From Agrobacterium tumefaciens (lineage in GTDB: Bacteria; Pseudomonadota; Alphaproteobacteria; Rhizobiales; Rhizobiaceae), in contig NZ_CP115843.1 in the NCBI RefSeq assembly GCF_013318015.2, forward strand, positions 496,001-560,000: a DNA stretch of 64,000 bases, read 5' to 3'. Positions 1 to 64,000 of this stretch are shown here, piece after piece. Both the position numbers and the translations under genes were made by a program. How positions within the stretch are numbered: position 1 is the stretch's first letter; each line of letters begins with the position of its first letter. The notes below the pieces were generated by a model. It had not been told where the DNA came from, made no database searches, and worked only from the letters and a program-made list of their open reading frames with translations.

Positions 1-301
1 TTCGGTGTTAGTTTCCTTGCAATCGCCCCTCTCTACGCTTGACAGAAGAACAACAAACATGAAACGATCGAAACATAATGATCGGATTGTATCATAATAG
101 TTCGCATTATCGGGAGAGGAAGACAACAGGTTTCTGGGTCACATCGTGGTCCATCTACCGGGGCGTGGGAAGCCTTTTCCGGGAGAATGAGGAGGCGTCG
201 GACGCGTGAGGAGCGGATACCGGCGTTAGGGATCGACCATTGTCGGGTGCTGCGACTGGAATAGGTCCGGCACAGTGCAGTTTCAAAGGGAGGAGTTATC
301 C
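1..301. other. Upstream region of the pentose operon, no gene seen
   Basis: No coding frame here has support. It lies ahead of the first transporter gene and should hold its promoter. The regulator of this operon is not in the window and may lie just left of it. An AT-rich inverted repeat at 77-97 is listed separately. A strong ribosome binding site (AGGGAGGAG, about 287-295) sits at the right end, before the GTG start at 302. Confidence 0.5.
77..97. promoter_or_regulatory. Imperfect inverted repeat, candidate operator
   Basis: TAATGAT at 77-83 faces ATCATAA at 91-97 across 7 bases, matching at 6 of 7 positions. It lies about 205 bases before the first gene of a sugar operon, in the most AT-rich part of the gap. 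DeoR- or LacI-type regulators of such operons bind sites like this, but no regulator gene is visible to pair with it. Assignment as an operator is inference. Confidence 0.25.
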
Positions 302-1348
302 GTGAACAAGATTTTCGCAACCATCGCGCTTGCTGCCACGCTTTCGGCGTCGGCTGTCTTTGCGCAGAGCGCCGTCGATACATCGAAGGTCAATAAGGAA
401 TTGATCACCGCGGCGAGTGGCAAGAAATACACCATTGCGACCGTCGTGAAGGTGGATGGCATCGCGTGGTTTGACCGCATGCGCGATGGCGTCGAGCAGT
501 TCAAGGGCGATACCGGAAACGATGTCTGGATGGTTGGCCCAAGTCAGGCCGATGCCGCCGCCCAGGTACAGATTGTTGAAAATCTCATCGCGCAGGGCGT
601 TGACGCCATCGCCATCGTGCCGTTCTCGGTGGAAGCGGTGGAACCGGTGCTCAAGAAAGCCCGCGATCGCGGCATTGTCGTCATCAGCCATGAGGCTTCC
701 AATATCCAGAACGTCGATTTCGACATCGAAGCCTTCGACAACAAGGCCTATGGCGCGAACCTGATGAAGGAGCTCGGCAAATCCATGGGCGGCAAGGGCA
801 AATATGTCGCCACCGTTGGCAGTCTGACGTCCAAGTCGCAGATGGAATGGATCGATGGCGCCGTCGAGTACCAGAAGGCCAACTTCCCGGAAATGTCGCA
901 GGCGACCGAGCGGCTTGAAACCTATGACGACGCCAATACCGACTACACCAAACTCAAGGAAGCGATGACCGCCTATCCTGATATCACCGGTATTCTCGGC
1001 GCGCCGATGCCGACATCGGCAGGCGCGGGTCGCCTGATCGCCGAAGGCGGTCTGTCGGGCAAGGTCTTCTTCTCGGGCACGGGCCTGGTTTCCGTTGCCG
1101 GCGAATACATCAAGAACGATAACATCCAGTACATTCAGTTCTGGGATCCGGCCGTTGCCGGTTATGCCATGAACATGCTGGCTGTCGCGGTTCTCGAGAA
1201 GAAGAACGAGCAGATCAAGGCCGGCCTGAATATGGGCCTGCCCGGTTACGAAAGCCTGCTGGTTCCTGACGCCTCCAAGCCACATCTGCTCTATGGCGCA
1301 GGTTGGGTCGGCGTGACCAAAGAAAACATGGACAAGTACGACTTCTGA
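302..1348 (+). CDS. Sugar ABC transporter, periplasmic binding protein (LsrB/ribose type)
   Basis: 348 aa. Captures the sugar in the periplasm for the importer encoded by the next three genes. The N-terminus is a signal peptide of about 21 residues ending in SAVFA. The rest is a periplasmic-binding-protein type 1 (Peripla_BP_4) fold. The C-terminus (ENMDKYDF) closely resembles the end of LsrB, the AI-2 binding protein, but the AI-2 contact residues are not conserved (see findings). The start is taken as GTG 302, because AGGGAGGAG lies 7-15 bases before it. An earlier in-frame GTG at 275 would spoil the signal peptide. The downstream kinase, DeoC and aldehyde dehydrogenase suggest deoxyribose or another pentose as ligand. 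That ligand is inferred. Confidence 0.88.
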   Translation: MNKIFATIALAATLSASAVFAQSAVDTSKVNKELITAASGKKYTIATVVKVDGIAWFDRMRDGVEQFKGDTGNDVWMVGPSQADAAAQVQIVENLIAQGVDAIAIVPFSVEAVEPVLKKARDRGIVVISHEASNIQNVDFDIEAFDNKAYGANLMKELGKSMGGKGKYVATVGSLTSKSQMEWIDGAVEYQKANFPEMSQATERLETYDDANTDYTKLKEAMTAYPDITGILGAPMPTSAGAGRLIAEGGLSGKVFFSGTGLVSVAGEYIKNDNIQYIQFWDPAVAGYAMNMLAVAVLEKKNEQIKAGLNMGLPGYESLLVPDASKPHLLYGAGWVGVTKENMDKYDF

Positions 1349-1419
1349 TCCGCACCACGGGGGGAGGGGCAACCCTCTCTCCTTACACCCCGTGTTTTCC
1401 AGCCTTGCACGAGGCCATT

Positions 1420-2919
1420 ATGACTGAAAATCTGATCGAGCTGCGCCATATCGGCAAGCGGTTTGGCGGCGTGAAGGCGCTCGACGACGTGTCGCTGAGC
1501 ATTCGCCCGGGAGAAATCCATTGCCTTGCCGGTGAAAACGGTTCCGGTAAATCCACCGTCATCAAAATCATGTCCGGGGTTTACACGCCCGAGGACGGCG
1601 AGATTCTGATCGACGGGAAGCCTGTTGGCAAACTCGATCCGGTAAAATCCGTTCACCACGGTATTCAGGTGATCTATCAGGATTTTTCGCTGTTCGGTAA
1701 CCTGACGGTCGCCGAAAACCTGGCGATCAATACCTTCCTGATGGAAGGCCGCAAGACGGTCGACTGGCGACAGGTTCGTCAGCTGGCTCAAAAGGCGTTG
1801 GACCGCCTCGGCGTGAGCATCGATCTTGATGCGGATGTCGAAAGCCTGCCCACGTCGGGCAAGCAGATCGTGGCGATCGCCCGCGCTCTCATGGCCGATG
1901 CGCGCCTGATCATCATGGATGAGCCGACGACGGCGCTAACGCGCCACGAGGTCGATGCCCTGTTCAAGATCGTGCGCGATATTCAGGCGCAGGGCATTGC
2001 CGTTCTCTTTGTCAGCCACAAGATGCGCGAGATGCTCGAAATCAGCGAGCGCCTGACCGTTTTCCGCAACGGCAAGAAGGTTGCCGAAGGACCGATTGCC
2101 GAATTCGACGAGCCGGCAATCACACGCGCGATGACGGGGCAGGAACTGACCGCCCACAGCTACCAGTGGGCTCCTCGGGAGGGCGCCGACATGCCGGTGC
2201 TGGAAGTGCGCAATCTCTCGGTTCCGGGTTCGGTGGAAAATGCCGACCTGACGCTGAGGTCGGGCGAAATCGTCGGTATTTCGGGCTTGATCGGTTCGGG
2301 TCGTACCGAACTTGCACTGGCGCTGTTTGGCATGCGCCCTGACTTTACAGGTTCAGTGCGCCTTGCAGGCCGCGAGGTTCACCCGAGGACCGTTCAGGAA
2401 GGTATTGCCTGCGGTGTCGCCTATGTTCCGGAGGACCGCCTGACCGAGGGGCTATTCCTGACACAATCGATCGAGCGCAATATCATTGTCACGTCGATTG
2501 AGAAATTTGTCCGTGGTCTCTTCATCAATCGTAAAAAGGCCGACGAAACGACCCGCGATATGTTCTCGGCCATGCAGATCGTGGCGCCGGGACCGCACAC
2601 GCCGGTCAACCATCTGTCCGGCGGCAACGCACAGCGCGTGGTTCTGGCCCGCTGGCTGCTGACGGGCGCCAAAGTGCTGATCCTGAACGGCCCGACCGTC
2701 GGTGTCGATGTTGGTTCCAAAGCACAGATTCATAACATCATCCGCAAACTGGCCGAAAAGGAAGGCCTGTCCGTGCTGATGATTTCCGACGATGTCCCGG
2801 AACTGGTGCAGAACTGCAATCGCGTGGTGGTTATGCACCGCGGCCGTTTCGTTGACGAATTGTCCGGAGAAGGCATGACCGAAGACGCCGTTAATGACCG
2901 GCTCAAGACGCTGAATTGA
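1420..2919 (+). CDS. Sugar ABC transporter ATP-binding protein, two NBDs
   Basis: 499 aa. Energises the importer at the inner face of the membrane. It has two ABC domains in one chain, as in RbsA/MglA. The first has a good Walker A (GENGSGKST, residues 38-46), a degenerate signature (LPTSGKQ) and a normal Walker B (LIIMDEPTT). The second has a degenerate Walker A (GLIGSGRTE), a good signature (LSGGNAQR) and a Walker B reading LILNGPTVG, where Asp-Glu is replaced by Asn-Gly. The C-terminal site is therefore probably unable to hydrolyse ATP. The start at ATG 1420 begins the conserved domain directly. It lies 71 bases after the binding-protein gene and 13 before the first permease. Confidence 0.92.
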   Translation: MTENLIELRHIGKRFGGVKALDDVSLSIRPGEIHCLAGENGSGKSTVIKIMSGVYTPEDGEILIDGKPVGKLDPVKSVHHGIQVIYQDFSLFGNLTVAENLAINTFLMEGRKTVDWRQVRQLAQKALDRLGVSIDLDADVESLPTSGKQIVAIARALMADARLIIMDEPTTALTRHEVDALFKIVRDIQAQGIAVLFVSHKMREMLEISERLTVFRNGKKVAEGPIAEFDEPAITRAMTGQELTAHSYQWAPREGADMPVLEVRNLSVPGSVENADLTLRSGEIVGISGLIGSGRTELALALFGMRPDFTGSVRLAGREVHPRTVQEGIACGVAYVPEDRLTEGLFLTQSIERNIIVTSIEKFVRGLFINRKKADETTRDMFSAMQIVAPGPHTPVNHLSGGNAQRVVLARWLLTGAKVLILNGPTVGVDVGSKAQIHNIIRKLAEKEGLSVLMISDDVPELVQNCNRVVVMHRGRFVDELSGEGMTEDAVNDRLKTLN

Positions 2920-2932
2920 GGGGCCGCAAAAC

Positions 2933-3910
2933 ATGAAATTCTTCAGAAGCACAGAGTTTATTATTGCCGGCGTCTTGCTGGCGGCCATGGTCATTATTGG
3001 TACTATCAACCCGGCATTCTGGTCGCTGGACAACATTTTCGGGCTGCTGCGTTCCAATGTCGTGATCGGCATTATGGCGCTCGGCGTCCTGCTGGTAATG
3101 ATTTCCGGCGGTATCGATGTTTCGTTCACGGCCTTTGCCATTGCAGCGATGTATCTGACTGTGCGCGCCATGGTCTATCTCGGCTATGACGGCGTGCTCG
3201 TTCCCTTCGTTGCGGCAACGCTGATAGGGCTGGCTCTTGGTGCGTTCAACGGTTTCATTATCCACCGTTTTAGGATGATCCCGCTGATCGTGACGCTTGG
3301 AACCGGATCGATCGTGCGCGGTCTGGTTCTCGGCCTCGTCGGCACCAGCATCGTCAACATCAACAAGATGCCAAAGGAACTGATCGGGTTCGGCAAAACC
3401 GACGTCATCTCGCTGACGTCGGCCACGGGATCGACTTTCGGACTGACCGCGATGTTTGTGGTCTATATGGGTCTGGCATTGGTTATCCACCTCGTCCTCA
3501 CCTACACCATGATCGGGCGCAGTGTTTATGCCTATGGCGGCTCGCCCGAAGCGGCCAAGCGCGTTGGCTTCAATACCGGCGCGACGATCTTCTTTGTCTA
3601 CTGCGTTGCCGGTGCGCTGGCAGGTTTCTCAGGGCTGCTGCACTCATCGATGATCTGGCTTGCCAACCCGCGTGACTTTGTCGGTCTCGAACTCGACGTG
3701 ATAGCGGCCGTGGTTCTGGGCGGGGCATCGATCTTTGGCGGACGCGGCACGGTTCTCGGCACCTTGATGGGCGTGTTCATGCTGGTGATGGTCAAAAACT
3801 CACTGATCATCATGAAGGTGGACACCACCTGGCAGCGCGTCGTTGTCGGCCTGATCATCATCGTCGCCACCGCCATCACCGCATGGCGCGATCGCAAAAG
3901 CATAGCGTAA
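2933..3910 (+). CDS. Sugar ABC transporter permease 1
   Basis: 325 aa, BPD_transp_2 family (RbsC-like), with about ten hydrophobic segments spread over the whole length. It forms half of the membrane channel; the next gene encodes the other half. The loop containing GGASIFGGRGTVLGT near residues 265-280 is the family's conserved contact with the ATPase. ATG 2933 is preceded by GAGGGG. The gene overlaps nothing and is followed 14 bases later by permease 2, which fits a heteromeric channel as in Lsr and related transporters. Confidence 0.92.
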   Translation: MKFFRSTEFIIAGVLLAAMVIIGTINPAFWSLDNIFGLLRSNVVIGIMALGVLLVMISGGIDVSFTAFAIAAMYLTVRAMVYLGYDGVLVPFVAATLIGLALGAFNGFIIHRFRMIPLIVTLGTGSIVRGLVLGLVGTSIVNINKMPKELIGFGKTDVISLTSATGSTFGLTAMFVVYMGLALVIHLVLTYTMIGRSVYAYGGSPEAAKRVGFNTGATIFFVYCVAGALAGFSGLLHSSMIWLANPRDFVGLELDVIAAVVLGGASIFGGRGTVLGTLMGVFMLVMVKNSLIIMKVDTTWQRVVVGLIIIVATAITAWRDRKSIA

Positions 3911-3924
3911 CGGGAGAGCGCATC

Positions 3925-4923
3925 ATGAAAAATTCGTTCGATATGCGCCGGCTTCTCGGCAACGACAACAACATCCTTCAGCTCCTTGTGATCACCGTCA
4001 TCGTCTTCGCGCTGATGACCTGGATGAACCCCGGCAAGTTCCTGAATTATTACAACTTCGAGTCCATCAGCTATATCATGCCCGAACTGGGGATCCTCTC
4101 CATCGCCATGATGATTGCCATGCTGACCGGCGGCATCGATCTTTCCGTGGTGGGCATTGCCAATCTGGCGGGTATCATCGCCGGCGTCTATTTCCATTCC
4201 ACCATGGTTCAGGCAGGGCAGTCCTCTACGTCGGGCATGGTGTTCTACACCGGTCTTGGCATCCTGCTCGCCATGGCAGTCGGCTTGCTGGCCGGTTTGG
4301 TCAACGGCCTGCTGGTCGCGAAACTGCGCATTACGCCGATCCTTGCCACGCTTGGCACAGGCCAGGTCTTGATGGGACTGGCACTGGTGATGACCGGCGG
4401 GCCGGCAATCGTCGGTTTTCCCGATGCATGGAACTGGATCGGTAACGGTAAAATCTTCGGCATCGCGACTCCGTTCCTGCTGTTCGTCGCCGTGTGCATC
4501 ATCGTGGCTATCCTGCTGACGCGCTCGACGCTTGGCATCAACCTGATGCTGATCGGGACCAATCCGCGGGCCGCAGTGTTTGCCGGCATCCGCAAAGATC
4601 GCATGATGCTGTATTCCTACATGCTGACCGGCGTTCTGGCGTCACTGGCGGGGATCATTCTGTCCGGCCGAACCAATGCAGCGAAATCCGACTACGGTGC
4701 GTCCTATCTGTTGCAGGCGGTGCTGATCGCGGTACTCGGCGGCACCAATCCCGCAGGCGGAAAGGGGCGGGTTCTTGGCATCGCCATCGCACTGATCGCC
4801 CTCATGCTGCTTTCCTCCGGCTTCCAGATGATGCGGTTCTCCAACCACCTTATCGACTTCATCTGGGGGGCATTCCTCATTCTCGTCATCGCCATCAATG
4901 CGTGGCGCAACCCCGGCAGGTGA
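3925..4923 (+). CDS. Sugar ABC transporter permease 2
   Basis: 332 aa, BPD_transp_2 family, paralogous to the preceding permease. Several long hydrophobic stretches are visible, and the conserved cytoplasmic loop reads LGGTNPAGGKGRVLG near residues 272-286. ATG 3925 is chosen because CGGGAGAG lies just before it; an upstream in-frame extension to 3883 would overlap permease 1. The stop is 4 bases before the DUF4432 gene, so transport and metabolism are translated together. Confidence 0.92.
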   Translation: MKNSFDMRRLLGNDNNILQLLVITVIVFALMTWMNPGKFLNYYNFESISYIMPELGILSIAMMIAMLTGGIDLSVVGIANLAGIIAGVYFHSTMVQAGQSSTSGMVFYTGLGILLAMAVGLLAGLVNGLLVAKLRITPILATLGTGQVLMGLALVMTGGPAIVGFPDAWNWIGNGKIFGIATPFLLFVAVCIIVAILLTRSTLGINLMLIGTNPRAAVFAGIRKDRMMLYSYMLTGVLASLAGIILSGRTNAAKSDYGASYLLQAVLIAVLGGTNPAGGKGRVLGIAIALIALMLLSSGFQMMRFSNHLIDFIWGAFLILVIAINAWRNPGR

Positions 4924-4927
4924 TCTC

Positions 4928-6010
4928 ATGCAGGCGACGGAATTTCATCTCCGCAGGCAGGACTTTACAGACGTCCCGCATCTTCTGGCCGCAACCGATG
5001 GGCTGAAGGTCACCGCCTTCCGCTATGCCACCGGCATTGAGGCACTGCAATTGGACAACCGCCTCGGCCGGATCGTCATATTGCCTTTCATGGGGCAGAT
5101 GATCTGGAGCGTGGCGTTCAACGGCGTCGACCTGACCATGGGAAGCCGCTTTGCCATACCACGACCGGCAGGTTCAATCGTCGAGACCTATGGGTGTTTT
5201 GCATTCCACAGTGGCATGCTGCGCAATGGTTGCCCGTCGCCGCAGGACAATCACCCCCTGCACGGTGAAATGCCCTGTGCCGCCATGGACAAGGCCGGTT
5301 TTGTCGTCGCCCACGACGCGCGCGGCGCCTATGTTCGGGTAACAGGCGAAGTTGAATATGTCATGGGCTTCGGCGCCAATTATCTCGCCCGCCCCAGCGT
5401 GACTTTGCACGCTGAAGACACGCTTTTTGACATGGTCATGGATATCCAGAACCTGTCATCAGCGCCCATGGACCTCATGTATATGTGCCATGTGAACTTT
5501 GCTTATGCCGAGGGTGCACGCATCGTTCAGCCCGTGCCGTATACGCCGGAGCAGGTGAAGGTGCGCACGGCCGTGCCCGGCCATGTGACGCCAAACCCCG
5601 ATTATCTTTCCCTGCTGGAGACGCTGGCAAAGCAGCCTTCAGCCATGGAAGTGCTTAACGAGCCGCAACGTTACGACCCCGAACAGGTGTTTTACATTAA
5701 CGGCCTGCCGACGGACGGCGAGGGGCTTACGCATCTGATGATGCAGCGGCGTGAGGGCGATGGCTTTGCCATCTCCTATCCGCTTGCCGCCTTCCCGAAG
5801 ACGGTGCGCTGGATCCTGGTCAATGGGGATTCGCAAGTTGCCGCATTTGCCCTGCCGTCGACCTGCGAGCCGGAGGGCTATCTGGCGGAGAAGGCCAAGA
5901 ACAACGTGCAGAGCCTGGCACCGGGCGAACGCAGGGCGTTTCCGGTACGGCTCGGCTATCTCGATTGCGCTGCCGCCGATCAGTTCGGCGCCAGGATCAG
6001 CGCCCTTTGA
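4928..6010 (+). CDS. DUF4432 family aldose 1-epimerase-like protein
   Basis: 360 aa, cytoplasmic, no signal peptide. It has the galactose-mutarotase-like beta-sandwich pattern of DUF4432. Conserved polar patches include HGEMP near residue 117 and CHVNFAY near residue 188. Family members sit in sugar operons and are thought to interconvert sugar anomers. Here it would prepare the imported sugar for the kinase encoded next. It follows permease 2 by 4 bases and precedes the kinase by 25. The function as a mutarotase for deoxyribose or a related sugar is inferred from context. Confidence 0.8.
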   Translation: MQATEFHLRRQDFTDVPHLLAATDGLKVTAFRYATGIEALQLDNRLGRIVILPFMGQMIWSVAFNGVDLTMGSRFAIPRPAGSIVETYGCFAFHSGMLRNGCPSPQDNHPLHGEMPCAAMDKAGFVVAHDARGAYVRVTGEVEYVMGFGANYLARPSVTLHAEDTLFDMVMDIQNLSSAPMDLMYMCHVNFAYAEGARIVQPVPYTPEQVKVRTAVPGHVTPNPDYLSLLETLAKQPSAMEVLNEPQRYDPEQVFYINGLPTDGEGLTHLMMQRREGDGFAISYPLAAFPKTVRWILVNGDSQVAAFALPSTCEPEGYLAEKAKNNVQSLAPGERRAFPVRLGYLDCAAADQFGARISAL

Positions 6011-6035
6011 AACAGGATATCCAGGGAATTTCGGC

Positions 6036-6974
6036 ATGAGCAAGAAAATCGGGGTCGTAGGCTCCAACATGGTCGACCTTATCACCTATGTGAACCGTAT
6101 GCCCGGACCGGGCGAGACGCTCGAAGCTCCCGCCTTCGAAATGGGTTGCGGCGGCAAGGGCGCCAATCAGGCGGTGGCTGCGGCGCGTCTTGGCGCTGAC
6201 GTCATGATGGTCACCCGGGTCGGTGAAGATGTCTTCGCCGACAATACCATTCGCAATCTCGAGAGCTTCGGCGTGGATACGCGTCACGTGGTGAAGGTTG
6301 CCGGCAAGTCCAGTGGCGTCGCGCCGATTTTCGTCGAGCAGTCTGGCGAGAATTCGATCCTCATCGTCAAGGGCGCCAATGCCGATCTTCTGCCGGCAGA
6401 GGTCGACAAGGCGGCCGCCGATCTGAAACAGTGCGGTCTGATCCTCATGCAGATGGAAGTGCCGGTTGAGACAGTCTATCACACCATCGAACTTGCGGCC
6501 CAAAACGGTATCGAGACGATCCTCAATCCTGCGCCCGCCGCTGCCAATCTCGATCCGGAGCGTATTCGCCAGGTAACGTTCCTCGTTCCGAACGAGAGCG
6601 AGCTGGCATTACTGTCCGGCTTGCCGACCGAGACCGACGAAGCAATCATCACTGCCGCCCGTTCCCTGATCGCACGCGGTATCCGTACCGTCATCGTGAC
6701 GCTGGGCGGACGTGGCGCGCGCATGATTACGTCAGATGAGATCGTCAATATCGAGCCCGTCAAGGTAACGCCGAAAGACACCACCGGCGCTGGCGACGCC
6801 TTTATTGGCTCCTTTGCCCGCTTTTATGCCGAAACGGGAGAGGTCGTGTCTTCACTGAAGAAGGCATCTCTCTATGCGGCGCATTCCATCACCCGTCCCG
6901 GAACACAGAAGGCCTACGCCAGCATCGAAGAGTTCGAGGCATTCTGCCGCGAACATGCCAATGCCGCAGCCTGA
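6036..6974 (+). CDS. PfkB-family sugar kinase (ribokinase-like)
   Basis: 312 aa. Phosphorylates the imported sugar using ATP. The N-terminal PfkB signature is GCGGKGANQAVAAARLGA (about residues 36-53). The C-terminal signature is DTTGAGDAF (about 248-256), with the catalytic Asp in GAGD. The length is typical for ribokinases. The next gene is deoC, whose substrate is deoxyribose-5-phosphate, so deoxyribose is the simplest substrate, as for deoxyribokinase (DeoK). Ribose remains possible. ATG 6036 starts the conserved KIGVVGSNMVD strand. Confidence 0.9.
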   Translation: MSKKIGVVGSNMVDLITYVNRMPGPGETLEAPAFEMGCGGKGANQAVAAARLGADVMMVTRVGEDVFADNTIRNLESFGVDTRHVVKVAGKSSGVAPIFVEQSGENSILIVKGANADLLPAEVDKAAADLKQCGLILMQMEVPVETVYHTIELAAQNGIETILNPAPAAANLDPERIRQVTFLVPNESELALLSGLPTETDEAIITAARSLIARGIRTVIVTLGGRGARMITSDEIVNIEPVKVTPKDTTGAGDAFIGSFARFYAETGEVVSSLKKASLYAAHSITRPGTQKAYASIEEFEAFCREHANAAA

Positions 6975-6993
6975 CCAGAAGAATGGACAGAAA

Positions 6994-7953
6994 ATGAGCG
7001 AAGCATTCCCCAGAAACAACGGCACGGCTCTCAAACCGGAATGGTTTGAAGATGTATCGGTCAATCGCAGTGCCTCCGAACGGCGGGCAGCAACAATCAC
7101 CACCCGGCGCTCGGTCAAGAAGGAATATCAGGTTGCCTGGCAGATCAAGGCGATTACCTGCATCGATCTGACAACGCTGTCCGGCGACGACACGCCCGGT
7201 CGTGTGCGCCGACTGTGTGCGAAAGCGCGACGTCCGGTTCGGGACGACATTCTTGAGGCACTCGGTCTTGCTGACGCCGGTATCACAACCGGTGCCGTCT
7301 GCGTCTATCCGACCATGGTGCCCCATGCCATCAAGGCACTGGAAGGCACGACTATTCCGGTCGCATCGGTGGCGACGGGCTTTCCCTCCGGCCTCACTCC
7401 GCTACCGCAGCGGCTGGCAGAAATCCGCTATGCCGTCGAGCAGGGCGCTAAGGAGATCGATATCGTTATTACTCGCGAGTTCGTTCTGACGCAGAACTGG
7501 ACCGCACTTTATGACGAGATCGCCGCGATGCGTGAAGCCTGTGGCGACGCCCATATGAAGGCTATCCTGGCGACGGGTGATCTCAATACGCTGACCAATG
7601 TCTATCGCGCCTCGATGGTGGCGATGCAGGCGGGGTCGGACTTCATCAAAACCTCGACCGGCAAAGAGGAGGTCAACGCCACTCTGCCGGTCAGTCTGAC
7701 CATGGTGCGTGCGCTGCGCGACTACGGCGAACTGACTGGCCAGATGGTCGGCTTCAAGCCTGCAGGCGGCTTGAAGACAGCGAAGGACGCGTTGTCGTGG
7801 CTGACGCTGATGAAGGAGGAGCTGGGCAATCGCTGGTTGGAACCGGACCTGTTCCGCATCGGCGCCAGCTCGATGCTTGGCGATATCGAGCGGCAGCTCG
7901 AACATTTCGTAACCGGTCGCTATTCCAGCGCTCACCATCACGCTGCTGCATAA
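6994..7953 (+). CDS. deoC: Deoxyribose-phosphate aldolase
   Basis: 319 aa. Cleaves 2-deoxyribose-5-phosphate to glyceraldehyde-3-phosphate and acetaldehyde. The TIM-barrel motifs are present: DLTTL near residue 54, the Schiff-base lysine in FIKTSTGK, and GFKPAGG for the catalytic lysine that follows. There is an N-terminal extension of about 45 residues compared with E. coli DeoC, typical of the longer alphaproteobacterial form. ATG 6994 starts 19 bases after the kinase stop. The LsrF aldolase of the AI-2 pathway belongs to the same superfamily, but the KTSTG and KPAGG motifs here are those of DeoC. Confidence 0.92.
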   Translation: MSEAFPRNNGTALKPEWFEDVSVNRSASERRAATITTRRSVKKEYQVAWQIKAITCIDLTTLSGDDTPGRVRRLCAKARRPVRDDILEALGLADAGITTGAVCVYPTMVPHAIKALEGTTIPVASVATGFPSGLTPLPQRLAEIRYAVEQGAKEIDIVITREFVLTQNWTALYDEIAAMREACGDAHMKAILATGDLNTLTNVYRASMVAMQAGSDFIKTSTGKEEVNATLPVSLTMVRALRDYGELTGQMVGFKPAGGLKTAKDALSWLTLMKEELGNRWLEPDLFRIGASSMLGDIERQLEHFVTGRYSSAHHHAAA

Positions 7954-7964
7954 GGACTGAAAAA

Positions 7965-10361
7965 ATGCGACCCATCAAGGACATTTTGGAAACCATGGAA
8001 TATGGACCTTCCCCCGAAGCCAATGGTGATGTGAAACAGTGGCTCGACGCGCATGGACGCTCGTTTGGACATTATATCAACGGCCGGTTCGTTTCTCCCG
8101 AGGGCCGCGAGACCATTTCCGTGTCAAACCCCGCAAACGGGGATAAGCTGGCGGAAATCATTCGCGGCAATGAGGAAGACGTCGATCAGGCGGTCAAGGC
8201 CGCCCGCACGGCCTTCGCAAAATGGTCGAAGCTGTCGGGTCACGAGCGCGCTCGTTACCTCTATGCTATTGCCCGACATGTACAGAAGCGCGAGCGCTTC
8301 CTGTCCGTTCTGGAAACGATGGATAACGGCAAGCCGGTTCGCGAAACACGCGATATCGACATCCCACTCGTCGCCCGCCATTTTTACCATCACGCCGGAT
8401 GGGCCGAAATGGTGGAAGACGAGTTCCGTGGTTTCTCGCCGGTCGGTGTTTGCGGTCAGGTGATCCCGTGGAATTTCCCTCTGCTGATGCTGGCCTGGAA
8501 GATTGCGCCGGCGCTTGCTGCCGGCAATACCGTGGTACTTAAGCCTGCAGACCTGACACCGCTGACCGCTGTCGCCTTTGCGGAAATCTGCCACGAGGTC
8601 GGCCTTCCCGCCGGTGTCGTCAACATCGTGCAGGGCGATGGCTCGACAGGCGCTGCAATCTGCGGCCATGACGGCATCGACAAGGTTGCCTTCACCGGCT
8701 CCACTAAGGTCGGTCGCGTTATTCGCGAGCAGATTGCTGGTTCGGGCAAAAAGCTGTCGCTGGAACTGGGCGGCAAGTCACCATTCATCGTTTTCGAGGA
8801 TGCAGATCTCGATGCGGCGGTTGAAGGTGTTGTTGACGCGATCTGGTTCAATCAGGGCGAAGTCTGCTGCGCCGGTTCCCGCCTGCTGGTGCAGGAAGGT
8901 ATTGCCGATAAATTTTATGCACGGCTGAAAAAGCGGTTGGAAACCCTGCGGGTCGGCGATCCGCTCGACAAGTCGACCGATGTCGGCGCGATTGTTTCGG
9001 CCACGCAGGTGAAACGCATCACGGATCTGGTACGCAAGGGCGTGGAAGAGGGCGGTGAACTCTGGCAGAGTTCCAACCCGTTGCCGACCACCGGCAATTA
9101 CGTCGCTCCCGGCTTCTTCACCGAAGTCGATCAGGCATCGACGGTTTGCCAGGTGGAAATCTTTGGCCCGATCGCCGCGGCGACCACCTTCCGCACGCCG
9201 GATGAAGCTGTTTCGCTGGCCAACAACACCCGTTACGGCCTCGCCGCCTCCATCTGGTCGGAAAACATCAATGTAGCGCTTGATCTGGCCGCCCGCGTCA
9301 AGGCAGGCGTGGTCTGGATCAACTGCACCAACATGCTCGATGCCGGTGCAGGTTTTGGCGGCTACCGCGAAAGTGGCTTCGGTCGCGAAGGTGCGCGCGA
9401 GGGGCTTTACGAATATCTGGCGGCAGACTGGGAAAAGAGCCTGCCGGTGACAAAGCCCGCTGAAGCCTTCACGCCATCTGCATTGCCGAACGCTGACAGC
9501 AAGATGGCGATCGATGGCCTTGATCGAACCATGAAGAACTATATCGGCGGCAAGCAAGCCCGCCCCGACGGTGGCTACAGTTATTCGGTGACCGGCAAGG
9601 GCAACGCCGTGATTGGCATGGCCGGAATAGGCAGCCGCAAGGACATCCGCAATGCTGTGGAAGCAGCGTCCAAGGCAGGCAGCTGGAGTTCCGCAACCGC
9701 CCATAACCGTGCTCAAGTGCTCTATTATCTTGCAGAGAACCTCGATGCACGGCGTGACGAATTTGTCGCCCGCATCATCGATAGCACCGGTGTCAGCGAA
9801 AAGAAGGCGAAGGACGAAGTCGACGCATCTCTGCGCCGTATTTCCTATTATGCCGCCCAGGCAGACAAGTTCGATGGCGCCGTGCACTCCACCAAGTCAC
9901 GTCACGTCACGCTTGCCATGAACGAGCCCTGGGGCATCGTCGGGATCGTTTGCCCCGATGAGGCACCCCTCCTGTCGCTGGTGTCGCTGGTGCTGCCTGC
10001 AATCGCCATGGGCAATCGCGTTGTGGTGGTCCCGTCGTCTCGCCATCCATTGATCGCCGGTGATTTCTACCAGGTGCTGGACACGTCGGATATGCCCGGC
10101 GGGGTCATCAACATTGTGACCGGCGAAAGCGATCTGCTTGCAAAGACACTCGCCGAGCATGATGACGTTGCGGCTGTCTGGTATTTCGGCTCGACCGAGG
10201 GAAGCACGATGGTCGAGCGTGCTTCTGCAGGCAACCTGAAGGCCACCTGGGTCAATAATGGCCGTCAGCCCGATTGGCTAAATCGCACCGAAGCGCAGGG
10301 TCGTGATTATCTGCGCAGGGCGATCCAGGTGAAGAACATTTGGGTGCCATACGGAGCCTGA
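7965..10361 (+). CDS. Long aldehyde dehydrogenase with a truncated second ALDH domain
   Basis: 798 aa, against about 490 for a normal aldehyde dehydrogenase. Residues about 35-490 form a complete ALDH domain with the cofactor motif FTGSTKVG, the catalytic Glu in ELGGKSP and the catalytic Cys in GEVCCAGSR. Residues about 520-798 repeat only the N-terminal NAD-binding half of an ALDH (IGGKQARP, EPWGIVGIVCP) and lack a catalytic Cys. Behind deoC, it most likely oxidises acetaldehyde to acetate with NAD, which removes the toxic product. It follows deoC by 11 bases and ends the operon before a terminator. Confidence 0.88.
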   Translation: MRPIKDILETMEYGPSPEANGDVKQWLDAHGRSFGHYINGRFVSPEGRETISVSNPANGDKLAEIIRGNEEDVDQAVKAARTAFAKWSKLSGHERARYLYAIARHVQKRERFLSVLETMDNGKPVRETRDIDIPLVARHFYHHAGWAEMVEDEFRGFSPVGVCGQVIPWNFPLLMLAWKIAPALAAGNTVVLKPADLTPLTAVAFAEICHEVGLPAGVVNIVQGDGSTGAAICGHDGIDKVAFTGSTKVGRVIREQIAGSGKKLSLELGGKSPFIVFEDADLDAAVEGVVDAIWFNQGEVCCAGSRLLVQEGIADKFYARLKKRLETLRVGDPLDKSTDVGAIVSATQVKRITDLVRKGVEEGGELWQSSNPLPTTGNYVAPGFFTEVDQASTVCQVEIFGPIAAATTFRTPDEAVSLANNTRYGLAASIWSENINVALDLAARVKAGVVWINCTNMLDAGAGFGGYRESGFGREGAREGLYEYLAADWEKSLPVTKPAEAFTPSALPNADSKMAIDGLDRTMKNYIGGKQARPDGGYSYSVTGKGNAVIGMAGIGSRKDIRNAVEAASKAGSWSSATAHNRAQVLYYLAENLDARRDEFVARIIDSTGVSEKKAKDEVDASLRRISYYAAQADKFDGAVHSTKSRHVTLAMNEPWGIVGIVCPDEAPLLSLVSLVLPAIAMGNRVVVVPSSRHPLIAGDFYQVLDTSDMPGGVINIVTGESDLLAKTLAEHDDVAAVWYFGSTEGSTMVERASAGNLKATWVNNGRQPDWLNRTEAQGRDYLRRAIQVKNIWVPYGA

Positions 10362-10398
10362 CCGGCATTGTGCACGGGCGACAACTGACAAAATGGCT

Positions 10399-10429
10399 TA
10401 CGGAGGCCAACGGTCTCCGTAGGTTTTTT
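10399..10429 (+). terminator. Intrinsic terminator of the pentose operon
   Basis: TACGGAG at 10399-10405 pairs perfectly with CTCCGTA at 10415-10421 around a 9-base loop, followed by a run of six T at 10424-10429. It starts 38 bases after the aldehyde dehydrogenase stop and ends the plus-strand operon. Confidence 0.85.
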
Positions 10430-10514
10430 GAGTTATACTAATTGCTGCAACCGCATCTTTGCCCTGTTGGTCAACCTGGGAAAGTCATTGGCGCAACTTC
10501 TGGGTTTCGAGCGG

Positions 10515-10712
10515 AACGAGGGACTGCGCTTCAGCGACTTGCCGGTTTCCGGCGGATCGGCGATGACGCCAGTGAAAATTGATGTTCCAGCGCCAGTCTG
10601 AGCGAGGCTGGCGAGGGGCGGCTGATCAAGTCCCGCCTTGACGACCCCACCGTCGGAAATCACCAGGACACGCGCTCCGAGCTTGGACTTGAGCTTTGAA
10701 AGCCTTGCGCTG
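10515..10712 (-). pseudogene. Remnant of an iron-containing alcohol dehydrogenase (N-terminal part)
   Basis: In the minus strand a stretch reads CSARLSKLKSKLGARVLVIS, then DGGVVKAGL, then TGVIADPPE. This is the N-terminal NAD-binding pattern of iron-containing alcohol dehydrogenases. A second fragment (VAEAQSL), the next conserved helix, follows in another frame. The GGGSSMD region and all iron-binding histidines are missing. It is a truncated, frameshifted relic between two operon ends. The family call rests on motif recognition only. Confidence 0.55.
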
Positions 10713-10714
10713 CA

Positions 10715-10744
10715 GCCCGTCCCGCAATTATCTGCGGGACGGGC
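10715..10744 (-). terminator. Strong hairpin downstream of the nitrilase operon
   Basis: GCCCGTCCCGCA at 10715-10726 pairs perfectly with TGCGGGACGGGC at 10733-10744 around the loop ATTATC. It lies 32 bases past the nitrilase stop on the minus strand. No T-run follows, so it may act as a 3'-end stabiliser or with Rho rather than as a classical intrinsic terminator. Confidence 0.6.
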
Positions 10745-10775
10745 GTGAACGTGAATGTCAACATTGTGCCGACTT

Positions 10776-12515
10776 TTACTGATGCCATTTGACGAGAGGC
10801 TGATAGTGATGCGGCTGACGCATGACGACCAGGTCTTTTCGCCGGACGATGTTCGTCGGATATGGCGTGTCGAGATTGGTGGTATCGACAGCCGCAGCGG
10901 CAATCCCCTCCTCATCCAGAATCGCCGATTCCTGACGTGGAAAAGCAAAGGAATCCGGCCCGAATACCGCACTCTTGCCCAGATAACCCTTTTCCTGGTC
11001 CAGCACATTGGCGAAGGCGAAATAGACGTTGTTCTCGCCGCCGCGAACGCGAAGCGCATGCCAGTGGTAGGGATCGGCGCCCTTTGGGATCGGATAGTTG
11101 TGCGGGATTTTCGTACCGCCATGGCTGCCGGTGAAGGTGCCGGCGATCGCCGAAGGGCAGGCAACAAGATCGCATCCCATGAGTGAAAGCGAACGGATGG
11201 CTTCCGGATAAAGCGCGTCGTGGCCAATCGCCAGGCCCACCCGGCCAATGGCAAGGTCGTAGATTTTCCATTCGTCGCCGGCCGTTGCCCAACTGTCGGC
11301 GACGCCCAGATGCGTCTTGCGATAGCTGCCCACCAGCCCCTCGGGCCCTGCAAGCACCACGCTGTTATAGATCCTGTCTTCGTCCGCTTCGGCAAATCCG
11401 GCGACGAGATAAAAGCCGAGCTTCATGGCCAGACGAACGAAGGCGGATACGGTGGGACCAGACAGCGGCTCCGCCCGCGTTTGCGGGGCCTCAAGTCCGG
11501 TCAGCGACAGTTCCGGGAACACCAGAATGTCCGGCGCCGTTGTCGCCTTAGCCTCGTTTGCGAGCCTTGTTATGTGGGCAATATTGTCTGCAATGACCGA
11601 GGTTGGCGCGAACTGGGCAACGGCTGCACGCGATCTGCGTCCGCGCGGGATTGGCTGATAGCCATAGAGGCGGAAATAATCGCCAGGGTTCCAGGTGAAA
11701 CTGTTGGTCATCATGTTCATGTAGAGCTCGGGCCGGCGCGTCTTGAAGACCGGTTCGCTTAAGACCTCGCGGCGACGGGCACGGGCAAGATCGACCTTGC
11801 CATAGGCAATTCCGTCGCCTGTGTCGATGGATGCGGCAACCGTTCCGTCGGGCTCGATCAGGCAACTTCCCCCGGAAAACTGCACGGTTCTTTCCAGACC
11901 CCACCGATTACTTTCGATGACATAGCAGGCATTTTCGAAGGCGCGGTTGATCCAGTAGGGAGCGGGCGCGCGCTCCTGCAGCCAGTTGGAGATGTGGCAT
12001 ATGATGTCGGCACCGGCCAGAGCCTCCAGCCGCGCCGTCTCGAAGAAGTGCAGATCCATGCACACCAGCATTGAAATCCGTCCGATCTCCGTTTCGAAGA
12101 CCTCGTGCACGATGTCGCCATTTGCGGCCCATTTTGGCTCGGCGATATAGGGATGCGACTTGCGGTGCCGACCAACGATGCCATCCGGACCGATCAGAAC
12201 TGCCGTATTGTAATAGAGATCGCTCGCCGGATCGACTTCCGGCATGCCGACGACGATGTAGCAGCGGTGTTTGCGGGCAATCGCCTGGAAAACATCGGTG
12301 GTCGGTCCGGGGATCGCCTCGACGAAGGGCTTCACTTCGGCCCTGTCGAACCAGCAATAGCCTGTCGTCCCCATTTCGGGGGTGACGATCAGGCGGGCGC
12401 CGGCCTGCGCCGCTTCCTCGCAAAGGGCGCTCAGCCGGCTGATATTGCGCGCCTTTTCGAACATGGTCGGTTCGAACTGGATAGCGGCGGCGGTGTAGCT
12501 CTGTGTCGGTGTCAT
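10776..12515 (-). CDS. Tandem-domain nitrilase superfamily amidohydrolase
   Basis: 579 aa, two carbon-nitrogen hydrolase domains in one chain. Domain 1 (about 1-290) has the full Glu-Lys-Cys triad: E47 in TPEMG, K119 in RHRKSHP and C152 in LVCMDLHF. Domain 2 (about 295-579) keeps the Glu (FPELSLTG) and Lys (YRKTHLG), but the expected Cys position reads LAIGHDALYPEA, so the nucleophile is lost. Such enzymes hydrolyse nitriles, aliphatic amides or carbamoyl compounds in the cytoplasm. The chosen ATG (12515) has GGGA 7 bases upstream; a start 4 codons earlier is possible. As last gene of the Ami/Urt-type operon, it presumably degrades what the transporter imports. The substrate is unknown. Confidence 0.87.
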   Translation of the reverse strand: MTPTQSYTAAAIQFEPTMFEKARNISRLSALCEEAAQAGARLIVTPEMGTTGYCWFDRAEVKPFVEAIPGPTTDVFQAIARKHRCYIVVGMPEVDPASDLYYNTAVLIGPDGIVGRHRKSHPYIAEPKWAANGDIVHEVFETEIGRISMLVCMDLHFFETARLEALAGADIICHISNWLQERAPAPYWINRAFENACYVIESNRWGLERTVQFSGGSCLIEPDGTVAASIDTGDGIAYGKVDLARARRREVLSEPVFKTRRPELYMNMMTNSFTWNPGDYFRLYGYQPIPRGRRSRAAVAQFAPTSVIADNIAHITRLANEAKATTAPDILVFPELSLTGLEAPQTRAEPLSGPTVSAFVRLAMKLGFYLVAGFAEADEDRIYNSVVLAGPEGLVGSYRKTHLGVADSWATAGDEWKIYDLAIGRVGLAIGHDALYPEAIRSLSLMGCDLVACPSAIAGTFTGSHGGTKIPHNYPIPKGADPYHWHALRVRGGENNVYFAFANVLDQEKGYLGKSAVFGPDSFAFPRQESAILDEEGIAAAAVDTTNLDTPYPTNIVRRKDLVVMRQPHHYQPLVKWHQ

Positions 12516-12551
12516 GATTGTTCCCATTGTCTTATGAAAGGATGCGTCTTT

Positions 12552-13247
12552 TCAAACAGCCATATGCCTATGAACCAGCGCGTCGGAGAGCGCGTCGATG
12601 GCGCCGGCCGCGACCACACCTCCCTTCTCCAGCATGGCGAAGTGGTGAGAGGCATGCCGCGCAAATGCAACGTTCTGCTCGACGAGGATGATCGTCATGC
12701 CGATCTCGCGATTGAGCCGGATGATGATCTTTTCAATCTCCTCGACGATCGAGGGCTGGATGCCTTCATTGGGTTCATCGAGAAGCAGTACCTTCGGATC
12801 CGCGGCCAGTGCGCGGGCGATGGCGAGCTGCTGTTGCTGGCCGCCCGAAAGCACACCGCCCGGCCGATCGAGGTTGGCCATCAGGTATGGAAAAAGCTCC
12901 GGCACCAGTGCCGGAATTTCGCGTTTGCGATCGGTGCGCGCAAAGGCGCCCATCAGGATGTTCTCGCGGATGGTGAAATCGGGAATGATCTCCCGGCCCT
13001 GGGGGACGTAGGCGATCCCGGCCCGTGCCCTCATATGCGTCGAAGATGAGCCTATGTCTTTCCCCTGCAGATGCATCTCGCCCGTCATACGGTCGGTCAG
13101 CGCCATCAGGGTTTTCAACAGGGTCGTCTTGCCGGTACCGTTGCGGCCAAGAATGCTGGTTACCTTTCCCGCCGGGATATCAAGCGTGACGCCGTGCAGG
13201 ATATGGCTGCGGCCGTAGTAGCTGTGTACGTTTTTCAATGTCAGCAT
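12552..13247 (-). CDS. urtE: ABC transporter ATP-binding protein, UrtE type
   Basis: 231 aa, branched-chain-amino-acid/urea class ATPase (LivF/UrtE). Walker A is GRNGTGKTT (about 34-42), the signature is LSGGQQQQLAIARAL (about 134-148) and Walker B is LLLDEPNEGIQPS. The NEGIQPSIVEEI stretch is typical of UrtE. Its start codon overlaps the urtD stop (TGATG), so the two ATPases are translationally coupled. The nitrilase gene follows after 36 bases. It is named after its closest family; the cargo may be an amide rather than urea. Confidence 0.88.
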   Translation of the reverse strand: MLTLKNVHSYYGRSHILHGVTLDIPAGKVTSILGRNGTGKTTLLKTLMALTDRMTGEMHLQGKDIGSSSTHMRARAGIAYVPQGREIIPDFTIRENILMGAFARTDRKREIPALVPELFPYLMANLDRPGGVLSGGQQQQLAIARALAADPKVLLLDEPNEGIQPSIVEEIEKIIIRLNREIGMTIILVEQNVAFARHASHHFAMLEKGGVVAAGAIDALSDALVHRHMAV

Positions 13248-13996
13248 CAGGATATTCCTTTCGAACCGAGATAGGCCTCGCGGACCTTCGGATTGCTCTC
13301 GATATCCCCGACGCTTCCTTCGGCGAGCACCTCTCCCAGATGCAGAACGGTGATGCGTTCGGCGATTTCACGGACGAACCCCATGTCGTGCTCGACGACG
13401 AGGATGGTGTGGCGGCCTTTGAGATTTTTGATGATCTGGGCCGTCTTGCGGGTTTCGGCCTGGGTCATGCCCGCCGTCGGCTCGTCCAGCAGAACAACCT
13501 TGGGATCCTGGACGATGAGCATGCCCAGTTCCAGCCATTGCGTCTGGCCATGACTGAGATAAGCCGCAGTCACATTCTCCTCCGCTTCGAGGCCGGTGAG
13601 GGCGAGTACCTCATCGACGCGTTTGGCTTCGGCGCGTGAAAATCCAAACCGGAGATTGGCAAACACCGATGGATTGCGGCAATTGGCGACCTCCAGATTC
13701 TGCCGCACGGTGAGATCGCGAAAAATGCTGGGGATCTGGAATTTTCGACCGATCCCGGCGCGGGCGATCTTGTGTTCCGGCCAGTTGGTGATGTCTGTGT
13801 CGTAGACGAAGACCCTGCCTTTTGTGCTGCGGGTCTTGCCGCTGACCAGGTCCATCAAAGTTGTCTTTCCGGCGCCATTTGCGCCGAGCAACACACGCAA
13901 CTCGCCATCGCGAACGGTAATGCTGACATTGTTGACGGCTCTGAATCCGCCAAAATCGACGCTGAGACCGTCGATGGTCAATGCGATTGCACTCAT
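13247..13996 (-). CDS. urtD: ABC transporter ATP-binding protein, UrtD type
   Basis: 249 aa, LivG/UrtD class ATPase. Walker A is GANGAGKTT, the signature region is degenerate (LSHGQTQWLELGM, characteristic of UrtD) and Walker B is VVLLDEPTAGMT. The start is ATG 13996, with a single base between it and the urtC stop; a longer frame reaching 14122 would run into urtC and is rejected. It forms the ATPase pair with the UrtE-type subunit. Confidence 0.88.
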   Translation of the reverse strand: MSAIALTIDGLSVDFGGFRAVNNVSITVRDGELRVLLGANGAGKTTLMDLVSGKTRSTKGRVFVYDTDITNWPEHKIARAGIGRKFQIPSIFRDLTVRQNLEVANCRNPSVFANLRFGFSRAEAKRVDEVLALTGLEAEENVTAAYLSHGQTQWLELGMLIVQDPKVVLLDEPTAGMTQAETRKTAQIIKNLKGRHTILVVEHDMGFVREIAERITVLHLGEVLAEGSVGDIESNPKVREAYLGSKGIS

Positions 13997-13997
13997 A

Positions 13998-15137
13998 TTA
14001 CAATGCCTCGCTTTGTTGCTGTAACGATGAGGATGCCGGGCCTGGTTTGACACGGCGGATAAACTGCCGCAGCACATCGTGCGCGACGCCGCCAAGGCCC
14101 CGCGGCATGAACAGGACGACAAGGACGAAGATGAGGCCGATGATCGCTTTCCAGGCCTCGACCAGCGCTTCGGTCTCGCTGACCTCGGCCTCGATCATGT
14201 TGATCAGGATCGCGCCGATGCAGGCGCCGAGCAGGGAGGAGCGGCCGCCGACGGCAGCCCAGACGACCATCGTCACCGAGAAAGACAGGTCCATGAAGGT
14301 CGGCGAGGCGAACTCCGCGACGACCACATAGAGCATGCCGGCAACGCCGGCGATGCCTGCAGAAATGACAAAGAAGAATACCTGGTAAAGAGAGACGTCG
14401 AAGCCAAGATAGCGGGCGCGAAGCTGATCGTCGCGGATCGCCTGTAGGATCATACCTGCACGGGTCTCCACGATGAGACGCGCGCCGATGAGCGTCAGGG
14501 ACAGGCATGCGGCGCACAGATAATAGGTTGCCCGGCTGTAGGGGTCGAATTCGATGCCGCCGATCGTCAGCCAGCCAAGATCGGTCAGGCCGTTGAAACC
14601 GTTCGTCACCGGTTGCGCATCGACCATGACGAGACGCACAAGCAGAACAAGCGCCAGGGTGATGATCGAGACAAAGACACCGGAAATACGCTTGCGGAAA
14701 ACCAGCATGCCGAGTGCCCCGGCGATCACGACGGGAAGCACGATGCCAAGCACGAGACCCACGGACTGGCTCTGAAACGGAAGCCAGAGGAAGGAGCCCT
14801 TGTTGATACAGCAAAGTTCCGTCGGCGCGCCGGGCTCGGCATTCCACAGCATGAAATCCGGAACCGGCCTGTCGGAGCCCTGTTGCAGACTGGTCAGGCT
14901 CGACAGTTTCAGCGACATGGCGAGCATGTAGGCGCCCAGGCCAAAAAACAGCCCTTGGCCGAGATTGAGAATGCCGGCATATCCCCATGTGAGCGCAATG
15001 GCGACGCCGAGCATGCCGTAGACCAGATATTTCGAAATGCGGTTCAGCCAGAATTCGTCACCGAAAACCGGCGCTGCAAAAATCACCGCGATGAAAAGCA
15101 CATAGGCGGCGATCTGGAATTTTCGTTCGATGCTCAT
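13998..15137 (-). CDS. urtC: ABC transporter permease, UrtC type
   Basis: 379 aa, LivM/UrtC branch. Several membrane segments are visible. The motif TWGYAGILNLGQGLFFGLGA near residues 50-70 and the following PDFMLW segment are characteristic of UrtC. The extended loop between these and the next helix is rich in Cys/Gly and differs from standard UrtC. ATG 15137 starts one base after the urtB stop codon, so the two permeases are coupled. An upstream serine-rich extension to 15254 overlaps urtB and is not used. Confidence 0.87.
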   Translation of the reverse strand: MSIERKFQIAAYVLFIAVIFAAPVFGDEFWLNRISKYLVYGMLGVAIALTWGYAGILNLGQGLFFGLGAYMLAMSLKLSSLTSLQQGSDRPVPDFMLWNAEPGAPTELCCINKGSFLWLPFQSQSVGLVLGIVLPVVIAGALGMLVFRKRISGVFVSIITLALVLLVRLVMVDAQPVTNGFNGLTDLGWLTIGGIEFDPYSRATYYLCAACLSLTLIGARLIVETRAGMILQAIRDDQLRARYLGFDVSLYQVFFFVISAGIAGVAGMLYVVVAEFASPTFMDLSFSVTMVVWAAVGGRSSLLGACIGAILINMIEAEVSETEALVEAWKAIIGLIFVLVVLFMPRGLGGVAHDVLRQFIRRVKPGPASSSLQQQSEAL

Positions 15138-15138
15138 G

Positions 15139-16032
15139 TTAGCGCCCCTTGAACGAGAATAGCCCGCTGGGCTTGACGAGAATGACGAGGATGACGACCC
15201 CGAAGACGACGGCGCGCGCCAGAATGTCGTTCGTTCCAATCGCCACCAGCGCATTGATTTCGCCCAGAAGCCCTGACGACAGGGCCGTGCCGAAAAGGCT
15301 GCCGACCCCGCCGGTCACCACGACCATGAAACCGTCAACGACCATCGTCGTGCCCATGTCGGGGAAAACGGTCTTGAAGCCGGACATCATTACGCCGGCG
15401 ACGCCCGCAAGGCCGGAACCGAAGGCGAAAGTCAGGGCATTGATGCGTTTCACATCGATGCCGCAAGCGGCGGCCATTTTTGGATTACGGATGATGGCGC
15501 GCACCTGCATGCCCGCTGTCGTCCGGTAGAGAATGAACCATGTCGCCAGCGTCAACGTGGCCGTCACCGCGATGATGAAGGTGCGATACGCGTTGATGTC
15601 GGCGCCGGCGAACCTGAAGGTGCCCTGCAGATACGAAGGCACGGCGACGTTTTGCAGTCCGGCTCCCAGGCCCTCGATATGAATGCCGAAAAAGCTGAGG
15701 CCGAATTCGAGCCTTACGGCCTGCTGCAAAAGGATGGCAATGCCCCAGGTGGCAAGAAGCGTGTCGAGCAGGCGGCCGTAAAGCCTGCGCACCACCACCC
15801 GCTCGATCACCAGGCCGAGCAGGGCGGTCACGACAAAAGCCAGGGGAATTGCGAACAGAAGGCCTGTTTTCAGCCAGATGCCCGAGAGGACGGCGACGTA
15901 GGCACCGATCATGACCATTTCGCCGTGGGCCATGTTGATGACGCCCATGGCGCCGTAGGTGATGGCAAGACCGAGTGCCACCAGAAGAAGGATTGAGCCG
16001 AGACTGAGGCCGATAAAGAGAATGTCGAGCAT
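15139..16032 (-). CDS. urtB: ABC transporter permease, UrtB type
   Basis: 297 aa, LivH/UrtB branch, with about eight hydrophobic segments and the family motif LAITYGAMGVINMAHGE at about residues 22-38. The conserved ATPase-contact region is TGGVGSLFG near 238-246. It pairs with the UrtC-type permease to form the channel. It is separated from the binding-protein gene upstream by 156 bases carrying a hairpin, which may allow the binding protein to be made in excess. Confidence 0.88.
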   Translation of the reverse strand: MLDILFIGLSLGSILLLVALGLAITYGAMGVINMAHGEMVMIGAYVAVLSGIWLKTGLLFAIPLAFVVTALLGLVIERVVVRRLYGRLLDTLLATWGIAILLQQAVRLEFGLSFFGIHIEGLGAGLQNVAVPSYLQGTFRFAGADINAYRTFIIAVTATLTLATWFILYRTTAGMQVRAIIRNPKMAAACGIDVKRINALTFAFGSGLAGVAGVMMSGFKTVFPDMGTTMVVDGFMVVVTGGVGSLFGTALSSGLLGEINALVAIGTNDILARAVVFGVVILVILVKPSGLFSFKGR

Positions 16033-16148
16033 AACGCCACCGTTCGTGAGAAGGGCGGATCAGACTTTGTCCTGCTCCTTGCCTGCCCTAAAATCGGGTT
16101 GGCACCGAGCAGAGGAAAAAACGCAGATCCGCCTTGCCGAGACATGAT

Positions 16149-16170
16149 CCCGCCAGGCATGGCTGGCGGG
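16149..16170 (-). other. Intercistronic hairpin between binding protein and permease genes
   Basis: CCCGCCAG at 16149-16156 pairs with CTGGCGGG at 16163-16170 around GCATGG. It lies about 20 bases after the binding-protein stop on the minus strand and has no T-run. Hairpins at this place in ABC operons often stabilise the upstream message for the binding protein or partly stop transcription. That role is inference. Confidence 0.5.
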
Positions 16171-16188
16171 AGGACGCGGAAAGAGGGG

Positions 16189-17439
16189 TCAGCCCTTGAG
16201 CTTTGCTGCGTCGAGACCGTTGCTGGTGCAGAAAAGATTGCTTTCCGTCTCGCCATAGGCCGAATAGGGCAGCGGCTTGATCGGTGACGGGTAGGCGTTG
16301 ACGACCTTGCTTTGTCCATCCGGCTGCCATTGGCCGATACGCGGCGTCAGCCAGCAATGCAGGTTGTCGGGGTCGGTGGTCACCTTGCCGCCGGGCGCGT
16401 CATAGGTCTGGCCACGAATGCCGGCCCTGATAGCATCGGCGGACAGATCGCCGGATTTCTCCACTGCCTGCTTCCACAGGAATACCTGGAAATAGGCGGC
16501 CTCGAGCGAATGGTATGTCACTGCCTTCGGATCGTTGACGAAGGTCCTGAAGCGTTCGATGAAGCTCTTGTTGGCCGGCGTTTCGATCGACATAAAATAT
16601 GGAAATGATGTGTAGCTGCCCGCCGCATATTCGGCGCCCATGGCGGCGATCTCGATTTCGGAGGTCACTGTCGCGCAGATCGGGATGACCTCCTGCGAGA
16701 GGCCCTGGTTCTTGAACTCGCGGTAGAAGGCGATGATCGAGTCGCCAACCACGTTGGAAAGAACCACGTCGGCACCCGATTCTTTGATCTTGCTGACCAT
16801 GACAGCCCATTCGGAGTGTCCAAGTTCCAGATATTCGTCCGCCACCCATTCTGCGCCCGCCGCCTCGATCAGTTTCTTGGAAACCTTGGCCATCTCGCGC
16901 GGATAGACATAGTTGGAGCCAACGATGAAGAACTTCTTCTTGCCCAGTTTCTCGACAATCCAGGGAATGTAGTTGGAGAGCTGCTGGTTTGGAACGGCGC
17001 CGGAATAGACGACGTTGCGCGAGCACTCAAAGCCCTCATAGTGCGTCTGGTAGAACAGCATCGCGCCGCGCCGTTCGAAGATCGGCAGCACGGCCTTGCG
17101 GCTGGCAGAGGTGTGGCAGCCGAAGATGGTGGAAATCTTGTCCTTGAGGATCAGTTTCGATGCTTTTTCGCTGAAGGTCTTCGGATCGGAAGCGCCGTCT
17201 TCGACGACGACTTCCACTTGGCGGCCAAGAACGCCGCCGGCTGCGTTGATTTCGGCCACGGCCATCATGACACCGTTGGCGAGAAGCTTCTCGGCGACAG
17301 AAAGCCCGCCCGTCTGGGAGTAGAGCGCACCGACCTTGATAGCATCGGCTGCAAATGCCCGGCCGCCCAGCGCCGGCAAGGCGAGTGCGGCGGAAGCTGT
17401 GGCTGCGGTTTTCAGAAAGTCACGTCTGTTGAACACCAT
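16189..17439 (-). CDS. ABC transporter substrate-binding protein, UrtA/amide-binding type
   Basis: 416 aa. The N-terminus NRRDFLKTAATASAAL followed by LGGRAFA is a Tat-type signal peptide, so the protein is probably exported folded. The body is a Peripla_BP_5 receptor of the UrtA/FmdD/AmiC group: KVGALYSQTGGLSVAEK, the ligand-site region FGCHTSASRKAVLP, and HYEGFECSRNVVYSGAVPNQ. It shares its layout with the AmiC-like protein encoded upstream, so both probably recognise related amides. AGGGG lies just before ATG 17439, which is preferred over an in-frame ATG 13 codons earlier. It is preceded by an attenuator-like leader. Confidence 0.88.
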   Translation of the reverse strand: MVFNRRDFLKTAATASAALALPALGGRAFAADAIKVGALYSQTGGLSVAEKLLANGVMMAVAEINAAGGVLGRQVEVVVEDGASDPKTFSEKASKLILKDKISTIFGCHTSASRKAVLPIFERRGAMLFYQTHYEGFECSRNVVYSGAVPNQQLSNYIPWIVEKLGKKKFFIVGSNYVYPREMAKVSKKLIEAAGAEWVADEYLELGHSEWAVMVSKIKESGADVVLSNVVGDSIIAFYREFKNQGLSQEVIPICATVTSEIEIAAMGAEYAAGSYTSFPYFMSIETPANKSFIERFRTFVNDPKAVTYHSLEAAYFQVFLWKQAVEKSGDLSADAIRAGIRGQTYDAPGGKVTTDPDNLHCWLTPRIGQWQPDGQSKVVNAYPSPIKPLPYSAYGETESNLFCTSNGLDAAKLKG

Positions 17440-17549
17440 CTTGGTTCCCCTTTTTTTGATTGGCGCACGCGACGGCACTGCCCGGCTCTACGGCGAGGCT
17501 TTCATGCCGAAAAAATACTGGAAGGCCGACTTCACTGTCAGCAGATAAC

Positions 17550-17582
17550 AAAAAACCCGCGAGGCTTTTCACAGCCTGCGGG
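17550..17582 (-). terminator. Intrinsic terminator (attenuator) in the leader of the binding-protein gene
   Basis: Reading the minus strand, CCCGC then AGGCT pair with AGCCT and GCGGG around the loop GTGAAA, with one bulged C, followed by six T. It lies about 110 bases before the binding-protein start and 107 after the amiR stop, inside the operon. Placed directly after a gene for an ANTAR antiterminator, it is the natural target of that protein. This matches P. aeruginosa AmiR, which lets transcription pass a terminator when an amide is present. Confidence 0.8.
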
Positions 17583-17592
17583 CACCCTTGCC
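17581..17592 (-). promoter_or_regulatory. Candidate ANTAR-binding hexaloop hairpin overlapping the terminator
   Basis: On the minus strand GGC-AAGGGT-GCC forms a small hairpin with a six-base loop that has A at position 1 and G at position 4. These are the two conserved bases of ANTAR target loops. Its 3' arm uses the first bases of the terminator stem, so the two structures exclude each other. The stem is only 3 bp, though a flanking TGCG/CGCA can extend it past a bulge. A second hexaloop, usual in ANTAR targets, was not found. Confidence 0.4.
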
Positions 17593-17625
17593 ATCATCGC
17601 ATCACGGCTGCGCCGCGTGCAACAG

Positions 17626-17660
17626 CGGCACATGGCTTCGCGAAACGAAGGGATGTGCCG
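17626..17660 (-). other. Long hairpin just after amiR
   Basis: CGGCACAT (17626-17633) pairs with ATGTGCCG (17653-17660), and CTTCG (17636-17640) with CGAAG (17646-17650), across a symmetric GG/GG internal loop. A further inverted repeat GTGTTC-ATCTG-GAACAC lies at 17664-17680. Neither is followed by T-runs. They may fold as part of the regulatory leader or protect the amiC-amiR message end. Confidence 0.5.
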
Positions 17661-17688
17661 GAGGTGTTCATCTGGAACACATCAAAAA

Positions 17689-18297
17689 CTAATCATGTTT
17701 TTGGGAAGGGCGCAAGAGCTGTTCGGCGTTGATAATCGAATTGGCGATTTCATCGATTGGGACCCGCCGAGCCATCGCTTGCTCGCGCATTTCACGATAC
17801 GCCTCATTCTCGCTCGTGCCGCGATTGGCCATGAGAATGGCCTTTGCCCGGGCAAGCTTCTGGTCTCCCAAGACCTTGCGCTTATATTTACGGGCTTCCT
17901 TGACGAGCCTTTGGCGCTCAAGCCAGAGACTGCGCGCTATGGCGAGATTTGTCAGCAGGCCGAACGGTTTGATCGGTCTCTCGACAATGGCAAGCGCGCC
18001 GCTTTCCAGAACGATCTGCAATGTGGAGGGATTTTCGTAACCGACGATGGCGAGCATGGTCGGAGCGGGATTGGGGAGGCACTTCAGCAGGCGTTCGATT
18101 TCCGGTCGCGCCTCGTCTTCCATGGCAAGAAAGACGACATCCGTGCCGTGTGGCAACTCGGCAGGGACCGGCCAGAGGCAACTGACCGTACAACCGATAC
18201 GGCGCAGGTGATCAACGAGAAACTCTCCTTCGGATGTCCGGGGATGAATCACCAGAACCTTGAGGTCCCGCAAATCTCTGAGAAGGGCGAAAGACAT
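17689..18297 (-). CDS. amiR: ANTAR-domain RNA-binding antiterminator, AmiR-like
   Basis: 202 aa. The N-terminal half (about 1-120) looks like a receiver domain lacking the phosphorylated aspartate pocket (DVVFLAMEDE), as in P. aeruginosa AmiR. A charged helical linker follows (WLERQRLVKEARKYKRK). The C-terminal ANTAR domain (about 140-195) carries the diagnostic pattern RAKAILMANRGTSENEAYRE and the three-helix end. AmiR-type proteins are held by AmiC until an amide binds, then bind leader RNA and stop a terminator forming. It starts 12 bases after amiC, and the leader after it carries a terminator with a fitting hexaloop. Confidence 0.88.
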   Translation of the reverse strand: MSFALLRDLRDLKVLVIHPRTSEGEFLVDHLRRIGCTVSCLWPVPAELPHGTDVVFLAMEDEARPEIERLLKCLPNPAPTMLAIVGYENPSTLQIVLESGALAIVERPIKPFGLLTNLAIARSLWLERQRLVKEARKYKRKVLGDQKLARAKAILMANRGTSENEAYREMREQAMARRVPIDEIANSIINAEQLLRPSQKHD

Positions 18298-18309
18298 CGT
18301 CGCTCCTTC

Positions 18310-19461
18310 TCAGACCTGAACACGATGTGGGAACGGCTGCGTCAGATCCGGGCGATATTCTCGCATGAAGGGATCTGGCGCCACGCGCAGCGACGGGTCA
18401 TGGACGATGTCATAGCTGCCTTGCGCATTTACTTTTGCAACCCTTGGCCACAGATGGGTGTGGTTCGTCAGCCGGTCTATCTTCACAGCGCCCTGCGGAG
18501 CGTCGTACTCGACCTCGTAAAGGGCTGGAAGAAGCTGCTCCAGCCCGTCGCCACCGGCCCGCTGCAAAGCTCCCGCATAGAGATAGACCTGGAAATAGGC
18601 CGCTTCGGCCGGCGCGGTCGGCAGCATCTGCTGGCCGTATCGCTGTTGGTAAGCCAAGACGAAGGCACGCGCGCGAGGCGTATTCAGGGAGGCGAAAAAC
18701 GGGGCCGCGGTGATATGCCCCTCGGCCACTTCCGGCCGCATCCGGATCACGTCGGCCTCGCTTGTCGACTGACTGGCGATTGGCATCGTCGCTGAATCAA
18801 AACCCGCCTCTTTGAACGCCGTGTAGAAGGGAATGATACCGTCGCCGACGATTGTCGAATAGATGACATCCGGCCGTGCCGCGCGAATATGCCGGATGAT
18901 TTTGGCGACATCTTCGGGTTTTAGGTTGAGAGGAACATATATTTCGTCCAGCACCTGACCGCCCAGCTGAAGAAAGAGATCGCTGATCGTCCGGTTGGAT
19001 TCGTAAGGGTAGACGTAGTTCGAACCCACAAGGAAAACCCGCTTTCCATAATGCTTGGTGAGGAAGTCGACCAGCTGCACGGAGTTTTGGTTGGGTGCGG
19101 CCCCGGTGTAGATGCAGTGCCGAGAGTATTCAAACCCCTCATACAGTGTCGGATAGAATAGCAGGGCATCTCGAGCTTCGATGACGGGCAGTACGGCTTT
19201 GCGGGTGCTAGACATATGGCAACCGAAAACGACCCGGACCCGATCCTCGTCGCAAAGCTTGACCGCAAGTTCCTTATAGAGATTGGGCGTCGATTTAGGG
19301 TCATAGGCGACAGGCTCGATCATCCGGCCAAGGACGCCGCCAGCCGCATTGATTTCGTCAATCGCCAGCAAGGTCGCGAACCTCTGGGTTTTTTCGACGG
19401 CTCCGGTCACACCCGTCTCGGAGAACAGCACACCGACCCGCCAGCTTTCTGAATGCATCAT
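18310..19461 (-). CDS. amiC: AmiC-like amide sensor / negative regulator
   Basis: 383 aa, same Peripla_BP_5 fold as the transporter's binding protein but with no signal peptide (it starts MMHSESWRVGVLFSETGVTG), so it is cytoplasmic. Family landmarks are VFGCHMSSTRKAVLPVIE (about 82-99), YEGFEYSRHCIYTGAAPNQN and GSNYVYPYESNRT. P. aeruginosa AmiC binds acetamide and sequesters AmiR. Here amiC leads directly into amiR, the same gene pairing. The start is preceded by GGTGG; a second ATG follows immediately. A terminator ends about 9 bases before the start, so amiC itself appears to be attenuated. Confidence 0.87.
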   Translation of the reverse strand: MMHSESWRVGVLFSETGVTGAVEKTQRFATLLAIDEINAAGGVLGRMIEPVAYDPKSTPNLYKELAVKLCDEDRVRVVFGCHMSSTRKAVLPVIEARDALLFYPTLYEGFEYSRHCIYTGAAPNQNSVQLVDFLTKHYGKRVFLVGSNYVYPYESNRTISDLFLQLGGQVLDEIYVPLNLKPEDVAKIIRHIRAARPDVIYSTIVGDGIIPFYTAFKEAGFDSATMPIASQSTSEADVIRMRPEVAEGHITAAPFFASLNTPRARAFVLAYQQRYGQQMLPTAPAEAAYFQVYLYAGALQRAGGDGLEQLLPALYEVEYDAPQGAVKIDRLTNHTHLWPRVAKVNAQGSYDIVHDPSLRVAPDPFMREYRPDLTQPFPHRVQV

Positions 19462-19469
19462 CGCCCACC

Positions 19470-19509
19470 AAAAAATAAAAAAGCTCCCGCCCGTTTCCGG
19501 TCGAGAGCT
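19470..19509 (-). terminator. Intrinsic terminator (attenuator) in the leader before amiC
   Basis: On the minus strand AGCTCTCG pairs with CGGGAGCT (8 bp, one G-T), enclosing a second small stem CCG-GAAA-CGG, followed by T-rich TTTTTTATTTTTT. It lies only 9-50 bases before the amiC start with no gene upstream on that strand for hundreds of bases, so it works as a leader attenuator and not as the end of another operon. Confidence 0.8.
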
Positions 19510-19518
19510 ACCCTGCTC
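19505..19518 (-). promoter_or_regulatory. Candidate ANTAR-binding hexaloop hairpin before amiC
   Basis: On the minus strand GAGC-AGGGTA-GCTC forms a 4-bp stem with a six-base loop having A at position 1 and G at position 4, the ANTAR signature. Its 3' arm (19505-19508) lies within the 5' arm of the terminator at 19502-19509, so formation of one blocks the other. The loop resembles that in the second leader (AAGGGT). A partner hexaloop upstream was not found. Confidence 0.45.
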
Positions 19519-19831
19519 ATGGAATATCAGCGGCCCGTTGAAGCCTGCAAAACGATGATGTCAGTTTCCTTGTCCGGTGGCAACATAGAGGAGAGCTGAA
19601 AACACTCGCAAATCTAAAATCATGGGATCAAAATTCTTCCGCGTGTTCGCCTGAGCATCGAGAATACGCACACACCCTCTTTGCTCCACCGAGCGATGTC
19701 TAACTACCCTTCATCCGCGCGGCGCTATTCGGTAGCCTGGATGGAACGCGATATGGACATCGGTTCCACCGCCAAGTCGGCTTCGACAGCGGCGGCCAAC
19801 ACCACATTGCTGAGCTGTAACCGGAGGCAAT
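19519..19831. other. Promoter region of the Ami-type operon, no supported gene
   Basis: This stretch of about 310 bases should contain the minus-strand promoter of the amiC operon. No sigma-54 or clear sigma-70 pair could be assigned by eye. A 73-codon plus-strand frame at 19681-19902 is not supported, because it overlaps the next gene and has no recognisable motif. Confidence 0.4.
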
Positions 19832-20305
19832 TTATGTCTCAGCTGGATCTTCGATCGCCTTCGCAAGGCGTTCAAGTTCGACGGAGTAGCAAAAAAAACT
19901 GAACAGTACCAACAGGATCAAAGCCCCCTGCAGAACCGTGTGACCAAGCGGAGGCAGCGTGTTGGATTCCGGCAAGTGTCGAAAGAAGATCGTTGAGAAC
20001 AAGACGCCTCCGAACAGGAAGGCCAGGCGTGCGGCAAACGATAAGAGGTGAGATACGAATATGGAGTGGAACGGTGCGCGGACCTCGACCCAACGCATTC
20101 TTGTCCAGTAGCTTGCCTGTAAAAGCAGCGCAACCGCAAGGATTGTGAGCAATGTCGACACGGGCACTTGTTGGCGTTCGCCAAGATGGGTGACGACGGC
20201 GTAAAAGATCGGGAAGATAACCCGGAGCAGGAATGCGACCGCCAGGGACTGGAGCACGATGAGTGATCCGTAAGCGAGAGCATTTTTCCTTCGATCAGTC
20301 ATCAT
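19832..20305 (-). CDS. Hypothetical four-helix inner-membrane protein
   Basis: 157 aa, family not recognised. Four hydrophobic stretches are visible at about residues 12-30, 45-62, 83-102 and 118-138, with short polar loops and an acidic C-terminal tail. ATG 20305 is preferred because GAAGGG lies 8 bases before it; an ATG two codons upstream would sit on top of that site. It follows the marC-like gene on the same strand after about 43 bases and may be co-transcribed with it. Confidence 0.6.
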   Translation of the reverse strand: MMTDRRKNALAYGSLIVLQSLAVAFLLRVIFPIFYAVVTHLGERQQVPVSTLLTILAVALLLQASYWTRMRWVEVRAPFHSIFVSHLLSFAARLAFLFGGVLFSTIFFRHLPESNTLPPLGHTVLQGALILLVLFSFFCYSVELERLAKAIEDPAET

Positions 20306-20348
20306 GCGCATTCCCTTCGAGCCGCCTGGAGAGGCTGCGCCCTATGGG

Positions 20349-20996
20349 TCAATGGCCCACCGCCGGCGCAATGATCCCTAGACGCCCTAGCCCACTGACA
20401 ATCAGCTGGACTGCGACAGCGGTCAGCAAAATCCCGAACACGACCTCTGAGACGACCATGCTCGCTGGCTTCATGTGTTTGGACAGCTTGTCGGTATTGG
20501 TAAAAACGACATAGTCGAAAGCAGCGACAATCAGGATCAGAACAGCGACAACTACCGCGCTGGCGACTGAGACAACTTCGCCAGACGCCAGGATTATGAC
20601 GGTTATGCCGACGGGGTTGAGCAAATAGGGAACCGCAAGCGGGAACACTGCGAGTTTGTCCGGATCGATCGGATCGGCAAGCTCGTCATGCGGCTTTTCC
20701 GTCGGTCCGGATGCCATCTTGATCGCTATGAGCGCAAGGATGATGCCACCTGCCACAGCGACGGCGCCGCCGGTTATGTGGAGAAGTCGCATCAGAAGCG
20801 CGCCGGTCGCAAAGAGGATCAGTGCTGTGACGAGTGCTGTCAGTACCATCTGGCGGCCGATGCGCACTTTGGTCGCGGTGTCGAAACTATGGGTTTTCTC
20901 AAGAAACGGCACGAGGGCAATTTTTGGACCCATGCCGATCAAAAGCAAAAGAAGAAGCTTTCCGACAAGCGTGGCGTCGATGGTGTTGAAGTCCAT
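20349..20996 (-). CDS. MarC family integral membrane protein
   Basis: 215 aa. It has about six hydrophobic segments and the MarC/UPF0056 pattern: GMGPKIALVPFLEKT near residues 22-36, GGIILALIAIKM and FPLAVPYLLNPVGIT. MarC proteins lie in the inner membrane; their role is unsettled, and an early link to antibiotic resistance was not upheld. ATG 20996 has AAGGGGA in front of it. The longer upstream frame has no family similarity and overlaps the secreted-protein gene. Confidence 0.85.
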   Translation of the reverse strand: MDFNTIDATLVGKLLLLLLIGMGPKIALVPFLEKTHSFDTATKVRIGRQMVLTALVTALILFATGALLMRLLHITGGAVAVAGGIILALIAIKMASGPTEKPHDELADPIDPDKLAVFPLAVPYLLNPVGITVIILASGEVVSVASAVVVAVLILIVAAFDYVVFTNTDKLSKHMKPASMVVSEVVFGILLTAVAVQLIVSGLGRLGIIAPAVGH

Positions 20997-21061
20997 GGAA
21001 GATCCCCTTCGTTGATGATCTGCGCGTGCGCGAGCAGCATGATTGTCCCAGCCAAGCAGTT

Positions 21062-21493
21062 TCAGTGCGGGCAAACGTCCCAGAAGCCGGTCGTTTTGGC
21101 CGGAGACGTGTAATACCAGCACTGGCCGGGCTGCGGCGGTGTACCAGCCAGTGCGACAGCTGCTGCACCGGTGACGACGCCAATGGCTGCGCCTGCAGCT
21201 ATCGCGGCGCCCGGCCGCCAGTAGCGGCGGGGAGCAACAACGACAACGCCGCGCCGCGCTGGCCGGTAGGCCGGGGCCGCAGGCCGATGGGCAGGGCGAT
21301 ATGCGGGTGCATGACGACGTCCGGCAGCAGCGCAACCGCGCGGTCCGCACGCCGCCACACCGCAGCCTCGGGGGCCGCAGGCTGCAGCCCCACGACGGGC
21401 TTCAGCGGTCGAGGGTAAAAGAACCGGTATGCTGATCAGCATCAGCACGGCGATCAGGCTGAGTAGGTGTGATACGATTTTTGAGGTTTTCAT
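21062..21493 (-). CDS. Small secreted protein with ACGPRGC and PAYRPA repeats
   Basis: 143 aa, family not recognised. The N-terminus is a signal peptide (KTSKIVSHLLSLIAVLMLI ending near TAEA). The mature part begins with two copies of AACGPRGC, followed by two PAYRPA-type repeats rich in Arg, Pro and Ala. A glycine/alanine-rich hydrophobic stretch follows (about 98-120), then a short tail with two more Cys (QCWYY, WDVCPH). AAGGAGG lies 7 bases before ATG 21493. It is small, basic and cysteine-bearing, and probably periplasmic or surface-linked. Confidence 0.75.
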   Translation of the reverse strand: MKTSKIVSHLLSLIAVLMLISIPVLLPSTAEARRGAAACGPRGCGVAACGPRGCAAAGRRHAPAYRPAHRPAAPAYRPARRGVVVVAPRRYWRPGAAIAAGAAIGVVTGAAAVALAGTPPQPGQCWYYTSPAKTTGFWDVCPH

Positions 21494-21545
21494 TTCATAT
21501 CCTCCTTGTGATCTTTGATGGCGTTTCGCCTGGTTCACTTCGTGA

Positions 21546-23711
21546 TCAAGCTGGCCCGGGCACGGTCACGGCGTTGTGTTTTGCCAGCGCCTGTTGGGCA
21601 GCGGCAGCAAGACCCTCTTCCTTTCCGCCTGCGACTTGCACGGTCGGAACGGCGATCTTGATGCCTTGGGCGTTGAATGCTTCCCGCAGCATTGCATAAG
21701 CTCTGCGACGGATGGCCGATTGCAGTTGGGTAGGTTTCAACGTCATCCCAAAGCTCAATTTTATTCCAATGTCTGTGATCTCTTCGACGCCTTTCATTTT
21801 GAGGTTCTCAATAATGAACGGCTGGAATTCGGGGTCATCGTACAGGGCTTTGCCCACGGCTTTGGTGATTGCCTTGACCTGGGCGACGTCGGATTCGTAG
21901 GACACGGACAGCAGGAATTTGACCACTGACCAGTCGCGGCTCATGTTCTGGACGGCACCCAGTTCACTGAATGGGACGATGAATATCGGGCCCCTGTGGT
22001 GCCTAAGCTTGACCGAGCGGAGACTGAACGCCTCGACGGTTCCTTTGTAACTGCCGCTCTGAATGTATTCACCAATCCGGAATGCATCGTCGAGTAGATA
22101 GAACATGCCGCTGATGATGTCCTTGACGACGGTCTGCGCACCAAAGCCAATGGCGACGCCTACGACGCCAGCACCGGCGATCAATGGTCCGATCTCGATT
22201 CCGAGTGAAGACAGGGCCATCATGATCGCAATCGCTGCAAAAAGGATCATGACGAAGTTGCGCAGGATCGGTAGAAGAGTTCTCAAACGGGTACGCCGCC
22301 GCTCCCGCTCGCTTCCAATCTCAAGCGCGGCTTCCGTGTCTCCCATTTTCCGATCGATCAGCACTTTAACGACATTCCATGCCAGATCGACGACGAGGAG
22401 AATGATGCCGGCGCTTAGCACTCCACGTAAGAGCCGTAGCGCGGGTGAATCCTGCATCGTCATCTCGGTCAGTCGAACGTCCATGACATCGGCGAGGAAG
22501 AGGATGGCTGCAACGATCAGGGCTGCCCTTATCCCACGCTCGACGACAACCGAAACCACTGTGACACGTTTATGACCATCCTCTTCAGCGCCGGAGCGGC
22601 GCAGAATGTTGTTTATAGATGCTTTGGTAAGAACGATCGCGCCTGGCAATGCGGCGCAGACGACCATAATCCAGAAAAGCGTCGTCGCGCCCGCCACCCA
22701 GAGCAACCAGATACCGGTTAAATAGGCAGTCCAAAGCCAGTTGCGACCATTCAATCCAATCCGGCTGCCCTGTAACGTGGAGGAATGAGGCGGGCGTCGC
22801 CATATGGCCTCGATAGCAATGCCGAGAAGAATGAAACCCAGGAAGTAGGCCGCGAGCTGCCGCGCCGGGATCGATAGGCCAAGCGTACCGAGAAGCCGAA
22901 TGGTCACCCAGCCAAAGGCGTACCAACCCACGAGATAGCTCAGTCGTTTTGCCCAGTGACCTGCCGTCTCGTCAGAGATCGGAACCACGCGGAAACGGCC
23001 TTTCTCGTTCGAGCGTGGCGCCAAAAACACATCCAGTACTGCGCTGGCGAGGCGGTAAATGACGACAGCGAACAGGAAGCCGACGACGATTTCCCTAACG
23101 ATCGGTGGCCACTCAAAAAGCAGGAAGAAACCGATGCTGCCCAGCCCGAACGACAGCACGTAAAAAGCCGCCCAGAGCAGCCGGGCGGTTATGGCAATAA
23201 TCCTGTGCCAAACGGTCGTGAACGAGGCTTCCGCCATCCATGACCGCCAGCCAGCACTGATCCACCAAAATGCCCATTGAGCGGCAAGTCCTGCGACAAC
23301 AAACGCGACCACCAGCACGATGGGCCGGGTCCCGCCAATCGTCTTGATGTCCTGCTCAAGTAAAGCGGCGCCACGCATTGCTTCGGACGGAAAAGAATGT
23401 GCAGCGTCGACCATTGCGGCGGCATGGGCGCGGAAACGCATTGTCGATGCGGCAAACGAGGGACCCGCCTCTGCGCTGGTCGAAGGCGGCGCTTCAGGAT
23501 TCGCTCCACGAGCGACGTGCTGCAACCATTTCTGAACATCGGGATCCGACATTAGGGTGATGAAGTGCTGGACATTGGGTGGTTGTTCCGCCGGAGCGGG
23601 CGCGTCAGGCATTTGCGCTGCTACGGCTGAGATGCCAACGAAAAGGATGAGCATCGCCGCAATAGACGTGCGAGATATTTTCATCAGCAAAAATTTCAGG
23701 CGCATTACCAT
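21546..23711 (-). CDS. Large MscS family mechanosensitive channel
   Basis: 721 aa, against about 286 for E. coli MscS. It has a signal peptide (TSIAAMLILFVGISAVAA), a periplasmic region of about 120 residues, then many membrane segments. The C-terminal MscS core has the pore helix with its Gly/Ala pattern, GAGVVGVAIGFGAQTVVKDI, and the beta domain RIGEYIQSGSYKGTVEAFSL. Such channels release solutes during hypo-osmotic shock. ATG 23711 is preferred, as AGGGA lies just before it and the signal peptide follows. The longer frame to 23909 overlaps the next gene. Confidence 0.87.
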   Translation of the reverse strand: MVMRLKFLLMKISRTSIAAMLILFVGISAVAAQMPDAPAPAEQPPNVQHFITLMSDPDVQKWLQHVARGANPEAPPSTSAEAGPSFAASTMRFRAHAAAMVDAAHSFPSEAMRGAALLEQDIKTIGGTRPIVLVVAFVVAGLAAQWAFWWISAGWRSWMAEASFTTVWHRIIAITARLLWAAFYVLSFGLGSIGFFLLFEWPPIVREIVVGFLFAVVIYRLASAVLDVFLAPRSNEKGRFRVVPISDETAGHWAKRLSYLVGWYAFGWVTIRLLGTLGLSIPARQLAAYFLGFILLGIAIEAIWRRPPHSSTLQGSRIGLNGRNWLWTAYLTGIWLLWVAGATTLFWIMVVCAALPGAIVLTKASINNILRRSGAEEDGHKRVTVVSVVVERGIRAALIVAAILFLADVMDVRLTEMTMQDSPALRLLRGVLSAGIILLVVDLAWNVVKVLIDRKMGDTEAALEIGSERERRRTRLRTLLPILRNFVMILFAAIAIMMALSSLGIEIGPLIAGAGVVGVAIGFGAQTVVKDIISGMFYLLDDAFRIGEYIQSGSYKGTVEAFSLRSVKLRHHRGPIFIVPFSELGAVQNMSRDWSVVKFLLSVSYESDVAQVKAITKAVGKALYDDPEFQPFIIENLKMKGVEEITDIGIKLSFGMTLKPTQLQSAIRRRAYAMLREAFNAQGIKIAVPTVQVAGGKEEGLAAAAQQALAKHNAVTVPGPA

Positions 23712-23763
23712 TGTCTGTCCCTGTTGTGGTACCTCGGCGCCCTTCCGAAGGACGCTCGACCCG

Positions 23764-25023
23764 CTAGTGATGACATGCTTCAGTCGAAGTGTTCGGTGTG
23801 TTGCAGTGCGATGATTTGCGTGTCGTGCCACCTGAACCAAGAAGGGACTGAACGCCCCCGGCATAATTGTCTCTGGTGTCGGCATCGACGACGGCAACCG
23901 GAGCGGCAAGGATCAGCCCTGCGGTACTGCCCACTGCCGCTGCCGTGCCGGTTGTTGCTGCAAGGATCGTATCTCCAAGGCCAATCTTGCTGTCCGTCAA
24001 AGTCTGTCCATCAGAAATCCGGGCTCCAATCAGCCGGACGATCTCTGGCGACTCCGCGAACTTCCCGTGGTTGAGGCTGTCCCCGGCTTTGATCATGGTG
24101 AGGTCGATTACCGAGATCTGGCTTTCGGCCAATTCACTCTTGTAGGGAGGCTGCTCAGGGTCGATAGCGCCAAGCCTCGCGACGTTGCCCCACACTCGGC
24201 GGGACACGGCCAATGCCCGATCATCCCGGGAGACAAATAAAGTGAATTTCGGATGCTTTTTGCCCATGTCGGCGATCTGTTGCCGGAAGACGTCGACGTC
24301 GACGTCGGGAGATGCGAGCATCACATTCTTGAACTTGGCCGGAAGGCTTCCATTGCGAATGGCCATTTGACGAAGCGCCTCGAGCGCGAGCCAGTTACCC
24401 ATGGAATGAGCAAGGATCGAAACTTCCTTCACCTGCTTATCCCTGGCCAGATATTGAAAAAGCAACTCCAGGGCATTGCGCGTATAGTTGGTGCTCTCGC
24501 GGTCGTAGCCGTACGCAAGCAGGCTTCCGCGCGACGGCCAGGTGACCAGTACGGGAGCGCTCGCTACGCCGGAATCCTGGACGATTTGGGCAAAGCGATA
24601 GACCGAGTCTTCAAATCGATTGTTGAAGCCGTGAATGAAGACCAGCACGCTGCCGTCACGGCTCTTTCTGACGGAAGCGCTCAGCCATTTCCGGGCATCG
24701 TCGCGGCTGATTTCCTGTGCCTTTAACGTCGCAAAATCAGTGGCTGGATTGGGAGGAATCCTTTTCGGCCAGGCAACATTACCAATCTTGCGGACATTTC
24801 CCGGAGGGATGGACACGGTGATCTCCGCGAAGGCCGCATCCCTTGCGCGTTCACCCGTAAACATCTCGCCTTTGTTCGCGGAGCGACTACGCGTTGTTGT
24901 GATCAGCATGTCCACCTTGGTGGATGCGGGGGCGCTATCGGCAACAGGGACAAGAACGTTTTTCGCGTGGCCGCCGCAACCAACGAGAGCTGCGAACATC
25001 ACACAAAAAGGGAGCCTTCCCAT
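23764..25023 (-). CDS. DUF900 alpha/beta hydrolase lipoprotein
   Basis: 419 aa. The start gives MGRLPFCVMFAALVGCGG, a lipoprotein signal with lipobox ALVGC, so the protein is probably anchored by its Cys in the envelope. The hydrolase core has the oxyanion region FIHGFNNRFEDS, the nucleophile elbow ILAHSMGNW and an acidic residue in FVSRDDRAL; this is the DUF900 pattern. A glycine/alanine-rich hydrophobic stretch lies near the C-terminus. The substrate is unknown. A longer start at 25092 adds 23 polar residues ahead of the lipobox and is less likely. It sits 52 bases upstream of the MscS gene on the same strand. Confidence 0.75.
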   Translation of the reverse strand: MGRLPFCVMFAALVGCGGHAKNVLVPVADSAPASTKVDMLITTTRSRSANKGEMFTGERARDAAFAEITVSIPPGNVRKIGNVAWPKRIPPNPATDFATLKAQEISRDDARKWLSASVRKSRDGSVLVFIHGFNNRFEDSVYRFAQIVQDSGVASAPVLVTWPSRGSLLAYGYDRESTNYTRNALELLFQYLARDKQVKEVSILAHSMGNWLALEALRQMAIRNGSLPAKFKNVMLASPDVDVDVFRQQIADMGKKHPKFTLFVSRDDRALAVSRRVWGNVARLGAIDPEQPPYKSELAESQISVIDLTMIKAGDSLNHGKFAESPEIVRLIGARISDGQTLTDSKIGLGDTILAATTGTAAAVGSTAGLILAAPVAVVDADTRDNYAGGVQSLLGSGGTTRKSSHCNTPNTSTEACHH

Positions 25024-25092
25024 TCGATATGGAAAGCGTCCGTTACGGAGGTCCCTTGTATCGTTGCCGTTCACCAGATCGCCCGCCGCCAT

Positions 25093-25449
25093 TTGTCACA
25101 GCTTTGTCCTCGCCACGTCGGCGCACAAAAAACCTATGCGAATGACGGGCTGTTTTCCCGTAACATCGGGTATGTTACGGGCATCCGGCGGACGATGCCG
25201 TCATCTGAATGCGTGAAAGTGTGGAAGTTGCCAGAGACAATCACACGCGGCCCCGTAACCGTCGTCTTTCTCGCCCGCTCGCTAGCGTGGTAAAACATGC
25301 GAGGCCTTGACGGTGCTGCAATCCGACCCCGGTAAGTTGACCGCACCAGCGTATATTACGGTAACATACTGCACGAGCCGCGCTTCATCAAAGAATATGC
25401 CATCGAGACATTCGGCGTCGCCGTGACGCTGTGACGGTGGGAGAGGACA
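25093..25449. other. Intergenic region with a possible degraded C-terminus (25336-25434, +)
   Basis: No complete gene is supported. A plus-strand frame at 25336-25434 has no start codon and ends HEPRFIKEYAIETFGVAVTL-stop. It reads like the tail of a protein and stops 15 bases before the next gene, as an upstream operon member would. The family was not recognised. The rest should hold the promoters for the divergent lipoprotein and efflux genes. Confidence 0.3.
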
Positions 25450-25734
25450 ATGGATGAAGGTGTGGCTGCGGTCAGGCTGCGGTTTCCCACAAGAGTTCAG
25501 GCCATCAACGAGCTTGCCTCGCGGGACGTCATATTCTGTGAAATCTGCCAGGATTTTGCCGAAGCCCAGACGGAGTTGGCAAGATGGGAGGCGGCTTCTT
25601 CCGATCCAGTCCGAGATGACCGTGTGGCCGAATACAGGGAATTGTTGGCGGCCCTTGGCAGAGAGATTGAAGATGCTCTCGCCCGAGCCACCGTTGTCTC
25701 TCTTCATCGCTCACCTGGTCCGCGCCCGGTGTAA
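25450..25734 (+). CDS. Small conserved-looking hypothetical protein
   Basis: 94 aa, charged and mostly helical, with no signal peptide and no membrane segment. The core runs RFPTRVQAINELASRDVIF and then CEICQDFAEAQTELARWE, with regular acidic/basic spacing. The family was not named. A good GGGAGAGGA site precedes ATG 25450. The gene lies 39 bases ahead of the HlyD-like efflux gene on the same strand, so it is probably in the same operon. Confidence 0.6.
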   Translation: MDEGVAAVRLRFPTRVQAINELASRDVIFCEICQDFAEAQTELARWEAASSDPVRDDRVAEYRELLAALGREIEDALARATVVSLHRSPGPRPV

Positions 25735-25773
25735 TTCCGCCGGATGGGCAGTTAACTTCGAAGGAACGAGATC

Positions 25774-26880
25774 GTGGCTTCCGAGATATCACACGAGCCT
25801 GTAACTACCCCGCCACCCCGCAATCCCCTGCGGAGGATCGCTTTCGCTGTCGTTTGTCTGGCGCTGGTCCTGTTCGTGCTGTCAATCTTCATGGAGCGGC
25901 GGACACCATCAACATCTCAAGCGCAGGTCCAGGCGTATGTCGTTGGTATAGCGCCTGAAGTCACAGGTCGCGTCGTGGAAGTGGGCGTTAACGACAATAC
26001 GCGGGTGGAGGCCGACCAGATCCTGTTCCGAATTGATCCCCAGCGCTACCAACTCGCCGTGAACGAGGCGGAGGCCGGTCTGGCCAGTGTCGGCCAGTCA
26101 ATCGGCGCATCGACCGCTGCGGTGGATGCCGCCCAAGCAAAGCTTGTCCAGATCCGTGCCGACAGGGACAACCTTCGCGACCAATATGCCAGGGCCTCCG
26201 AACTCCTCAAAAACGGCGTGTTTTCAAAAGCCCGTTTCGACGCCGCCAAATCTGCCTTCGATCAGGCAGAGGCCTCGGTTTCCGGTGCGCAGGCTGATCT
26301 CACCAAGGCCCGCGAGCAGCTCGGCCCTTCCGGAAACGACAATCCGCAACTGCGCGCAGCTCTTGCGGGATTGGAGAAGGCCAGGCTGGACCTGATGCAT
26401 ACCACAGTGCGGGCGCCTTCGTCCGGGGTCGTGACAAACCTTCAGCTCACCAGTGGCAAGGTCTTGCCAGCCGGCCAACCGGCCATGACCTTTATCGATG
26501 TGGGCACCATCTGGATCAATGCCGCGTTCAAGGAGAACAGCCTCGAAAATGTCGTCGTCGGCAACAGGGCGGAAATCCTTTTTGATGCCCTTCCAGGCCG
26601 ACTGTTCCCTGCCACGGTAGAAAGCGTCGGCTTCGGTGTCTCGCAAGGGAGCACGGATCCGAGCACCGGGTTGCCAACCATGCGCAGTGACAGCGGCTGG
26701 GTCAAGGAAGCGCAGCGGTTTCCGGTCCGTCTCAATATCGATGAAGCTCAAAGACCCAAGGGCGGCGTGCGCTACGGTTCGCAGGCGACCGTCATCATCT
26801 ATACCGGTAACAATCCGGTCACCAATGCTTGGGGATCATTCTGGATCCGTATCATGTCGGTGCTCACCTATGTCAACTGA
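25774..26880 (+). CDS. HlyD/EmrA-type membrane fusion protein
   Basis: 368 aa. It has one N-terminal membrane anchor (about residues 22-40). The first lipoyl half follows (YVVGIAPEVTGRVVEVGVND), then a long helical hairpin (about 90-200), the second lipoyl half (VRAPSSGVVTNLQLTSGKVL) and a beta-barrel end. It bridges an inner-membrane pump to the outer membrane. It starts with GTG 25774 after AAGGA. The stop overlaps the start of the DUF2955 gene, so the two form one efflux unit. No outer-membrane factor gene is nearby. Confidence 0.88.
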   Translation: MASEISHEPVTTPPPRNPLRRIAFAVVCLALVLFVLSIFMERRTPSTSQAQVQAYVVGIAPEVTGRVVEVGVNDNTRVEADQILFRIDPQRYQLAVNEAEAGLASVGQSIGASTAAVDAAQAKLVQIRADRDNLRDQYARASELLKNGVFSKARFDAAKSAFDQAEASVSGAQADLTKAREQLGPSGNDNPQLRAALAGLEKARLDLMHTTVRAPSSGVVTNLQLTSGKVLPAGQPAMTFIDVGTIWINAAFKENSLENVVVGNRAEILFDALPGRLFPATVESVGFGVSQGSTDPSTGLPTMRSDSGWVKEAQRFPVRLNIDEAQRPKGGVRYGSQATVIIYTGNNPVTNAWGSFWIRIMSVLTYVN

Positions 26881-27892
26881 CAGCACCGCCGCCCAGCAGA
26901 AACGAAAAGGATTGCGGGTCGCTCTTGCGGTTTCGATCGGCTTTGTGCTGGCGGTGTATTGGGGGGCCTTTGTTCCGTTCCTCGGGCCGCTTTTCGCCGC
27001 GCAATTTCTGCTGGGAAGCTCTCGACCGATGCCGCTTGCCAAGACACTTGGCGCGGCGCTCGTCATTCTGGTCGCGGGAATGGCGATGATGATCTTGACC
27101 AGCAGCCTCGGCAATCGTCCTGTTCCCTTTCTCCTGCTTCTGGGGCTAACCTATTTCCTGTGTTTTGCCTTACAGGCGTCGGGAAAGGGCGGGCCTGCGG
27201 TCTTTCTGGTGTTGGTGGTCGCGATCATCGTTCCGCTGCTCGGTATTTTGAACGATGAGTTGGCCAATTCCATCCTCTCGATTCTTGTTGGTGGCGTGTT
27301 GTCGGGCACGCTTTTGATGTGGCTCGCCCATGCGATCTTTCCCGAACCGGTATTTCTGGACGGAAGTGCCGCGCCATCCTTCGACCAGCCGCCGGCTCTG
27401 CTGAGAGCATTGGCCAATACGCTGATCCTGCTGGCATCTGTCGTGATCTGCCTGACGAGCGACAATCTGACGGCCGCGGCGGTCATTCCGATCACCGTTG
27501 CATCCTTACTCGGCCAGCTCGACGTCGCCGCAAGCACGCGGGCAGCTGTTGGGCTTATAATGGTCAATCTATTCGGCGGCGTCCTCGCATCTTTAGCTTA
27601 TGCGATCCTCACGCTTCGCCCCAACCTGTTCTCGATCTTTCTGATTGTCCTTGTCGTTGCCCTCTTTCTGGGAGGTCGGGCAGCAGCTCGTACCAGGGAG
27701 GCGCCGATGTTTGCCGGTGCACTGACGATTTTCCTTATCCTGTTCGGGCTCGGTGTGTCGCCCCTGCCTGGCAGTGCTGCGGAAAGCTTCGCCACCCGCA
27801 TTGTCTATATCGCGTTTGCTTTGACCTACACTCTGTTGCTCGCCACCATTCTGTGGCCCAGAAGGCCGCACCTGAGAAGGATAAACCCATGA
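26870..27892 (+). CDS. DUF2955 family membrane protein, probable efflux partner
   Basis: 340 aa, with two blocks of hydrophobic segments separated by a polar stretch around residue 165, the arrangement of the aromatic-acid-exporter-like (FUSC/DUF2955) proteins. It overlaps the HlyD gene by 11 bases and has only that partner, so it is the likely inner-membrane pump. The substrate is unknown. The region 27889-28057 after it looks like a broken third gene. Confidence 0.82.
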   Translation: MSTDSTAAQQKRKGLRVALAVSIGFVLAVYWGAFVPFLGPLFAAQFLLGSSRPMPLAKTLGAALVILVAGMAMMILTSSLGNRPVPFLLLLGLTYFLCFALQASGKGGPAVFLVLVVAIIVPLLGILNDELANSILSILVGGVLSGTLLMWLAHAIFPEPVFLDGSAAPSFDQPPALLRALANTLILLASVVICLTSDNLTAAAVIPITVASLLGQLDVAASTRAAVGLIMVNLFGGVLASLAYAILTLRPNLFSIFLIVLVVALFLGGRAAARTREAPMFAGALTIFLILFGLGVSPLPGSAAESFATRIVYIAFALTYTLLLATILWPRRPHLRRINP

Positions 27893-28057
27893 AAACGCAG
27901 CTCGTCTGATTTCTACAGCGGTGCGTGGATCTGGAAGTATCCGCGTAAGATGTGGGCGTTCGAAAAAGGCCTGAAGGAAAGAGATATTGGCGTCACCTTT
28001 CCTACCTGCCCGTTTGGTACGTCGCAGCGGGCGGCATTTCGATTTTCAGCGTATTAA
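27889..28057 (+). pseudogene. Frameshifted small gene after the efflux pair
   Basis: ATG 27889 overlaps the DUF2955 stop (ATGA), as a coupled third gene would, but hits a stop after MKTQLV. One base further on, a new frame stays open to 28057 and reads DFYSGAWIWKYPRKMWAFEK, then GLKERDIGVTFPTC. That composition is protein-like. A single-base change would join the parts. The family was not recognised, so the call rests on the layout. Confidence 0.35.
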
Positions 28058-28066
28058 GCCTCTGCG

Positions 28067-29872
28067 CTAGCGCGGCTGCAAATCCGAAGCACTGATGGTT
28101 ATCGCAGCGGGTTCTTTAACCTTGGGAGGCAGCATTCCGGCTTTGCGAAGTCCCTCTACCAGTCGGTCACGATCACCTGGCTGTACGTTCCGCATCGCCA
28201 GTTCTTCAACGACGTTTGGCAGGAAGTCCGGGCGCATTCGAACGAAAATCTCTGCCTCGTGCCGGGCTTGATCCATCATTCCGGCATCTGCGTATATGAC
28301 CGCCGCAACCGCATGAAACAGCGGAAATTTTTGCATATCAGCCTTGGTGATCTCGCGGACGGCGGTTGAATTGTCGTGGAGCATGTAGGCTGCAAGAGCG
28401 CGTGTGCCGTTATAATAGCCGCTGCCGCCTGGATTGAGTGCGATAGCCTGATCAAGCAGGTTGGCTCCCCGTTGCCACTGGCCGCCAAGGGCTAGTCTGG
28501 TGCCGAACTCGCCCATCAACTCGGTGTCGTTGGGGTTGGTAGCGAGGGCCACTTCGCCTACTCGCATCGCCTCGGTAAGCTCCCGGTTGAAAAACAGGGC
28601 CATCATCAACGCCTGAAGCCCTCGCGTGTTGCTCGCATCAAGCTGGGTCGACCGCCGCGCCGCGCGAAGCGCCCGCTGTAATGGTGTTTCCGGACCTTGG
28701 CCCCTATTGAATTTGAAGCGGTCTTCATCGAGATAGATGATTGATAGCATCGCCCAGGCAGTGGAAAAGGTCGGATACCGCGCAACGGATGTTTCCAGGC
28801 ATTCGCGAACGTGTGCATGCTCTTCGGGGCTGAGCTCGCTACGATATGCGTAAAAGCGCAGGCTGCATTCGTATGCACCAAGATCCTGCGGTGGAGGATT
28901 TGCGGTGTCGGCCTGTGCCATCACACCATATGGTTGCGCAATGGCGGTGGCGACTCTTCTGGCCACGTCCGCCTGTATGGAAAACAGGTCTTTCGATCCG
29001 AGATCGTTGTCATAATCCCGGGACCAGACTATTTCGCCATCGTCGGTGTCCAGAAGACGGGCTGTCACGCGCAGGCTGTTTCCAGCAGTTCGCACACCCC
29101 CGGTCAGAAGATAACGGGCCCCAAGCTCTTCCCTAACTTTGGATACACCGACGTCCGACGGCAGCGCTTTGGACGTCTCGCGACCAAAGACCTTGATCTC
29201 CTTGAAGCGGGGCAGGGCAGTCAGAAGCTCCTCCGTAAGCCCGAGGCTGTATAACTGGGCGTTTGGTCCATCGCCCAAATTGGCGAAAGGAGCCACAATT
29301 AGGGCGGGTCTGTCGGGAGCCGTGCTTTCGGCTAACTGTTCTGTTGGCGCCAATCTTGAGTGACTTGAGAATTGATAGGCAGACGCAGCCGTAAGCAGGG
29401 CAAGGCAAGTAAGTGAAAGCCGCCTCACGCTCCACCATCGGACCATCGGCGATAGCTGTGATGCCGGAACGGACCCATTATCGACCTTCTTGGAAACGAC
29501 CGCAGTATTCAATGAGAACACCGGGGCATATCCGCCCTTCGGTATGTCGATCCTGACCGGGTCCTTGTGACCTTCCACCAGATAATAACGTTCTAGCGAA
29601 CGCCTTAGACGCGCGGCCTCGATCCGCACGACCGGATCGTCCTGCGTGAAGCTTTCATTGCGGCCGAATACCTCAATTGCGATGGAGTAACCCTTGATGC
29701 GGGCGGCCCGCCCGGCGATGGCTTCCTCGACAACATATCGCAGAAATGCGGCACTTCGCCCCAAGCCGGGAAACTCCGCGCTCGCGACGATGCGTTCGAG
29801 TTGCGACCGGATTTCCTCTACTCCCGGAGGGTCTCGTGCTGCAGTTGAAGCCGTGGACACCGTCGTCTGCAT
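28067..29872 (-). CDS. TPR regulator related to rhizobial adenylate-cyclase-like proteins
   Basis: 601 aa. The N-terminal domain (about 15-110, LERIVASAEFPGLGRSAAFL then RYVVEE) is the DNA-binding-like region seen in rhizobial adenylate-cyclase/TPR proteins. One membrane segment follows (about 150-168), then a TolB/FlgO-like domain (VAPFANLGDGPNAQLYSLGL) and TPR-like helices to the end. No cyclase catalytic domain is present. It is transcribed towards the efflux pair; proteins of this architecture often sit beside DUF2955/HlyD pumps, which suggests a regulatory link. Its ligand and target are unknown. Confidence 0.78.
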   Translation of the reverse strand: MQTTVSTASTAARDPPGVEEIRSQLERIVASAEFPGLGRSAAFLRYVVEEAIAGRAARIKGYSIAIEVFGRNESFTQDDPVVRIEAARLRRSLERYYLVEGHKDPVRIDIPKGGYAPVFSLNTAVVSKKVDNGSVPASQLSPMVRWWSVRRLSLTCLALLTAASAYQFSSHSRLAPTEQLAESTAPDRPALIVAPFANLGDGPNAQLYSLGLTEELLTALPRFKEIKVFGRETSKALPSDVGVSKVREELGARYLLTGGVRTAGNSLRVTARLLDTDDGEIVWSRDYDNDLGSKDLFSIQADVARRVATAIAQPYGVMAQADTANPPPQDLGAYECSLRFYAYRSELSPEEHAHVRECLETSVARYPTFSTAWAMLSIIYLDEDRFKFNRGQGPETPLQRALRAARRSTQLDASNTRGLQALMMALFFNRELTEAMRVGEVALATNPNDTELMGEFGTRLALGGQWQRGANLLDQAIALNPGGSGYYNGTRALAAYMLHDNSTAVREITKADMQKFPLFHAVAAVIYADAGMMDQARHEAEIFVRMRPDFLPNVVEELAMRNVQPGDRDRLVEGLRKAGMLPPKVKEPAAITISASDLQPR

Positions 29873-30239
29873 AGCCGCCTCCCGTCCCCCTCGAGATTCA
29901 TCGCATGCGTGTAGTGTGTTGTGAGCTTACACCCGAGATATGGGCGCGTCCATTGTTCCGTCGAGCCGTCGCCTGTGAAAGCCCGCTGTTTTTGTCTTTA
30001 TATGCACATAAGGCTAACGCCTTGAGCAAACGTTTCGTTAGTTGCGGTGCCCGACGATTGCACCCGATCAGGCATTTAAGATCGAGAGCGAGCTGGTTGC
30101 CATGTTCTTGGCGTCCCAACAGCATGTTCCCGGTGGTGCTACATTTCCATCATCTATGCCGACTGATACGTCCGCTTTCCGTGGACGGCAACGCCGTAGT
30201 TTCGACTGTAACAGAGTTGACTCTGGCAACTGGGCAAAG
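29873..30239. other. Intergenic region, no gene seen
   Basis: About 370 bases between the TPR regulator and the decayed AraC fragment. Frames here have no recognisable motifs. It should hold the promoter of the TPR gene on the minus strand. Confidence 0.4.
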
Positions 30240-30395
30240 CGCCTGCATTCCAGTCGTGAATTGCGAGGCGCTATGGCCGGCTGCTAGTCGGGCCTCCTGC
30301 AATCTGAGATGCTTGTGGTACTGACTAGGACTGAACGCTGTTATCGCCAGAAAATGGCGATGCAGGCTTGCGCGGCTCATGCCGCTGGCATCGCG
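30240..30395 (-). pseudogene. Fragment of an AraC-family regulator (helix-turn-helix part)
   Basis: The minus strand reads ASGMSRASLHRHFLAITAF, then SPSQYHKHLRLQEARLAAGH and SASQF. This is the start of the first helix-turn-helix of an AraC protein joined to a piece of the second (SxSQF), with the intervening part and both ends missing. It resembles the intact regulator at 30571-31488 (FYDRFKAVAAVSPLQYQKY, IRLHEAR), so it is probably a decayed relative. Confidence 0.6.
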
Positions 30396-30614
30396 ATCTT
30401 CGAGATGGTCGATGCGGTGTTCGCGCCTCTTTTCCGGTACTTCGGTTTCATCGACCCAGCCATAACGCAGACGATATCTCAGGGTCTCCCGCGCGTCACG
30501 CGATGGCGCGAGGCTTTGACTCTACGAGCGAGTGTCGTCGCAGCGGTCAGTCAGGACTACGGTCAGCGGTTCAAGCAACCTCTGGCCGCGCACCGGGTGC
30601 TTTTGGCGGATTGA
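30396..30614 (+). pseudogene. Fragment of a glutathione S-transferase (C-terminal part)
   Basis: The plus strand reads FEMVDAVFAPLFRYFGFID, then LPRVTRWREALTLRASVV, AAVSQDY and a stop at 30614. This is the C-terminal helical-domain pattern of bacterial glutathione S-transferases (DAxFAPxxRYF, LPxxxxWxxxLxxRxSVxxAV). The thioredoxin-like N-terminal domain is absent. The fragment abuts an AraC fragment on the other strand, and its last 44 bases overlap the end of the intact AraC gene. Confidence 0.55.
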
Positions 30615-31488
30615 TGCCCCCCAGGCCAGCCTTTGCTCGCTTGGTGTCTTGACCCGGGGGCGCTCCGAAGAGACGCCTGTATTCGCGGTTGAACTGCGAC
30701 GCGCTCTCATAGCCGACGGCGAACGCAACTTCGGCTGCACCTGCCTGGTTCGCGATCATGCGTCGGCGGGCCTCGTGGAGCCGGATATATTTCTGATACT
30801 GAAGCGGACTGACGGCGGCGACGGCTTTGAAGCGATCGTAAAAGACGGATACACTCATGCCGGCAAGTGCCGCGACCGCCTTGAAATCGAGACGTTCGGC
30901 GTAGTGGTCGCGTATCCAGGCCATTGCCTTTCGGATGTGCATCAGACGCGAGTCAGCCCCGGCAATCTGACGCAGCAGGCCGCCATGCGGCCCCATCAGT
31001 AGCCGAAACATCAGCTCATGCTCCAGAGACTGAGCCATAACGTGGATTTCGGATGGGCGATCGAGCAGTTCTACCAATCTCCCCCAAGCACCGAGAAGCG
31101 ACGCGCTCGCGGTGCTGACGCCGTATCCCGATTCCATCGGTAACTCCGGCATCGCCGCCATCTCAAGGACGAGGTCGGACAGCATAGGCGGGTCCAGATA
31201 TAAACCGATTGCGACAAACGGTCTGTCTGGCGACGCTTCGCAAACTTGGCCCAAGGCGGCAATCTCGGCTGCGACGATCATGCTTTGGCCGGGTCCGTAT
31301 TCAAACATCTTGTCGCCGATAAACATGCGCTGCGTACCCTGGATCACCAGGGACGCCGCAGGATCGTAGATCAGCGGATCGACCTCGGTCGTATGGTCGA
31401 GAGTATACGCGAACAGTCGCGGCAATTTAAGACTGGGACGGCCAGCATGACGCATGGCGATGGCGCGTATTTTGTCGAGTTCGCTCAT
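30571..31488 (-). CDS. AraC family transcriptional regulator (AraC_N type)
   Basis: 305 aa. The N-terminal cupin-like domain (about 20-180) has the AraC_N pattern (YDPAASLVIQGTQRMFIGDK). The C-terminal domain (about 200-290) has two helix-turn-helix units: FKAVAALAGMSVSVFYDRFK and AEVAFAVGYESASQFNREYR. AraC_N regulators usually control an adjacent oxidoreductase or hydrolase gene. Here the divergent neighbour is the epoxide-hydrolase-like gene 156 bases away, the likely target. The ligand is unknown. Confidence 0.88.
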   Translation of the reverse strand: MSELDKIRAIAMRHAGRPSLKLPRLFAYTLDHTTEVDPLIYDPAASLVIQGTQRMFIGDKMFEYGPGQSMIVAAEIAALGQVCEASPDRPFVAIGLYLDPPMLSDLVLEMAAMPELPMESGYGVSTASASLLGAWGRLVELLDRPSEIHVMAQSLEHELMFRLLMGPHGGLLRQIAGADSRLMHIRKAMAWIRDHYAERLDFKAVAALAGMSVSVFYDRFKAVAAVSPLQYQKYIRLHEARRRMIANQAGAAEVAFAVGYESASQFNREYRRLFGAPPGQDTKRAKAGLGGINPPKAPGARPEVA

Positions 31489-31644
31489 GGAGTCACCCTA
31501 AGTCGATTGCCCAGTTTTATCAAGTATTCCGGAAGATCAGGCAAGAGTGCCGGAAGTTTCGGCATCGTGGCATTGGGGTCGAAATCCTAATATCGCGGCA
31601 AGACAGAGGCCAACGGGGCTTCTGATGGCCCAGGAGAAACTGCC

Positions 31645-32031
31645 ATGCCCACCCCAATCGAAACCGTTTCGGCTTTTTGCGCCACGTTCGTTGAAGACGG
31701 CGGAAGGCCAGCCGTGCGCCGCTGGTTCACACCCGCCACGCGCTGGGTCAATGAAGGCGTGTCAGTCACGACGGGCGCCGACGAGGCCATTGCGATGATC
31801 GACGGACTGGAGACATCGCTGGGAATATCGACAGTCCATATCGATATGCTCGCGATTGCCGCCGATGGATCCCGCGTTCTCACCGAAAGGCTTGACCGGT
31901 TCGAGCGCGCCGACGGCAGTGAAATCGGGCGCGTGATGATCATGGGAATTTTCGAGCTCGAAGGCGACAAGATTGTCGAATGGCGGGACTATTTCGACGT
32001 AACCGCCGTCCAGAAGTTCTCTGCCGGCTAG
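31645..32031 (+). CDS. Limonene-1,2-epoxide hydrolase-like (SnoaL-fold) protein
   Basis: 128 aa, NTF2/SnoaL fold. It resembles limonene-epoxide hydrolase: TRWVNEG supplies the active-site Asn, VLTERLDRF supplies the Arg and an Asp, and EWRDYFD supplies the second Asp. In that family these residues activate water for one-step epoxide opening. The length is slightly below the 149 aa of the Rhodococcus enzyme. It has its own good ribosome site (CAGGAGAA). It faces the AraC regulator, so it is probably induced by it. The real substrate is unknown. Confidence 0.75.
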   Translation: MPTPIETVSAFCATFVEDGGRPAVRRWFTPATRWVNEGVSVTTGADEAIAMIDGLETSLGISTVHIDMLAIAADGSRVLTERLDRFERADGSEIGRVMIMGIFELEGDKIVEWRDYFDVTAVQKFSAG

Positions 32032-32177
32032 CACGGCAGCTTGCGAACGATGATGTTGAGTGCAGGGACTATTGTCTCCGCACTCAACACAAGGCAGTCG
32101 ACTGGACTTTCGACGACAGGCCGCAATCCTTCCAAAGCAGATGGGCCACGTCCCGAAGGCTTCGCACCGCAAAGACT

Positions 32178-32984
32178 TCAAATAGTCAGTAGGTCTTTAG
32201 CTGGAAGCGAATTGTCATGTCTTTCGAGAAACTCCACCATGGCAGCCTTGAGCGCCACGCCACTGACGCGGGTCCTCATCATATCCCTGGTCAGCGTCGC
32301 AATGATCTCGGCAGCTTCGCAGACCGGCAGACCACCATCCCTGATATTGGAGACACAATTTCGGCTGGAATCCAGGTTTCCCGACTTGGGACCGTAAGTG
32401 ATGTAAGCACCGAGGCTGTCGGCAGCTGAAAGTCCCGGACGTTCGCCGACAAGCACGATCGTCAGTTTTGCACCTAATGCCTCACCGGCAGGATCGCCGA
32501 GCGCGACGCGCGCCTGGCTCGCCAGCACAATTGGTGCAGCGGTCAGGTTCAGGATAGCGAGCTTCGGAACAAGCGCCTCGATCAACGGCACGGCATTGAG
32601 ATCGATCGCGTGGGACGACAGGCCATCCGCGACGATAATTGCGACATCATAGCCATTGATCGTTCTCTCATGTTTCAGCCGTTTTTCGGATTCCGCCGCA
32701 AGCCGCCGGCCAAGATCCGGCCGCCGCACATAGGTGCTGCGGTCACTTGCCATGCTATCGACATTGACAGCCGGAAGGCCGAGACGATCGAGCCTGTCTG
32801 CCAGCGAGGGCCGGTCGACGCTCGTCCAGACCGCTTCGCGTGCCCGCGCGTGGTCGAGAAGGAAGGCAAGTTGAGCGCGTGTCGGAAGACCCGCGCCATG
32901 ACGGCCGAGCGAAACACGCGCATCGGTCATATCCTTGATAGTGAGGTTTTTTCCGGCAGCAGTGGGTTCTCTCACCTCTTCCAT
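32178..32984 (-). CDS. eutC: Ethanolamine ammonia-lyase small subunit
   Basis: 268 aa. Together with EutB it binds adenosylcobalamin and converts ethanolamine to acetaldehyde and ammonia. Family landmarks: RVSLGRHGAGLPTRAQLAF near the N-terminus, IIVADGLSSHAI, LVGERPGLSAADSLGAYITY and NCVSNIRDGGL. It follows eutB with one base between stop and start. It ends the long minus-strand cluster that begins with a peptide-type ABC transporter. No microcompartment genes or EutA-type reactivase are present in the window. Confidence 0.95.
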   Translation of the reverse strand: MEEVREPTAAGKNLTIKDMTDARVSLGRHGAGLPTRAQLAFLLDHARAREAVWTSVDRPSLADRLDRLGLPAVNVDSMASDRSTYVRRPDLGRRLAAESEKRLKHERTINGYDVAIIVADGLSSHAIDLNAVPLIEALVPKLAILNLTAAPIVLASQARVALGDPAGEALGAKLTIVLVGERPGLSAADSLGAYITYGPKSGNLDSSRNCVSNIRDGGLPVCEAAEIIATLTRDMMRTRVSGVALKAAMVEFLERHDNSLPAKDLLTI

Positions 32985-32985
32985 G

Positions 32986-34377
32986 TCAGGCTCCGATCAA
33001 TGCGCTGTTGCGGACATAATTGGAAAGCGCGACAGGCTCGCCGACCAGCGCGCCATCTGGATCGGTCAGGCCGATTTCGAAAAGCCATTTCTCGAACTCT
33101 GGTGCGGGTGGCCGCTTCAGCGTCTCGCGGCAATAGACGGCATCGTGATGCGATAACGACTGGTAGTTCAGCATGATATCGTCGGCGCCGGGAACGGTGA
33201 TGACGAAATTGACATTGGCTGCGCAGAGGAGCGTCAACAGCGTATCCATGTCTTCCTGATCAGCATCGGCATGGTTGGTGTAGCAGACGTCGACGCCCAT
33301 CGGCAGGCCAAGGAGCTTGCCGCAGAAATGATCCTCGATGCCGGCACGGATGATCTGCTTGCCGTTGAACAAGTATTCCGGCCCGATGAAACCGACGACC
33401 GTATTGACGAGCAGTGGATCGAACTCGCGCGCCACGGCATAGGCACGTGCCTCCATCGTCTGCTGGTCAACGCCGAAATGCGCATCGGCCGAAAGCGCCG
33501 CGCCCTGCCCAGTCTCGAAATACATGACGTTTGCGCCCGGCATGCCACGACCAAGCGACCGCCCCGCCTCATGTGCCTCCTTCAGAAGCGCCAGATCGAT
33601 GCCGAAGCCGCGATTGGCCTTTTCCGATCCCGCCACCGACTGGAAGACGAGATCGACCGGCGCACCGCGTTCGATTGCCTGGATCGCCGTCGTTACATGG
33701 CCAAGGCAACAGGTCTGTGTCGGGATCGCAAGCTTTTCCCGCAATTCGTCGAGCAAGGAAACGATGCGGATATAGTCATCCGTCGCATCGGTCGCGGGAT
33801 TGACGCCAATCACGGCATCTCCCGACCCCATCAGCAGCCCGTCGATGGCAGACGCGATGATACCGCGGCTGTCATCGGTCGGGTGGTTGGGCTGGTTGCG
33901 GGTGGAAAGCCGCCCGGCGAGCCCGATCGTGTTTCGGAATCGCGTCACGACACGTCGCTTGGCAGAAACAGCTATCATGTCCTGCAGGCGCATGATCTTC
34001 GACACGGCCGCGACCATTTCCGGCGTCAGTCCGAAGGTCACCGCCTCCAGCCGCTCATGCGACGTCTCGGGCTTGAGCAGCCATTCGCGCAATTCACCGA
34101 CAGTAAGCGAGGAAACTGCGGAAAAGGCTGCCGGATCGTGCCGTTGCGCGATCAGTCGGGAAACCTCGTCATCCTCCGACGAAATGAGCTCCTCGCCGAG
34201 AAATGCTTTCAAGGGGAGATCGGCCAGCGCCATCTGGGCTGCCAAGCGCTCGACCGGGCCTTGCGCCGCAATGCCGGCCAGCTGGTCGCCGGAGCGCTCC
34301 GGGGTTGCTTTCGCAAGCAGCATTTTCAAGTCATCAAAGCGGAAGACAGTCTGCTCGATTGTCGTCGTATAGGGCAT
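32986..34377 (-). CDS. eutB: Ethanolamine ammonia-lyase large subunit
   Basis: 463 aa, full length, a TIM-barrel subunit holding the substrate. Landmarks: NPATDATDDYIRIVSLLDEL, QTCCLGHVTTAIQAIERGAP, MYFETGQGAALSADAHFGVD and GLPMGVDVCYTNHADADQED. It is coupled to eutC (next gene) and preceded by the phosphatase gene 9 bases upstream. Acetaldehyde from this step would need a dehydrogenase; none is in the cluster, though an aldehyde dehydrogenase lies at 7965-10361. Confidence 0.96.
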   Translation of the reverse strand: MPYTTTIEQTVFRFDDLKMLLAKATPERSGDQLAGIAAQGPVERLAAQMALADLPLKAFLGEELISSEDDEVSRLIAQRHDPAAFSAVSSLTVGELREWLLKPETSHERLEAVTFGLTPEMVAAVSKIMRLQDMIAVSAKRRVVTRFRNTIGLAGRLSTRNQPNHPTDDSRGIIASAIDGLLMGSGDAVIGVNPATDATDDYIRIVSLLDELREKLAIPTQTCCLGHVTTAIQAIERGAPVDLVFQSVAGSEKANRGFGIDLALLKEAHEAGRSLGRGMPGANVMYFETGQGAALSADAHFGVDQQTMEARAYAVAREFDPLLVNTVVGFIGPEYLFNGKQIIRAGIEDHFCGKLLGLPMGVDVCYTNHADADQEDMDTLLTLLCAANVNFVITVPGADDIMLNYQSLSHHDAVYCRETLKRPPAPEFEKWLFEIGLTDPDGALVGEPVALSNYVRNSALIGA

Positions 34378-34386
34378 TTGTTCACG

Positions 34387-35175
34387 TCACCGGTTGAGGA
34401 GGGCCAGGGCTTCGTCATGAAGTCTCGGGGTGGCCGACGCCAGAACCCGTCCGTCGGAATGGATCGAAAGCGCATTTCCCCGCCAGTCCGTAATGCATCC
34501 GCCGGCACCCGTCACAACGGGCACGAGAGCCATGTAGTCGTAAGGTTTAAGTCCCGTCTCGAGAGCGATGTCGCAATGGCCGGAAGCGATCAGACCATAG
34601 ATGTAGCAGTCTCCACCGAAACGCCGCAGCCTGGCTTTGCGGGAGAGACGCTCGAAGCTTTCAGCTTCGATGTCCACGAACATATCCGGCGAAGTCGTAT
34701 AAAAACGGGCGCTGGAGAGGTTTTCGCAGCCGCTGGCGTGGGCCGGCTTGCCAGCAAAGAGTGTCTCTCCCGGCCGGCCCTGCCAGCGTTCGCCGGTGGC
34801 TGGAATATCGATCAGACCACAGAATGGCTTTTCCTGAAATGTCAGTGAGACAAGCGTACCAAACAGCGGGAAACCGGTGATGAAGCTCTTGGTGCCGTCG
34901 ATCGGGTCCAGCACCCATGTAAAGGCGTTACCTGCCTTTACGCCGAACTCCTCACCATGGATGCCGTGATCGGGAAAACGCGCCTCGATCATCTCGCGGA
35001 GATGTTTTTCGATCGTCCGGTCGGCGATTGTCACCGGGCTATCGTCGAGTTTTGAGATCACGTCGAGCGGGGTCCGGAAATAGGAGAGCGCCAGCGGACG
35101 CGCGGCGTCGGCAAGTTCCGCGGCGAAGGTGATATAGGTCGCAGCTTCTTGCGGGCTGATATCGGTGACTGGCAT
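34387..35175 (-). CDS. Inositol-monophosphatase / histidinol-phosphatase-like enzyme
   Basis: 262 aa, Mg-dependent phosphatase of the IMPase family. It shows SPVTIADRTIEKHLR, the metal site GEEFG, the signature LDPIDGTKSFITG and the C-terminal PYDYMALVPVVTGAGG (the usual WDxxAG Asp is in PYDYM). It is closest in layout to HisN-type phosphatases, but there are no histidine genes here. Start ATG 35175 overlaps the stop of the kinase gene (ATGA). Between two kinases and EutBC, it may remove a phosphate from an ethanolamine-containing intermediate; this is inferred. Confidence 0.85.
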   Translation of the reverse strand: MPVTDISPQEAATYITFAAELADAARPLALSYFRTPLDVISKLDDSPVTIADRTIEKHLREMIEARFPDHGIHGEEFGVKAGNAFTWVLDPIDGTKSFITGFPLFGTLVSLTFQEKPFCGLIDIPATGERWQGRPGETLFAGKPAHASGCENLSSARFYTTSPDMFVDIEAESFERLSRKARLRRFGGDCYIYGLIASGHCDIALETGLKPYDYMALVPVVTGAGGCITDWRGNALSIHSDGRVLASATPRLHDEALALLNR

Positions 35176-36110
35176 CAAAGGGCTTTCAGGAACAGGGGCC
35201 AACGGGGGTCGTGGATGATCGAGCGGGCGCGCATATGCTTCCAGATTCCGTACTTGTAAAAGTCGAAATCGAGGGTCGATATCCGGTTTTGTACCATCGC
35301 CCAGGTGCTCCACTTGATGTCGGCGAGTGCCTTGTGGACGATGAAGCGAGCGTGATGCGCCTTGTCGTAACGACCGAAATACTCCTCGATTATCTCGCAG
35401 TCGGTCGCCTCGGAATAGAACATCTCGCCACTCCAGATCGCGAGATCGTAGAGCCTCTCATTATTCGACGCATATTCGAAATCGATCAGCTTGATCGACT
35501 TGTCGTCACCGATCAGGAAATTGCCCGGCATCGGGTCGTTGAAACAGGGAACCAGATCGAGCCCGGATGCCTCAAGCGCGGCGCGCGCCTGTCTGTAGTT
35601 GCGCAAGAGCCAGTCGTGGTCGAGCGGCCAGTGGCCGTCAAGCTGGCGCACTTGGTCGAAATGTTCCTCGATCATGTCGAAGACGTTTTTGGTCAGCGGC
35701 AGGGCAGGGGCATCGTGAAACTGCCGGTAGACGCGCACCGCTTCGTTGCGGATCGCCGGGTCTGCAAAATCCCTATGTGTCGAGGCGCGGCGACCGTCGA
35801 TGAACTCGGCGATTTCGATGTCGAGGTGATCGAGATAGTCGAATGTCTTCGGGCCGATTCCGATCACTTCCGCCTGCTTGCTGGCGGCAGCGGCGGCCTT
35901 GCGATCGATGAACATCTCGGTGCCGCGGCCGGGAATCTTTAGAAAATACCCACGCTCTTCGCCTTCGACCTCGATGCGGAAATTGGTGTTGCTGATTCCG
36001 CCGGAAACCGGACTGTAGCGCAGCCTCCGTCCTTCCCAAGGTGGTACCTGGATGATTGCAGCCTCAACTGCCCGTTCGGCATCGGATCGTGCCATTCCCA
36101 GTTCATTCAT
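35175..36110 (-). CDS. Choline/ethanolamine-kinase-like phosphotransferase (APH fold)
   Basis: 311 aa. APH/ChoK fold: an N-terminal lobe with SPVSGGISNTNFRIEVEG and a lysine in YFLKIPGRG; the catalytic loop PCFNDPMPGNFLI; and the metal motif KLIDFEYASNNERLYDLA, typical of choline/ethanolamine kinases. The catalytic-loop position that is normally His (HND) is Phe here, while the catalytic Asp is kept. It would phosphorylate an amino-alcohol or a related compound. It overlaps the phosphatase gene by 1 base and lies 47 bases after a second kinase gene. The substrate is inferred from the EutBC context. Confidence 0.85.
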   Translation of the reverse strand: MNELGMARSDAERAVEAAIIQVPPWEGRRLRYSPVSGGISNTNFRIEVEGEERGYFLKIPGRGTEMFIDRKAAAAASKQAEVIGIGPKTFDYLDHLDIEIAEFIDGRRASTHRDFADPAIRNEAVRVYRQFHDAPALPLTKNVFDMIEEHFDQVRQLDGHWPLDHDWLLRNYRQARAALEASGLDLVPCFNDPMPGNFLIGDDKSIKLIDFEYASNNERLYDLAIWSGEMFYSEATDCEIIEEYFGRYDKAHHARFIVHKALADIKWSTWAMVQNRISTLDFDFYKYGIWKHMRARSIIHDPRWPLFLKAL

Positions 36111-36157
36111 AGGCTTGTTCCCGTTATTGTTTCTAGCCCGTTATCGTTCTCGTATGC

Positions 36158-37123
36158 CTAGAGCGCTCTCAGCCTGGCCTCGAAATCCGGCTGGCCGAGC
36201 AGCATTCGGCAACGCAGGAACCGCCAGCCGGCATATTTCAGGAATTCGACACCCCGCGGCGGCGAACGAAGCTCCAGTACGAGGCTGCGCAACGCCCAGT
36301 AGAGGTCGTCTGCCGCCGCATAGACACGGCAGCGGTTGAAGTTTCTTTCGCTGAAACCTCCATCGTGCATTTCCAGCAAGGGCCTCATCTGGCTTTCGAA
36401 CTGGTAGAGTTCGTTCATCTGAACGCCGAGCTGGTAGTAGGGGTCGATGTCGGCGGCCATGTCGAAGTCCACGAGCTGCATTTTCCCGTCTGGGCCCAGC
36501 ATGACATTCGAAGCCTGCGGATCACCATGGGCCGGTTTCAGGTCCACGCCGGCCGCTGAAACTGCCTCGCGGATCGGCGTCATCCAGGAGAGCATCCATT
36601 CGACATCGCCGGGCAGGCTGGTGGCATCGGCACTCACGATCGCCCACAGCTGATCGATGCCGTCGAAGACTGACCATGTTCGGCCGGTGGAAACACCCCC
36701 TGCGATCGTCGTCTGCATCTCGATCAGGCGGGCAACAGTTTTCGGCTGCATCAGATCGTCGATCCTTGCCGCTCGCCAGCCGTCGCCAAGTCGGGCAATC
36801 AGCATGCTGGCCGTCCCGGCATCGTAACCAATCGGCTCTGGCGAAAGACCAAGGCTGTGAAAACGGTGTGCCGCAGCATTTGCGGTCTCGGCATCCACGA
36901 GATCGGTTACCTCATCGGCACCGAGACGCAGGAAATAACGTGCCTCCCCGTCTGTCGGCGCGACCACGAAACCGCAGGATTCGACGGCATGATAGGACGG
37001 CGATGCGACAGCTGCCGTCGCCGGCGCATAGGAAGGGGTGTCGCCAATCACTGCGGAAAAGACTGAAAGCGCCTTCTCCGCGCGGGCTTCCATCGGTGAT
37101 TGAGGAGAGCCCGATCTCTTCAT
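36158..37123 (-). CDS. Second APH-fold phosphotransferase
   Basis: 321 aa. APH fold with the catalytic loop AHGDPQASNVMLG (HGDxxxxN intact) and the metal motif MQLVDFDMAADIDPYYQLG. The N-terminal lobe is divergent. It is clearly related to, but distinct from, the kinase encoded next. Its start overlaps the stop of the M20 amidohydrolase gene (ATGA). Two adjacent kinases suggest either a heteromer or two substrates. Its precise substrate cannot be read from the sequence. Confidence 0.8.
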   Translation of the reverse strand: MKRSGSPQSPMEARAEKALSVFSAVIGDTPSYAPATAAVASPSYHAVESCGFVVAPTDGEARYFLRLGADEVTDLVDAETANAAAHRFHSLGLSPEPIGYDAGTASMLIARLGDGWRAARIDDLMQPKTVARLIEMQTTIAGGVSTGRTWSVFDGIDQLWAIVSADATSLPGDVEWMLSWMTPIREAVSAAGVDLKPAHGDPQASNVMLGPDGKMQLVDFDMAADIDPYYQLGVQMNELYQFESQMRPLLEMHDGGFSERNFNRCRVYAAADDLYWALRSLVLELRSPPRGVEFLKYAGWRFLRCRMLLGQPDFEARLRAL

Positions 37124-38409
37124 TCGGCAGCCTCGCTGAGTTCGACAACTTTCAAACCTTCGCAGGCGATCTTGTAAAGCATGTCCGCCACTATCTGCGT
37201 GCCAAGAGCCTGGTCTTCAGGCGAGGTATACTCGGTTGGGTGGTGGATGACGCCGTCACGGCTCTGAACCGCCAGCACCACCGCCGGGCAGACATCGGAA
37301 ACGGCAACGGCATCATGGCCGCCGATCGTATCGAGGTGACGGGCGCTCTGGCCGAGATGCGCCGCAGCACTTTGCGCAAGCGTTACCAGGCCCGGCGCGA
37401 ACCTTCCCGCCTTGCGGCGGTCAATGGAGCGGACCTCCGAGGTGACGCCGGCTTTCATCGCCGCTTCCTCGATCTTGATCTTCATCTTGCGTTCCGCCTC
37501 CGTCAGGACGTCTGGCGATCCCGAGCGCAGCTCGATGAACAGCACGGCTTCGGCCGGCACGACATTGGGTGAATTGGGGAAGACTTCCAGGCGGCCAACC
37601 GACGTATGCAGGTCCAGCCCGTGTTCGGTCGATATCTGCTTGAGATCGGCGATCAGATAGGCAGCAGCAAGCAGCGCATCCTTGCGATCGGCCATCGGGG
37701 TTGCGCCGGTATGTGCCTGGCGTCCATGGAAGGCGAGGCGATATTTTGTCGCGCCCCAGAACCGCGTGAAGATACCGAACCGCTCCCCGGCGCGGCTGAG
37801 CGTCGTGTCACCTTCTATATGCAGCTCGATCAATGCGTCGGGAATTTCCACCTTTTCCTTGCCAGCATAACCGATCTCGTCCAGCGACTGGCGCACCGTA
37901 ATGCCATCGCCGTCGGCCCGTTCCAGCGCCCATTCCAGGTCAATGGCGCCGGTAAACACGCTGCTGCCGAGCAGGCTCGGCTGGAAACGGGCGCCTTCCT
38001 CATTGGTCCAGTTGACGATCTGGAAGTTGCAGGCGGACAACCTGCCTTCCGCCTTGAGACGTTCGCTGACGGACAAAACCGCCTCGCAGGCGGCTACGAC
38101 TCCAAGCGCTCCGTCGAACCGGCCGCCGTTCGGCTGGCTGTCGATATGGGAGCCGACCATGACGACGGGCGCATTTGCGCCCGCCAAGGTCATCTTGCCG
38201 AACTGGTTGCCGATCGAGTCCACGGCCTGCTCGAAGCCGTTTTCGGCAAACCAGTGCCCCAGCCAGTCGCGCGCCATTCCGTCTTCCCTGGAAAGCGTCA
38301 GGCGGGTCATCGAGCCATCGGGGCCGCCGCCAAAAGTGGAGAGGGTCTCCATCAGCATCTGGAGCCGCTCGGCATTGATCGGGACAGGGGAGGAGGAGAC
38401 GTCAGGCAT
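37120..38409 (-). CDS. M20-family Zn amidohydrolase (allantoate/N-carbamoyl-amino-acid hydrolase type)
   Basis: 429 aa. Two-metal amidohydrolase of the HyuC/AllC/beta-ureidopropionase group. Metal ligands: His and Asp in GSHIDSQPNGGRFDGALG, Glu pair in NEEGARF, His in LIELHIEGD, and the last His in GVIHHPTEY. The dimer/substrate loop GRQAHTGATPMADRKDAL is intact. The segment after HIE, normally QGP, reads GDT, which may alter specificity. It hydrolyses an N-carbamoyl, ureido or N-acyl bond. It starts inside the deoR gene's end (8-base overlap) and leads directly into the kinases. Confidence 0.88.
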   Translation of the reverse strand: MPDVSSSPVPINAERLQMLMETLSTFGGGPDGSMTRLTLSREDGMARDWLGHWFAENGFEQAVDSIGNQFGKMTLAGANAPVVMVGSHIDSQPNGGRFDGALGVVAACEAVLSVSERLKAEGRLSACNFQIVNWTNEEGARFQPSLLGSSVFTGAIDLEWALERADGDGITVRQSLDEIGYAGKEKVEIPDALIELHIEGDTTLSRAGERFGIFTRFWGATKYRLAFHGRQAHTGATPMADRKDALLAAAYLIADLKQISTEHGLDLHTSVGRLEVFPNSPNVVPAEAVLFIELRSGSPDVLTEAERKMKIKIEEAAMKAGVTSEVRSIDRRKAGRFAPGLVTLAQSAAAHLGQSARHLDTIGGHDAVAVSDVCPAVVLAVQSRDGVIHHPTEYTSPEDQALGTQIVADMLYKIACEGLKVVELSEAAE

Positions 38410-39163
38410 GTATGATTTCCACTTTGGATTGATTGAATTGATCTGAAAATTCCCGCGCGATGACGCCGCTGGTCACCACCGCGTCGATTTCGCTGAGGCC
38501 GAATGTGTGGATGGAGCCGAGGCGACCAAACTTGGAACTGTCGGCAACAATGATCGAACGTTTTGCCTGGGCCTTGGCGACGCGTCGCAGGATCGCCTCG
38601 TCCTCGCCGAAATCCATGAACCCGCGTTCGGCGTGAATGGCGCTGATGGCGATGATCGCGAGATCGAAGAAATGCTCCTTCAGCGCGGCCACGGTCTCAT
38701 GGCCGTATGTCGCCTGATAATCTGGGCGCATGCGACCGCCAAGAACGCGCACACTTGCCTGCGGCAGATTGAAGAAGTGGGCTGCGACCGCCAGCGAATT
38801 GCTGACAACGGTCAAGTCCCTGCGCGTCTCGATATGTTTCAGGCAGGCAATCGTTGTGGTGCCGGTATCGATGAACACCTTCATGCCGTCCTCGACCAGC
38901 GACGCTGCGGCCTCGCCGATCTTGGCTTTCTCGCGTGAGCTGACACGCAGTCGGTCGGTAAACGGCTGATCGCTTTCCTGCTGGTCAAGGACCGCGCCGC
39001 CATAGACGCGGCGGGCATAACCGCGCATCTCAAGTTCCTTGAGGTCGCGCCGGATCGACTCCTGGCTGACCTGCAGATAATCGGCAAGCTCCCTCACATT
39101 GACGCGCTGGGTTTGCTTCAGCATGTCGAGGATAAGCTTGAGGCGATGTTCGGTGAAACTCAT
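38402..39163 (-). CDS. DeoR-family transcriptional regulator
   Basis: 253 aa. N-terminal winged helix (VNVRELADYLQVSQESIRRD, residues 21-40) and C-terminal DeoR sensor domain (DGMKVFIDTGTTTIACLKHI; SNSLAVAAHFF; GFMDFGEDEAI), which usually senses a phosphorylated small molecule. It lies between the transporter genes and the enzyme genes, and its end overlaps the amidohydrolase start. The kinases encoded downstream could make its inducer. Candidate binding repeats lie before the first transporter gene at 44640-44670. Confidence 0.9.
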   Translation of the reverse strand: MSFTEHRLKLILDMLKQTQRVNVRELADYLQVSQESIRRDLKELEMRGYARRVYGGAVLDQQESDQPFTDRLRVSSREKAKIGEAAASLVEDGMKVFIDTGTTTIACLKHIETRRDLTVVSNSLAVAAHFFNLPQASVRVLGGRMRPDYQATYGHETVAALKEHFFDLAIIAISAIHAERGFMDFGEDEAILRRVAKAQAKRSIIVADSSKFGRLGSIHTFGLSEIDAVVTSGVIAREFSDQFNQSKVEIIHA

Positions 39164-39221
39164 GAATGCACCCTGGATTCTAGTGATCGTTGCGGCCCCG
39201 TCTGTGGCGCCGCAACCATGG

Positions 39222-41057
39222 TCAGGCTAAAGCCATTTGACGGGTTGCGTCATCGAGAGCCAATGGCTGGATGAGATGACAGGCGGCGAAATCCTGGCTG
39301 CCACGCGCGGTAAGCGCGGGCTGCAGGCTGCCGCATCTCTCCATCGCACGCGGACAGCGCGACTTGAAGCTGCAACCTGGAGGAATATCGATCGGGCTTG
39401 GCGGTTCACCTTCCAGAAGGCAGTCTTCCGCCTTGTAGCGGCGTTCTTCAAGTGTCGGCATCGCGCTGAGCAACGCCATTGTGTACGGATGTCCGGGATC
39501 GAAGAACAACCGCTCGTTATCAGCCAGTTCGAAGACCTCGCCGAGATACATTACCGCCACACGGTTGCAGACCTTGCGGACCATCGCAAGGTCGTGGGAG
39601 ATGAAGATGTAAGTGAGGTCGTATTCCTTCTGCAGCTTCTGGAAAAGATCGAGAAGCTTGAACTGTTCTGTCTGGTCCAGGGCAGAAAGCGTTTCGTCCA
39701 TGATCAGTATTTCAGGCTCCAAAACCAGCGCACGGGCAACATTGATGCGCTGGCGCTGGCCGGCACTCAGGCCGATCGGCAATTCCTCGTAGAGATCGGC
39801 GGAGAGGCCGACTTCGCCCATGACCTTGAGAACCCGCTCACGAATTTTGGCACTGTCCTTCCATCCGTGCGTGCGAAGCGGGCCCTCCAGCATCTTCCCG
39901 ACCGATGTGCGTGGCGGCAGGGAACCGAACGGATCCTGAAGTACCATTTGCAGCTTCTTGCGGAAGGTCAGAAGGTCTTTGCCACCGAGCATGGCGATAT
40001 CGTCGGCACCGCACAGAACCTGGCCGGAGCTCGGCAGTTCCAGCCTGCTCAGAAGCCGCATCAGCGTCGACTTGCCACAACCGGATTCACCGACGATCGC
40101 GAAACTGTCGCCGCGCCGGACATCGAAGGTGACGTTGCGAACCGCACGCACATGGTTGAAGCCACCGAAGCCGGTCTTCTTCTTTACCCTGTAGACCTGT
40201 GAGGCATCGCGCAGGCTCAAGACAACGTCGCGTTTGTCGTTGAGACGCGGCATCTCGGTCTTTTCGATCCAGATCTTCGGCGTCTGTTCTACAAGCTCTT
40301 TCGTATAGGCATATGCAGGGGCGGCGATCAGCCTTTCGGTTTCCTGTTCCTCGACGATGCGACCTTTCTCCATCACCAAAATCCTGTTGCAGGCTTCGCG
40401 GGCAACGGGAAGCGAGGAGGAGACGAACAGCACAGCGGTATTGAAACCGTCGGTCAGTTCCTTCATCAGACGGATGACCTGGGCTGCGACGGTAACGTCG
40501 AGCGGCTGGGTGACATTATCTGCAATCAGCAGCGCCGGGTTCGTCACCAACGCATCAACGATCAGTGCGCGCTGCATCATGCCGCCGGAAAACTGCGAAG
40601 GATAGTCGCTGAAACGGCTGCGGGCCGAGGGAATGCGGACGGCCTCCAGAAGCTCGATCGTGCGCTTTTCCGCCTCTTTCCGCGAGGTTCCTGGAACGAC
40701 CGCACGCAGCTTCTCGACGATCTGGACGCCGACCGGCAGCGTCGGATCGAGTGCACCCATCGGATTGGCGCCGACATAGGCGACCCGGCGGCGCAGGGTA
40801 CGCATCTCGTTCTCGGAGATGCCGTAAATATCCTTGCCTTCGAAGAGGACGCTGCCGGAACGCACGGAAAGCGGCGGTTCCAGCCAGTTGACGACTGCCT
40901 TGGAAAGCACCGTCTTGCCGGCTCCGCTGGCCCCGACCACACCGACGATCTCTCGCGGCGCGAGGCTGAAGGAGATATTGTCCAGAATAATCTTCGCCTT
41001 GTCCGAGCGACCGGCATTAACGGTGAGGTTTTTCAGCTCAAGAAGCGGCTTGATCAT
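39222..41057 (-). CDS. Peptide-type ABC transporter ATPase, DppD-DppF fusion
   Basis: 611 aa, two oligopeptide-type ABC domains in one chain. Domain 1 has Walker A GASGAGKT and Walker [13 protein letters not shown] (Asn instead of the catalytic Glu). Domain 2 has Walker [10 protein letters not shown], signature [15 protein letters not shown] and Walker [13 protein letters not shown]. It ends with the oligo_HPY region ([29 protein letters not shown]). Domain 1 uses [11 protein letters not shown] as signature. ATG 41057 overlaps the permease stop; the GTG extension to 41168 lies inside the permease gene. It powers import of the cluster's substrate. Confidence 0.92.
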
Positions 41058-41974
41058 CACTCGGACCCTCCATGAATGGTGTTGCGGGCCCGTTCCAGCG
41101 AAGCGCCTATGAGATTGATGCTGGTTAAAGTGAGGCCGAGGAAAATGCCGGGCATGGTAGCGATCCACCAGGCGTTCAGAAGATACTTTCGGCCATCGGC
41201 AATGATATTGCCGAAGGTCGGGGTCGGCGGCTGGACACCCAGGCCGAGGAAGCCGAGTGTCGATTCAAAGATCATCATGCGCGCCACATCAAGCACCGAG
41301 GTGAAGATCACCGGCGGCAGGAGCAGCGGCAGAAGCAGGCTGACGATAATGCGGAAATCGGTCGAGCCCCCAAGTTTGGCAGCGCGCACATATTCCCGCT
41401 GCCTTTCCGTCATCACAATGCTGCGCATGATGCGCGCATAGACCGGCCAGCTTGAGAGACCAAGCACCAGGACGATGGCCGGAATTGTCGGGCGCGACAC
41501 GCCAAGAACGGCGATCGCCAGAATGATCATCGGGATAGACAGCTGCGCATCGGTCAGACGCATGATCAGCATGTCGATACGACCGCCGAAGTAACCGGCG
41601 ATCGTGCCGAGGGCACAGCCGATGATGAGTGTCACTGCAACCGATGCAATCCCGATCAGGAAGGAGTAACGCAGGCCGACAAGCGACCTCACCAGCATGT
41701 CGCGGCCAATCTGATCGGTGCCAAGCGGGTGGCCCCAGCTCCAGTTGTCGCCGAAGAAAAGTGGCGGCAGAAGGCGGGCCTTCACATCCATCTTGGTCGG
41801 GTCGACGCCACTGATTTCCGGATAAAGTGCGGCGGCAATCGCAAGCAGCAGGAAGATCGCAAGGCCAATGCGAAAACCGGGCGTCGATGCGGCGCGATCG
41901 AATATGCGGCGCGCAATCGAGCGGCTTGCCATTTTCGAAATGATCGGGGTGTCGAGTGCGGATGTGATGGACAT
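41057..41974 (-). CDS. Peptide-type ABC transporter permease, DppC type
   Basis: 305 aa. An N-terminal helix (about 35-53) is followed by the PWGHPLGTDQIGRD-like motif (SWGHPLGTDQIGRDML) typical of DppC/OppC, then five further helices. The EAA loop region is RAAKLGGSTDFRI. Start and stop overlap both neighbours by 1-4 bases, so dppB-dppC-dppDF are tightly coupled. Cargo is unknown; the family carries peptides, but also nickel, opines and other small compounds in rhizobia. Confidence 0.92.
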   Translation of the reverse strand: MSITSALDTPIISKMASRSIARRIFDRAASTPGFRIGLAIFLLLAIAAALYPEISGVDPTKMDVKARLLPPLFFGDNWSWGHPLGTDQIGRDMLVRSLVGLRYSFLIGIASVAVTLIIGCALGTIAGYFGGRIDMLIMRLTDAQLSIPMIILAIAVLGVSRPTIPAIVLVLGLSSWPVYARIMRSIVMTERQREYVRAAKLGGSTDFRIIVSLLLPLLLPPVIFTSVLDVARMMIFESTLGFLGLGVQPPTPTFGNIIADGRKYLLNAWWIATMPGIFLGLTLTSINLIGASLERARNTIHGGSE

Positions 41975-42954
41975 CAGTATTCAAGCCTCGGATCGATGGT
42001 TGTTGCGACGAGATCGACGACAATGTTGATCAGTACAAAAATGGCGCTCGTGACGATCGCGATACCCTGGATCAACGGAAAGTCGCGCTGCAGCACGGCA
42101 TTGATGGTCAGAAGGCCGAGTCCGGGATAATCGAAGATATATTCGACGATGATGACCCCGCCGAGCAGGCTGGAGAATTGCACACCGAGCAGGTTGAGAA
42201 GCGGCACCGAGGCGTTGCGCAGGGCATGGTTGGAGATGATCCGCGAACGGCTCAGGCCACGTACGCGTCCGACTGCCACATAGGGCTCCATCATCTGGCT
42301 GGATACGGAACTGACCAGCGTGCGGATCAGCACCGGAGACAATTCGACCGCCAGCACGATTGCCGGCAGGATTGTGTAGGCAAAGCCCTGATAGCCAATG
42401 GCAGGAAGCCATCCGAGCTTCACCGAGAAAAGCAATGCCAGAACGATGCCAAGCCAGAAATTTGGCAGCGAGATGAATATCGATGAGATGTAGAAGGCAA
42501 GCTTGTCTGGCCATCTGCCGATCGCAAGCCCGCCGGCAATGCCGATGATTGCCGAGAAGATCAGTGCAATCACCAGCGTCACGGCCGCCAGTTGAAGCGT
42601 CATTGGAAGTGCATCGAAAATCAGGTCGAAGACCTTTGCTCGTTCGCCTCGAGTTGAGTCGTTGAATGTCGCGCCACCGGTCGAGGCGCCGTTTGCCGGG
42701 CGCACGAAGGACTGGCCAAGATCGCCACGAACCACACCGCCCATGTAGCGACCGAATTGCACCAGTATGGGATCGCGAAGGCCCATGTCGGTTGCGATCT
42801 TTTCGATCAGTGCTTCGGGCGCCATGCCGCCCGCCATAAGGCGTACCGGGTCACCCGGCACCACCCGCAAGAGGGTAAAGATCAGCAAGGACACAAGGAA
42901 TATGATGATGGCGCCCTGCATGAGGCGTCGCATCAGGAAGTTCACGGCAAACAT
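41974..42954 (-). CDS. Peptide-type ABC transporter permease, DppB type
   Basis: 326 aa. N-terminal FLMRRLMQGAIIIFLVSLLI helix, the DppB motif VVPGDPVRLMAGGMAPEA, and five further helices. The periplasmic loop (residues 85-115) carries a polar insert around NGASTGGATFNDSTRGER. The EAA loop reads VAVGRVRGLSRSRIISNHAL. It starts 71 bases after the binding-protein stop and overlaps dppC. Confidence 0.92.
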   Translation of the reverse strand: MFAVNFLMRRLMQGAIIIFLVSLLIFTLLRVVPGDPVRLMAGGMAPEALIEKIATDMGLRDPILVQFGRYMGGVVRGDLGQSFVRPANGASTGGATFNDSTRGERAKVFDLIFDALPMTLQLAAVTLVIALIFSAIIGIAGGLAIGRWPDKLAFYISSIFISLPNFWLGIVLALLFSVKLGWLPAIGYQGFAYTILPAIVLAVELSPVLIRTLVSSVSSQMMEPYVAVGRVRGLSRSRIISNHALRNASVPLLNLLGVQFSSLLGGVIIVEYIFDYPGLGLLTINAVLQRDFPLIQGIAIVTSAIFVLINIVVDLVATTIDPRLEY

Positions 42955-43025
42955 TCAGTCACTCCGCTCGAGAAGTCACGGGCAAGTCCACACGCCGCCT
43001 GATCGCGGCGTGTGGCTGATCACGG

Positions 43026-44609
43026 TCAGGCAGCAGGTTTGGCGGCATCGATCGACCCGTCGGGATAGATGTACATGCCCTCAAAGTCCTTCTGCATTGC
43101 GTGGATCATCACGGATGTGAACAGCGAGAGTGCCGGCATCTTGGCGGTGATGAGAGGCATGGTCTCTTCCTGAAGGATCTTCTTGCGCTCTTCCAGCGTT
43201 GGTGCCGAACGTTCCTTGTCGAGGCTGGCATCGATCTCCTTGTCCTCGATGCCGCAGATGCGGTGCGAAGTGGAATGGAAATGGGTGCGCAGGACCAGAT
43301 CCGGTTCCGGAGACGCTGTCGACCAGCCGCAATCGACCATATGGCCCGGGCCGCCACCGGGGCGATGATAGAGTTGCTCGTTCCAGGCCGCAGGTTCAAG
43401 CACGGTCAGGCTGACGTTAAATCCCTGCTCCTGCAGCATGGCGGTCAGCATCTCGCCATATTCCTTGGTCTTCGGATAGAAGCCGACGGACGTGATGTAT
43501 TCAAGTGGCGGCAGGCCCTTGCCGTTTGGGAAACCGGCTTCGGCGAGCAGAGCCTGGGCCTTCTCGGGGTCGAATTTCGGGTAGTTCGCCAGATCGACAT
43601 AGCCGAATTTGACCGGCGAGACGAAGTTCGACGAGGCATGGCCGGCCGAGCCCATCAGTTCCATGATCATGTCGCGATCGATCGAATGGCAGGCGGCAAG
43701 ACGGATACGCGGATCGTCGAAAGGCGGTTTCGAGCAGCGGAACCAAAGATACTTGTTCTCGACGGAAACGACCTTGTTGATGAAAATCGCCGGATTGTCC
43801 TTGATCGTGTCAACCTGTTCAGGCTCCAGACGTTCAACGATCGAAGCCTGGCCGTTCATCAGCGACAACATACGGGTGGTGGAGTCGCCGGTGAAGGTGA
43901 AGTTGATGCCGGGGATGGCCGGCTTGCCCTTGAAGTAGCCGTCATAGGCCTGCATCACGGTGTCGTTGCCGCGCTGTTCGACGAATTTGAAAGGACCGGT
44001 GCCGTTGAGCCGCTGGGAGAGCGGGCCGCCGGGGCCGCCGGCGACGTCCTTGGCCGACATGATCGGCAGGAACGACGCAAGAAAGACGAAGAGATGGGCC
44101 GGATAGCCGCCCTTGGATGTGTCCACGATGACGGTGTAATCGTCCGGTGTTTCGATCGTCAGCGTCTCGGTCGGGCCGGGATACCACTGCGCCGGACGAT
44201 CTGCCCTGGAGCCGTATTCGAAGGTTGCCTTGACGTCTTCCGCCTTGAACGGCTTGCCATCATGGAAGACGATGCCTTCGCGCAGCTTGATCTGTAGCCG
44301 GTGCGGGTCAAGCAGCTTGATGTCGGTGGCCAGTTCGTAGACGACCGCGCCGGGATCGTCGAGTTTCATCGGCGTGCGGGTAAGAAAGCCCATGACGAAA
44401 CCTTCGATATTCTTCTGAGAAAGTGTCGTATGAGCGGTCGGGTCCCAGTTGCCGGTGATGTTTTCGGCCGACAGGAACGTCATGGTCTTGCCGGCCTGTG
44501 CGAAGGCCGGCGAGATGAAGAAGTCAGGATTGATCTGCATGTAGCCAGCGACGACGGCTGCGCCCGCGGATCCTTGCAGGAAGCGACGACGACTGAATTC
44601 TGAACCCAT
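43026..44609 (-). CDS. Peptide-type ABC transporter substrate-binding protein (SBP_bac_5), Tat-exported
   Basis: 527 aa. The N-terminus SRRRFLQGSAGAAVVAGY is a twin-arginine signal, so export through Tat is likely. The body is an SBP_bac_5 (DppA/OppA) receptor: LREGIVFHDGKPFKAEDVKA, FKFVEQRGNDTVMQAY and RLAACHSIDRDMIMELM. It binds the cluster's substrate in the periplasm. First gene of the long minus-strand cluster; a pair of direct repeats lies 31-62 bases before its start. Confidence 0.92.
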   Translation of the reverse strand: MGSEFSRRRFLQGSAGAAVVAGYMQINPDFFISPAFAQAGKTMTFLSAENITGNWDPTAHTTLSQKNIEGFVMGFLTRTPMKLDDPGAVVYELATDIKLLDPHRLQIKLREGIVFHDGKPFKAEDVKATFEYGSRADRPAQWYPGPTETLTIETPDDYTVIVDTSKGGYPAHLFVFLASFLPIMSAKDVAGGPGGPLSQRLNGTGPFKFVEQRGNDTVMQAYDGYFKGKPAIPGINFTFTGDSTTRMLSLMNGQASIVERLEPEQVDTIKDNPAIFINKVVSVENKYLWFRCSKPPFDDPRIRLAACHSIDRDMIMELMGSAGHASSNFVSPVKFGYVDLANYPKFDPEKAQALLAEAGFPNGKGLPPLEYITSVGFYPKTKEYGEMLTAMLQEQGFNVSLTVLEPAAWNEQLYHRPGGGPGHMVDCGWSTASPEPDLVLRTHFHSTSHRICGIEDKEIDASLDKERSAPTLEERKKILQEETMPLITAKMPALSLFTSVMIHAMQKDFEGMYIYPDGSIDAAKPAA

Positions 44610-44639
44610 CGAGTTCCCCTTTTCTATTTTGAATAAACC

Positions 44640-44670
44640 GTCAAATCAGTCAAAACGGTCAAATCAGTCA
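44640..44670. repeat. Two perfect direct repeats before the transporter operon, candidate DeoR sites
   Basis: GTCAAATCAGTCA occurs at 44640-44652 and again at 44658-44670, a spacing of 18 bases from start to start. In the direction of transcription the unit is TGACTGATTTGAC. It lies 31-62 bases before the start codon of the binding-protein gene. DeoR-family repressors often bind short direct repeats near promoters, and a deoR gene is in this operon. The link is inferred. Confidence 0.5.
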
Positions 44671-45526
44671 CAAGCAAACAGCGTGCCAATCTCGATTTCC
44701 TGCGAGAATCGCGCTTTCGGTTTGATGCAATTTGTGGGATCTGACCATTTATTGGTCGAATGAGAAAGATTTAAGCGACCAGCCGGATCGCTAAAATTAC
44801 GGGGTCATTTCTGCCGTTGAATCGGGGGATGCTGATCCGTTGTCAAATTGTGTCCGAAACGGACAGCGACGATGATTGCAAGCGCCGCCGGATTGAAACT
44901 CTCACGAGAGTTCAACTGAATATTTCGTTTGCTCTTTTGATGGCGTGAATACATCAACAGCGGGCAGTACATCCGCCGATCCATTTCGTGCATGCCCGCC
45001 CGCATTTTTGCTGCGGTCTCATCTCTCTGCCGCCTCAGTTGATCACTTCATCCTTCATAGTGATTAATGCTCTACGATGGGTGATCGCGGTTATAGTGAC
45101 GTCGCCGGCAGGGGCTGTCGATTCCGTCGTTTCACGCTGGCCTGGCCTCAGTAAGGAAAATAAGAGCAGGACCAGAAGAAGGTTCTTGCCATGGCAATTG
45201 GCCGTCTTTCACCGCCCGAGAGGTTTAGGCCATGCTTGCCGACCTCACTGGTAAGGCCGCTCGGTATGGCAACGGTTCGGTCATAAATAGCAGCCTGCAT
45301 ATTGCGTGTTTACGGCTGATATCAGCCGCTATCCTGCTCTTTCAATATCCCGATGAACTGCTCGTCCGCGAATGCCTGGCGTTGCCCGTCTCTTCAGGGT
45401 AACCGACCCTACCAGGATCGAAGGTCGTTTTGCGGCTCAGATCACCGGCCACCTGCCGGAAGCCAGTTAGATTGCAGGCGTCCAGTTGCCCTGCGCGACG
45501 TGATTGAAGGTCCCACCTGAGTGGGT
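44671..45526. other. Long intergenic region without a supported gene
   Basis: About 850 bases between the Dpp-type operon promoter and the end of the polyol operon. No frame has a recognisable motif or convincing ribosome site; a plus-strand frame at 44988-45254 looks spurious. A perfect inverted repeat TGTCCG-AAA-CGGACA lies at 44851-44865. The stretch 45120-45520 may be old coding material but could not be assigned. Confidence 0.4.
44851..44865. promoter_or_regulatory. Perfect inverted repeat TGTCCG-AAA-CGGACA
   Basis: Six-base arms around AAA, giving a 15-bp dyad with the size and symmetry of a repressor operator. It lies about 240 bases before the Dpp-type operon start. No regulator can be assigned to it from the sequence. 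Confidence 0.3.
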
Positions 45527-46579
45527 TTAAATCAACCTCAGTCCCGTGCCGGGATCAAACACGTGTAGGTCGGACGATGCCACTTCAACACCAAGCACCT
45601 CGCCGATGGCGGGTCTTATGTCTGCTGGAACAGAAATATTGATCTCGTGGCGGTCGTTTTTCAGGCAGATCAGACGTGTCTCACCGTGGAACTCGTTCCG
45701 CTCGACGGTGCCGCGAAAGGCTTGAGCATCCTGGTTTATGCGAAATGATCCGGGCCGAATTCCAACGGTAACCTCACCGGAACGGAGGCCTGCCGGAGCT
45801 GTAAACCTGACAAGATTGTCGCCCAGCCACTCCTGCGTCATCTGCAACTGAAGAAAATTCATGTTCGGTGTGCCTATGAAGCCGGCAGCAAACACTGTCC
45901 GAGGCGCCTGATAAATTTCTTCGGGCGTGCCCATCTGCTCAATACGGCCGTCCTTCATCAGGACAATACGGTCGGCAAGCGTCATGGCTTCGAGTTGGTC
46001 GTGAGTGACATATATGCTTGTCGTTTTCAGGTCGCGGTGGAGGCGCGCGATCTCGACCCGCAGGCTGCCGCGCAGCTTGGCATCAAGGTTTGAAAGCGGT
46101 TCGTCAAACAGGAAGACCTCCGGGGTCTTGATCATGGCGCGGGCGATGGCCACTCGCTGCTGCTGTCCGCCGGACAGTTCCGTCGGCTTGCGCGCAAGAT
46201 AGACGCCAAGACCGAGCGCGTCGACCACAGGCGCCAGGCGCTGATCGATCGCGGCTTTTCCTATTCCGGCCCTCTCGAGACCGAAAGTGATATTGTCCCG
46301 CACGCTCATATGGGGGTAAAGCGCGTAGTTCTGGAACACCATCGCGATGCCCCGGTCACCCGGATCGCGATCGTTCATCCGCTCGCCACCGATGAGCAGA
46401 TCCCCGCCTGAAATCTCTTCAAGCCCGGCAATCATCCGCAGCATGGTGGATTTTCCGCAGCCTGACGGGCCGAGAAAGACGACGAATTCGTGGTTGTCGA
46501 TCTTCAGGTCAAAATCCCGCATGACCTCAAGCGAACCATAGACTTTCCTGATCCCCCGGCACTCAACAGTGGCCATCAC
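45527..46579 (-). CDS. Sugar/polyol ABC transporter ATPase (MalK/UgpC type)
   Basis: 350 aa. Walker [10 protein letters not shown] (about 37-45), signature [15 protein letters not shown], Walker [12 protein letters not shown], and a C-terminal TOBE/OB region (about 235-350, TVGIRPGSF) typical of MalK-like ATPases, where regulatory proteins dock. It overlaps the dehydrogenase stop by 4 bases. Last gene of a five-gene polyol operon. Confidence 0.92.
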
Positions 46580-47622
46580 TTCGTCTCCCCGTCCACGACG
46601 ATCTGCAGCTTTACGTCCTCTGGCCGGCCTTCGGCCGCCCTTTCGAAGGCCTTGATCGATTGATCAAAGGCATAGGTGCCGGAAACCAATGGCTTCAGGT
46701 CGACCTTGCCTGCGGCGATCAGCGCCAGTGCACGGTCAAACACGTTGGCGTAGCGGAAAACCGTTTCAATACGGCATTCGCGGAAGCAGGCCGCCGCAAG
46801 GTCTACCGCGACGGGTTCGGGCGGCAGACCGACGATAACGACTGTTCCGCCCGGGCGCACGACCTTGAAGAGATCACGGACCGCGGCCGGTGCGCCGGAG
46901 CATTCAAAGACGATATCGGCTCCCCAGCCTTCTGTCGCCTCGTTGACGGTCTCAATGACATCGACCTCCTTGAGGTTGATACCAGTGATGCCGCCATAAC
47001 TTTCGGCCAGTTTAAGTTTTGTTGCGGAAATGTCCGAGATCAGCACTCGCGAGCAGCCGCCGGCAAGGGCAGCCAGTGCCACCATGATGCCGATGGTTCC
47101 GCAGCCTGTAACAACCGCCGTATCGCCGGGCGTGATCTTCGCCCGGGCGGCCGCCTGCATGCCCACGGCAAATGGTTCAACCATCGCGCCTTCGGCGAAG
47201 GAGACATTGTCAGGCAGCTTGTATGTGAAGCTTGCCGGATGGACTGTCTCCGGGCACAAGACGCCGTGCACCGGCGGCGTTGCCCAGAATGTCACGGCAG
47301 GATCAACATTGTAGAGGCCGAGCCGCGACGCACGCGATTTCGGATCGGGGATGCCCGGTTCCATGCAGACGCGGTCGCCGGGCTTAAGATGGGTGACGTT
47401 GGCGCCGGTCTCGGTGACTGTTCCTGCTGCCTCGTGGCCGAGAACCATGGGCGCGTTCACGACGAAGTCACCGATGCGACCATGGGTGTAATAGTGTACG
47501 TCGCTGCCGCAGACGCCAACAGTATGGATACGAATGCGAACGTCATCCGGCCCCAACTCTTGAGGAATTTCGATATCGCGCAGGGAAAGTTCGCCGACAT
47601 GTTCGAGGACAAGTGCTTTCAT
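46576..47622 (-). CDS. Zinc-dependent polyol dehydrogenase (xylitol/sorbitol type)
   Basis: 348 aa, medium-chain dehydrogenase. The catalytic zinc ligands are in [17 protein letters not shown] and MVEPFAVG; the NAD fold motif is [19 protein letters not shown], with Asp in ISD, which favours NAD over NADP. The structural-zinc loop has lost its four cysteines ([17 protein letters not shown]), as in xylitol dehydrogenases and mammalian sorbitol dehydrogenase. It would oxidise a polyol such as xylitol or sorbitol to the ketose. It lies inside the transporter operon, so it acts on the imported compound. Confidence 0.88.
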
Positions 47623-47629
47623 GGGTCAG

Positions 47630-48448
47630 TCAACCTTGGTCAGTTTTCTTGGAAAATGCGGCGTTGAGGCCACCGGCAAGCACTCCGAGCAGGATCAGCG
47701 GTGGCAGCGACAACAGGACGACGGCGGCGTTCAGAATTCCCCAGGGCACATTCATGCCGAGCTGCGACATCTCGGACGCGATGATCGGCAGGGTCTTTGC
47801 CTTCGAGGTCGTGAGCATCATGGCAAGCAGGAACTCGTTCCAGACAAGGACGAAGGAGAAGGCAATGGCGCCGAAGACCTGGAAACGGGCAATCGGCAGG
47901 GCGATGCGGAAGAAGGTCGCATATGGGCCAAGCCCATCCACCCGGGCAGCTTCTTCAACGTGAAGGCTGACACGCTCGAAAGCCGGCACGGAAAGCCAGA
48001 TGGTGATCGAGGCTGTCACAATGAGATAGGTCACGATCAGCGACAGCCGGGTGTCATAGAGATCAAGACCGAGCCAGATGACCAGCATGGGAATAGCGAT
48101 CGCGACGGGCGGCAGAAAGCGCAGCGACAGAACGAAGAACTGCGCCTCCGCCGTGATCCTGTTCTTGAACCGGGCGATCACATAGGCCGCCGGTACACCG
48201 AGTACGGCGCCAAGCACGACCGCACTCGAGCAGATGATCAACGAATTGGTAAGTGCGCGCGCCACCGAGCGGCGATTGAGCACATAACTCATATTGTCGA
48301 AGACAGGCTGGAAGATAAGCTTTGGCGTTGACACCAGCAGATCGGCATTGGTCTTGAAGGCGTTTAGCAGGGTCCATAGGAGTGGCAGCACGACAAGTGC
48401 AGCGGCAAGAACCAACAAAAGCCTGAGCAGAAAGGTGGATATCTTCAT
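47630..48448 (-). CDS. Sugar/polyol ABC transporter permease (MalG type)
   Basis: 272 aa, six hydrophobic segments. The cytoplasmic EAA loop reads EEAARVDGLGPYATFFRIAL (about 160-180), and the N-terminal part has PLLWTLLNAFKTNADL, common in MalG-like permeases. Start overlaps the stop of the MalF-type gene (4 bases). The dehydrogenase gene follows 7 bases after its stop. Confidence 0.9.
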   Translation of the reverse strand: MKISTFLLRLLLVLAAALVVLPLLWTLLNAFKTNADLLVSTPKLIFQPVFDNMSYVLNRRSVARALTNSLIICSSAVVLGAVLGVPAAYVIARFKNRITAEAQFFVLSLRFLPPVAIAIPMLVIWLGLDLYDTRLSLIVTYLIVTASITIWLSVPAFERVSLHVEEAARVDGLGPYATFFRIALPIARFQVFGAIAFSFVLVWNEFLLAMMLTTSKAKTLPIIASEMSQLGMNVPWGILNAAVVLLSLPPLILLGVLAGGLNAAFSKKTDQG

Positions 48449-49308
48449 CGGTTCAGCCTCTTCCAGGTAAAGGTAAAGGTGACGATGGTCAGGACCATCA
48501 TGATGACGGCCATGGAGGACGCATAGGAGATCTTGCCGGCTTCTATGAAGCCTTGGGAATAGGCATACATGTCAAGCGTCTCGGTTGAGATGCCGGGACC
48601 GCCGCGCGTCATGACGTAAACGAGGTCGAAGGAGCGAAGACTCTCGATCGCCTTGACCAGCAGCAGACTGATCAAGGGTGCTTTCAGCATCGGCAGGGTC
48701 ACGAAACGATGGATTTCGAAGCGGGTCGCCCGATCTATGCGTGCGGCTTCCAGCGGCTGAGGCGGCAGGGATTCGAGAAGCTTCAAGATGATCACTGAAA
48801 AGAACAAGCCCCATTGCCAGACATCGACGAAAGCAACAGCAAGGAGGGCGCCGAGCGGCGTCGACAGAATGTCGGGCGTGATGCCGGTGAGCTCCCTGAC
48901 CGGCCAGGTCAGCGCGCCGTAGAGCGGATGAAAGGCGAACTTCCACACAAAAGCGGCGCACACGCGTGGCAGGAGAACGGGAATGATGAAGAGCACGCAG
49001 AGGACGTTGCGCATACGGGGGCTCGCTGCCTCGAACATGGCAATCCCGAGCGCAACCCCCGTCACCATGGTCAACGAGACGCTGATGACCTCCCACTTGA
49101 AAGATACCCAGAGCGCGTTCAGGAAACGGGCATCCGAAAACAGCGCCAGATAATTGGCTAACCAGACATAGTCTGCATCGGGTGCCGAAAGGGTCCGGTT
49201 CTGCAGGGATATATTGATAGCGTAGATCGTCGGCACGAGCGCCAGAATGATCAGGATACCCAAACTGGGCCCAAGAAAGACGTAAGGCAGCGAGCGGCCT
49301 CGGCGCAT
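48445..49308 (-). CDS. Sugar/polyol ABC transporter permease (MalF type)
   Basis: 287 aa, six hydrophobic segments, MalF/UgpA-like without the large periplasmic insert. N-terminal LPYVFLGPSLGILIILALVP; EAA loop PLEAARIDRATRFEIHRFVT (about 190-209). ATG 49308 is chosen because GAGGA lies 6 bases ahead; an in-frame ATG 12 codons upstream lacks such a site. Pairs with the MalG-type permease. Confidence 0.9.
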   Translation of the reverse strand: MRRGRSLPYVFLGPSLGILIILALVPTIYAINISLQNRTLSAPDADYVWLANYLALFSDARFLNALWVSFKWEVISVSLTMVTGVALGIAMFEAASPRMRNVLCVLFIIPVLLPRVCAAFVWKFAFHPLYGALTWPVRELTGITPDILSTPLGALLAVAFVDVWQWGLFFSVIILKLLESLPPQPLEAARIDRATRFEIHRFVTLPMLKAPLISLLLVKAIESLRSFDLVYVMTRGGPGISTETLDMYAYSQGFIEAGKISYASSMAVIMMVLTIVTFTFTWKRLNR

Positions 49309-49375
49309 GGCAGATCCTCGGATTGGGAAAAAGGGGCGCGTCATCAGACGCGCCCGTCAGACGGCTTGGGAGGCG

Positions 49376-50626
49376 TCAGAGTTTGGCTGCGAAGGCTTCG
49401 AGGTCGTTCAGCGTCGCCTTGATGTCAGTGCGGCTACCGGTGATCAGCTCTTCCAGCATGATGCCCCACTGGTTGCCCAATTCCTGCCAGCGCGGATCCT
49501 GCCAGAAGGTGACGGTGGTCTTTTGACCGGTCGCCGCCATGGCGTCGGCAAGGTTCTGGCCAAAGGTCTTGGCGTATTCCGGGCTCTGATAGGTGCTTGT
49601 GCGCGTCAACTCGCCCGGCTGGCCGGCGGCGAGGCGGCGGGCTTCCTGTTCCTTGGATGTTGCCCAGGCAACAAAGAGACCAGCGCAGGCCTTTTCCTCA
49701 TCTGTCTTGTTGGCCTTGGACGCGATTGCAAAACCATGGGCGTAACCGGCCCCCGGCAGCGGCGACGGCGGAACGGAGAACGCAACCTTGTCTGCAACCT
49801 GGCTCTGTGCCTTGTCGACGGACATGCCGCCAAGGGGTGCGGATTCGATGATGATCGCCACCTTGCCGGAGCGGAAGGCGCCGGTGGACTCGTCCCAAGA
49901 GCCGGTCTGAGTGCCCGGCGCCGAATATTTGAAGAGCTCGAGATAGGTCTCTGTCGCCTTTACCGCGGCATCCGAATTGAAGGCCGGCTTGCCGTCCTTG
50001 AACCACTCGCCGCCGTTTGCTTTGAAGAACGGCATCCAGCGCCAGACGTTGGCGCCTGAACCGCGCTGTCCGCGAAGCGCAGTGCCGTAGACGCCGTTGG
50101 CCGGATCATGCAGCTTCTGCACGGCTGCGAAATATTCGTCCCAGGTCTTCGGCGGCGCGATGCCTGCCTTTTCCAGGAGGTCGGTACGGTAGACCATCAG
50201 GTCGCCGCCACCCTGCACCGGTGCAAACCACTCTTTGCCGTCATAGGTCGCAGCTGCGCGCATACCGGCGTCAAAGTCTTTGTAGTCGTATTCGGATGGA
50301 TAAAAGCCATCAAGCGGGACGATCCAGCCAGACGAGGCAAAAAGCGCCAGATTGGCTTCATCAACATAATACACGTTGAAGCTTCCGACCGTCGAGGCGT
50401 CGGCCTGCGACTTCGCGCGGCGATCGTTCTCGTTGAGATAACTGATCTCGAAGCCTGCGCCGGAGAGCTCTTCGAACTCATCGACATATTTTTCGAGAAG
50501 GGTCAGTCCGTCGCGCGGCTGCGCCAGGACACGCACGTCGCTGGTGCATTGTGCGGCGGCAAAAGCGCTGGATGCGGCAAATATGGCGATAACCGCGCAA
50601 CCGGCGCGGAGAGCGTTGAGTGTCAT
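49376..50626 (-). CDS. Sugar/polyol ABC transporter substrate-binding protein
   Basis: 416 aa, SBP_bac_1 family. The signal peptide is TLNALRAGCAVIAIFAASSA with cleavage near FAAAQC. Landmarks: VQGGGDLMVYRTDLLEKAGI and PPKTWDEYFAAVQKLHD. It lacks a lipobox, so it is a free periplasmic protein. AGGGAGG lies 6 bases before ATG 50626. It opens the polyol operon and faces an AraC regulator across 135 bases. Confidence 0.9.
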   Translation of the reverse strand: MTLNALRAGCAVIAIFAASSAFAAAQCTSDVRVLAQPRDGLTLLEKYVDEFEELSGAGFEISYLNENDRRAKSQADASTVGSFNVYYVDEANLALFASSGWIVPLDGFYPSEYDYKDFDAGMRAAATYDGKEWFAPVQGGGDLMVYRTDLLEKAGIAPPKTWDEYFAAVQKLHDPANGVYGTALRGQRGSGANVWRWMPFFKANGGEWFKDGKPAFNSDAAVKATETYLELFKYSAPGTQTGSWDESTGAFRSGKVAIIIESAPLGGMSVDKAQSQVADKVAFSVPPSPLPGAGYAHGFAIASKANKTDEEKACAGLFVAWATSKEQEARRLAAGQPGELTRTSTYQSPEYAKTFGQNLADAMAATGQKTTVTFWQDPRWQELGNQWGIMLEELITGSRTDIKATLNDLEAFAAKL

Positions 50627-50761
50627 GATGTCCTCCCTGAATGGCAACTCCCTTGCCATCGACCAGCCCACATTTACGCGAGCGACGGGCGCGTACTAGT
50701 TTGCCTCCGTCACAGAACTGGTATTATATTGACATTTGTGCGCTGTAACATGAGCAATTGA

Positions 50762-51700
50762 ATGCCTATTGCATCAGACTTTCCTCAAACAGTCTCTGAG
50801 ACTTTCACCGCCACGCGCGAGCAGATCGTCTTACCCGGAGGCGCTTCCTATCTGATCCGGAGGGACGACTATCCCAATCCGATCTGCATCTGGAACTATC
50901 ATCCCGAATGGGAGATTCACTTCATCCCTGACGCTTCAGGATTTGCTTATGTGGGGGACTATATCGGCCCGTTTCGGCCCGGGCATCTGGTGCTCACCGG
51001 GACAAATCTGCCGCACAACTGGATCACACCCGGTGCACCGGCTTTGCCAGGCCGAGACATGGTCCTGCAATTCGACGCGGATGCCCTGATCGGTATTCGC
51101 GCAGTATGCCCTGAGTTCGAAGTGCTCCACCGGCTGAAGCCTCTGGCCCAACGGGGGATCGAGGTTCTGGGCGCCGACGCGCTCTTGATTGGAGCGAAGA
51201 TTCTCGAGCTTCACGCGGTGGGACACCGTGGTGGGCTCGGGCTGTTTTTAGAGATACTGGAGGCAATCGAAGCGGCCACCGAAAAGAGGTTGCTCGCCAG
51301 CGAACACTTCATAGCGGTCTATAACCAGGTGTCGGACCGCAGGCACCGACGGATCGACCAGGCAATCCAGATCCTGCAATCGGATCCTGGTGCGCAGATG
51401 CATGAAGTGGCTGCGATGGTTGGTTTCGAGCCGTCCGCCTTCTCGCGTGCCTTTCGGCGTCTAACCGGCATGAACTTTTCTGACTACAGCCGATCCGTCC
51501 GCGTCTGGCGAGCAAGAACCCTTCTCGCGGAGACCGAAATATCGATCACCGATATCTGTTTCGAGGCGGGCTTCAACAACCTGTCGAACTTCAATCGCTA
51601 TTTCCGGATGGAGATGGGACTCACGCCCCGGGCCTACCGAAAGGCCGCGCGCATAAGAGCCAAGTCTGTCATTGGAGGAGTGCCGGTTAAGTCCATTTAA
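50762..51700 (+). CDS. AraC family regulator of the polyol operon
   Basis: 312 aa. N-terminal cupin (about 20-110: NYHPEWEIHFIPDASGFAYV; FRPGHLVLTGTNLPHNW) for effector binding, and a C-terminal pair of helix-turn-helix units (MHEVAAMVGFEPSAFSRAFR; ITDICFEAGFNNLSNFNRYF). It is divergent from the binding-protein gene, the usual arrangement for an AraC-type activator of a polyol operon. The upstream ribosome site is weak. Confidence 0.9.
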   Translation: MPIASDFPQTVSETFTATREQIVLPGGASYLIRRDDYPNPICIWNYHPEWEIHFIPDASGFAYVGDYIGPFRPGHLVLTGTNLPHNWITPGAPALPGRDMVLQFDADALIGIRAVCPEFEVLHRLKPLAQRGIEVLGADALLIGAKILELHAVGHRGGLGLFLEILEAIEAATEKRLLASEHFIAVYNQVSDRRHRRIDQAIQILQSDPGAQMHEVAAMVGFEPSAFSRAFRRLTGMNFSDYSRSVRVWRARTLLAETEISITDICFEAGFNNLSNFNRYFRMEMGLTPRAYRKAARIRAKSVIGGVPVKSI

Positions 51701-52042
51701 TGGTGGTCACGCCGAGATATCATCGATCCCTGGGGCTGCAATCGGTTTTTATCGTATCACCGCCGCTTCGATATGTCGGCCTCTTCGCTCACAACAAAAC
51801 TGGCATCTCCATTTCCCTGAACCAGTCTTGCGAGGGGGGTGGCAGCCGGCCGCTGCATTTGTTGCTTCAGCTCTGTCGCATCGAGCGGCTGTTCGCAATT
51901 GTCTTATTCGGGTTCGCCCATATCCAAGCATTTGCTTGCCGGTGAGATAAAGACGATTAAAAAATACTCCTGTTTACGCTCCGGGACAGACCGGCGTTTG
52001 AAGCGCTGAAAACCTTACCTGGGTCTGTGGTGTTCCGGGCTC
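51701..52042. other. Intergenic region ahead of rhtX, no gene seen
   Basis: About 340 bases with no recognisable gene. It should hold the promoter for the siderophore transporter. I looked for the rhizobial iron-responsive operator (TGA-N9-TCA) and did not find a clean match. Confidence 0.4.
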
Positions 52043-53320
52043 ATGAATTCGGTTCTTGCAATGGCCCAAATCGACGACGCGATTCCTAGCGACACCGTTT
52101 CGACTTCGACGTTCGAGCGGCGGTTGATGTATGTGCTGGGCGGTCTTTACCTCGCTCAGGGGATACCGACGTATCTGCTTTTGGTGGCCCTGCCGCCGAT
52201 CATGCGCGAGAGTGGGGCATCGCGCACGTCTATCGGGCTGTTTTCGTTGCTGATGCTGCCGCTCATCCTGAAATTTGCGGTCGCACCGTTGGTGGATCGA
52301 TGGTCTCCGTTACCCAAGCTTGGCCATCGCCGCGGCTGGGTTGTGCCGACCCAGCTTCTCGTCAGCGCCGGTATCGCTTCCATGACGCTGGTGGATCCGA
52401 GCGATGCCACGGTCCTTTTTGCAATCTGCATATCGATCACGCTTGTCTCCTCAATCCAGGATATTGCAACCGACGGCTACGCCGTAAGATGCCTGACCGA
52501 CCAGACGCGCTCGCTGGGGAATGCCGTGCAGGCGGGTGCCGTAGCGCTGGGCGTAATCGTTGGCGGGACGGCGGCACTGGTGGTGTTTCATGTCGCTGGA
52601 TGGCGCACGATGATACTGCTGGTAGCCGCGCTGTCGTTGCTGCCCCTTCTTGCAGCCCTGGCGATGCAGCCGGAAGCGCCCACGGTTGGCAAAGAAAAAA
52701 AGCGCGCAAGCCTTGCTGGTTTCTTCCGCCGTCCGAGTGCCTGGCTGATCCTCGGATTTGCGCTGACATACCGGGCGAGCGAAGGTCTCGTGCGCGGGAT
52801 GGAAGGCACCTATCTGGTTGACAGCAAGGTCCCGGCTGACTGGATCGGTTACCTCTCTGGCGGAGCGGCGGCAACTGCGGGCCTGATCGGCGTGGGTATC
52901 GCTGCCTCCATTATCCGCAAGGTTGGCCTGACGACAACGCTTATCCTGCTGGGTGGCCTCAGAAGCTTGTGTTTCCTCGCCTTCACCCTGAATGCGTCCG
53001 GCGTCTGGCCCGGCATGTGGGTGGCGATGTCGGCCTCGGCATTCCAGACGCTGATCCGCTACATGGAGCTGGTCGCCATCTATTCATTCTTCATGAAGAA
53101 CTCTTCGGACGATCAGCCAGGAACGGATTTTACCATTCTCACCTGTGCCGAACTGGTCGTCTACATGGTTGGTGCATCCGCAGCCGGCCTGGTTGCCGAC
53201 CGGATGGGTTATTCCGCGCTGTTTTCGACGGCAACAGTTCTTTCGCTTGTCGGAATGGGACTTTCCGTCTGGTTCCTTGGAAGGATCGGACGCGGTTCAG
53301 GCGCGTCGTTACGGCGATGA
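52043..53320 (+). CDS. rhtX: RhtX/FptX-family siderophore permease (MFS)
   Basis: 425 aa, twelve hydrophobic segments, major facilitator fold. The pattern LYLAQGIPTYLLLVALPPIMRESGAS-type start (about 32-57) and the SIQDIATDGYAV loop are characteristic of RhtX/FptX, single-protein importers that move ferric or free siderophore across the inner membrane. In S. meliloti RhtX imports rhizobactin 1021. Here it lies beside an AraC regulator and an IutA/RhtA-like receptor, so uptake of a citrate-hydroxamate siderophore is likely. A shorter start at codon 7 is possible. Confidence 0.82.
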   Translation: MNSVLAMAQIDDAIPSDTVSTSTFERRLMYVLGGLYLAQGIPTYLLLVALPPIMRESGASRTSIGLFSLLMLPLILKFAVAPLVDRWSPLPKLGHRRGWVVPTQLLVSAGIASMTLVDPSDATVLFAICISITLVSSIQDIATDGYAVRCLTDQTRSLGNAVQAGAVALGVIVGGTAALVVFHVAGWRTMILLVAALSLLPLLAALAMQPEAPTVGKEKKRASLAGFFRRPSAWLILGFALTYRASEGLVRGMEGTYLVDSKVPADWIGYLSGGAAATAGLIGVGIAASIIRKVGLTTTLILLGGLRSLCFLAFTLNASGVWPGMWVAMSASAFQTLIRYMELVAIYSFFMKNSSDDQPGTDFTILTCAELVVYMVGASAAGLVADRMGYSALFSTATVLSLVGMGLSVWFLGRIGRGSGASLRR

Positions 53321-53374
53321 TGACAAGCGGCCGGAGTGACGCTTTCCAGCGGTGTCACGAGACGCCTTAATTCC

Positions 53375-54334
53375 TCACAGGTTTTTTGCCCCGTCAGGCG
53401 CCGTCATGCGGCGAAGGTCTGTAGGTCGTATTCCGTAACGACTGCGGAAGGTGCGATTGAAATATGACAGGTCGTTGAAACCGACGCTGTAGACGATCTG
53501 GCTGATCGGAGTTGCGGTGTTCTCGGCAAGAATCAGGCTCTTGGCGAGCACCAGCCGCCGCTCCAGCACGTAGCGCGAAAAGGTCGTGCCTGTCCGACTG
53601 AAAAGTTTCTGGATCGCGCGCGGTGTGATGCCTTCGGTGCGTGCCACATCAGCTATCGAAAACGCACCGTCGGCAAGATTTTCCTCAACCATCGCCTTGA
53701 TCGCTTCAATGCGGTTTTGCGGAACTGCCGAAGGCGCAACCTCGTTCCCATATCGGGCGAGAACGGGAAGCAGGGAGTAGAAGTGCGCCACCATCATGGT
53801 GGCATGCTCTTTGTCCTGATGGTCCTGTTGAAGAAGATATCCTGCATAGTGGGTCAACAACTGCAATGGCAGGCATTCTGCTGAAAAGGGCCGCAACAAG
53901 ATCCGGTCGATCGACTTTCGTGCAAGGGTGAGGGCGGCATGGGGAAGATGGGCGCAGTCGAGTCGCCCGCCTTCCGGCAAAATAATTTCCGATGCCATAT
54001 CCGTGGGAAGGATGATGACATCACGGGGTTCCAGTTCGAAAGTGTGCTTGCGATGATGGACAATCAAGGTTCCGTCAGTTGCACGCAACATCGCGATATC
54101 AGGCCTGCCGATCCCATGAGCTGTCAGCCGCAAGGGTGTTTTGGGCAGGTAAACGGTTGCGAGAGAAAGGTTTTCGTGTTTCCAGACAAGGCCGGTGACA
54201 CCCGCCAGATCACCATCTTCAACGGTGATTGTTGCTTCTCCCAACATGTCCAGAAGGATTGTGCGGCAGACCAGTCTGCTTTCTGGATCAGGTAGCGAGA
54301 GGGTTCCAAGTTTCAGGGGGCGGACAACTTCCAT
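53375..54334 (-). CDS. AraC family regulator of siderophore uptake (RhrA-like position)
   Basis: 319 aa. The N-terminal region (about 30-190) resembles the AraC-binding-like domain (RDVIILPTDMASEIILPEGG). The C-terminal helix-turn-helix pair is IADVARTEGITPRAIQKLFS and ISQIVYSVGFNDLSYFNRTF. It lies between rhtX and the receptor gene and is divergent from the receptor. S. meliloti RhrA, also AraC-type, occupies this place next to rhtA. A role in activating the receptor gene is inferred. Confidence 0.85.
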   Translation of the reverse strand: MEVVRPLKLGTLSLPDPESRLVCRTILLDMLGEATITVEDGDLAGVTGLVWKHENLSLATVYLPKTPLRLTAHGIGRPDIAMLRATDGTLIVHHRKHTFELEPRDVIILPTDMASEIILPEGGRLDCAHLPHAALTLARKSIDRILLRPFSAECLPLQLLTHYAGYLLQQDHQDKEHATMMVAHFYSLLPVLARYGNEVAPSAVPQNRIEAIKAMVEENLADGAFSIADVARTEGITPRAIQKLFSRTGTTFSRYVLERRLVLAKSLILAENTATPISQIVYSVGFNDLSYFNRTFRSRYGIRPTDLRRMTAPDGAKNL

Positions 54335-54495
54335 GAAAAATCAAACCTGTCTTTGCTGTTGATGTTCGCATCTATCCAAATCGGGTTCGTTCCCATCCAA
54401 GCCCGGCGGTTTCATAGCGCATAAAACATGATCAAAACAGTCTTGTATTTTCCGAGGGACGACTTGGAAGATATTTTTTGCGCATTGGGGGCGAC

Positions 54496-56748
54496 ATGAT
54501 CGGAAAGTGGAATGTCGGCGTTAGCCTTGTGGCTATCGTCGTCGCAATCGGGGGCGGCAACGACGCCGCTCAGGCGCAGGATACGTCTCAGAACGCGCAA
54601 TCAGACAATGGTTCTACGGTGCTGGAGCCGATCGTTGTAAGTGGCAACCGTATACCCCAGCAAATCTCGCGGACGGCGCGAACGATTTATGTCGTTGATG
54701 CAAGGGCCATCGAGGCTGAAGCCCGTTCAGGCAAGTCGCTTCAGCAGATTCTTGCTGAGAAAGTTCCAAGTTTCGACCCCGCCAGCGAAGGTGCGCGTAC
54801 AGCCTATGGCCAGAACCTGCGCGGACGCACGGCCCTCCTTCTCATCGATGGTGTTTCGATGAACTCGGCGCGCTCCCTCAGCCGCCAATTCGATTCAATC
54901 GACCCGTTCAATATCGAGCGTGTCGAGGTTCTGTCCGGCGCGACGGCAATCTACGGCGGCAATTCAACAGGTGGTGTCATCAACATCATCACGAAGAAGG
55001 GAAAGGATGCGCCTGACGGTTTGCGCGGTGAAGTGACGGCGGGCTTCGGCAGCGGCTTTGGCCGTACAAGTGATCTTGACCGCAACGGCGCGGGTGCCGT
55101 GACCTATAACAGCGAAAACTGGGATGCGCGTTTCTCCATCGCCGGCAACCAGACCGGAGCCTTTTACGATGGCTCAGGCACAATGCTCACCCCCGATATC
55201 ACCCAGACGTCCACAGCATTCAACAAGCGCATCGATGTCATGGGAACTGTCGGTTTGCAGATCGATGACGACAGGCGCCTTGAGGTGTCCGGCCAGTTTT
55301 ATGACAGCGCCCAGGATTCGCCGTTCGGGCTTTATCTTGGCGCAGGCCTTGCCGGGATCCGCAATTCCAACCTGGTTGAAACGCGGGACGGATACCGATC
55401 GGATTTCGACCCCCGCACACGCCGTACCATGGTAAACGCGACTTACACCGACAATGATTTCCTGGGGCAGGAACTGCTTCTGCAGGGCAGTTTCCGGCGG
55501 GAAGAAATCCGGTTCCACCCGTTTCCCGGTAGTGCGATTTTCTCCCCCTTCGTCTATTTCGGCGGCAGCTCGCAGGATACCGATTACTATAGCCTGAAGG
55601 CAGCGATGATCTCGGAGCCGCTGGACGGGCTTAAGGTGACATATGGCATCGACGCCGACCGGGATTCGCTGAGTTCCAAACAGAACGTCTTCGATTTCCT
55701 GACAGTCGCGACGACCGGTGCGATGGACTTCAGGACACGCGGCTTTACCGGGCTTTATCCCGATATCGATGTCTCGACCCTGGCCGGTTTCATCCAGGGA
55801 TCTTATGAGGCGACGGACCGGCTGACGGTCAACGGTGGTGTGCGTTATCAATATGTCACCACCGACGTATCGAGCTTCGCCGGCGCGGCACAGCAGGTCG
55901 CCGTTCTCAACCGGGTCGGCTCCTCTGTGGATCCCATTCCCGGCGGGGAAGTCAGCTACGATGCGGCTCTGTTTAACGCCGGCGCGACCTATGAGCTCAC
56001 CGATACGCAGCAAATCTACGCCAATTTCGGCCAGGGTTTCGAGCTTCCTGACCCGGCAAAATACTACGGGATCGGTAGCTATAGGCTTGTCGGGGGCCGT
56101 TACGTCCTCCTGGACAGCGTCAATGTTGCCGACTCCGCACTCCAGGCGATCAAGACCAACTCTTTTGAAGTCGGTTATCGTTTCAATGACGATAGCTTCA
56201 GCTTCCAGACCGCGGCATATTACTCGCTCTCCAACCGATCCATCGAGTTGAACCGCACGACCCTGGCTGTTGATGTCGTTGATCGTGAGCGACGTGTCTA
56301 TGGTCTGGAGGCCAGCGCCAGCGCGACACTGGATTACGGGTTTGATGTTGGCGCATCCGGTCACTGGGTGAAGTCGGAAATCAAGTCTGACGGTAACTGG
56401 GAGAAGGAAAGCATCGGTACCGCCAGTGTTTCCAAGCTCGGCAGTTATATTGGCTGGACGAAAGATAACTTCAACATCAAGCTGGCTGGGCAACATGCCT
56501 TCAATCTCAGCGACGACGACAGCCGGAAGATTGATGGTTACACCCTGTTCGATCTAACGGGTGCCTATCGCTTCGAAGCGCAGGACACAACGCTTCGCTT
56601 CGGCGTGATGAACCTGTTCGACAAGGATTACACAACCATATGGGGCGCGCGCGCCAACGCGCTTTATGGTGCTTTGGCCAATGAAGCCGTGTTTGACTAC
56701 AAGGGACGCGGACGCACATTCGCCGTTTCATTGACGAAAGTTTTCTGA
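54496..56748 (+). CDS. rhtA: TonB-dependent ferric-siderophore receptor, IutA/RhtA type
   Basis: 750 aa. Signal peptide of about 30 residues ending in AAQAQ, a probable TonB box in LEPIVVSGNR, and a plug with YGQNLRGRTALLLIDGVSMN, RQFDSIDPFNIERVEVLSGA and YGGNSTGGVINIITKKG. A 22-strand barrel follows, ending in Phe (VSLTKVF). The plug motifs and several barrel segments (FNAGATYEL, PDPAKYYGIGSY, DKDYTTIWG) follow IutA, the aerobactin receptor, closely. ATG 54496 has GGGGG ahead of it. It is the outer-membrane half of the siderophore uptake pair. Confidence 0.85.
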   Translation: MIGKWNVGVSLVAIVVAIGGGNDAAQAQDTSQNAQSDNGSTVLEPIVVSGNRIPQQISRTARTIYVVDARAIEAEARSGKSLQQILAEKVPSFDPASEGARTAYGQNLRGRTALLLIDGVSMNSARSLSRQFDSIDPFNIERVEVLSGATAIYGGNSTGGVINIITKKGKDAPDGLRGEVTAGFGSGFGRTSDLDRNGAGAVTYNSENWDARFSIAGNQTGAFYDGSGTMLTPDITQTSTAFNKRIDVMGTVGLQIDDDRRLEVSGQFYDSAQDSPFGLYLGAGLAGIRNSNLVETRDGYRSDFDPRTRRTMVNATYTDNDFLGQELLLQGSFRREEIRFHPFPGSAIFSPFVYFGGSSQDTDYYSLKAAMISEPLDGLKVTYGIDADRDSLSSKQNVFDFLTVATTGAMDFRTRGFTGLYPDIDVSTLAGFIQGSYEATDRLTVNGGVRYQYVTTDVSSFAGAAQQVAVLNRVGSSVDPIPGGEVSYDAALFNAGATYELTDTQQIYANFGQGFELPDPAKYYGIGSYRLVGGRYVLLDSVNVADSALQAIKTNSFEVGYRFNDDSFSFQTAAYYSLSNRSIELNRTTLAVDVVDRERRVYGLEASASATLDYGFDVGASGHWVKSEIKSDGNWEKESIGTASVSKLGSYIGWTKDNFNIKLAGQHAFNLSDDDSRKIDGYTLFDLTGAYRFEAQDTTLRFGVMNLFDKDYTTIWGARANALYGALANEAVFDYKGRGRTFAVSLTKVF

Positions 56749-56760
56749 TGGATCATCAGG

Positions 56761-56800
56761 GCGGCATGTGGCGGGGATATTTACTCCCGCCACGTGCCGC
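56761..56800 (+). terminator. Strong hairpin after the siderophore receptor gene
   Basis: GCGGCATGTGGCGGG at 56761-56775 pairs with CCCGCCACGTGCCGC at 56786-56800 (15 bp, one G-T) around a 10-base AT-rich loop. It lies 12 bases after the stop. No T-run follows, so it may work with Rho or as a 3' stabiliser. Confidence 0.65.
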
Positions 56801-57070
56801 CAGGTCAGCGCAATGACCGGTCTGACCTGCTATGGTGCCTTCAATCTCCATGGCTGCGGAACAGCGGGCTTATCGGGAGGGCGCGCGCGTTCTGGGCGCG
56901 GGCGCTGAAGGAGCAGCGGCAATTTCGATATTTCTAAGGCTCGCAGTGGTGGAAAGATCGCGGTTGGTGACATGTCGGCAATGCGTCAGGCATCGAGTGT
57001 CTGGAAGCCGCCGTGTTTGAATGTCTGTCTTGCACATCTCCCGCGCTTCGATTTCTGACCCTGTCGGACA
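56801..57070. other. Intergenic region, no gene seen
   Basis: About 270 bases between the receptor terminator and the Fic remnant. No frame shows a recognisable family or a good ribosome site. Confidence 0.4.
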
Positions 57071-57099
57071 ATGGCCGGGCAGGGCTTAAAAACGAATTT

Positions 57100-57328
57100 G
57101 CGGCCCAACTTTACCCCATCTGCAATGTGGACCGATAGGATGGGGCAGACGCCCGTTCTCAGGAACGGCGAGGTTGTCGGTGCTGTTCGCCATTTCAACG
57201 AGGACAACAGCAAACAACGTTGTATCGAGTTGCTGGGCGATGAAACGGTCAAGACTTCACAAGTTGAGGGGGAATTTATGGACCGCGTGAGTGTCCAGTC
57301 ATCATTGCGCCGGAGTTTCGTTAGGTAA
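57100..57328 (+). pseudogene. Fragment of a Fic-family protein (N-terminal domain)
   Basis: The plus strand reads IELLGDETVKTSQVEGEFMD and RVSVQSSLRR. This is the conserved helix of the N-terminal domain of Fic proteins (xxKTSxIEGExLDRxSVxSSLxR). The frame ends shortly afterwards, and the catalytic HPFxxGNG domain is absent, so only a relic remains. The sequence before it has no Fic similarity. Confidence 0.55.
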
Positions 57329-57484
57329 CGGTTGTATCTCTGCTGATTTACCGGGAAAAACCTACCGAATGTCATCTTTTTTCGCAGCACTATTTGCGAG
57401 GAGGTTGTTGGCGCAATCTCAAAGGCTCACTGAAACTGAAAATCGGAAACAATCTAGTCGAAAGACGATCCAGGAACGCTGGCG

Positions 57485-57504
57485 CAAGCGCTAGATAGCG
57501 CTTG
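57485..57504. promoter_or_regulatory. Perfect 20-base palindrome overlapping the htpG promoter
   Basis: CAAGCGCTAGATAGCGCTTG has perfect 9-base arms around GA. Its last four bases are the start of the CTTGAA element of the likely heat-shock promoter. A protein bound here would cover the -35 region. It does not match the CIRCE sequence of HrcA. Confidence 0.5.
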
Positions 57505-57529
57505 AAATATGACTCTGGAAAAACCATTT
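57501..57529 (+). promoter_or_regulatory. Heat-shock (RpoH-type) promoter of htpG
   Basis: CTTGAA at 57501-57506 and CCATTT at 57524-57529 are separated by 17 bases, close to the RpoH (sigma-32) consensus (CTTGAA, CCATnT). Transcription would start near 57536, about 25 bases before the htpG start codon. Confidence 0.65.
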
Positions 57530-57560
57530 GACCGGCGATTTATGTGCAATGGAGGTATCA

Positions 57561-59453
57561 ATGACGACCGTACAAGAGCGCCAGCCCGAGCAACACGTAT
57601 TCGAAGCCGATGTCAGCCGACTTCTGCACATGATGGTGCATTCGGTCTACTCGGACAAAGATGTATTCCTCCGCGAATTGATCTCGAACGCGGCGGATGC
57701 CTGCGAAAAACTGCGGTATGAGTCGATTTCCAAGCCGCAACTCTCGGCCGATGGGATCCAGCCGGGAATTCTCGTGACGCTCAATGAAGAGGCGCAGACA
57801 CTCGTTGTCGAAGACAGCGGCATTGGCATGGACCGCGACGAGATGATCGACGCGCTCGGTACGATCGCGCGCTCGGGGACAAAAGCATTCATGGATCGGC
57901 TTGACGCGGCCAAAGCTGGAGAGAAAGCGCAACTGATCGGCCAGTTCGGCGTCGGCTTCTATTCATCGTTCATGGTCGCTCACCGGGTCGAAGTAATCTC
58001 GCGCCGCGCCGGCAAGGACGAGGCCTGGAAATGGTCATCTGACGGCAAAGGAAGCTATGACATTGTTGCGGTCGACCCGGGACAAGCACCGACACGCGGT
58101 ACTCGCGTCGTGTTACATCTTTTGGAAGATGCAAAGAAATATACGAGCAAATGGACGGTGGAGGAGATCATTCGAAACCAGTCCGGCCACGTCCCCGTAC
58201 CTATCCGTCTGGTCGAGAAGGAGGGTGCCGAGCCCTCACAGGTATCCGATGGTGCAGCGCTCTGGATCAAGCAGAAGAACGAAATATCCAAGCAGGATTA
58301 TGTCGATTTCTATCGGAGCGTTTCAGGCCAGTACGACGAGCCGCTGAGTAACGTCCATTTCCGCGCTGAGGGCCGACACGAATATACGACTCTTGCCTTT
58401 ATACCCGGTTCTCAGCCATTCGATGTGTTTGTTCCGGACCGACACGGTCGGATGAAGCTCTATGTGAAGCGCGTCTTCATAACCGATGATGCCGAACTGC
58501 TACCGCGCTATCTGCGCTTCGTCCGTGGCATCGTTGATACTTCGGATCTGCCGCTCAACATCTCCCGTGAGATGATCCAGGAAAGTCCGGTCCTCGCGGC
58601 CATCAAAAAGGGCGTGACGAGCCGGATCCTTTCCGCGCTGGAGAAGATGGCCGAGCACGACGGCGAGACCTTTGCCAAGTTCTGGGATATGTTCGGGGCT
58701 ATTCTCAAGGAAGGCATCTACGAGGACTTCGAACGGCGCTCACAGTTGCTGAAGCTGGCACGCTTCCGCAGCACCGCATCGGGCGAGGCGACACGCAGCC
58801 TGGCTGACTACCTGGCCACGATGAGGGAAGGACAATCGGCGATCTACTATATTAGCGGCTCCACTTTGGACCAGCTGAAATCGTCGCCGCACCTTGAGGG
58901 TTTCCGGGCCAAAGGGATCGAAGTCCTCCTGCTTACAGATGGTGTCGATAACTTTTGGCCGACCAATGTGCCAGATTTTGAAGGCAAGCCATTTAAATCT
59001 GTCACCCAAGGTCTTGCCGATCTGAACACTGTTACCGGGGAGGGGGACGCTGATGAGGCTGGCCGGCAAGCTTCTCCCGAGGTTGGAGCCTTCATCGATT
59101 TCGCGCGAAGCGCCCTCGGTGAGGAGGTTGCTGACGTGCGTATTTCTGATCGGTTGACCGAAAGTGCGGTCTGCCTTGTCGCGTCGGATTATGGCCCCGA
59201 CCGCCAACTCGAAAAACTCCTGAAAGGCGCCGGGCGGTTGCAAACAACGTCGAAGCCGATCTTGGAGATCAATGGGCAGAGCGAACTTGTGAAAAACATT
59301 GCTTCAATGGACGATCAGGCGTTTCGCGAGGATGCTGCGTGGCTTTTGCTTGACGAAGCCCGCATCCTTGACGGGGACAAACCAGCCAACCCGCGCGCGT
59401 TCGCCGATCGGCAGGCCAGGTTATTTGCCCTTGCGATGAGATCCGGTAAGTGA
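57561..59453 (+). CDS. htpG: Chaperone HtpG (Hsp90)
   Basis: 630 aa, full length. The N-terminal ATPase domain shows SDKDVFLRELISNAADACEK-type motif I, VVEDSGIGMDRDEMI and GQFGVGFYSSFMVA; the middle domain shows PLNISREMIQESPVL; the C-terminal dimerisation domain is present. It folds and protects proteins in the cytoplasm under stress. ATG 57561 is chosen because GGAGGT lies 5 bases before it; earlier in-frame starts would precede the likely transcript start. A heat-shock promoter lies just upstream. Confidence 0.96.
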   Translation: MTTVQERQPEQHVFEADVSRLLHMMVHSVYSDKDVFLRELISNAADACEKLRYESISKPQLSADGIQPGILVTLNEEAQTLVVEDSGIGMDRDEMIDALGTIARSGTKAFMDRLDAAKAGEKAQLIGQFGVGFYSSFMVAHRVEVISRRAGKDEAWKWSSDGKGSYDIVAVDPGQAPTRGTRVVLHLLEDAKKYTSKWTVEEIIRNQSGHVPVPIRLVEKEGAEPSQVSDGAALWIKQKNEISKQDYVDFYRSVSGQYDEPLSNVHFRAEGRHEYTTLAFIPGSQPFDVFVPDRHGRMKLYVKRVFITDDAELLPRYLRFVRGIVDTSDLPLNISREMIQESPVLAAIKKGVTSRILSALEKMAEHDGETFAKFWDMFGAILKEGIYEDFERRSQLLKLARFRSTASGEATRSLADYLATMREGQSAIYYISGSTLDQLKSSPHLEGFRAKGIEVLLLTDGVDNFWPTNVPDFEGKPFKSVTQGLADLNTVTGEGDADEAGRQASPEVGAFIDFARSALGEEVADVRISDRLTESAVCLVASDYGPDRQLEKLLKGAGRLQTTSKPILEINGQSELVKNIASMDDQAFREDAAWLLLDEARILDGDKPANPRAFADRQARLFALAMRSGK

Positions 59454-59459
59454 CAAGCC

Positions 59460-59490
59460 TTGGCAAGGCGGCCTTTGGCCGCCTTGCCAA
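59460..59490 (+). terminator. Perfect 14-bp hairpin after htpG
   Basis: TTGGCAAGGCGGCC at 59460-59473 pairs perfectly with GGCCGCCTTGCCAA at 59477-59490 around TTT. It lies 7 bases after the stop. No T-run follows, but the stem is very strong and marks the end of the gene. It may also serve the opposite strand. Confidence 0.7.
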
Positions 59491-59750
59491 CACTCGGCCG
59501 AAGAGGACGATTGGTGGTTGCCGATGGTGCGCAGGTTATCAATGAGTGTGACTGCGTTTTCTCAGATGATGGATCATGACAGCGCCAATTGCGCCCGGCA
59601 CAGCCCCTTCAGTGCCGCTTTACCCTCTGGAAGATGCAACTGCACTGCAGAGCCCACCATAAGTCATCATTGGAACTGCAGACTGCCAGGGGCCCGTTAT
59701 AGAACCCCTGCAGATTTCATAAACCGCTGATGCCAGGTCTTGCTGCTATC
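59491..59750. other. Intergenic region, no gene seen
   Basis: About 260 bases between the htpG hairpin and the end of the methyltransferase pseudogene. Frames on both strands lack motifs. Confidence 0.4.
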
Positions 59751-60470
59751 TCAAAAGTTCGTAGTGGCTTGCGGCTCGCCCTGACGTCGGCCACTGAGCA
59801 CCGCGAAACGCCATGCTTTGAAGCTGCAGTCCACCTCGGAAAATCCCGTATCGTGCATCCATTGCAACTGGTTCTCGATAGGGGAGCAACGATCGTGGGA
59901 CATCCGCTCGAGCGCTTTGGTGATTTCCTCTTCTGGTACGTCCAGCCTCCTGACCTGTTGCAGCCAGATACGGGCGTAACGGGCCTCTACCTCGCAATCA
60001 TGGCCGAGGACCTGCTCGGCGTTGACGAACAGGCCACCCTCCGACAAGGCGTTCCGAATTTCACCGAAGAGATGCTTTTTCGCGGCGTCTTCCAGATGAT
60101 GGATCGCCAGCGCTGAGATGATGAGATCCCACGGACCGCCGAGTTCGGTATCTGACATGTCGGCCACGGCATAGGTAATGGCCGGATTGCCATCGAAGCG
60201 TTGCCGGGCCTGCTCGAGCATCTTTTCGGAGGCATCGACGAGGTGGATCTGGGCATCGGGGTGGCGGGCCAGCAGCATTGCCGTGAAAAGGCCAGTGCCA
60301 GCGCCAAGATCGAGCACACGCAGTTTCGCGGCGTCCCGCTAGTCGTCGATCAAGTCGAGCGCTGTCCCGTAAAACGTATCGAAACAGGGAATAAGGCCGC
60401 GCCGAAGGGCGTCGTAGCCGGATGCATCCCGATTGAAGACGGGTAAGGACGAAACATTTATCGGTGCCAT
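59751..60470 (-). pseudogene. SAM-dependent methyltransferase interrupted by an in-frame amber codon
   Basis: Read from ATG 60470 the frame gives MAPINVSSLPVFNRDASGYD and continues through FDTFYGTALDLIDD to a TAG at 60341-60339 (codon 44). It then continues in the same frame as RDAAKLRVLDLGAGTGLFT to 59751. The SAM-binding motif (LDLGAGTG), the acidic VDASEKML and the post-motif ALAIHHLED are intact. A class I methyltransferase of about 239 aa is thus broken by one codon, probably TGG (Trp) to TAG. Translation from an internal GTG at 60317 would lack the N-terminal helix. The substrate is unknown. Confidence 0.7.
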
Positions 60471-60499
60471 GGTGTGTCTGAACCTTTTGGGATTGTAAT

Positions 60500-61210
60500 C
60501 TACTTCGCCGTGGCGGCGGGGATCAGGCTCGGGTTCAATGAATATGTCGCTGTCGCCTTGCCGCTTGCAAGGATGTGGCCAGCCATGGCTTTTTCCACGT
60601 CTTCGCCAGTGAACGGCCCCGCAAGGCCCAGTGTCACAACGTCGAGCGCGACCACTTCAAGGATGTAGCGGTGAACGCGCTGATCGTTTATGGGCGGGCA
60701 GGGGCCGTCGTAACCACCATAGGTGCCTGCCATGCCATCAGTTTTGGCCAGAAAACTCGTATAGACATTGGCGCCGCGCAGTCCGTGTGGTGTCAATCCG
60801 ACCGGCTTGCCGCCCAGCACGAGACCATCGCTTTCCGTACCTTCGCCGATGGATATGATGCCGGCGGGAATATCGGCCAAAACCCAGTGGAAAACGTTGA
60901 TCCGCGGCGCGTCGTCTGGAATCGTGGTGCCAGGTTTATTGATGAGGCTAAAATCGAGTGGTACGTCCGGATCGGTCATCAGTAACACATAAGATCTGGT
61001 GCCCTCTGGGCCTGCCGACCATGAGACCCCCGGGCTCACGTCCTTCGCCCCTTTTCCGGGCGGGCAGAAGGCGGCGGAATCTGAAAACCGGCCATAACCG
61101 TCAAGCCCTTCGATCTTTACGGACAGCGTGGAGTCCGCGGCCATGGGCGCTGTCGCCGAAAATGCGGCGGCCACAGTGGCGGCGCATATGCTTCTTTTAT
61201 TCCTGTTCAT
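60500..61210 (-). CDS. Periplasmic YbhB/YbcL-type (PEBP) protein
   Basis: 236 aa. A signal peptide (about 1-24, ending PMAA) is followed by a phosphatidylethanolamine-binding-protein fold: the DPDVP motif (LLMTDPDVPLDF), the FHWVLADIPAG strand and the YGGYDGPCPP loop, which together line the anion-binding pocket. The bacterial family's physiological role is not settled. It is monocistronic as far as can be seen, 29 bases upstream of the broken methyltransferase on the same strand. Confidence 0.85.
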   Translation of the reverse strand: MNRNKRSICAATVAAAFSATAPMAADSTLSVKIEGLDGYGRFSDSAAFCPPGKGAKDVSPGVSWSAGPEGTRSYVLLMTDPDVPLDFSLINKPGTTIPDDAPRINVFHWVLADIPAGIISIGEGTESDGLVLGGKPVGLTPHGLRGANVYTSFLAKTDGMAGTYGGYDGPCPPINDQRVHRYILEVVALDVVTLGLAGPFTGEDVEKAMAGHILASGKATATYSLNPSLIPAATAK

Positions 61211-61298
61211 CTCGTCTCGCCTGGTTGATTTCAGTCGAGCATAGGGAACGATGCCAGTGCGGGTGGGCCCGATCTGATCAGCAATGAGCCTGAAGCGG

Positions 61299-62192
61299 TC
61301 AGGCTAATGGTTTTTTACGTGCCCTGCGAACGGTCGAAGGAGCCTGTCCGAAGGCATCCTGGAAGTGCCGCGAGAAGTGTGAACGCGATGCGTAGCCGGT
61401 AGCGGCTATTGCGTCGGCGACATCGGCATCCCGATCCGAGAGTATGAGGTAAGCGGCATGCATTCTTTCGGTGAGCAGCAGCGCGCGTAGTGAGTGGTTT
61501 TCGTCGCGTAGTCGCCGCCGCAGGGTGGCCTCTGACATCGACAGGGACGCGGCGACCGCGGCGGTTGACCACGCGTGATCGAGCCGGTGGCGGATCAGGA
61601 GGCGCACGGCCTCTGTGATTGAGCGGTCGACATATTTGGGCATCAATGGCAGCGCACCTTGTTCGGCCAGGATAAGCAGAACCTCGAGAACACGGTGATC
61701 TACGACGCGCCGGGAAAGGTCGAGCGCACCCGCCAGCGCCTCGCCACTATGGATGATTGCCGAGCAGAGCGTCGGACTGATCGTGATGGGCGAGCCGAGG
61801 GGTATGTCGCGCTTGGTGAGTTGCGGCCAAAGGCGTGCCGCCTCAATGACCAGGGTGCGAGAGAAGCGGACGAAGAGGGCGCGATAGACGCCAGTATCGG
61901 CATCTGGTTCATTGACAACATCAACCTCCGCACCGGCCGGCAGCACGAAGGCGTCGCCGGCGTGGTAGATATTGCGTTCCGCGCCCCACAGCACTTCTTT
62001 GCGGCCTTCGATGACAATGACGAGGCCGGCGGCGGGCATGCTGAGCTCGGAAATGGTTTCCCGGTGACGGGCGACGAAGGCCGAGATGAACGGTGGATCT
62101 TCGTTTTCGAGCATCAAGCGCGTGTCGCGCTCGGCCAGCGGGCGAAGGGCATCAACGAGACGCCGCCGTAGTGTTTTGTCGCTGTCACGCAT
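61299..62192 (-). CDS. AraC family transcriptional regulator
   Basis: 297 aa. N-terminal cupin-like sensor (about 45-110: GLVIVIEGRKEVLWGAERNI; YHAGDAFVLPAGAEVDVVN). Middle linker, and a C-terminal helix-turn-helix pair (TAAVAASLSMSEATLRRRLR; VADAIAATGYASRSHFSRHF). It could control the PEBP gene 88 bases downstream or the ABC exporter gene on the other side; the target is not evident. Confidence 0.87.
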   Translation of the reverse strand: MRDSDKTLRRRLVDALRPLAERDTRLMLENEDPPFISAFVARHRETISELSMPAAGLVIVIEGRKEVLWGAERNIYHAGDAFVLPAGAEVDVVNEPDADTGVYRALFVRFSRTLVIEAARLWPQLTKRDIPLGSPITISPTLCSAIIHSGEALAGALDLSRRVVDHRVLEVLLILAEQGALPLMPKYVDRSITEAVRLLIRHRLDHAWSTAAVAASLSMSEATLRRRLRDENHSLRALLLTERMHAAYLILSDRDADVADAIAATGYASRSHFSRHFQDAFGQAPSTVRRARKKPLA

Positions 62193-62763
62193 TGAACAAG
62201 CTATCTCGAAATTGGATCAGGCGTCATTGCTATGTTGAAATCAAGTCGCTGTCGATACACCGCCGAAGGGCGCTGAAAACGGAAAGGTACTGTCTGCCAT
62301 TGGCGATCTTTTGGAGGGCTACAACGTCTGAGATGGTCGGATATTGCAAGCCGGCAAAGCGCCGTTATCTTGGTCGTAGAGGTTCTCATCGCGCGCCTGG
62401 ACGCAGAGTGCTGGACGCCTGAACGGTTGGAATTACGTTCAGAAGCAGTCAAAGTGTTCACCGCGTTTGACGGCAGCTATTTCACTCTCGCCGCCATAAA
62501 TCAGACAGGCCGGTCCCGCCCCAAGGCGAAAATAACTTCCGTTTTGGACCGTCGGGTTGCCCATTCGTTCCGGCAGAGGCGCATCCCAAAGCGGTCACTT
62601 ATGTTTCGAAATGATGGAGTTGCTGGCCGAGATGTGTTGGATTCGTGGCGTTGGCTCGTGCCGGGCGTCGGCTTAGGGAACGAGGTCACAATTGATGCCG
62701 TCGCAGAAATGCTAAAATATGCCGAGACCCTCTGATCTTTCCTCAATTGGAGTTCGAGCCCTG
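62193..62763. other. Intergenic region, coding content uncertain
   Basis: About 570 bases. A plus-strand frame at 62370-62735 (121 codons) ends GNEVTIDAVAEMLKYAETL and looks partly protein-like, but no family or good start was recognised, so it is not called as a gene. The promoters for the AraC gene and the ABC exporter should lie here. Confidence 0.3.
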
Positions 62764-64000
62764 ATGTCGATTTCCGATACGATCTATCGACCCTTTGAAA
62801 CGCTGATCCAACCCCTCGACATCCCCTATCAGCCGTTGCCCGCGAAAGGCCCGGTGGCTGTTCTCCTGCACTTCATCCGGATGTTCCGCGGCATCTTGCT
62901 CGTGCTCGCCCTTTCCACAATGGCAATCGAGGCCATGAATCTGGCGATTATTTGGGGACTATCGGTCATCGTTGATGGCGTGACGCAACAGGGCGCAAGC
63001 GCCTTCCTGCACAATGAATGGTTGCTTCTCACCTTGCTTGGCCTGATGCTCTTTCCCGCAATCCCGATTGGCTCCTTTTTCGTCAACACGCTGAACTCGC
63101 ATACGCTTGGCATTGGTATGCCTGCCGCCATTCAGTGGCAGGGCCACAAGGCGGTGGAGCGGCAGGATCTGGCCTTTTTCCATGATCTCTATGCCGGTCA
63201 GGTCGCCTCACGTCTGCAGCAGGTGGCCTCGGCCGTGCAGCAGCAGATCATATCGGCCTTCCAGTCCATCCCCCGCTTCGTGATGCAAATGGCTGGGTCG
63301 GTCATTCTCTTGAGCGCTCTCTCCTGGCAGCTCGCCTTGCCGACCATCGTCTGGATCACGCTTAACGTTCTGCTCGCTGTCAGACTGGCACCTGTTTTTA
63401 CCGAGCGCTCGCGCCGTTCTGCCAAGCGGCGCAGCCTGATTTCTGGCGCGATCACCGATCTCTACGGCAATATGCAGATGGTGAAGCAGTTTGCCGCCGA
63501 AGACAGCGAGGCGGGCGCTATCCGCGGCATTATTGCCAAGGCCATCAGTGCCCAACAAAGTGAACAGCGGATCTACCGCACCTCGGAGGTCATTGTCGTT
63601 GTCCTCAACATGATGCACTGGCTGGCGATACTCTCGATCGGCTTTACCGGGCTTGTCGATGGTTTCGTCACGGTCGGCGAATTCACGGCTGCCGTTTACG
63701 TTCTCAGCCGGCTGTCTGCTCACACCTTCACGTTCCTACAGATGGGCCAACAGATCTTCCAGGCAGTCGGTACGATCAAGGATGCCATGCCCGTCATGAC
63801 GACACCGCCCACCATCACCGATCGTCCAGACGCAGCGGAACTTACCATTCGCCATGGCGAAATCCGTTTCGAGAACGTCCGTTTCGCCTACAAGACTGGC
63901 AAGCCGGTTATCGATGATCTCTCGCTGACGATCCGTCCGGGTGAAAAGGTTGGACTCGTCGGGCTATCGGGGGCTGGCAAGACCACACTCGCCAATCTCC
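62764..64000 (+). CDS. ABC exporter, MsbA/MDR type (truncated by window edge)
   Basis: 412 codons visible, open to the end of the window. Residues about 1-310 form the six-helix transmembrane domain, with an early helix at about 40-65 and LSWQLALPTIVWITLNVLLA near the middle. The nucleotide-binding domain starts near 355 (IRFENVRFAYKTGKPVIDDL), and Walker A (GLSGAGKTT) lies just before the edge. It is a half-transporter that would dimerise to export lipids, drugs or peptides. ATG 62764 is used; the site ahead (TGGAG) is somewhat far. Confidence 0.85.
   Translation, partial: MSISDTIYRPFETLIQPLDIPYQPLPAKGPVAVLLHFIRMFRGILLVLALSTMAIEAMNLAIIWGLSVIVDGVTQQGASAFLHNEWLLLTLLGLMLFPAIPIGSFFVNTLNSHTLGIGMPAAIQWQGHKAVERQDLAFFHDLYAGQVASRLQQVASAVQQQIISAFQSIPRFVMQMAGSVILLSALSWQLALPTIVWITLNVLLAVRLAPVFTERSRRSAKRRSLISGAITDLYGNMQMVKQFAAEDSEAGAIRGIIAKAISAQQSEQRIYRTSEVIVVVLNMMHWLAILSIGFTGLVDGFVTVGEFTAAVYVLSRLSAHTFTFLQMGQQIFQAVGTIKDAMPVMTTPPTITDRPDAAELTIRHGEIRFENVRFAYKTGKPVIDDLSLTIRPGEKVGLVGLSGAGKTTLANL

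Follow-up and report, generated by a model that had tools for sequence, protein, structure and literature searches.

A recurrent amidohydrolase–kinase cluster in Agrobacterium tumefaciens, with ethanolamine ammonia-lyase as an optional ending, points to an ethanolamine-releasing amide as a possible source of scavenged nitrogen

A core of an M20 amidohydrolase and two tandem kinases, usually accompanied by an Opp-type ABC importer and a DeoR regulator, is present in 52 of 55 loci found via one of the kinases and in further genomes beyond these, and ethanolamine ammonia-lyase (EutBC) is one optional ending of this core. The conservation of the core, its EutBC and phospho-lyase endings and a sigma-54-type site together suggest that nitrogen is scavenged from an ethanolamine-releasing amide, perhaps via phosphorylated intermediates. 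In the window, i.e. the whole 64,000-nucleotide stretch of Agrobacterium tumefaciens DNA analysed here, the cluster comprises eleven open reading frames between 32178 and 44609, all on the minus strand (Table 1). That they form a nitrogen-scavenging operon importing a soluble amide or ureide with an ethanolamine or closely related amino-alcohol unit is a proposition for which we see an even chance, and its end product is likely to be ethanolamine or a near relative.

Table 1. Genes and upstream elements of the operon, in the order of transcription for the genes.
Feature	Position in the window	Strand	Basis
Family 5 (Dpp/Opp-type) substrate-binding protein	43026..44609	-	family models and PDB comparison
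First ABC permease	41974..42954	-	BPD_transp_1
Second ABC permease	41057..41974	-	family models
Fused double ABC ATPase	39222..41057	-	family models; start taken from NC_015184.1
DeoR/GlpR-family regulator	38402..39163	-	family models
M20 amidohydrolase, hydantoinase/carbamoylase family	37120..38409	-	family models, alignment of relatives
kin2, APH-fold kinase	36158..37123	-	family models, residue alignment
kin1, choline/ethanolamine-kinase-like	35175..36110	-	family models, residue alignment
HisN-like (inositol monophosphatase family) phosphatase	34387..35175	-	family models; start from NC_015184.1
eutB, ethanolamine ammonia-lyase large subunit	32986..34377	-	family models, PDB alignment, tree
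eutC, ethanolamine ammonia-lyase small subunit	32178..32984	-	family models
Sigma-54-type promoter TGGCAC-N5-TTGC	44674..44688	-	motif match
Three TTTGAC words, 9-base spacing, candidate DeoR operator	44640..44663	-	read from sequence

The initial annotation described tightly packed genes with many overlaps of 1–8 bases, which is right in substance. By the gene starts of plasmid NC_015184.1, which carries the identical eleven genes in identical annotated order, four joints overlap (hisN/kin1, ATPase/permease and permease/permease by one base each, M20/DeoR by eight), and the remaining joints are gaps of 1, 9, 26, 47, 58 and 71 bases. It is the M20 gene and kin2 that are separated by 26 bases; kin2 starts 30 bases later in that annotated relative, and its longer version in the ORF list overlaps the M20 gene by 4 bases instead. 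Family-model searches were run on two sets of ten proteins that jointly cover all eleven, with the HisN-like phosphatase started at 35172 instead of 35175. NC_015184.1 names its Zn-dependent hydrolase, phosphotransferase and histidinol-phosphatase by family only.

Model cut-offs and conserved stretches identify the EutBC of the operon as a predicted ethanolamine ammonia-lyase: EutB scores 682 bits with PF06751 and EutC 283 bits with PF05985, the curated models give 671.4 (cut-off 554) and 290.4 bits (cut-off 230), respectively, and the alignment of EutB with 2qez, the Listeria enzyme, scores 472 bits and keeps the RNQPNHP, YFETGQG and DVCYTNH stretches, which we take to be those of the active site. 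Similarly, kin1 has the family score and catalytic residues expected of a choline/ethanolamine kinase and is a putative member of that group, with 89.3 bits for Choline_kinase (cut-off 29), K58, D192, N197 and D210 in 84/84 rows and, as its best PDB relative, a choline/ethanolamine kinase family protein (101 bits). Its partner kin2 passes APH (29.2 bits, cut-off 23.2) and falls below the cut-off of Choline_kinase (26.6 bits). N206 and D219 are kept in 82/82 rows and D201 in 79/82, residues that are presumably catalytic; a reading of kin2 as a dead kinase is therefore unsupported, despite the Arg found at the beta-3 Lys position here and in 23/82 rows. Both kinase alignments exclude rows that contain a stop or an X or that are shorter than 240 residues. 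The two kinases are a stable pair: kin2 adjoins kin1 on its upstream side in 80 of 83 loci (a few regions being counted twice), the exceptions being L056 and L057, which have kin1 only, and L165, where both tandem kinases best match kin1.

The M20 enzyme reaches 707.7 bits with NF006772 (cut-off 424), and NF006772 and TIGR01879 are the only subfamily models passed. Its identification as the allantoate amidohydrolase AllC was rejected, as TIGR03176 gives 179.5 bits against an equivalog cut-off of 597.75. After removal of rows with a stop or with 350 residues or fewer, H88, D99, H197, H233, N282, R295 and H389 are kept in 77/77 rows, and E137 and E138 in all 76 rows with a letter at those positions; going by N-carbamoylases, we assume that H233, N282 and R295 bind the substrate and its carboxylate. 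The phosphatase passes the HisN equivalog model TIGR02067 (288.7 bits, cut-off 275.15), yet a better match elsewhere in the genome (G000:C2:1099105, 316.2 bits) makes it more likely that the biosynthetic histidinol-phosphatase is that protein rather than the one in the operon. Among PDB chains, the binding protein is closer to dipeptide-binding proteins (up to 107 bits) than to AccA (up to 84 bits).

The sigma-54-type site begins 79 bases ahead of the start codon of the binding-protein gene and agrees exactly with TGGCAC-N5-TTGC, which we take as the sigma-54 consensus; the window contains no second exact match, 0.21 being the number expected. In the 58 raw loci, which include a few regions fetched twice, a match occupies the equivalent position in 17 by the strict and in 35 by the relaxed pattern, the latter being absent near the binding-protein gene in 23; match density across all loci is 0.0019 (strict) and 0.030 (relaxed) per 300 bases of one strand. 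The TTTGAC words stand at -54, -45 and -36 in L003, the locus that represents the window, recur similarly in L005 and L006 and are fewer in others, making them a candidate operator for the DeoR protein of the operon. The operon is probably sigma-54 driven and DeoR-controlled. No riboswitch or other Rfam RNA reaches the gathering score within the window.

A comparison of gene order across genomes, proposed as a check in the initial annotation, found the first eight genes kept in order in 36/55 loci and all eleven in 15/55 (hand count), so the arrangement is not due to chance. Raw locus counts contain repeated regions (L018/L167, L052/L157 and part of L147/L170); removing five paralogous kinase rows, five short-flank loci and 22 near-copies left 51 dereplicated clusters. 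An M20 gene lies near 50 of these and a second amidase class near 14. On 93 of 72,556 plasmid records there are kin1 relatives (E 1e-20 or better; 42 of the 93 below 60% identity), 32 of these plasmids being from Agrobacterium and 30 from Rhizobium, and 48 of the 93 are predicted to be conjugative, from which it follows that the pathway is probably mobile.

The initial annotation named separate occurrence of EutBC and the transporter/kinase part in relatives as grounds for refuting its interpretation, which on this point is partly refuted. EutB is found near 18 of the 51 clusters and not near the other 33, among them L044, whose eutB pieces lie on the opposite side of the cluster and which was counted as EutB-less; likewise, EutB found no match in 8 of 49 kin1 genomes. 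Since the two parts occur apart, EutBC is an optional ending, and to that extent the initial ethanolamine interpretation has to be narrowed. What has held up is the recurrence of the gene association, with an amide-cleaving enzyme, kinases and a phosphatase beside EutBC in more than a single genome: 21 of 23 cluster rows of the EutB tree fall in one clade (support 100/100; seven small loci repeating cluster copies were labelled ‘cluster’ by hand), and those of L049 and L050 fall elsewhere, giving two EutB lineages in the cluster. Moreover, the phosphatase does accompany EutB, with a HisN-like gene near 18/18 EutB-bearing and 11/33 EutB-less clusters (Fisher 2.4e-6, treating clusters as unrelated; four independent pairs and median P 0.25 in a tree-corrected test). 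An uncounted eutB fragment in L051 lies beside the kinases, with neither HisN nor M20 nearby.

Among 297 genomes of the order, EutB or a phospho-lyase occurs in 18 of the 24 that carry the kinase pair versus 86 of 273 others, the pair being defined by a kin2 match at E 1e-30 or better (24 of 37 genomes with a match; the 13 weaker ones were placed among the 273). Both endings are absent from the remaining six genomes with the pair. The corresponding genus figure is 11/16 versus 31/107 (hand tally), and EutB alone is weakly enriched (11/24 versus 69/273, P 0.051).

Phospho-lyase-like loci provide the other ending. Six loci encode a PLP enzyme with 68–100% identity to the L160 protein; none has EutB in the stretch and one of six has HisN. 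By PDB comparison of the L159 protein, this enzyme appears closest to ethanolamine-phosphate phospho-lyases, with 386 bits to the solved phospholyase 5g4i, 336 to the ethanolamine-phosphate phospho-lyase 6tor and 185 to the next chains. The L160 protein scores 205.7 bits with the model of the phosphonate lyase PbfA (cut-off 525), and this score, together with the affinity of the L159 protein to phospho-lyases, led us to reject a PbfA-type enzyme; its best NCBIfam model is the unnamed PRK06148 (485.5 bits, cut-off 1128). In dereplicated clusters HisN accompanies the phospho-lyase in 1/4 versus 28/47 others (P 0.30, four clusters only), and for 29 of the 51 there is no EutB and no phospho-lyase in the vicinity. 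There is no phospho-lyase gene among the eleven, nor a match at E 1e-120 in the operon's own genome (5/16 candidates scored). We expected a phospho-lyase in the kin1 genomes without EutB, but this was not borne out (4/8 versus 14/41 with EutB), the homologue (E 1e-100) being present in G009, G035, G036 and G048 and absent from the other four. L160 also has glutamine-synthetase-like and iron alcohol dehydrogenase genes near the core, relatives of which occur in L108 (33% and 54% identity, respectively); the former protein of L160 passes no NCBIfam cut-off.

In the pathway we propose, the Dpp/Opp-type transporter would import a soluble amide or ureide, and kin1 (with kin2) would phosphorylate a hydroxyl on this substrate or on its amino-alcohol part. 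Cutting of the amide or ureide bond would fall to the M20 enzyme and removal of the phosphate to the HisN-like enzyme, with EutBC producing acetaldehyde and ammonia from free ethanolamine; in relatives, the phospho-lyase-like enzyme would act directly on the phosphorylated amino alcohol, replacing phosphatase and EutBC. That a phosphorylated compound enters the M20 site seems to us somewhat less likely than not. A kinase followed by a phosphatase is futile unless a step intervenes, which counts against this pathway. Alternatively, M20 may first free the amino alcohol, with kin1 then phosphorylating it for a phospho-lyase or as a trapped signal bound by DeoR, and HisN doing no more than returning it to EutBC. 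The gene order (transporter, DeoR, M20, kinases, HisN, EutBC) fits such a course, DeoR-family regulators often sense phosphorylated compounds, and in five of ten loci read by eye (L186, L192, L194, L196 and L198) a phospho-lyase-like gene that lies outside the cluster has one kinase-like gene immediately ahead of it. Nevertheless, this order of events seems unlikely to us, accounting poorly for the kinases and phosphatase that accompany EutBC, a user of free ethanolamine, in all 18 clusters.

The core might also handle another hydroxylated ureide or an N-acyl amino acid, with EutBC as an accidental or loosely linked neighbour, as could be argued from the 33 clusters without EutB and the invariant M20 residues with their presumed carboxylate-binding role; however, the two EutB lineages, the phospho-lyase-like enzyme in other loci and the linkage of EutB to HisN all speak against it, and we rate it as quite improbable. 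Detoxification of an imported antimetabolite by the kinases and the amidohydrolase, with EutBC salvaging nitrogen, would agree with the APH fold of the kinases and the second amidase class, but a dedicated importer and a sigma-54-type site suit scavenging better, leaving this a very remote prospect. A broader version of our scavenging proposal, rather doubtful at present, is that a widespread, phosphorylation-gated amide module releases phosphoethanolamine from a common N-(2-hydroxyethyl) amide or ureide and feeds it into interchangeable endings. Such a module would combine M20 and/or an amidase-signature enzyme with an inseparable kinase pair in plant- and soil-associated Alphaproteobacteria, ending in phosphatase plus B12-dependent EutBC, a PLP phospho-lyase or a glutamine-synthetase-like enzyme plus iron alcohol dehydrogenase. 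If scavenging is the right reading, phospholipid head groups would not be the only source of ethanolamine, a nitrogen compound of plants or soil hitherto unrecognised as a nutrient would be in play, and enzymes annotated by family alone would acquire testable functions.

The titles and abstract beginnings of the literature matches listed contain no description of this gene set. The eleven genes include no shell proteins, EutA, EutH or EutR and do not constitute a microcompartment eut operon. The short eut operon of Pseudomonas aeruginosa comprises the acetaldehyde dehydrogenase PA4022, Eat, EutB and EutC (PMC5821096) and likewise has EutBC without adjacent microcompartment genes. It relies on an aldehyde dehydrogenase and, for uptake of ethanolamine, on a simple transporter, whereas the Agrobacterium operon has an ABC importer, M20, two kinases and a phosphatase. 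No aldehyde dehydrogenase is among the eleven genes, an Eat-type permease is likewise not among them, neither an Eat-type permease nor an acetaldehyde dehydrogenase is annotated next to eutBC in NC_015184.1, and the operon is not a short eut operon. The Erwinia/Pseudomonas route, for which human ETNPPL and the 5g4i phospholyase served as comparison enzymes, employs an amino-alcohol kinase and an amino-alcohol-phosphate phospho-lyase; it resembles the cluster in the choline/ethanolamine-like kinase and the phospho-lyase-like enzyme of six related loci, yet the operon itself lacks a phospho-lyase, has phosphatase and EutBC and adds M20 and a second kinase. Streptomyces coelicolor reportedly uses a gamma-glutamylethanolamide route via GlnA4, reminiscent of the glutamine-synthetase-like and iron alcohol dehydrogenase genes near the core in L160 and L108, although neither gene is in this operon. 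Finally, the agrocinopine acc operon shares a family 5 binding protein, a DeoR-like regulator and an IMPase-like phosphatase with the operon described here, but combines them with a phosphodiesterase in place of M20, kinases and EutBC.

The eleven genes of the operon are all present, in the families assigned to them, and the public plasmid pAspH13-3a (NC_015184.1) carries the same eleven in the same order. There they are labelled as ABC transporter parts, DeoR/GlpR regulator, Zn-dependent hydrolase, phosphotransferase, choline/ethanolamine kinase family, histidinol-phosphatase, EutB and EutC, in an annotation that names no pathway.

What is conserved across relatives is a smaller unit. Scanning one named-genome collection for the choline/ethanolamine-kinase-like protein (kin1) gave 55 loci, 52 of which also hold the M20 amidohydrolase (hydantoinase/carbamoylase family) and the APH-fold kinase (kin2), the exceptions being L051, L056 and L057 (L numbers denote loci fetched around core genes). 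Additional stretches were fetched after searching 385 genomes of the class with kin1 and 297 of the order with kin2; kin2 adjoins kin1 on its upstream side in 80 of 83 loci. Loci were dereplicated at 93 percent identity of kin1 and had to have sufficient flank; 51 clusters remained, near which lie M20 (50), DeoR (42), a binding protein of the operon's own type (38), the HisN-like phosphatase (29), EutB (18), an amidase-signature amidase (14) and an enzyme resembling phospho-lyases (4, down from six loci). These counts indicate a core of M20 plus the kinase pair, with variable importer and endings.

The residues of the core enzymes are strongly kept, in kinase rows that include near-copies and paralogues: K58, D192, N197 and D210 of kin1 in 84/84, N206 and D219 of kin2 in 82/82 and its D201 in 79/82, while the beta-3 position of kin2 is Lys in 59 rows and Arg in 23. 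In M20, H88, D99, H197, H233, N282, R295 and H389 are invariant in 77/77 rows and E137 and E138 in 76/76; the residue following His-Ile-Glu (positions 197-199) is most often Gly (56 of 77), otherwise Gln (19) or Cys (2). Going by N-carbamoylases, N282 and R295 would presumably bind an anionic group, either carboxylate or phosphate; because it could be phosphate, phosphorylation ahead of M20 cleavage is thinkable. The operon's HisN-like enzyme exceeds the histidinol-phosphatase cut-off, and a better match lies elsewhere in the genome.

Upstream of the binding-protein gene, a sigma-54-type site was surveyed in the 58 loci where that gene follows 150 bases or more of sequence. It is found in strict form in 17 and in relaxed form in 38; for 35 of the relaxed matches the distance to the first matched codon is 55 to 106 bases, and 23 of the 58 have no relaxed match at that place. 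Across all 83 loci and both strands, 17 of 20 strict matches fall upstream of this gene. No match near the gene was seen in Mesorhizobium L039, L040, L041 and L043, Rhodobacterales L049, L050 and L053 (the last with one relaxed match further up), L154, L160 and L161 (the three of the six phospho-lyase loci that the survey covered) and several others. TTTGAC words at 9-base spacing stand between site and gene in the window and close relatives. Sigma-54 fits nitrogen control, which this candidate site may provide.

Coordinates of the operon, its candidate promoter element and side observations in the window and in fetched loci
Feature	Position	Context	Remark
Eleven-gene operon	window 32178-44609	minus strand	
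TGGCAC-N5-TTGC, sigma-54-type	window 44688-44674	upstream of binding-protein gene	0.21 expected in window
ABC cluster with UgpC-like ATPase and alcohol dehydrogenase	window 45527-50671	neighbouring, same strand	distinct from the operon
AmiR-type (ANTAR) regulator and Peripla_BP_5 binding protein	L150:5097-6889	divergent, adjoining M20 and kinase core	same families in L151, L153
Dimethylformamidase beta-subunit-like proteins (DMFA2_C)	L052:1814-3961; L149:4144-6534	close to divergent core copies	further amide link
Second EutBC	L171:3963-10298 (G000:C2 about 153960-160300)	beside glycerol-kinase-like, FAD oxidoreductase and type 2 glycerol-3-phosphate-oxidase-like genes	all three under NCBIfam cut-offs

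HisN is present in 18/18 EutB clusters versus 11/33 without EutB (Fisher 2.4e-6, a test that ignores relatedness). A relatedness-aware test on supported branches finds four independent pairs (median P 0.25), HisN on average changing with EutB in 2.8, against it in none and showing no difference in 1.2. A 132-residue eutB fragment beside the kinases of L051, where neither HisN nor M20 was found, was left out of this count. Mapped onto a kin1 tree built by a quick method, EutB requires 8 changes, of which supported branches force 4. In a 49-row EutB tree, one clade (100/100, branch 0.56) holds 21 of 23 cluster copies together with the second EutB of the window's genome, encoded on another contig; the L049 and L050 copies fall elsewhere. 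As cluster copies thus occupy two parts of the tree, we read EutB as probably recruited on at least two occasions. Judged by eye, L165 has a divergent kinase pair beside the same trio of genes as the second EutBC (see table).

A different ending appears in L154, L159, L160, L161, L168 and L169, whose class III PLP enzymes are 68-100% identical to that of L160 and have no EutB in the same stretch. The L159 protein scores 386 bits against the solved bacterial phospholyase 5g4i and 336 against the ethanolamine-phosphate phospho-lyase 6tor, far above the next-best chains (185 bits). HisN lies near 1/4 dereplicated phospho-lyase clusters versus 28/47 others (P 0.30; four clusters are too few), a scarcity that direct use of the phosphorylated compound would predict. 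L160 also has GS-like and iron alcohol dehydrogenase genes (Pfam), with relatives of both in L108; the L160 genome (G572) encodes EutB elsewhere. By eye, phospho-lyase-like genes outside the cluster in L186, L192, L194, L196 and L198 come immediately after a kinase-like gene that belongs to a different subfamily.

Genomes of the order with the kinase pair (24/297, kin2 at E 1e-30 or better) more often encode an ending: EutB in 11/24 versus 69/273 others (P 0.051), phospho-lyase at E 1e-120 in 14/24 versus 38/273 (2.6e-6) and either in 18/24 versus 86/273 (5.6e-5); tallied by hand per genus, either occurs in 11/16 versus 31/107 (0.0035). Relatedness among the genomes makes these P values too small. 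Six of the 24 have neither, as do the surroundings of 29 of the 51 dereplicated clusters. EutB matches are absent from 8/49 kin1 genomes, and a phospho-lyase homologue at E 1e-100 occurs in four of these eight, about the same rate as in EutB-bearing ones (14/41). Either other outlets are used where an ending is missing, or ethanolamine is not everywhere the product.

For the operon itself, we give even chances to nitrogen scavenging, via phosphorylated intermediates, from a compound in which ethanolamine or a near amino alcohol is bound as an amide or ureide. Unless a reading as a phosphorylation-gated module holds, it is a variant form of ethanolamine utilisation and not a separate kind of system.
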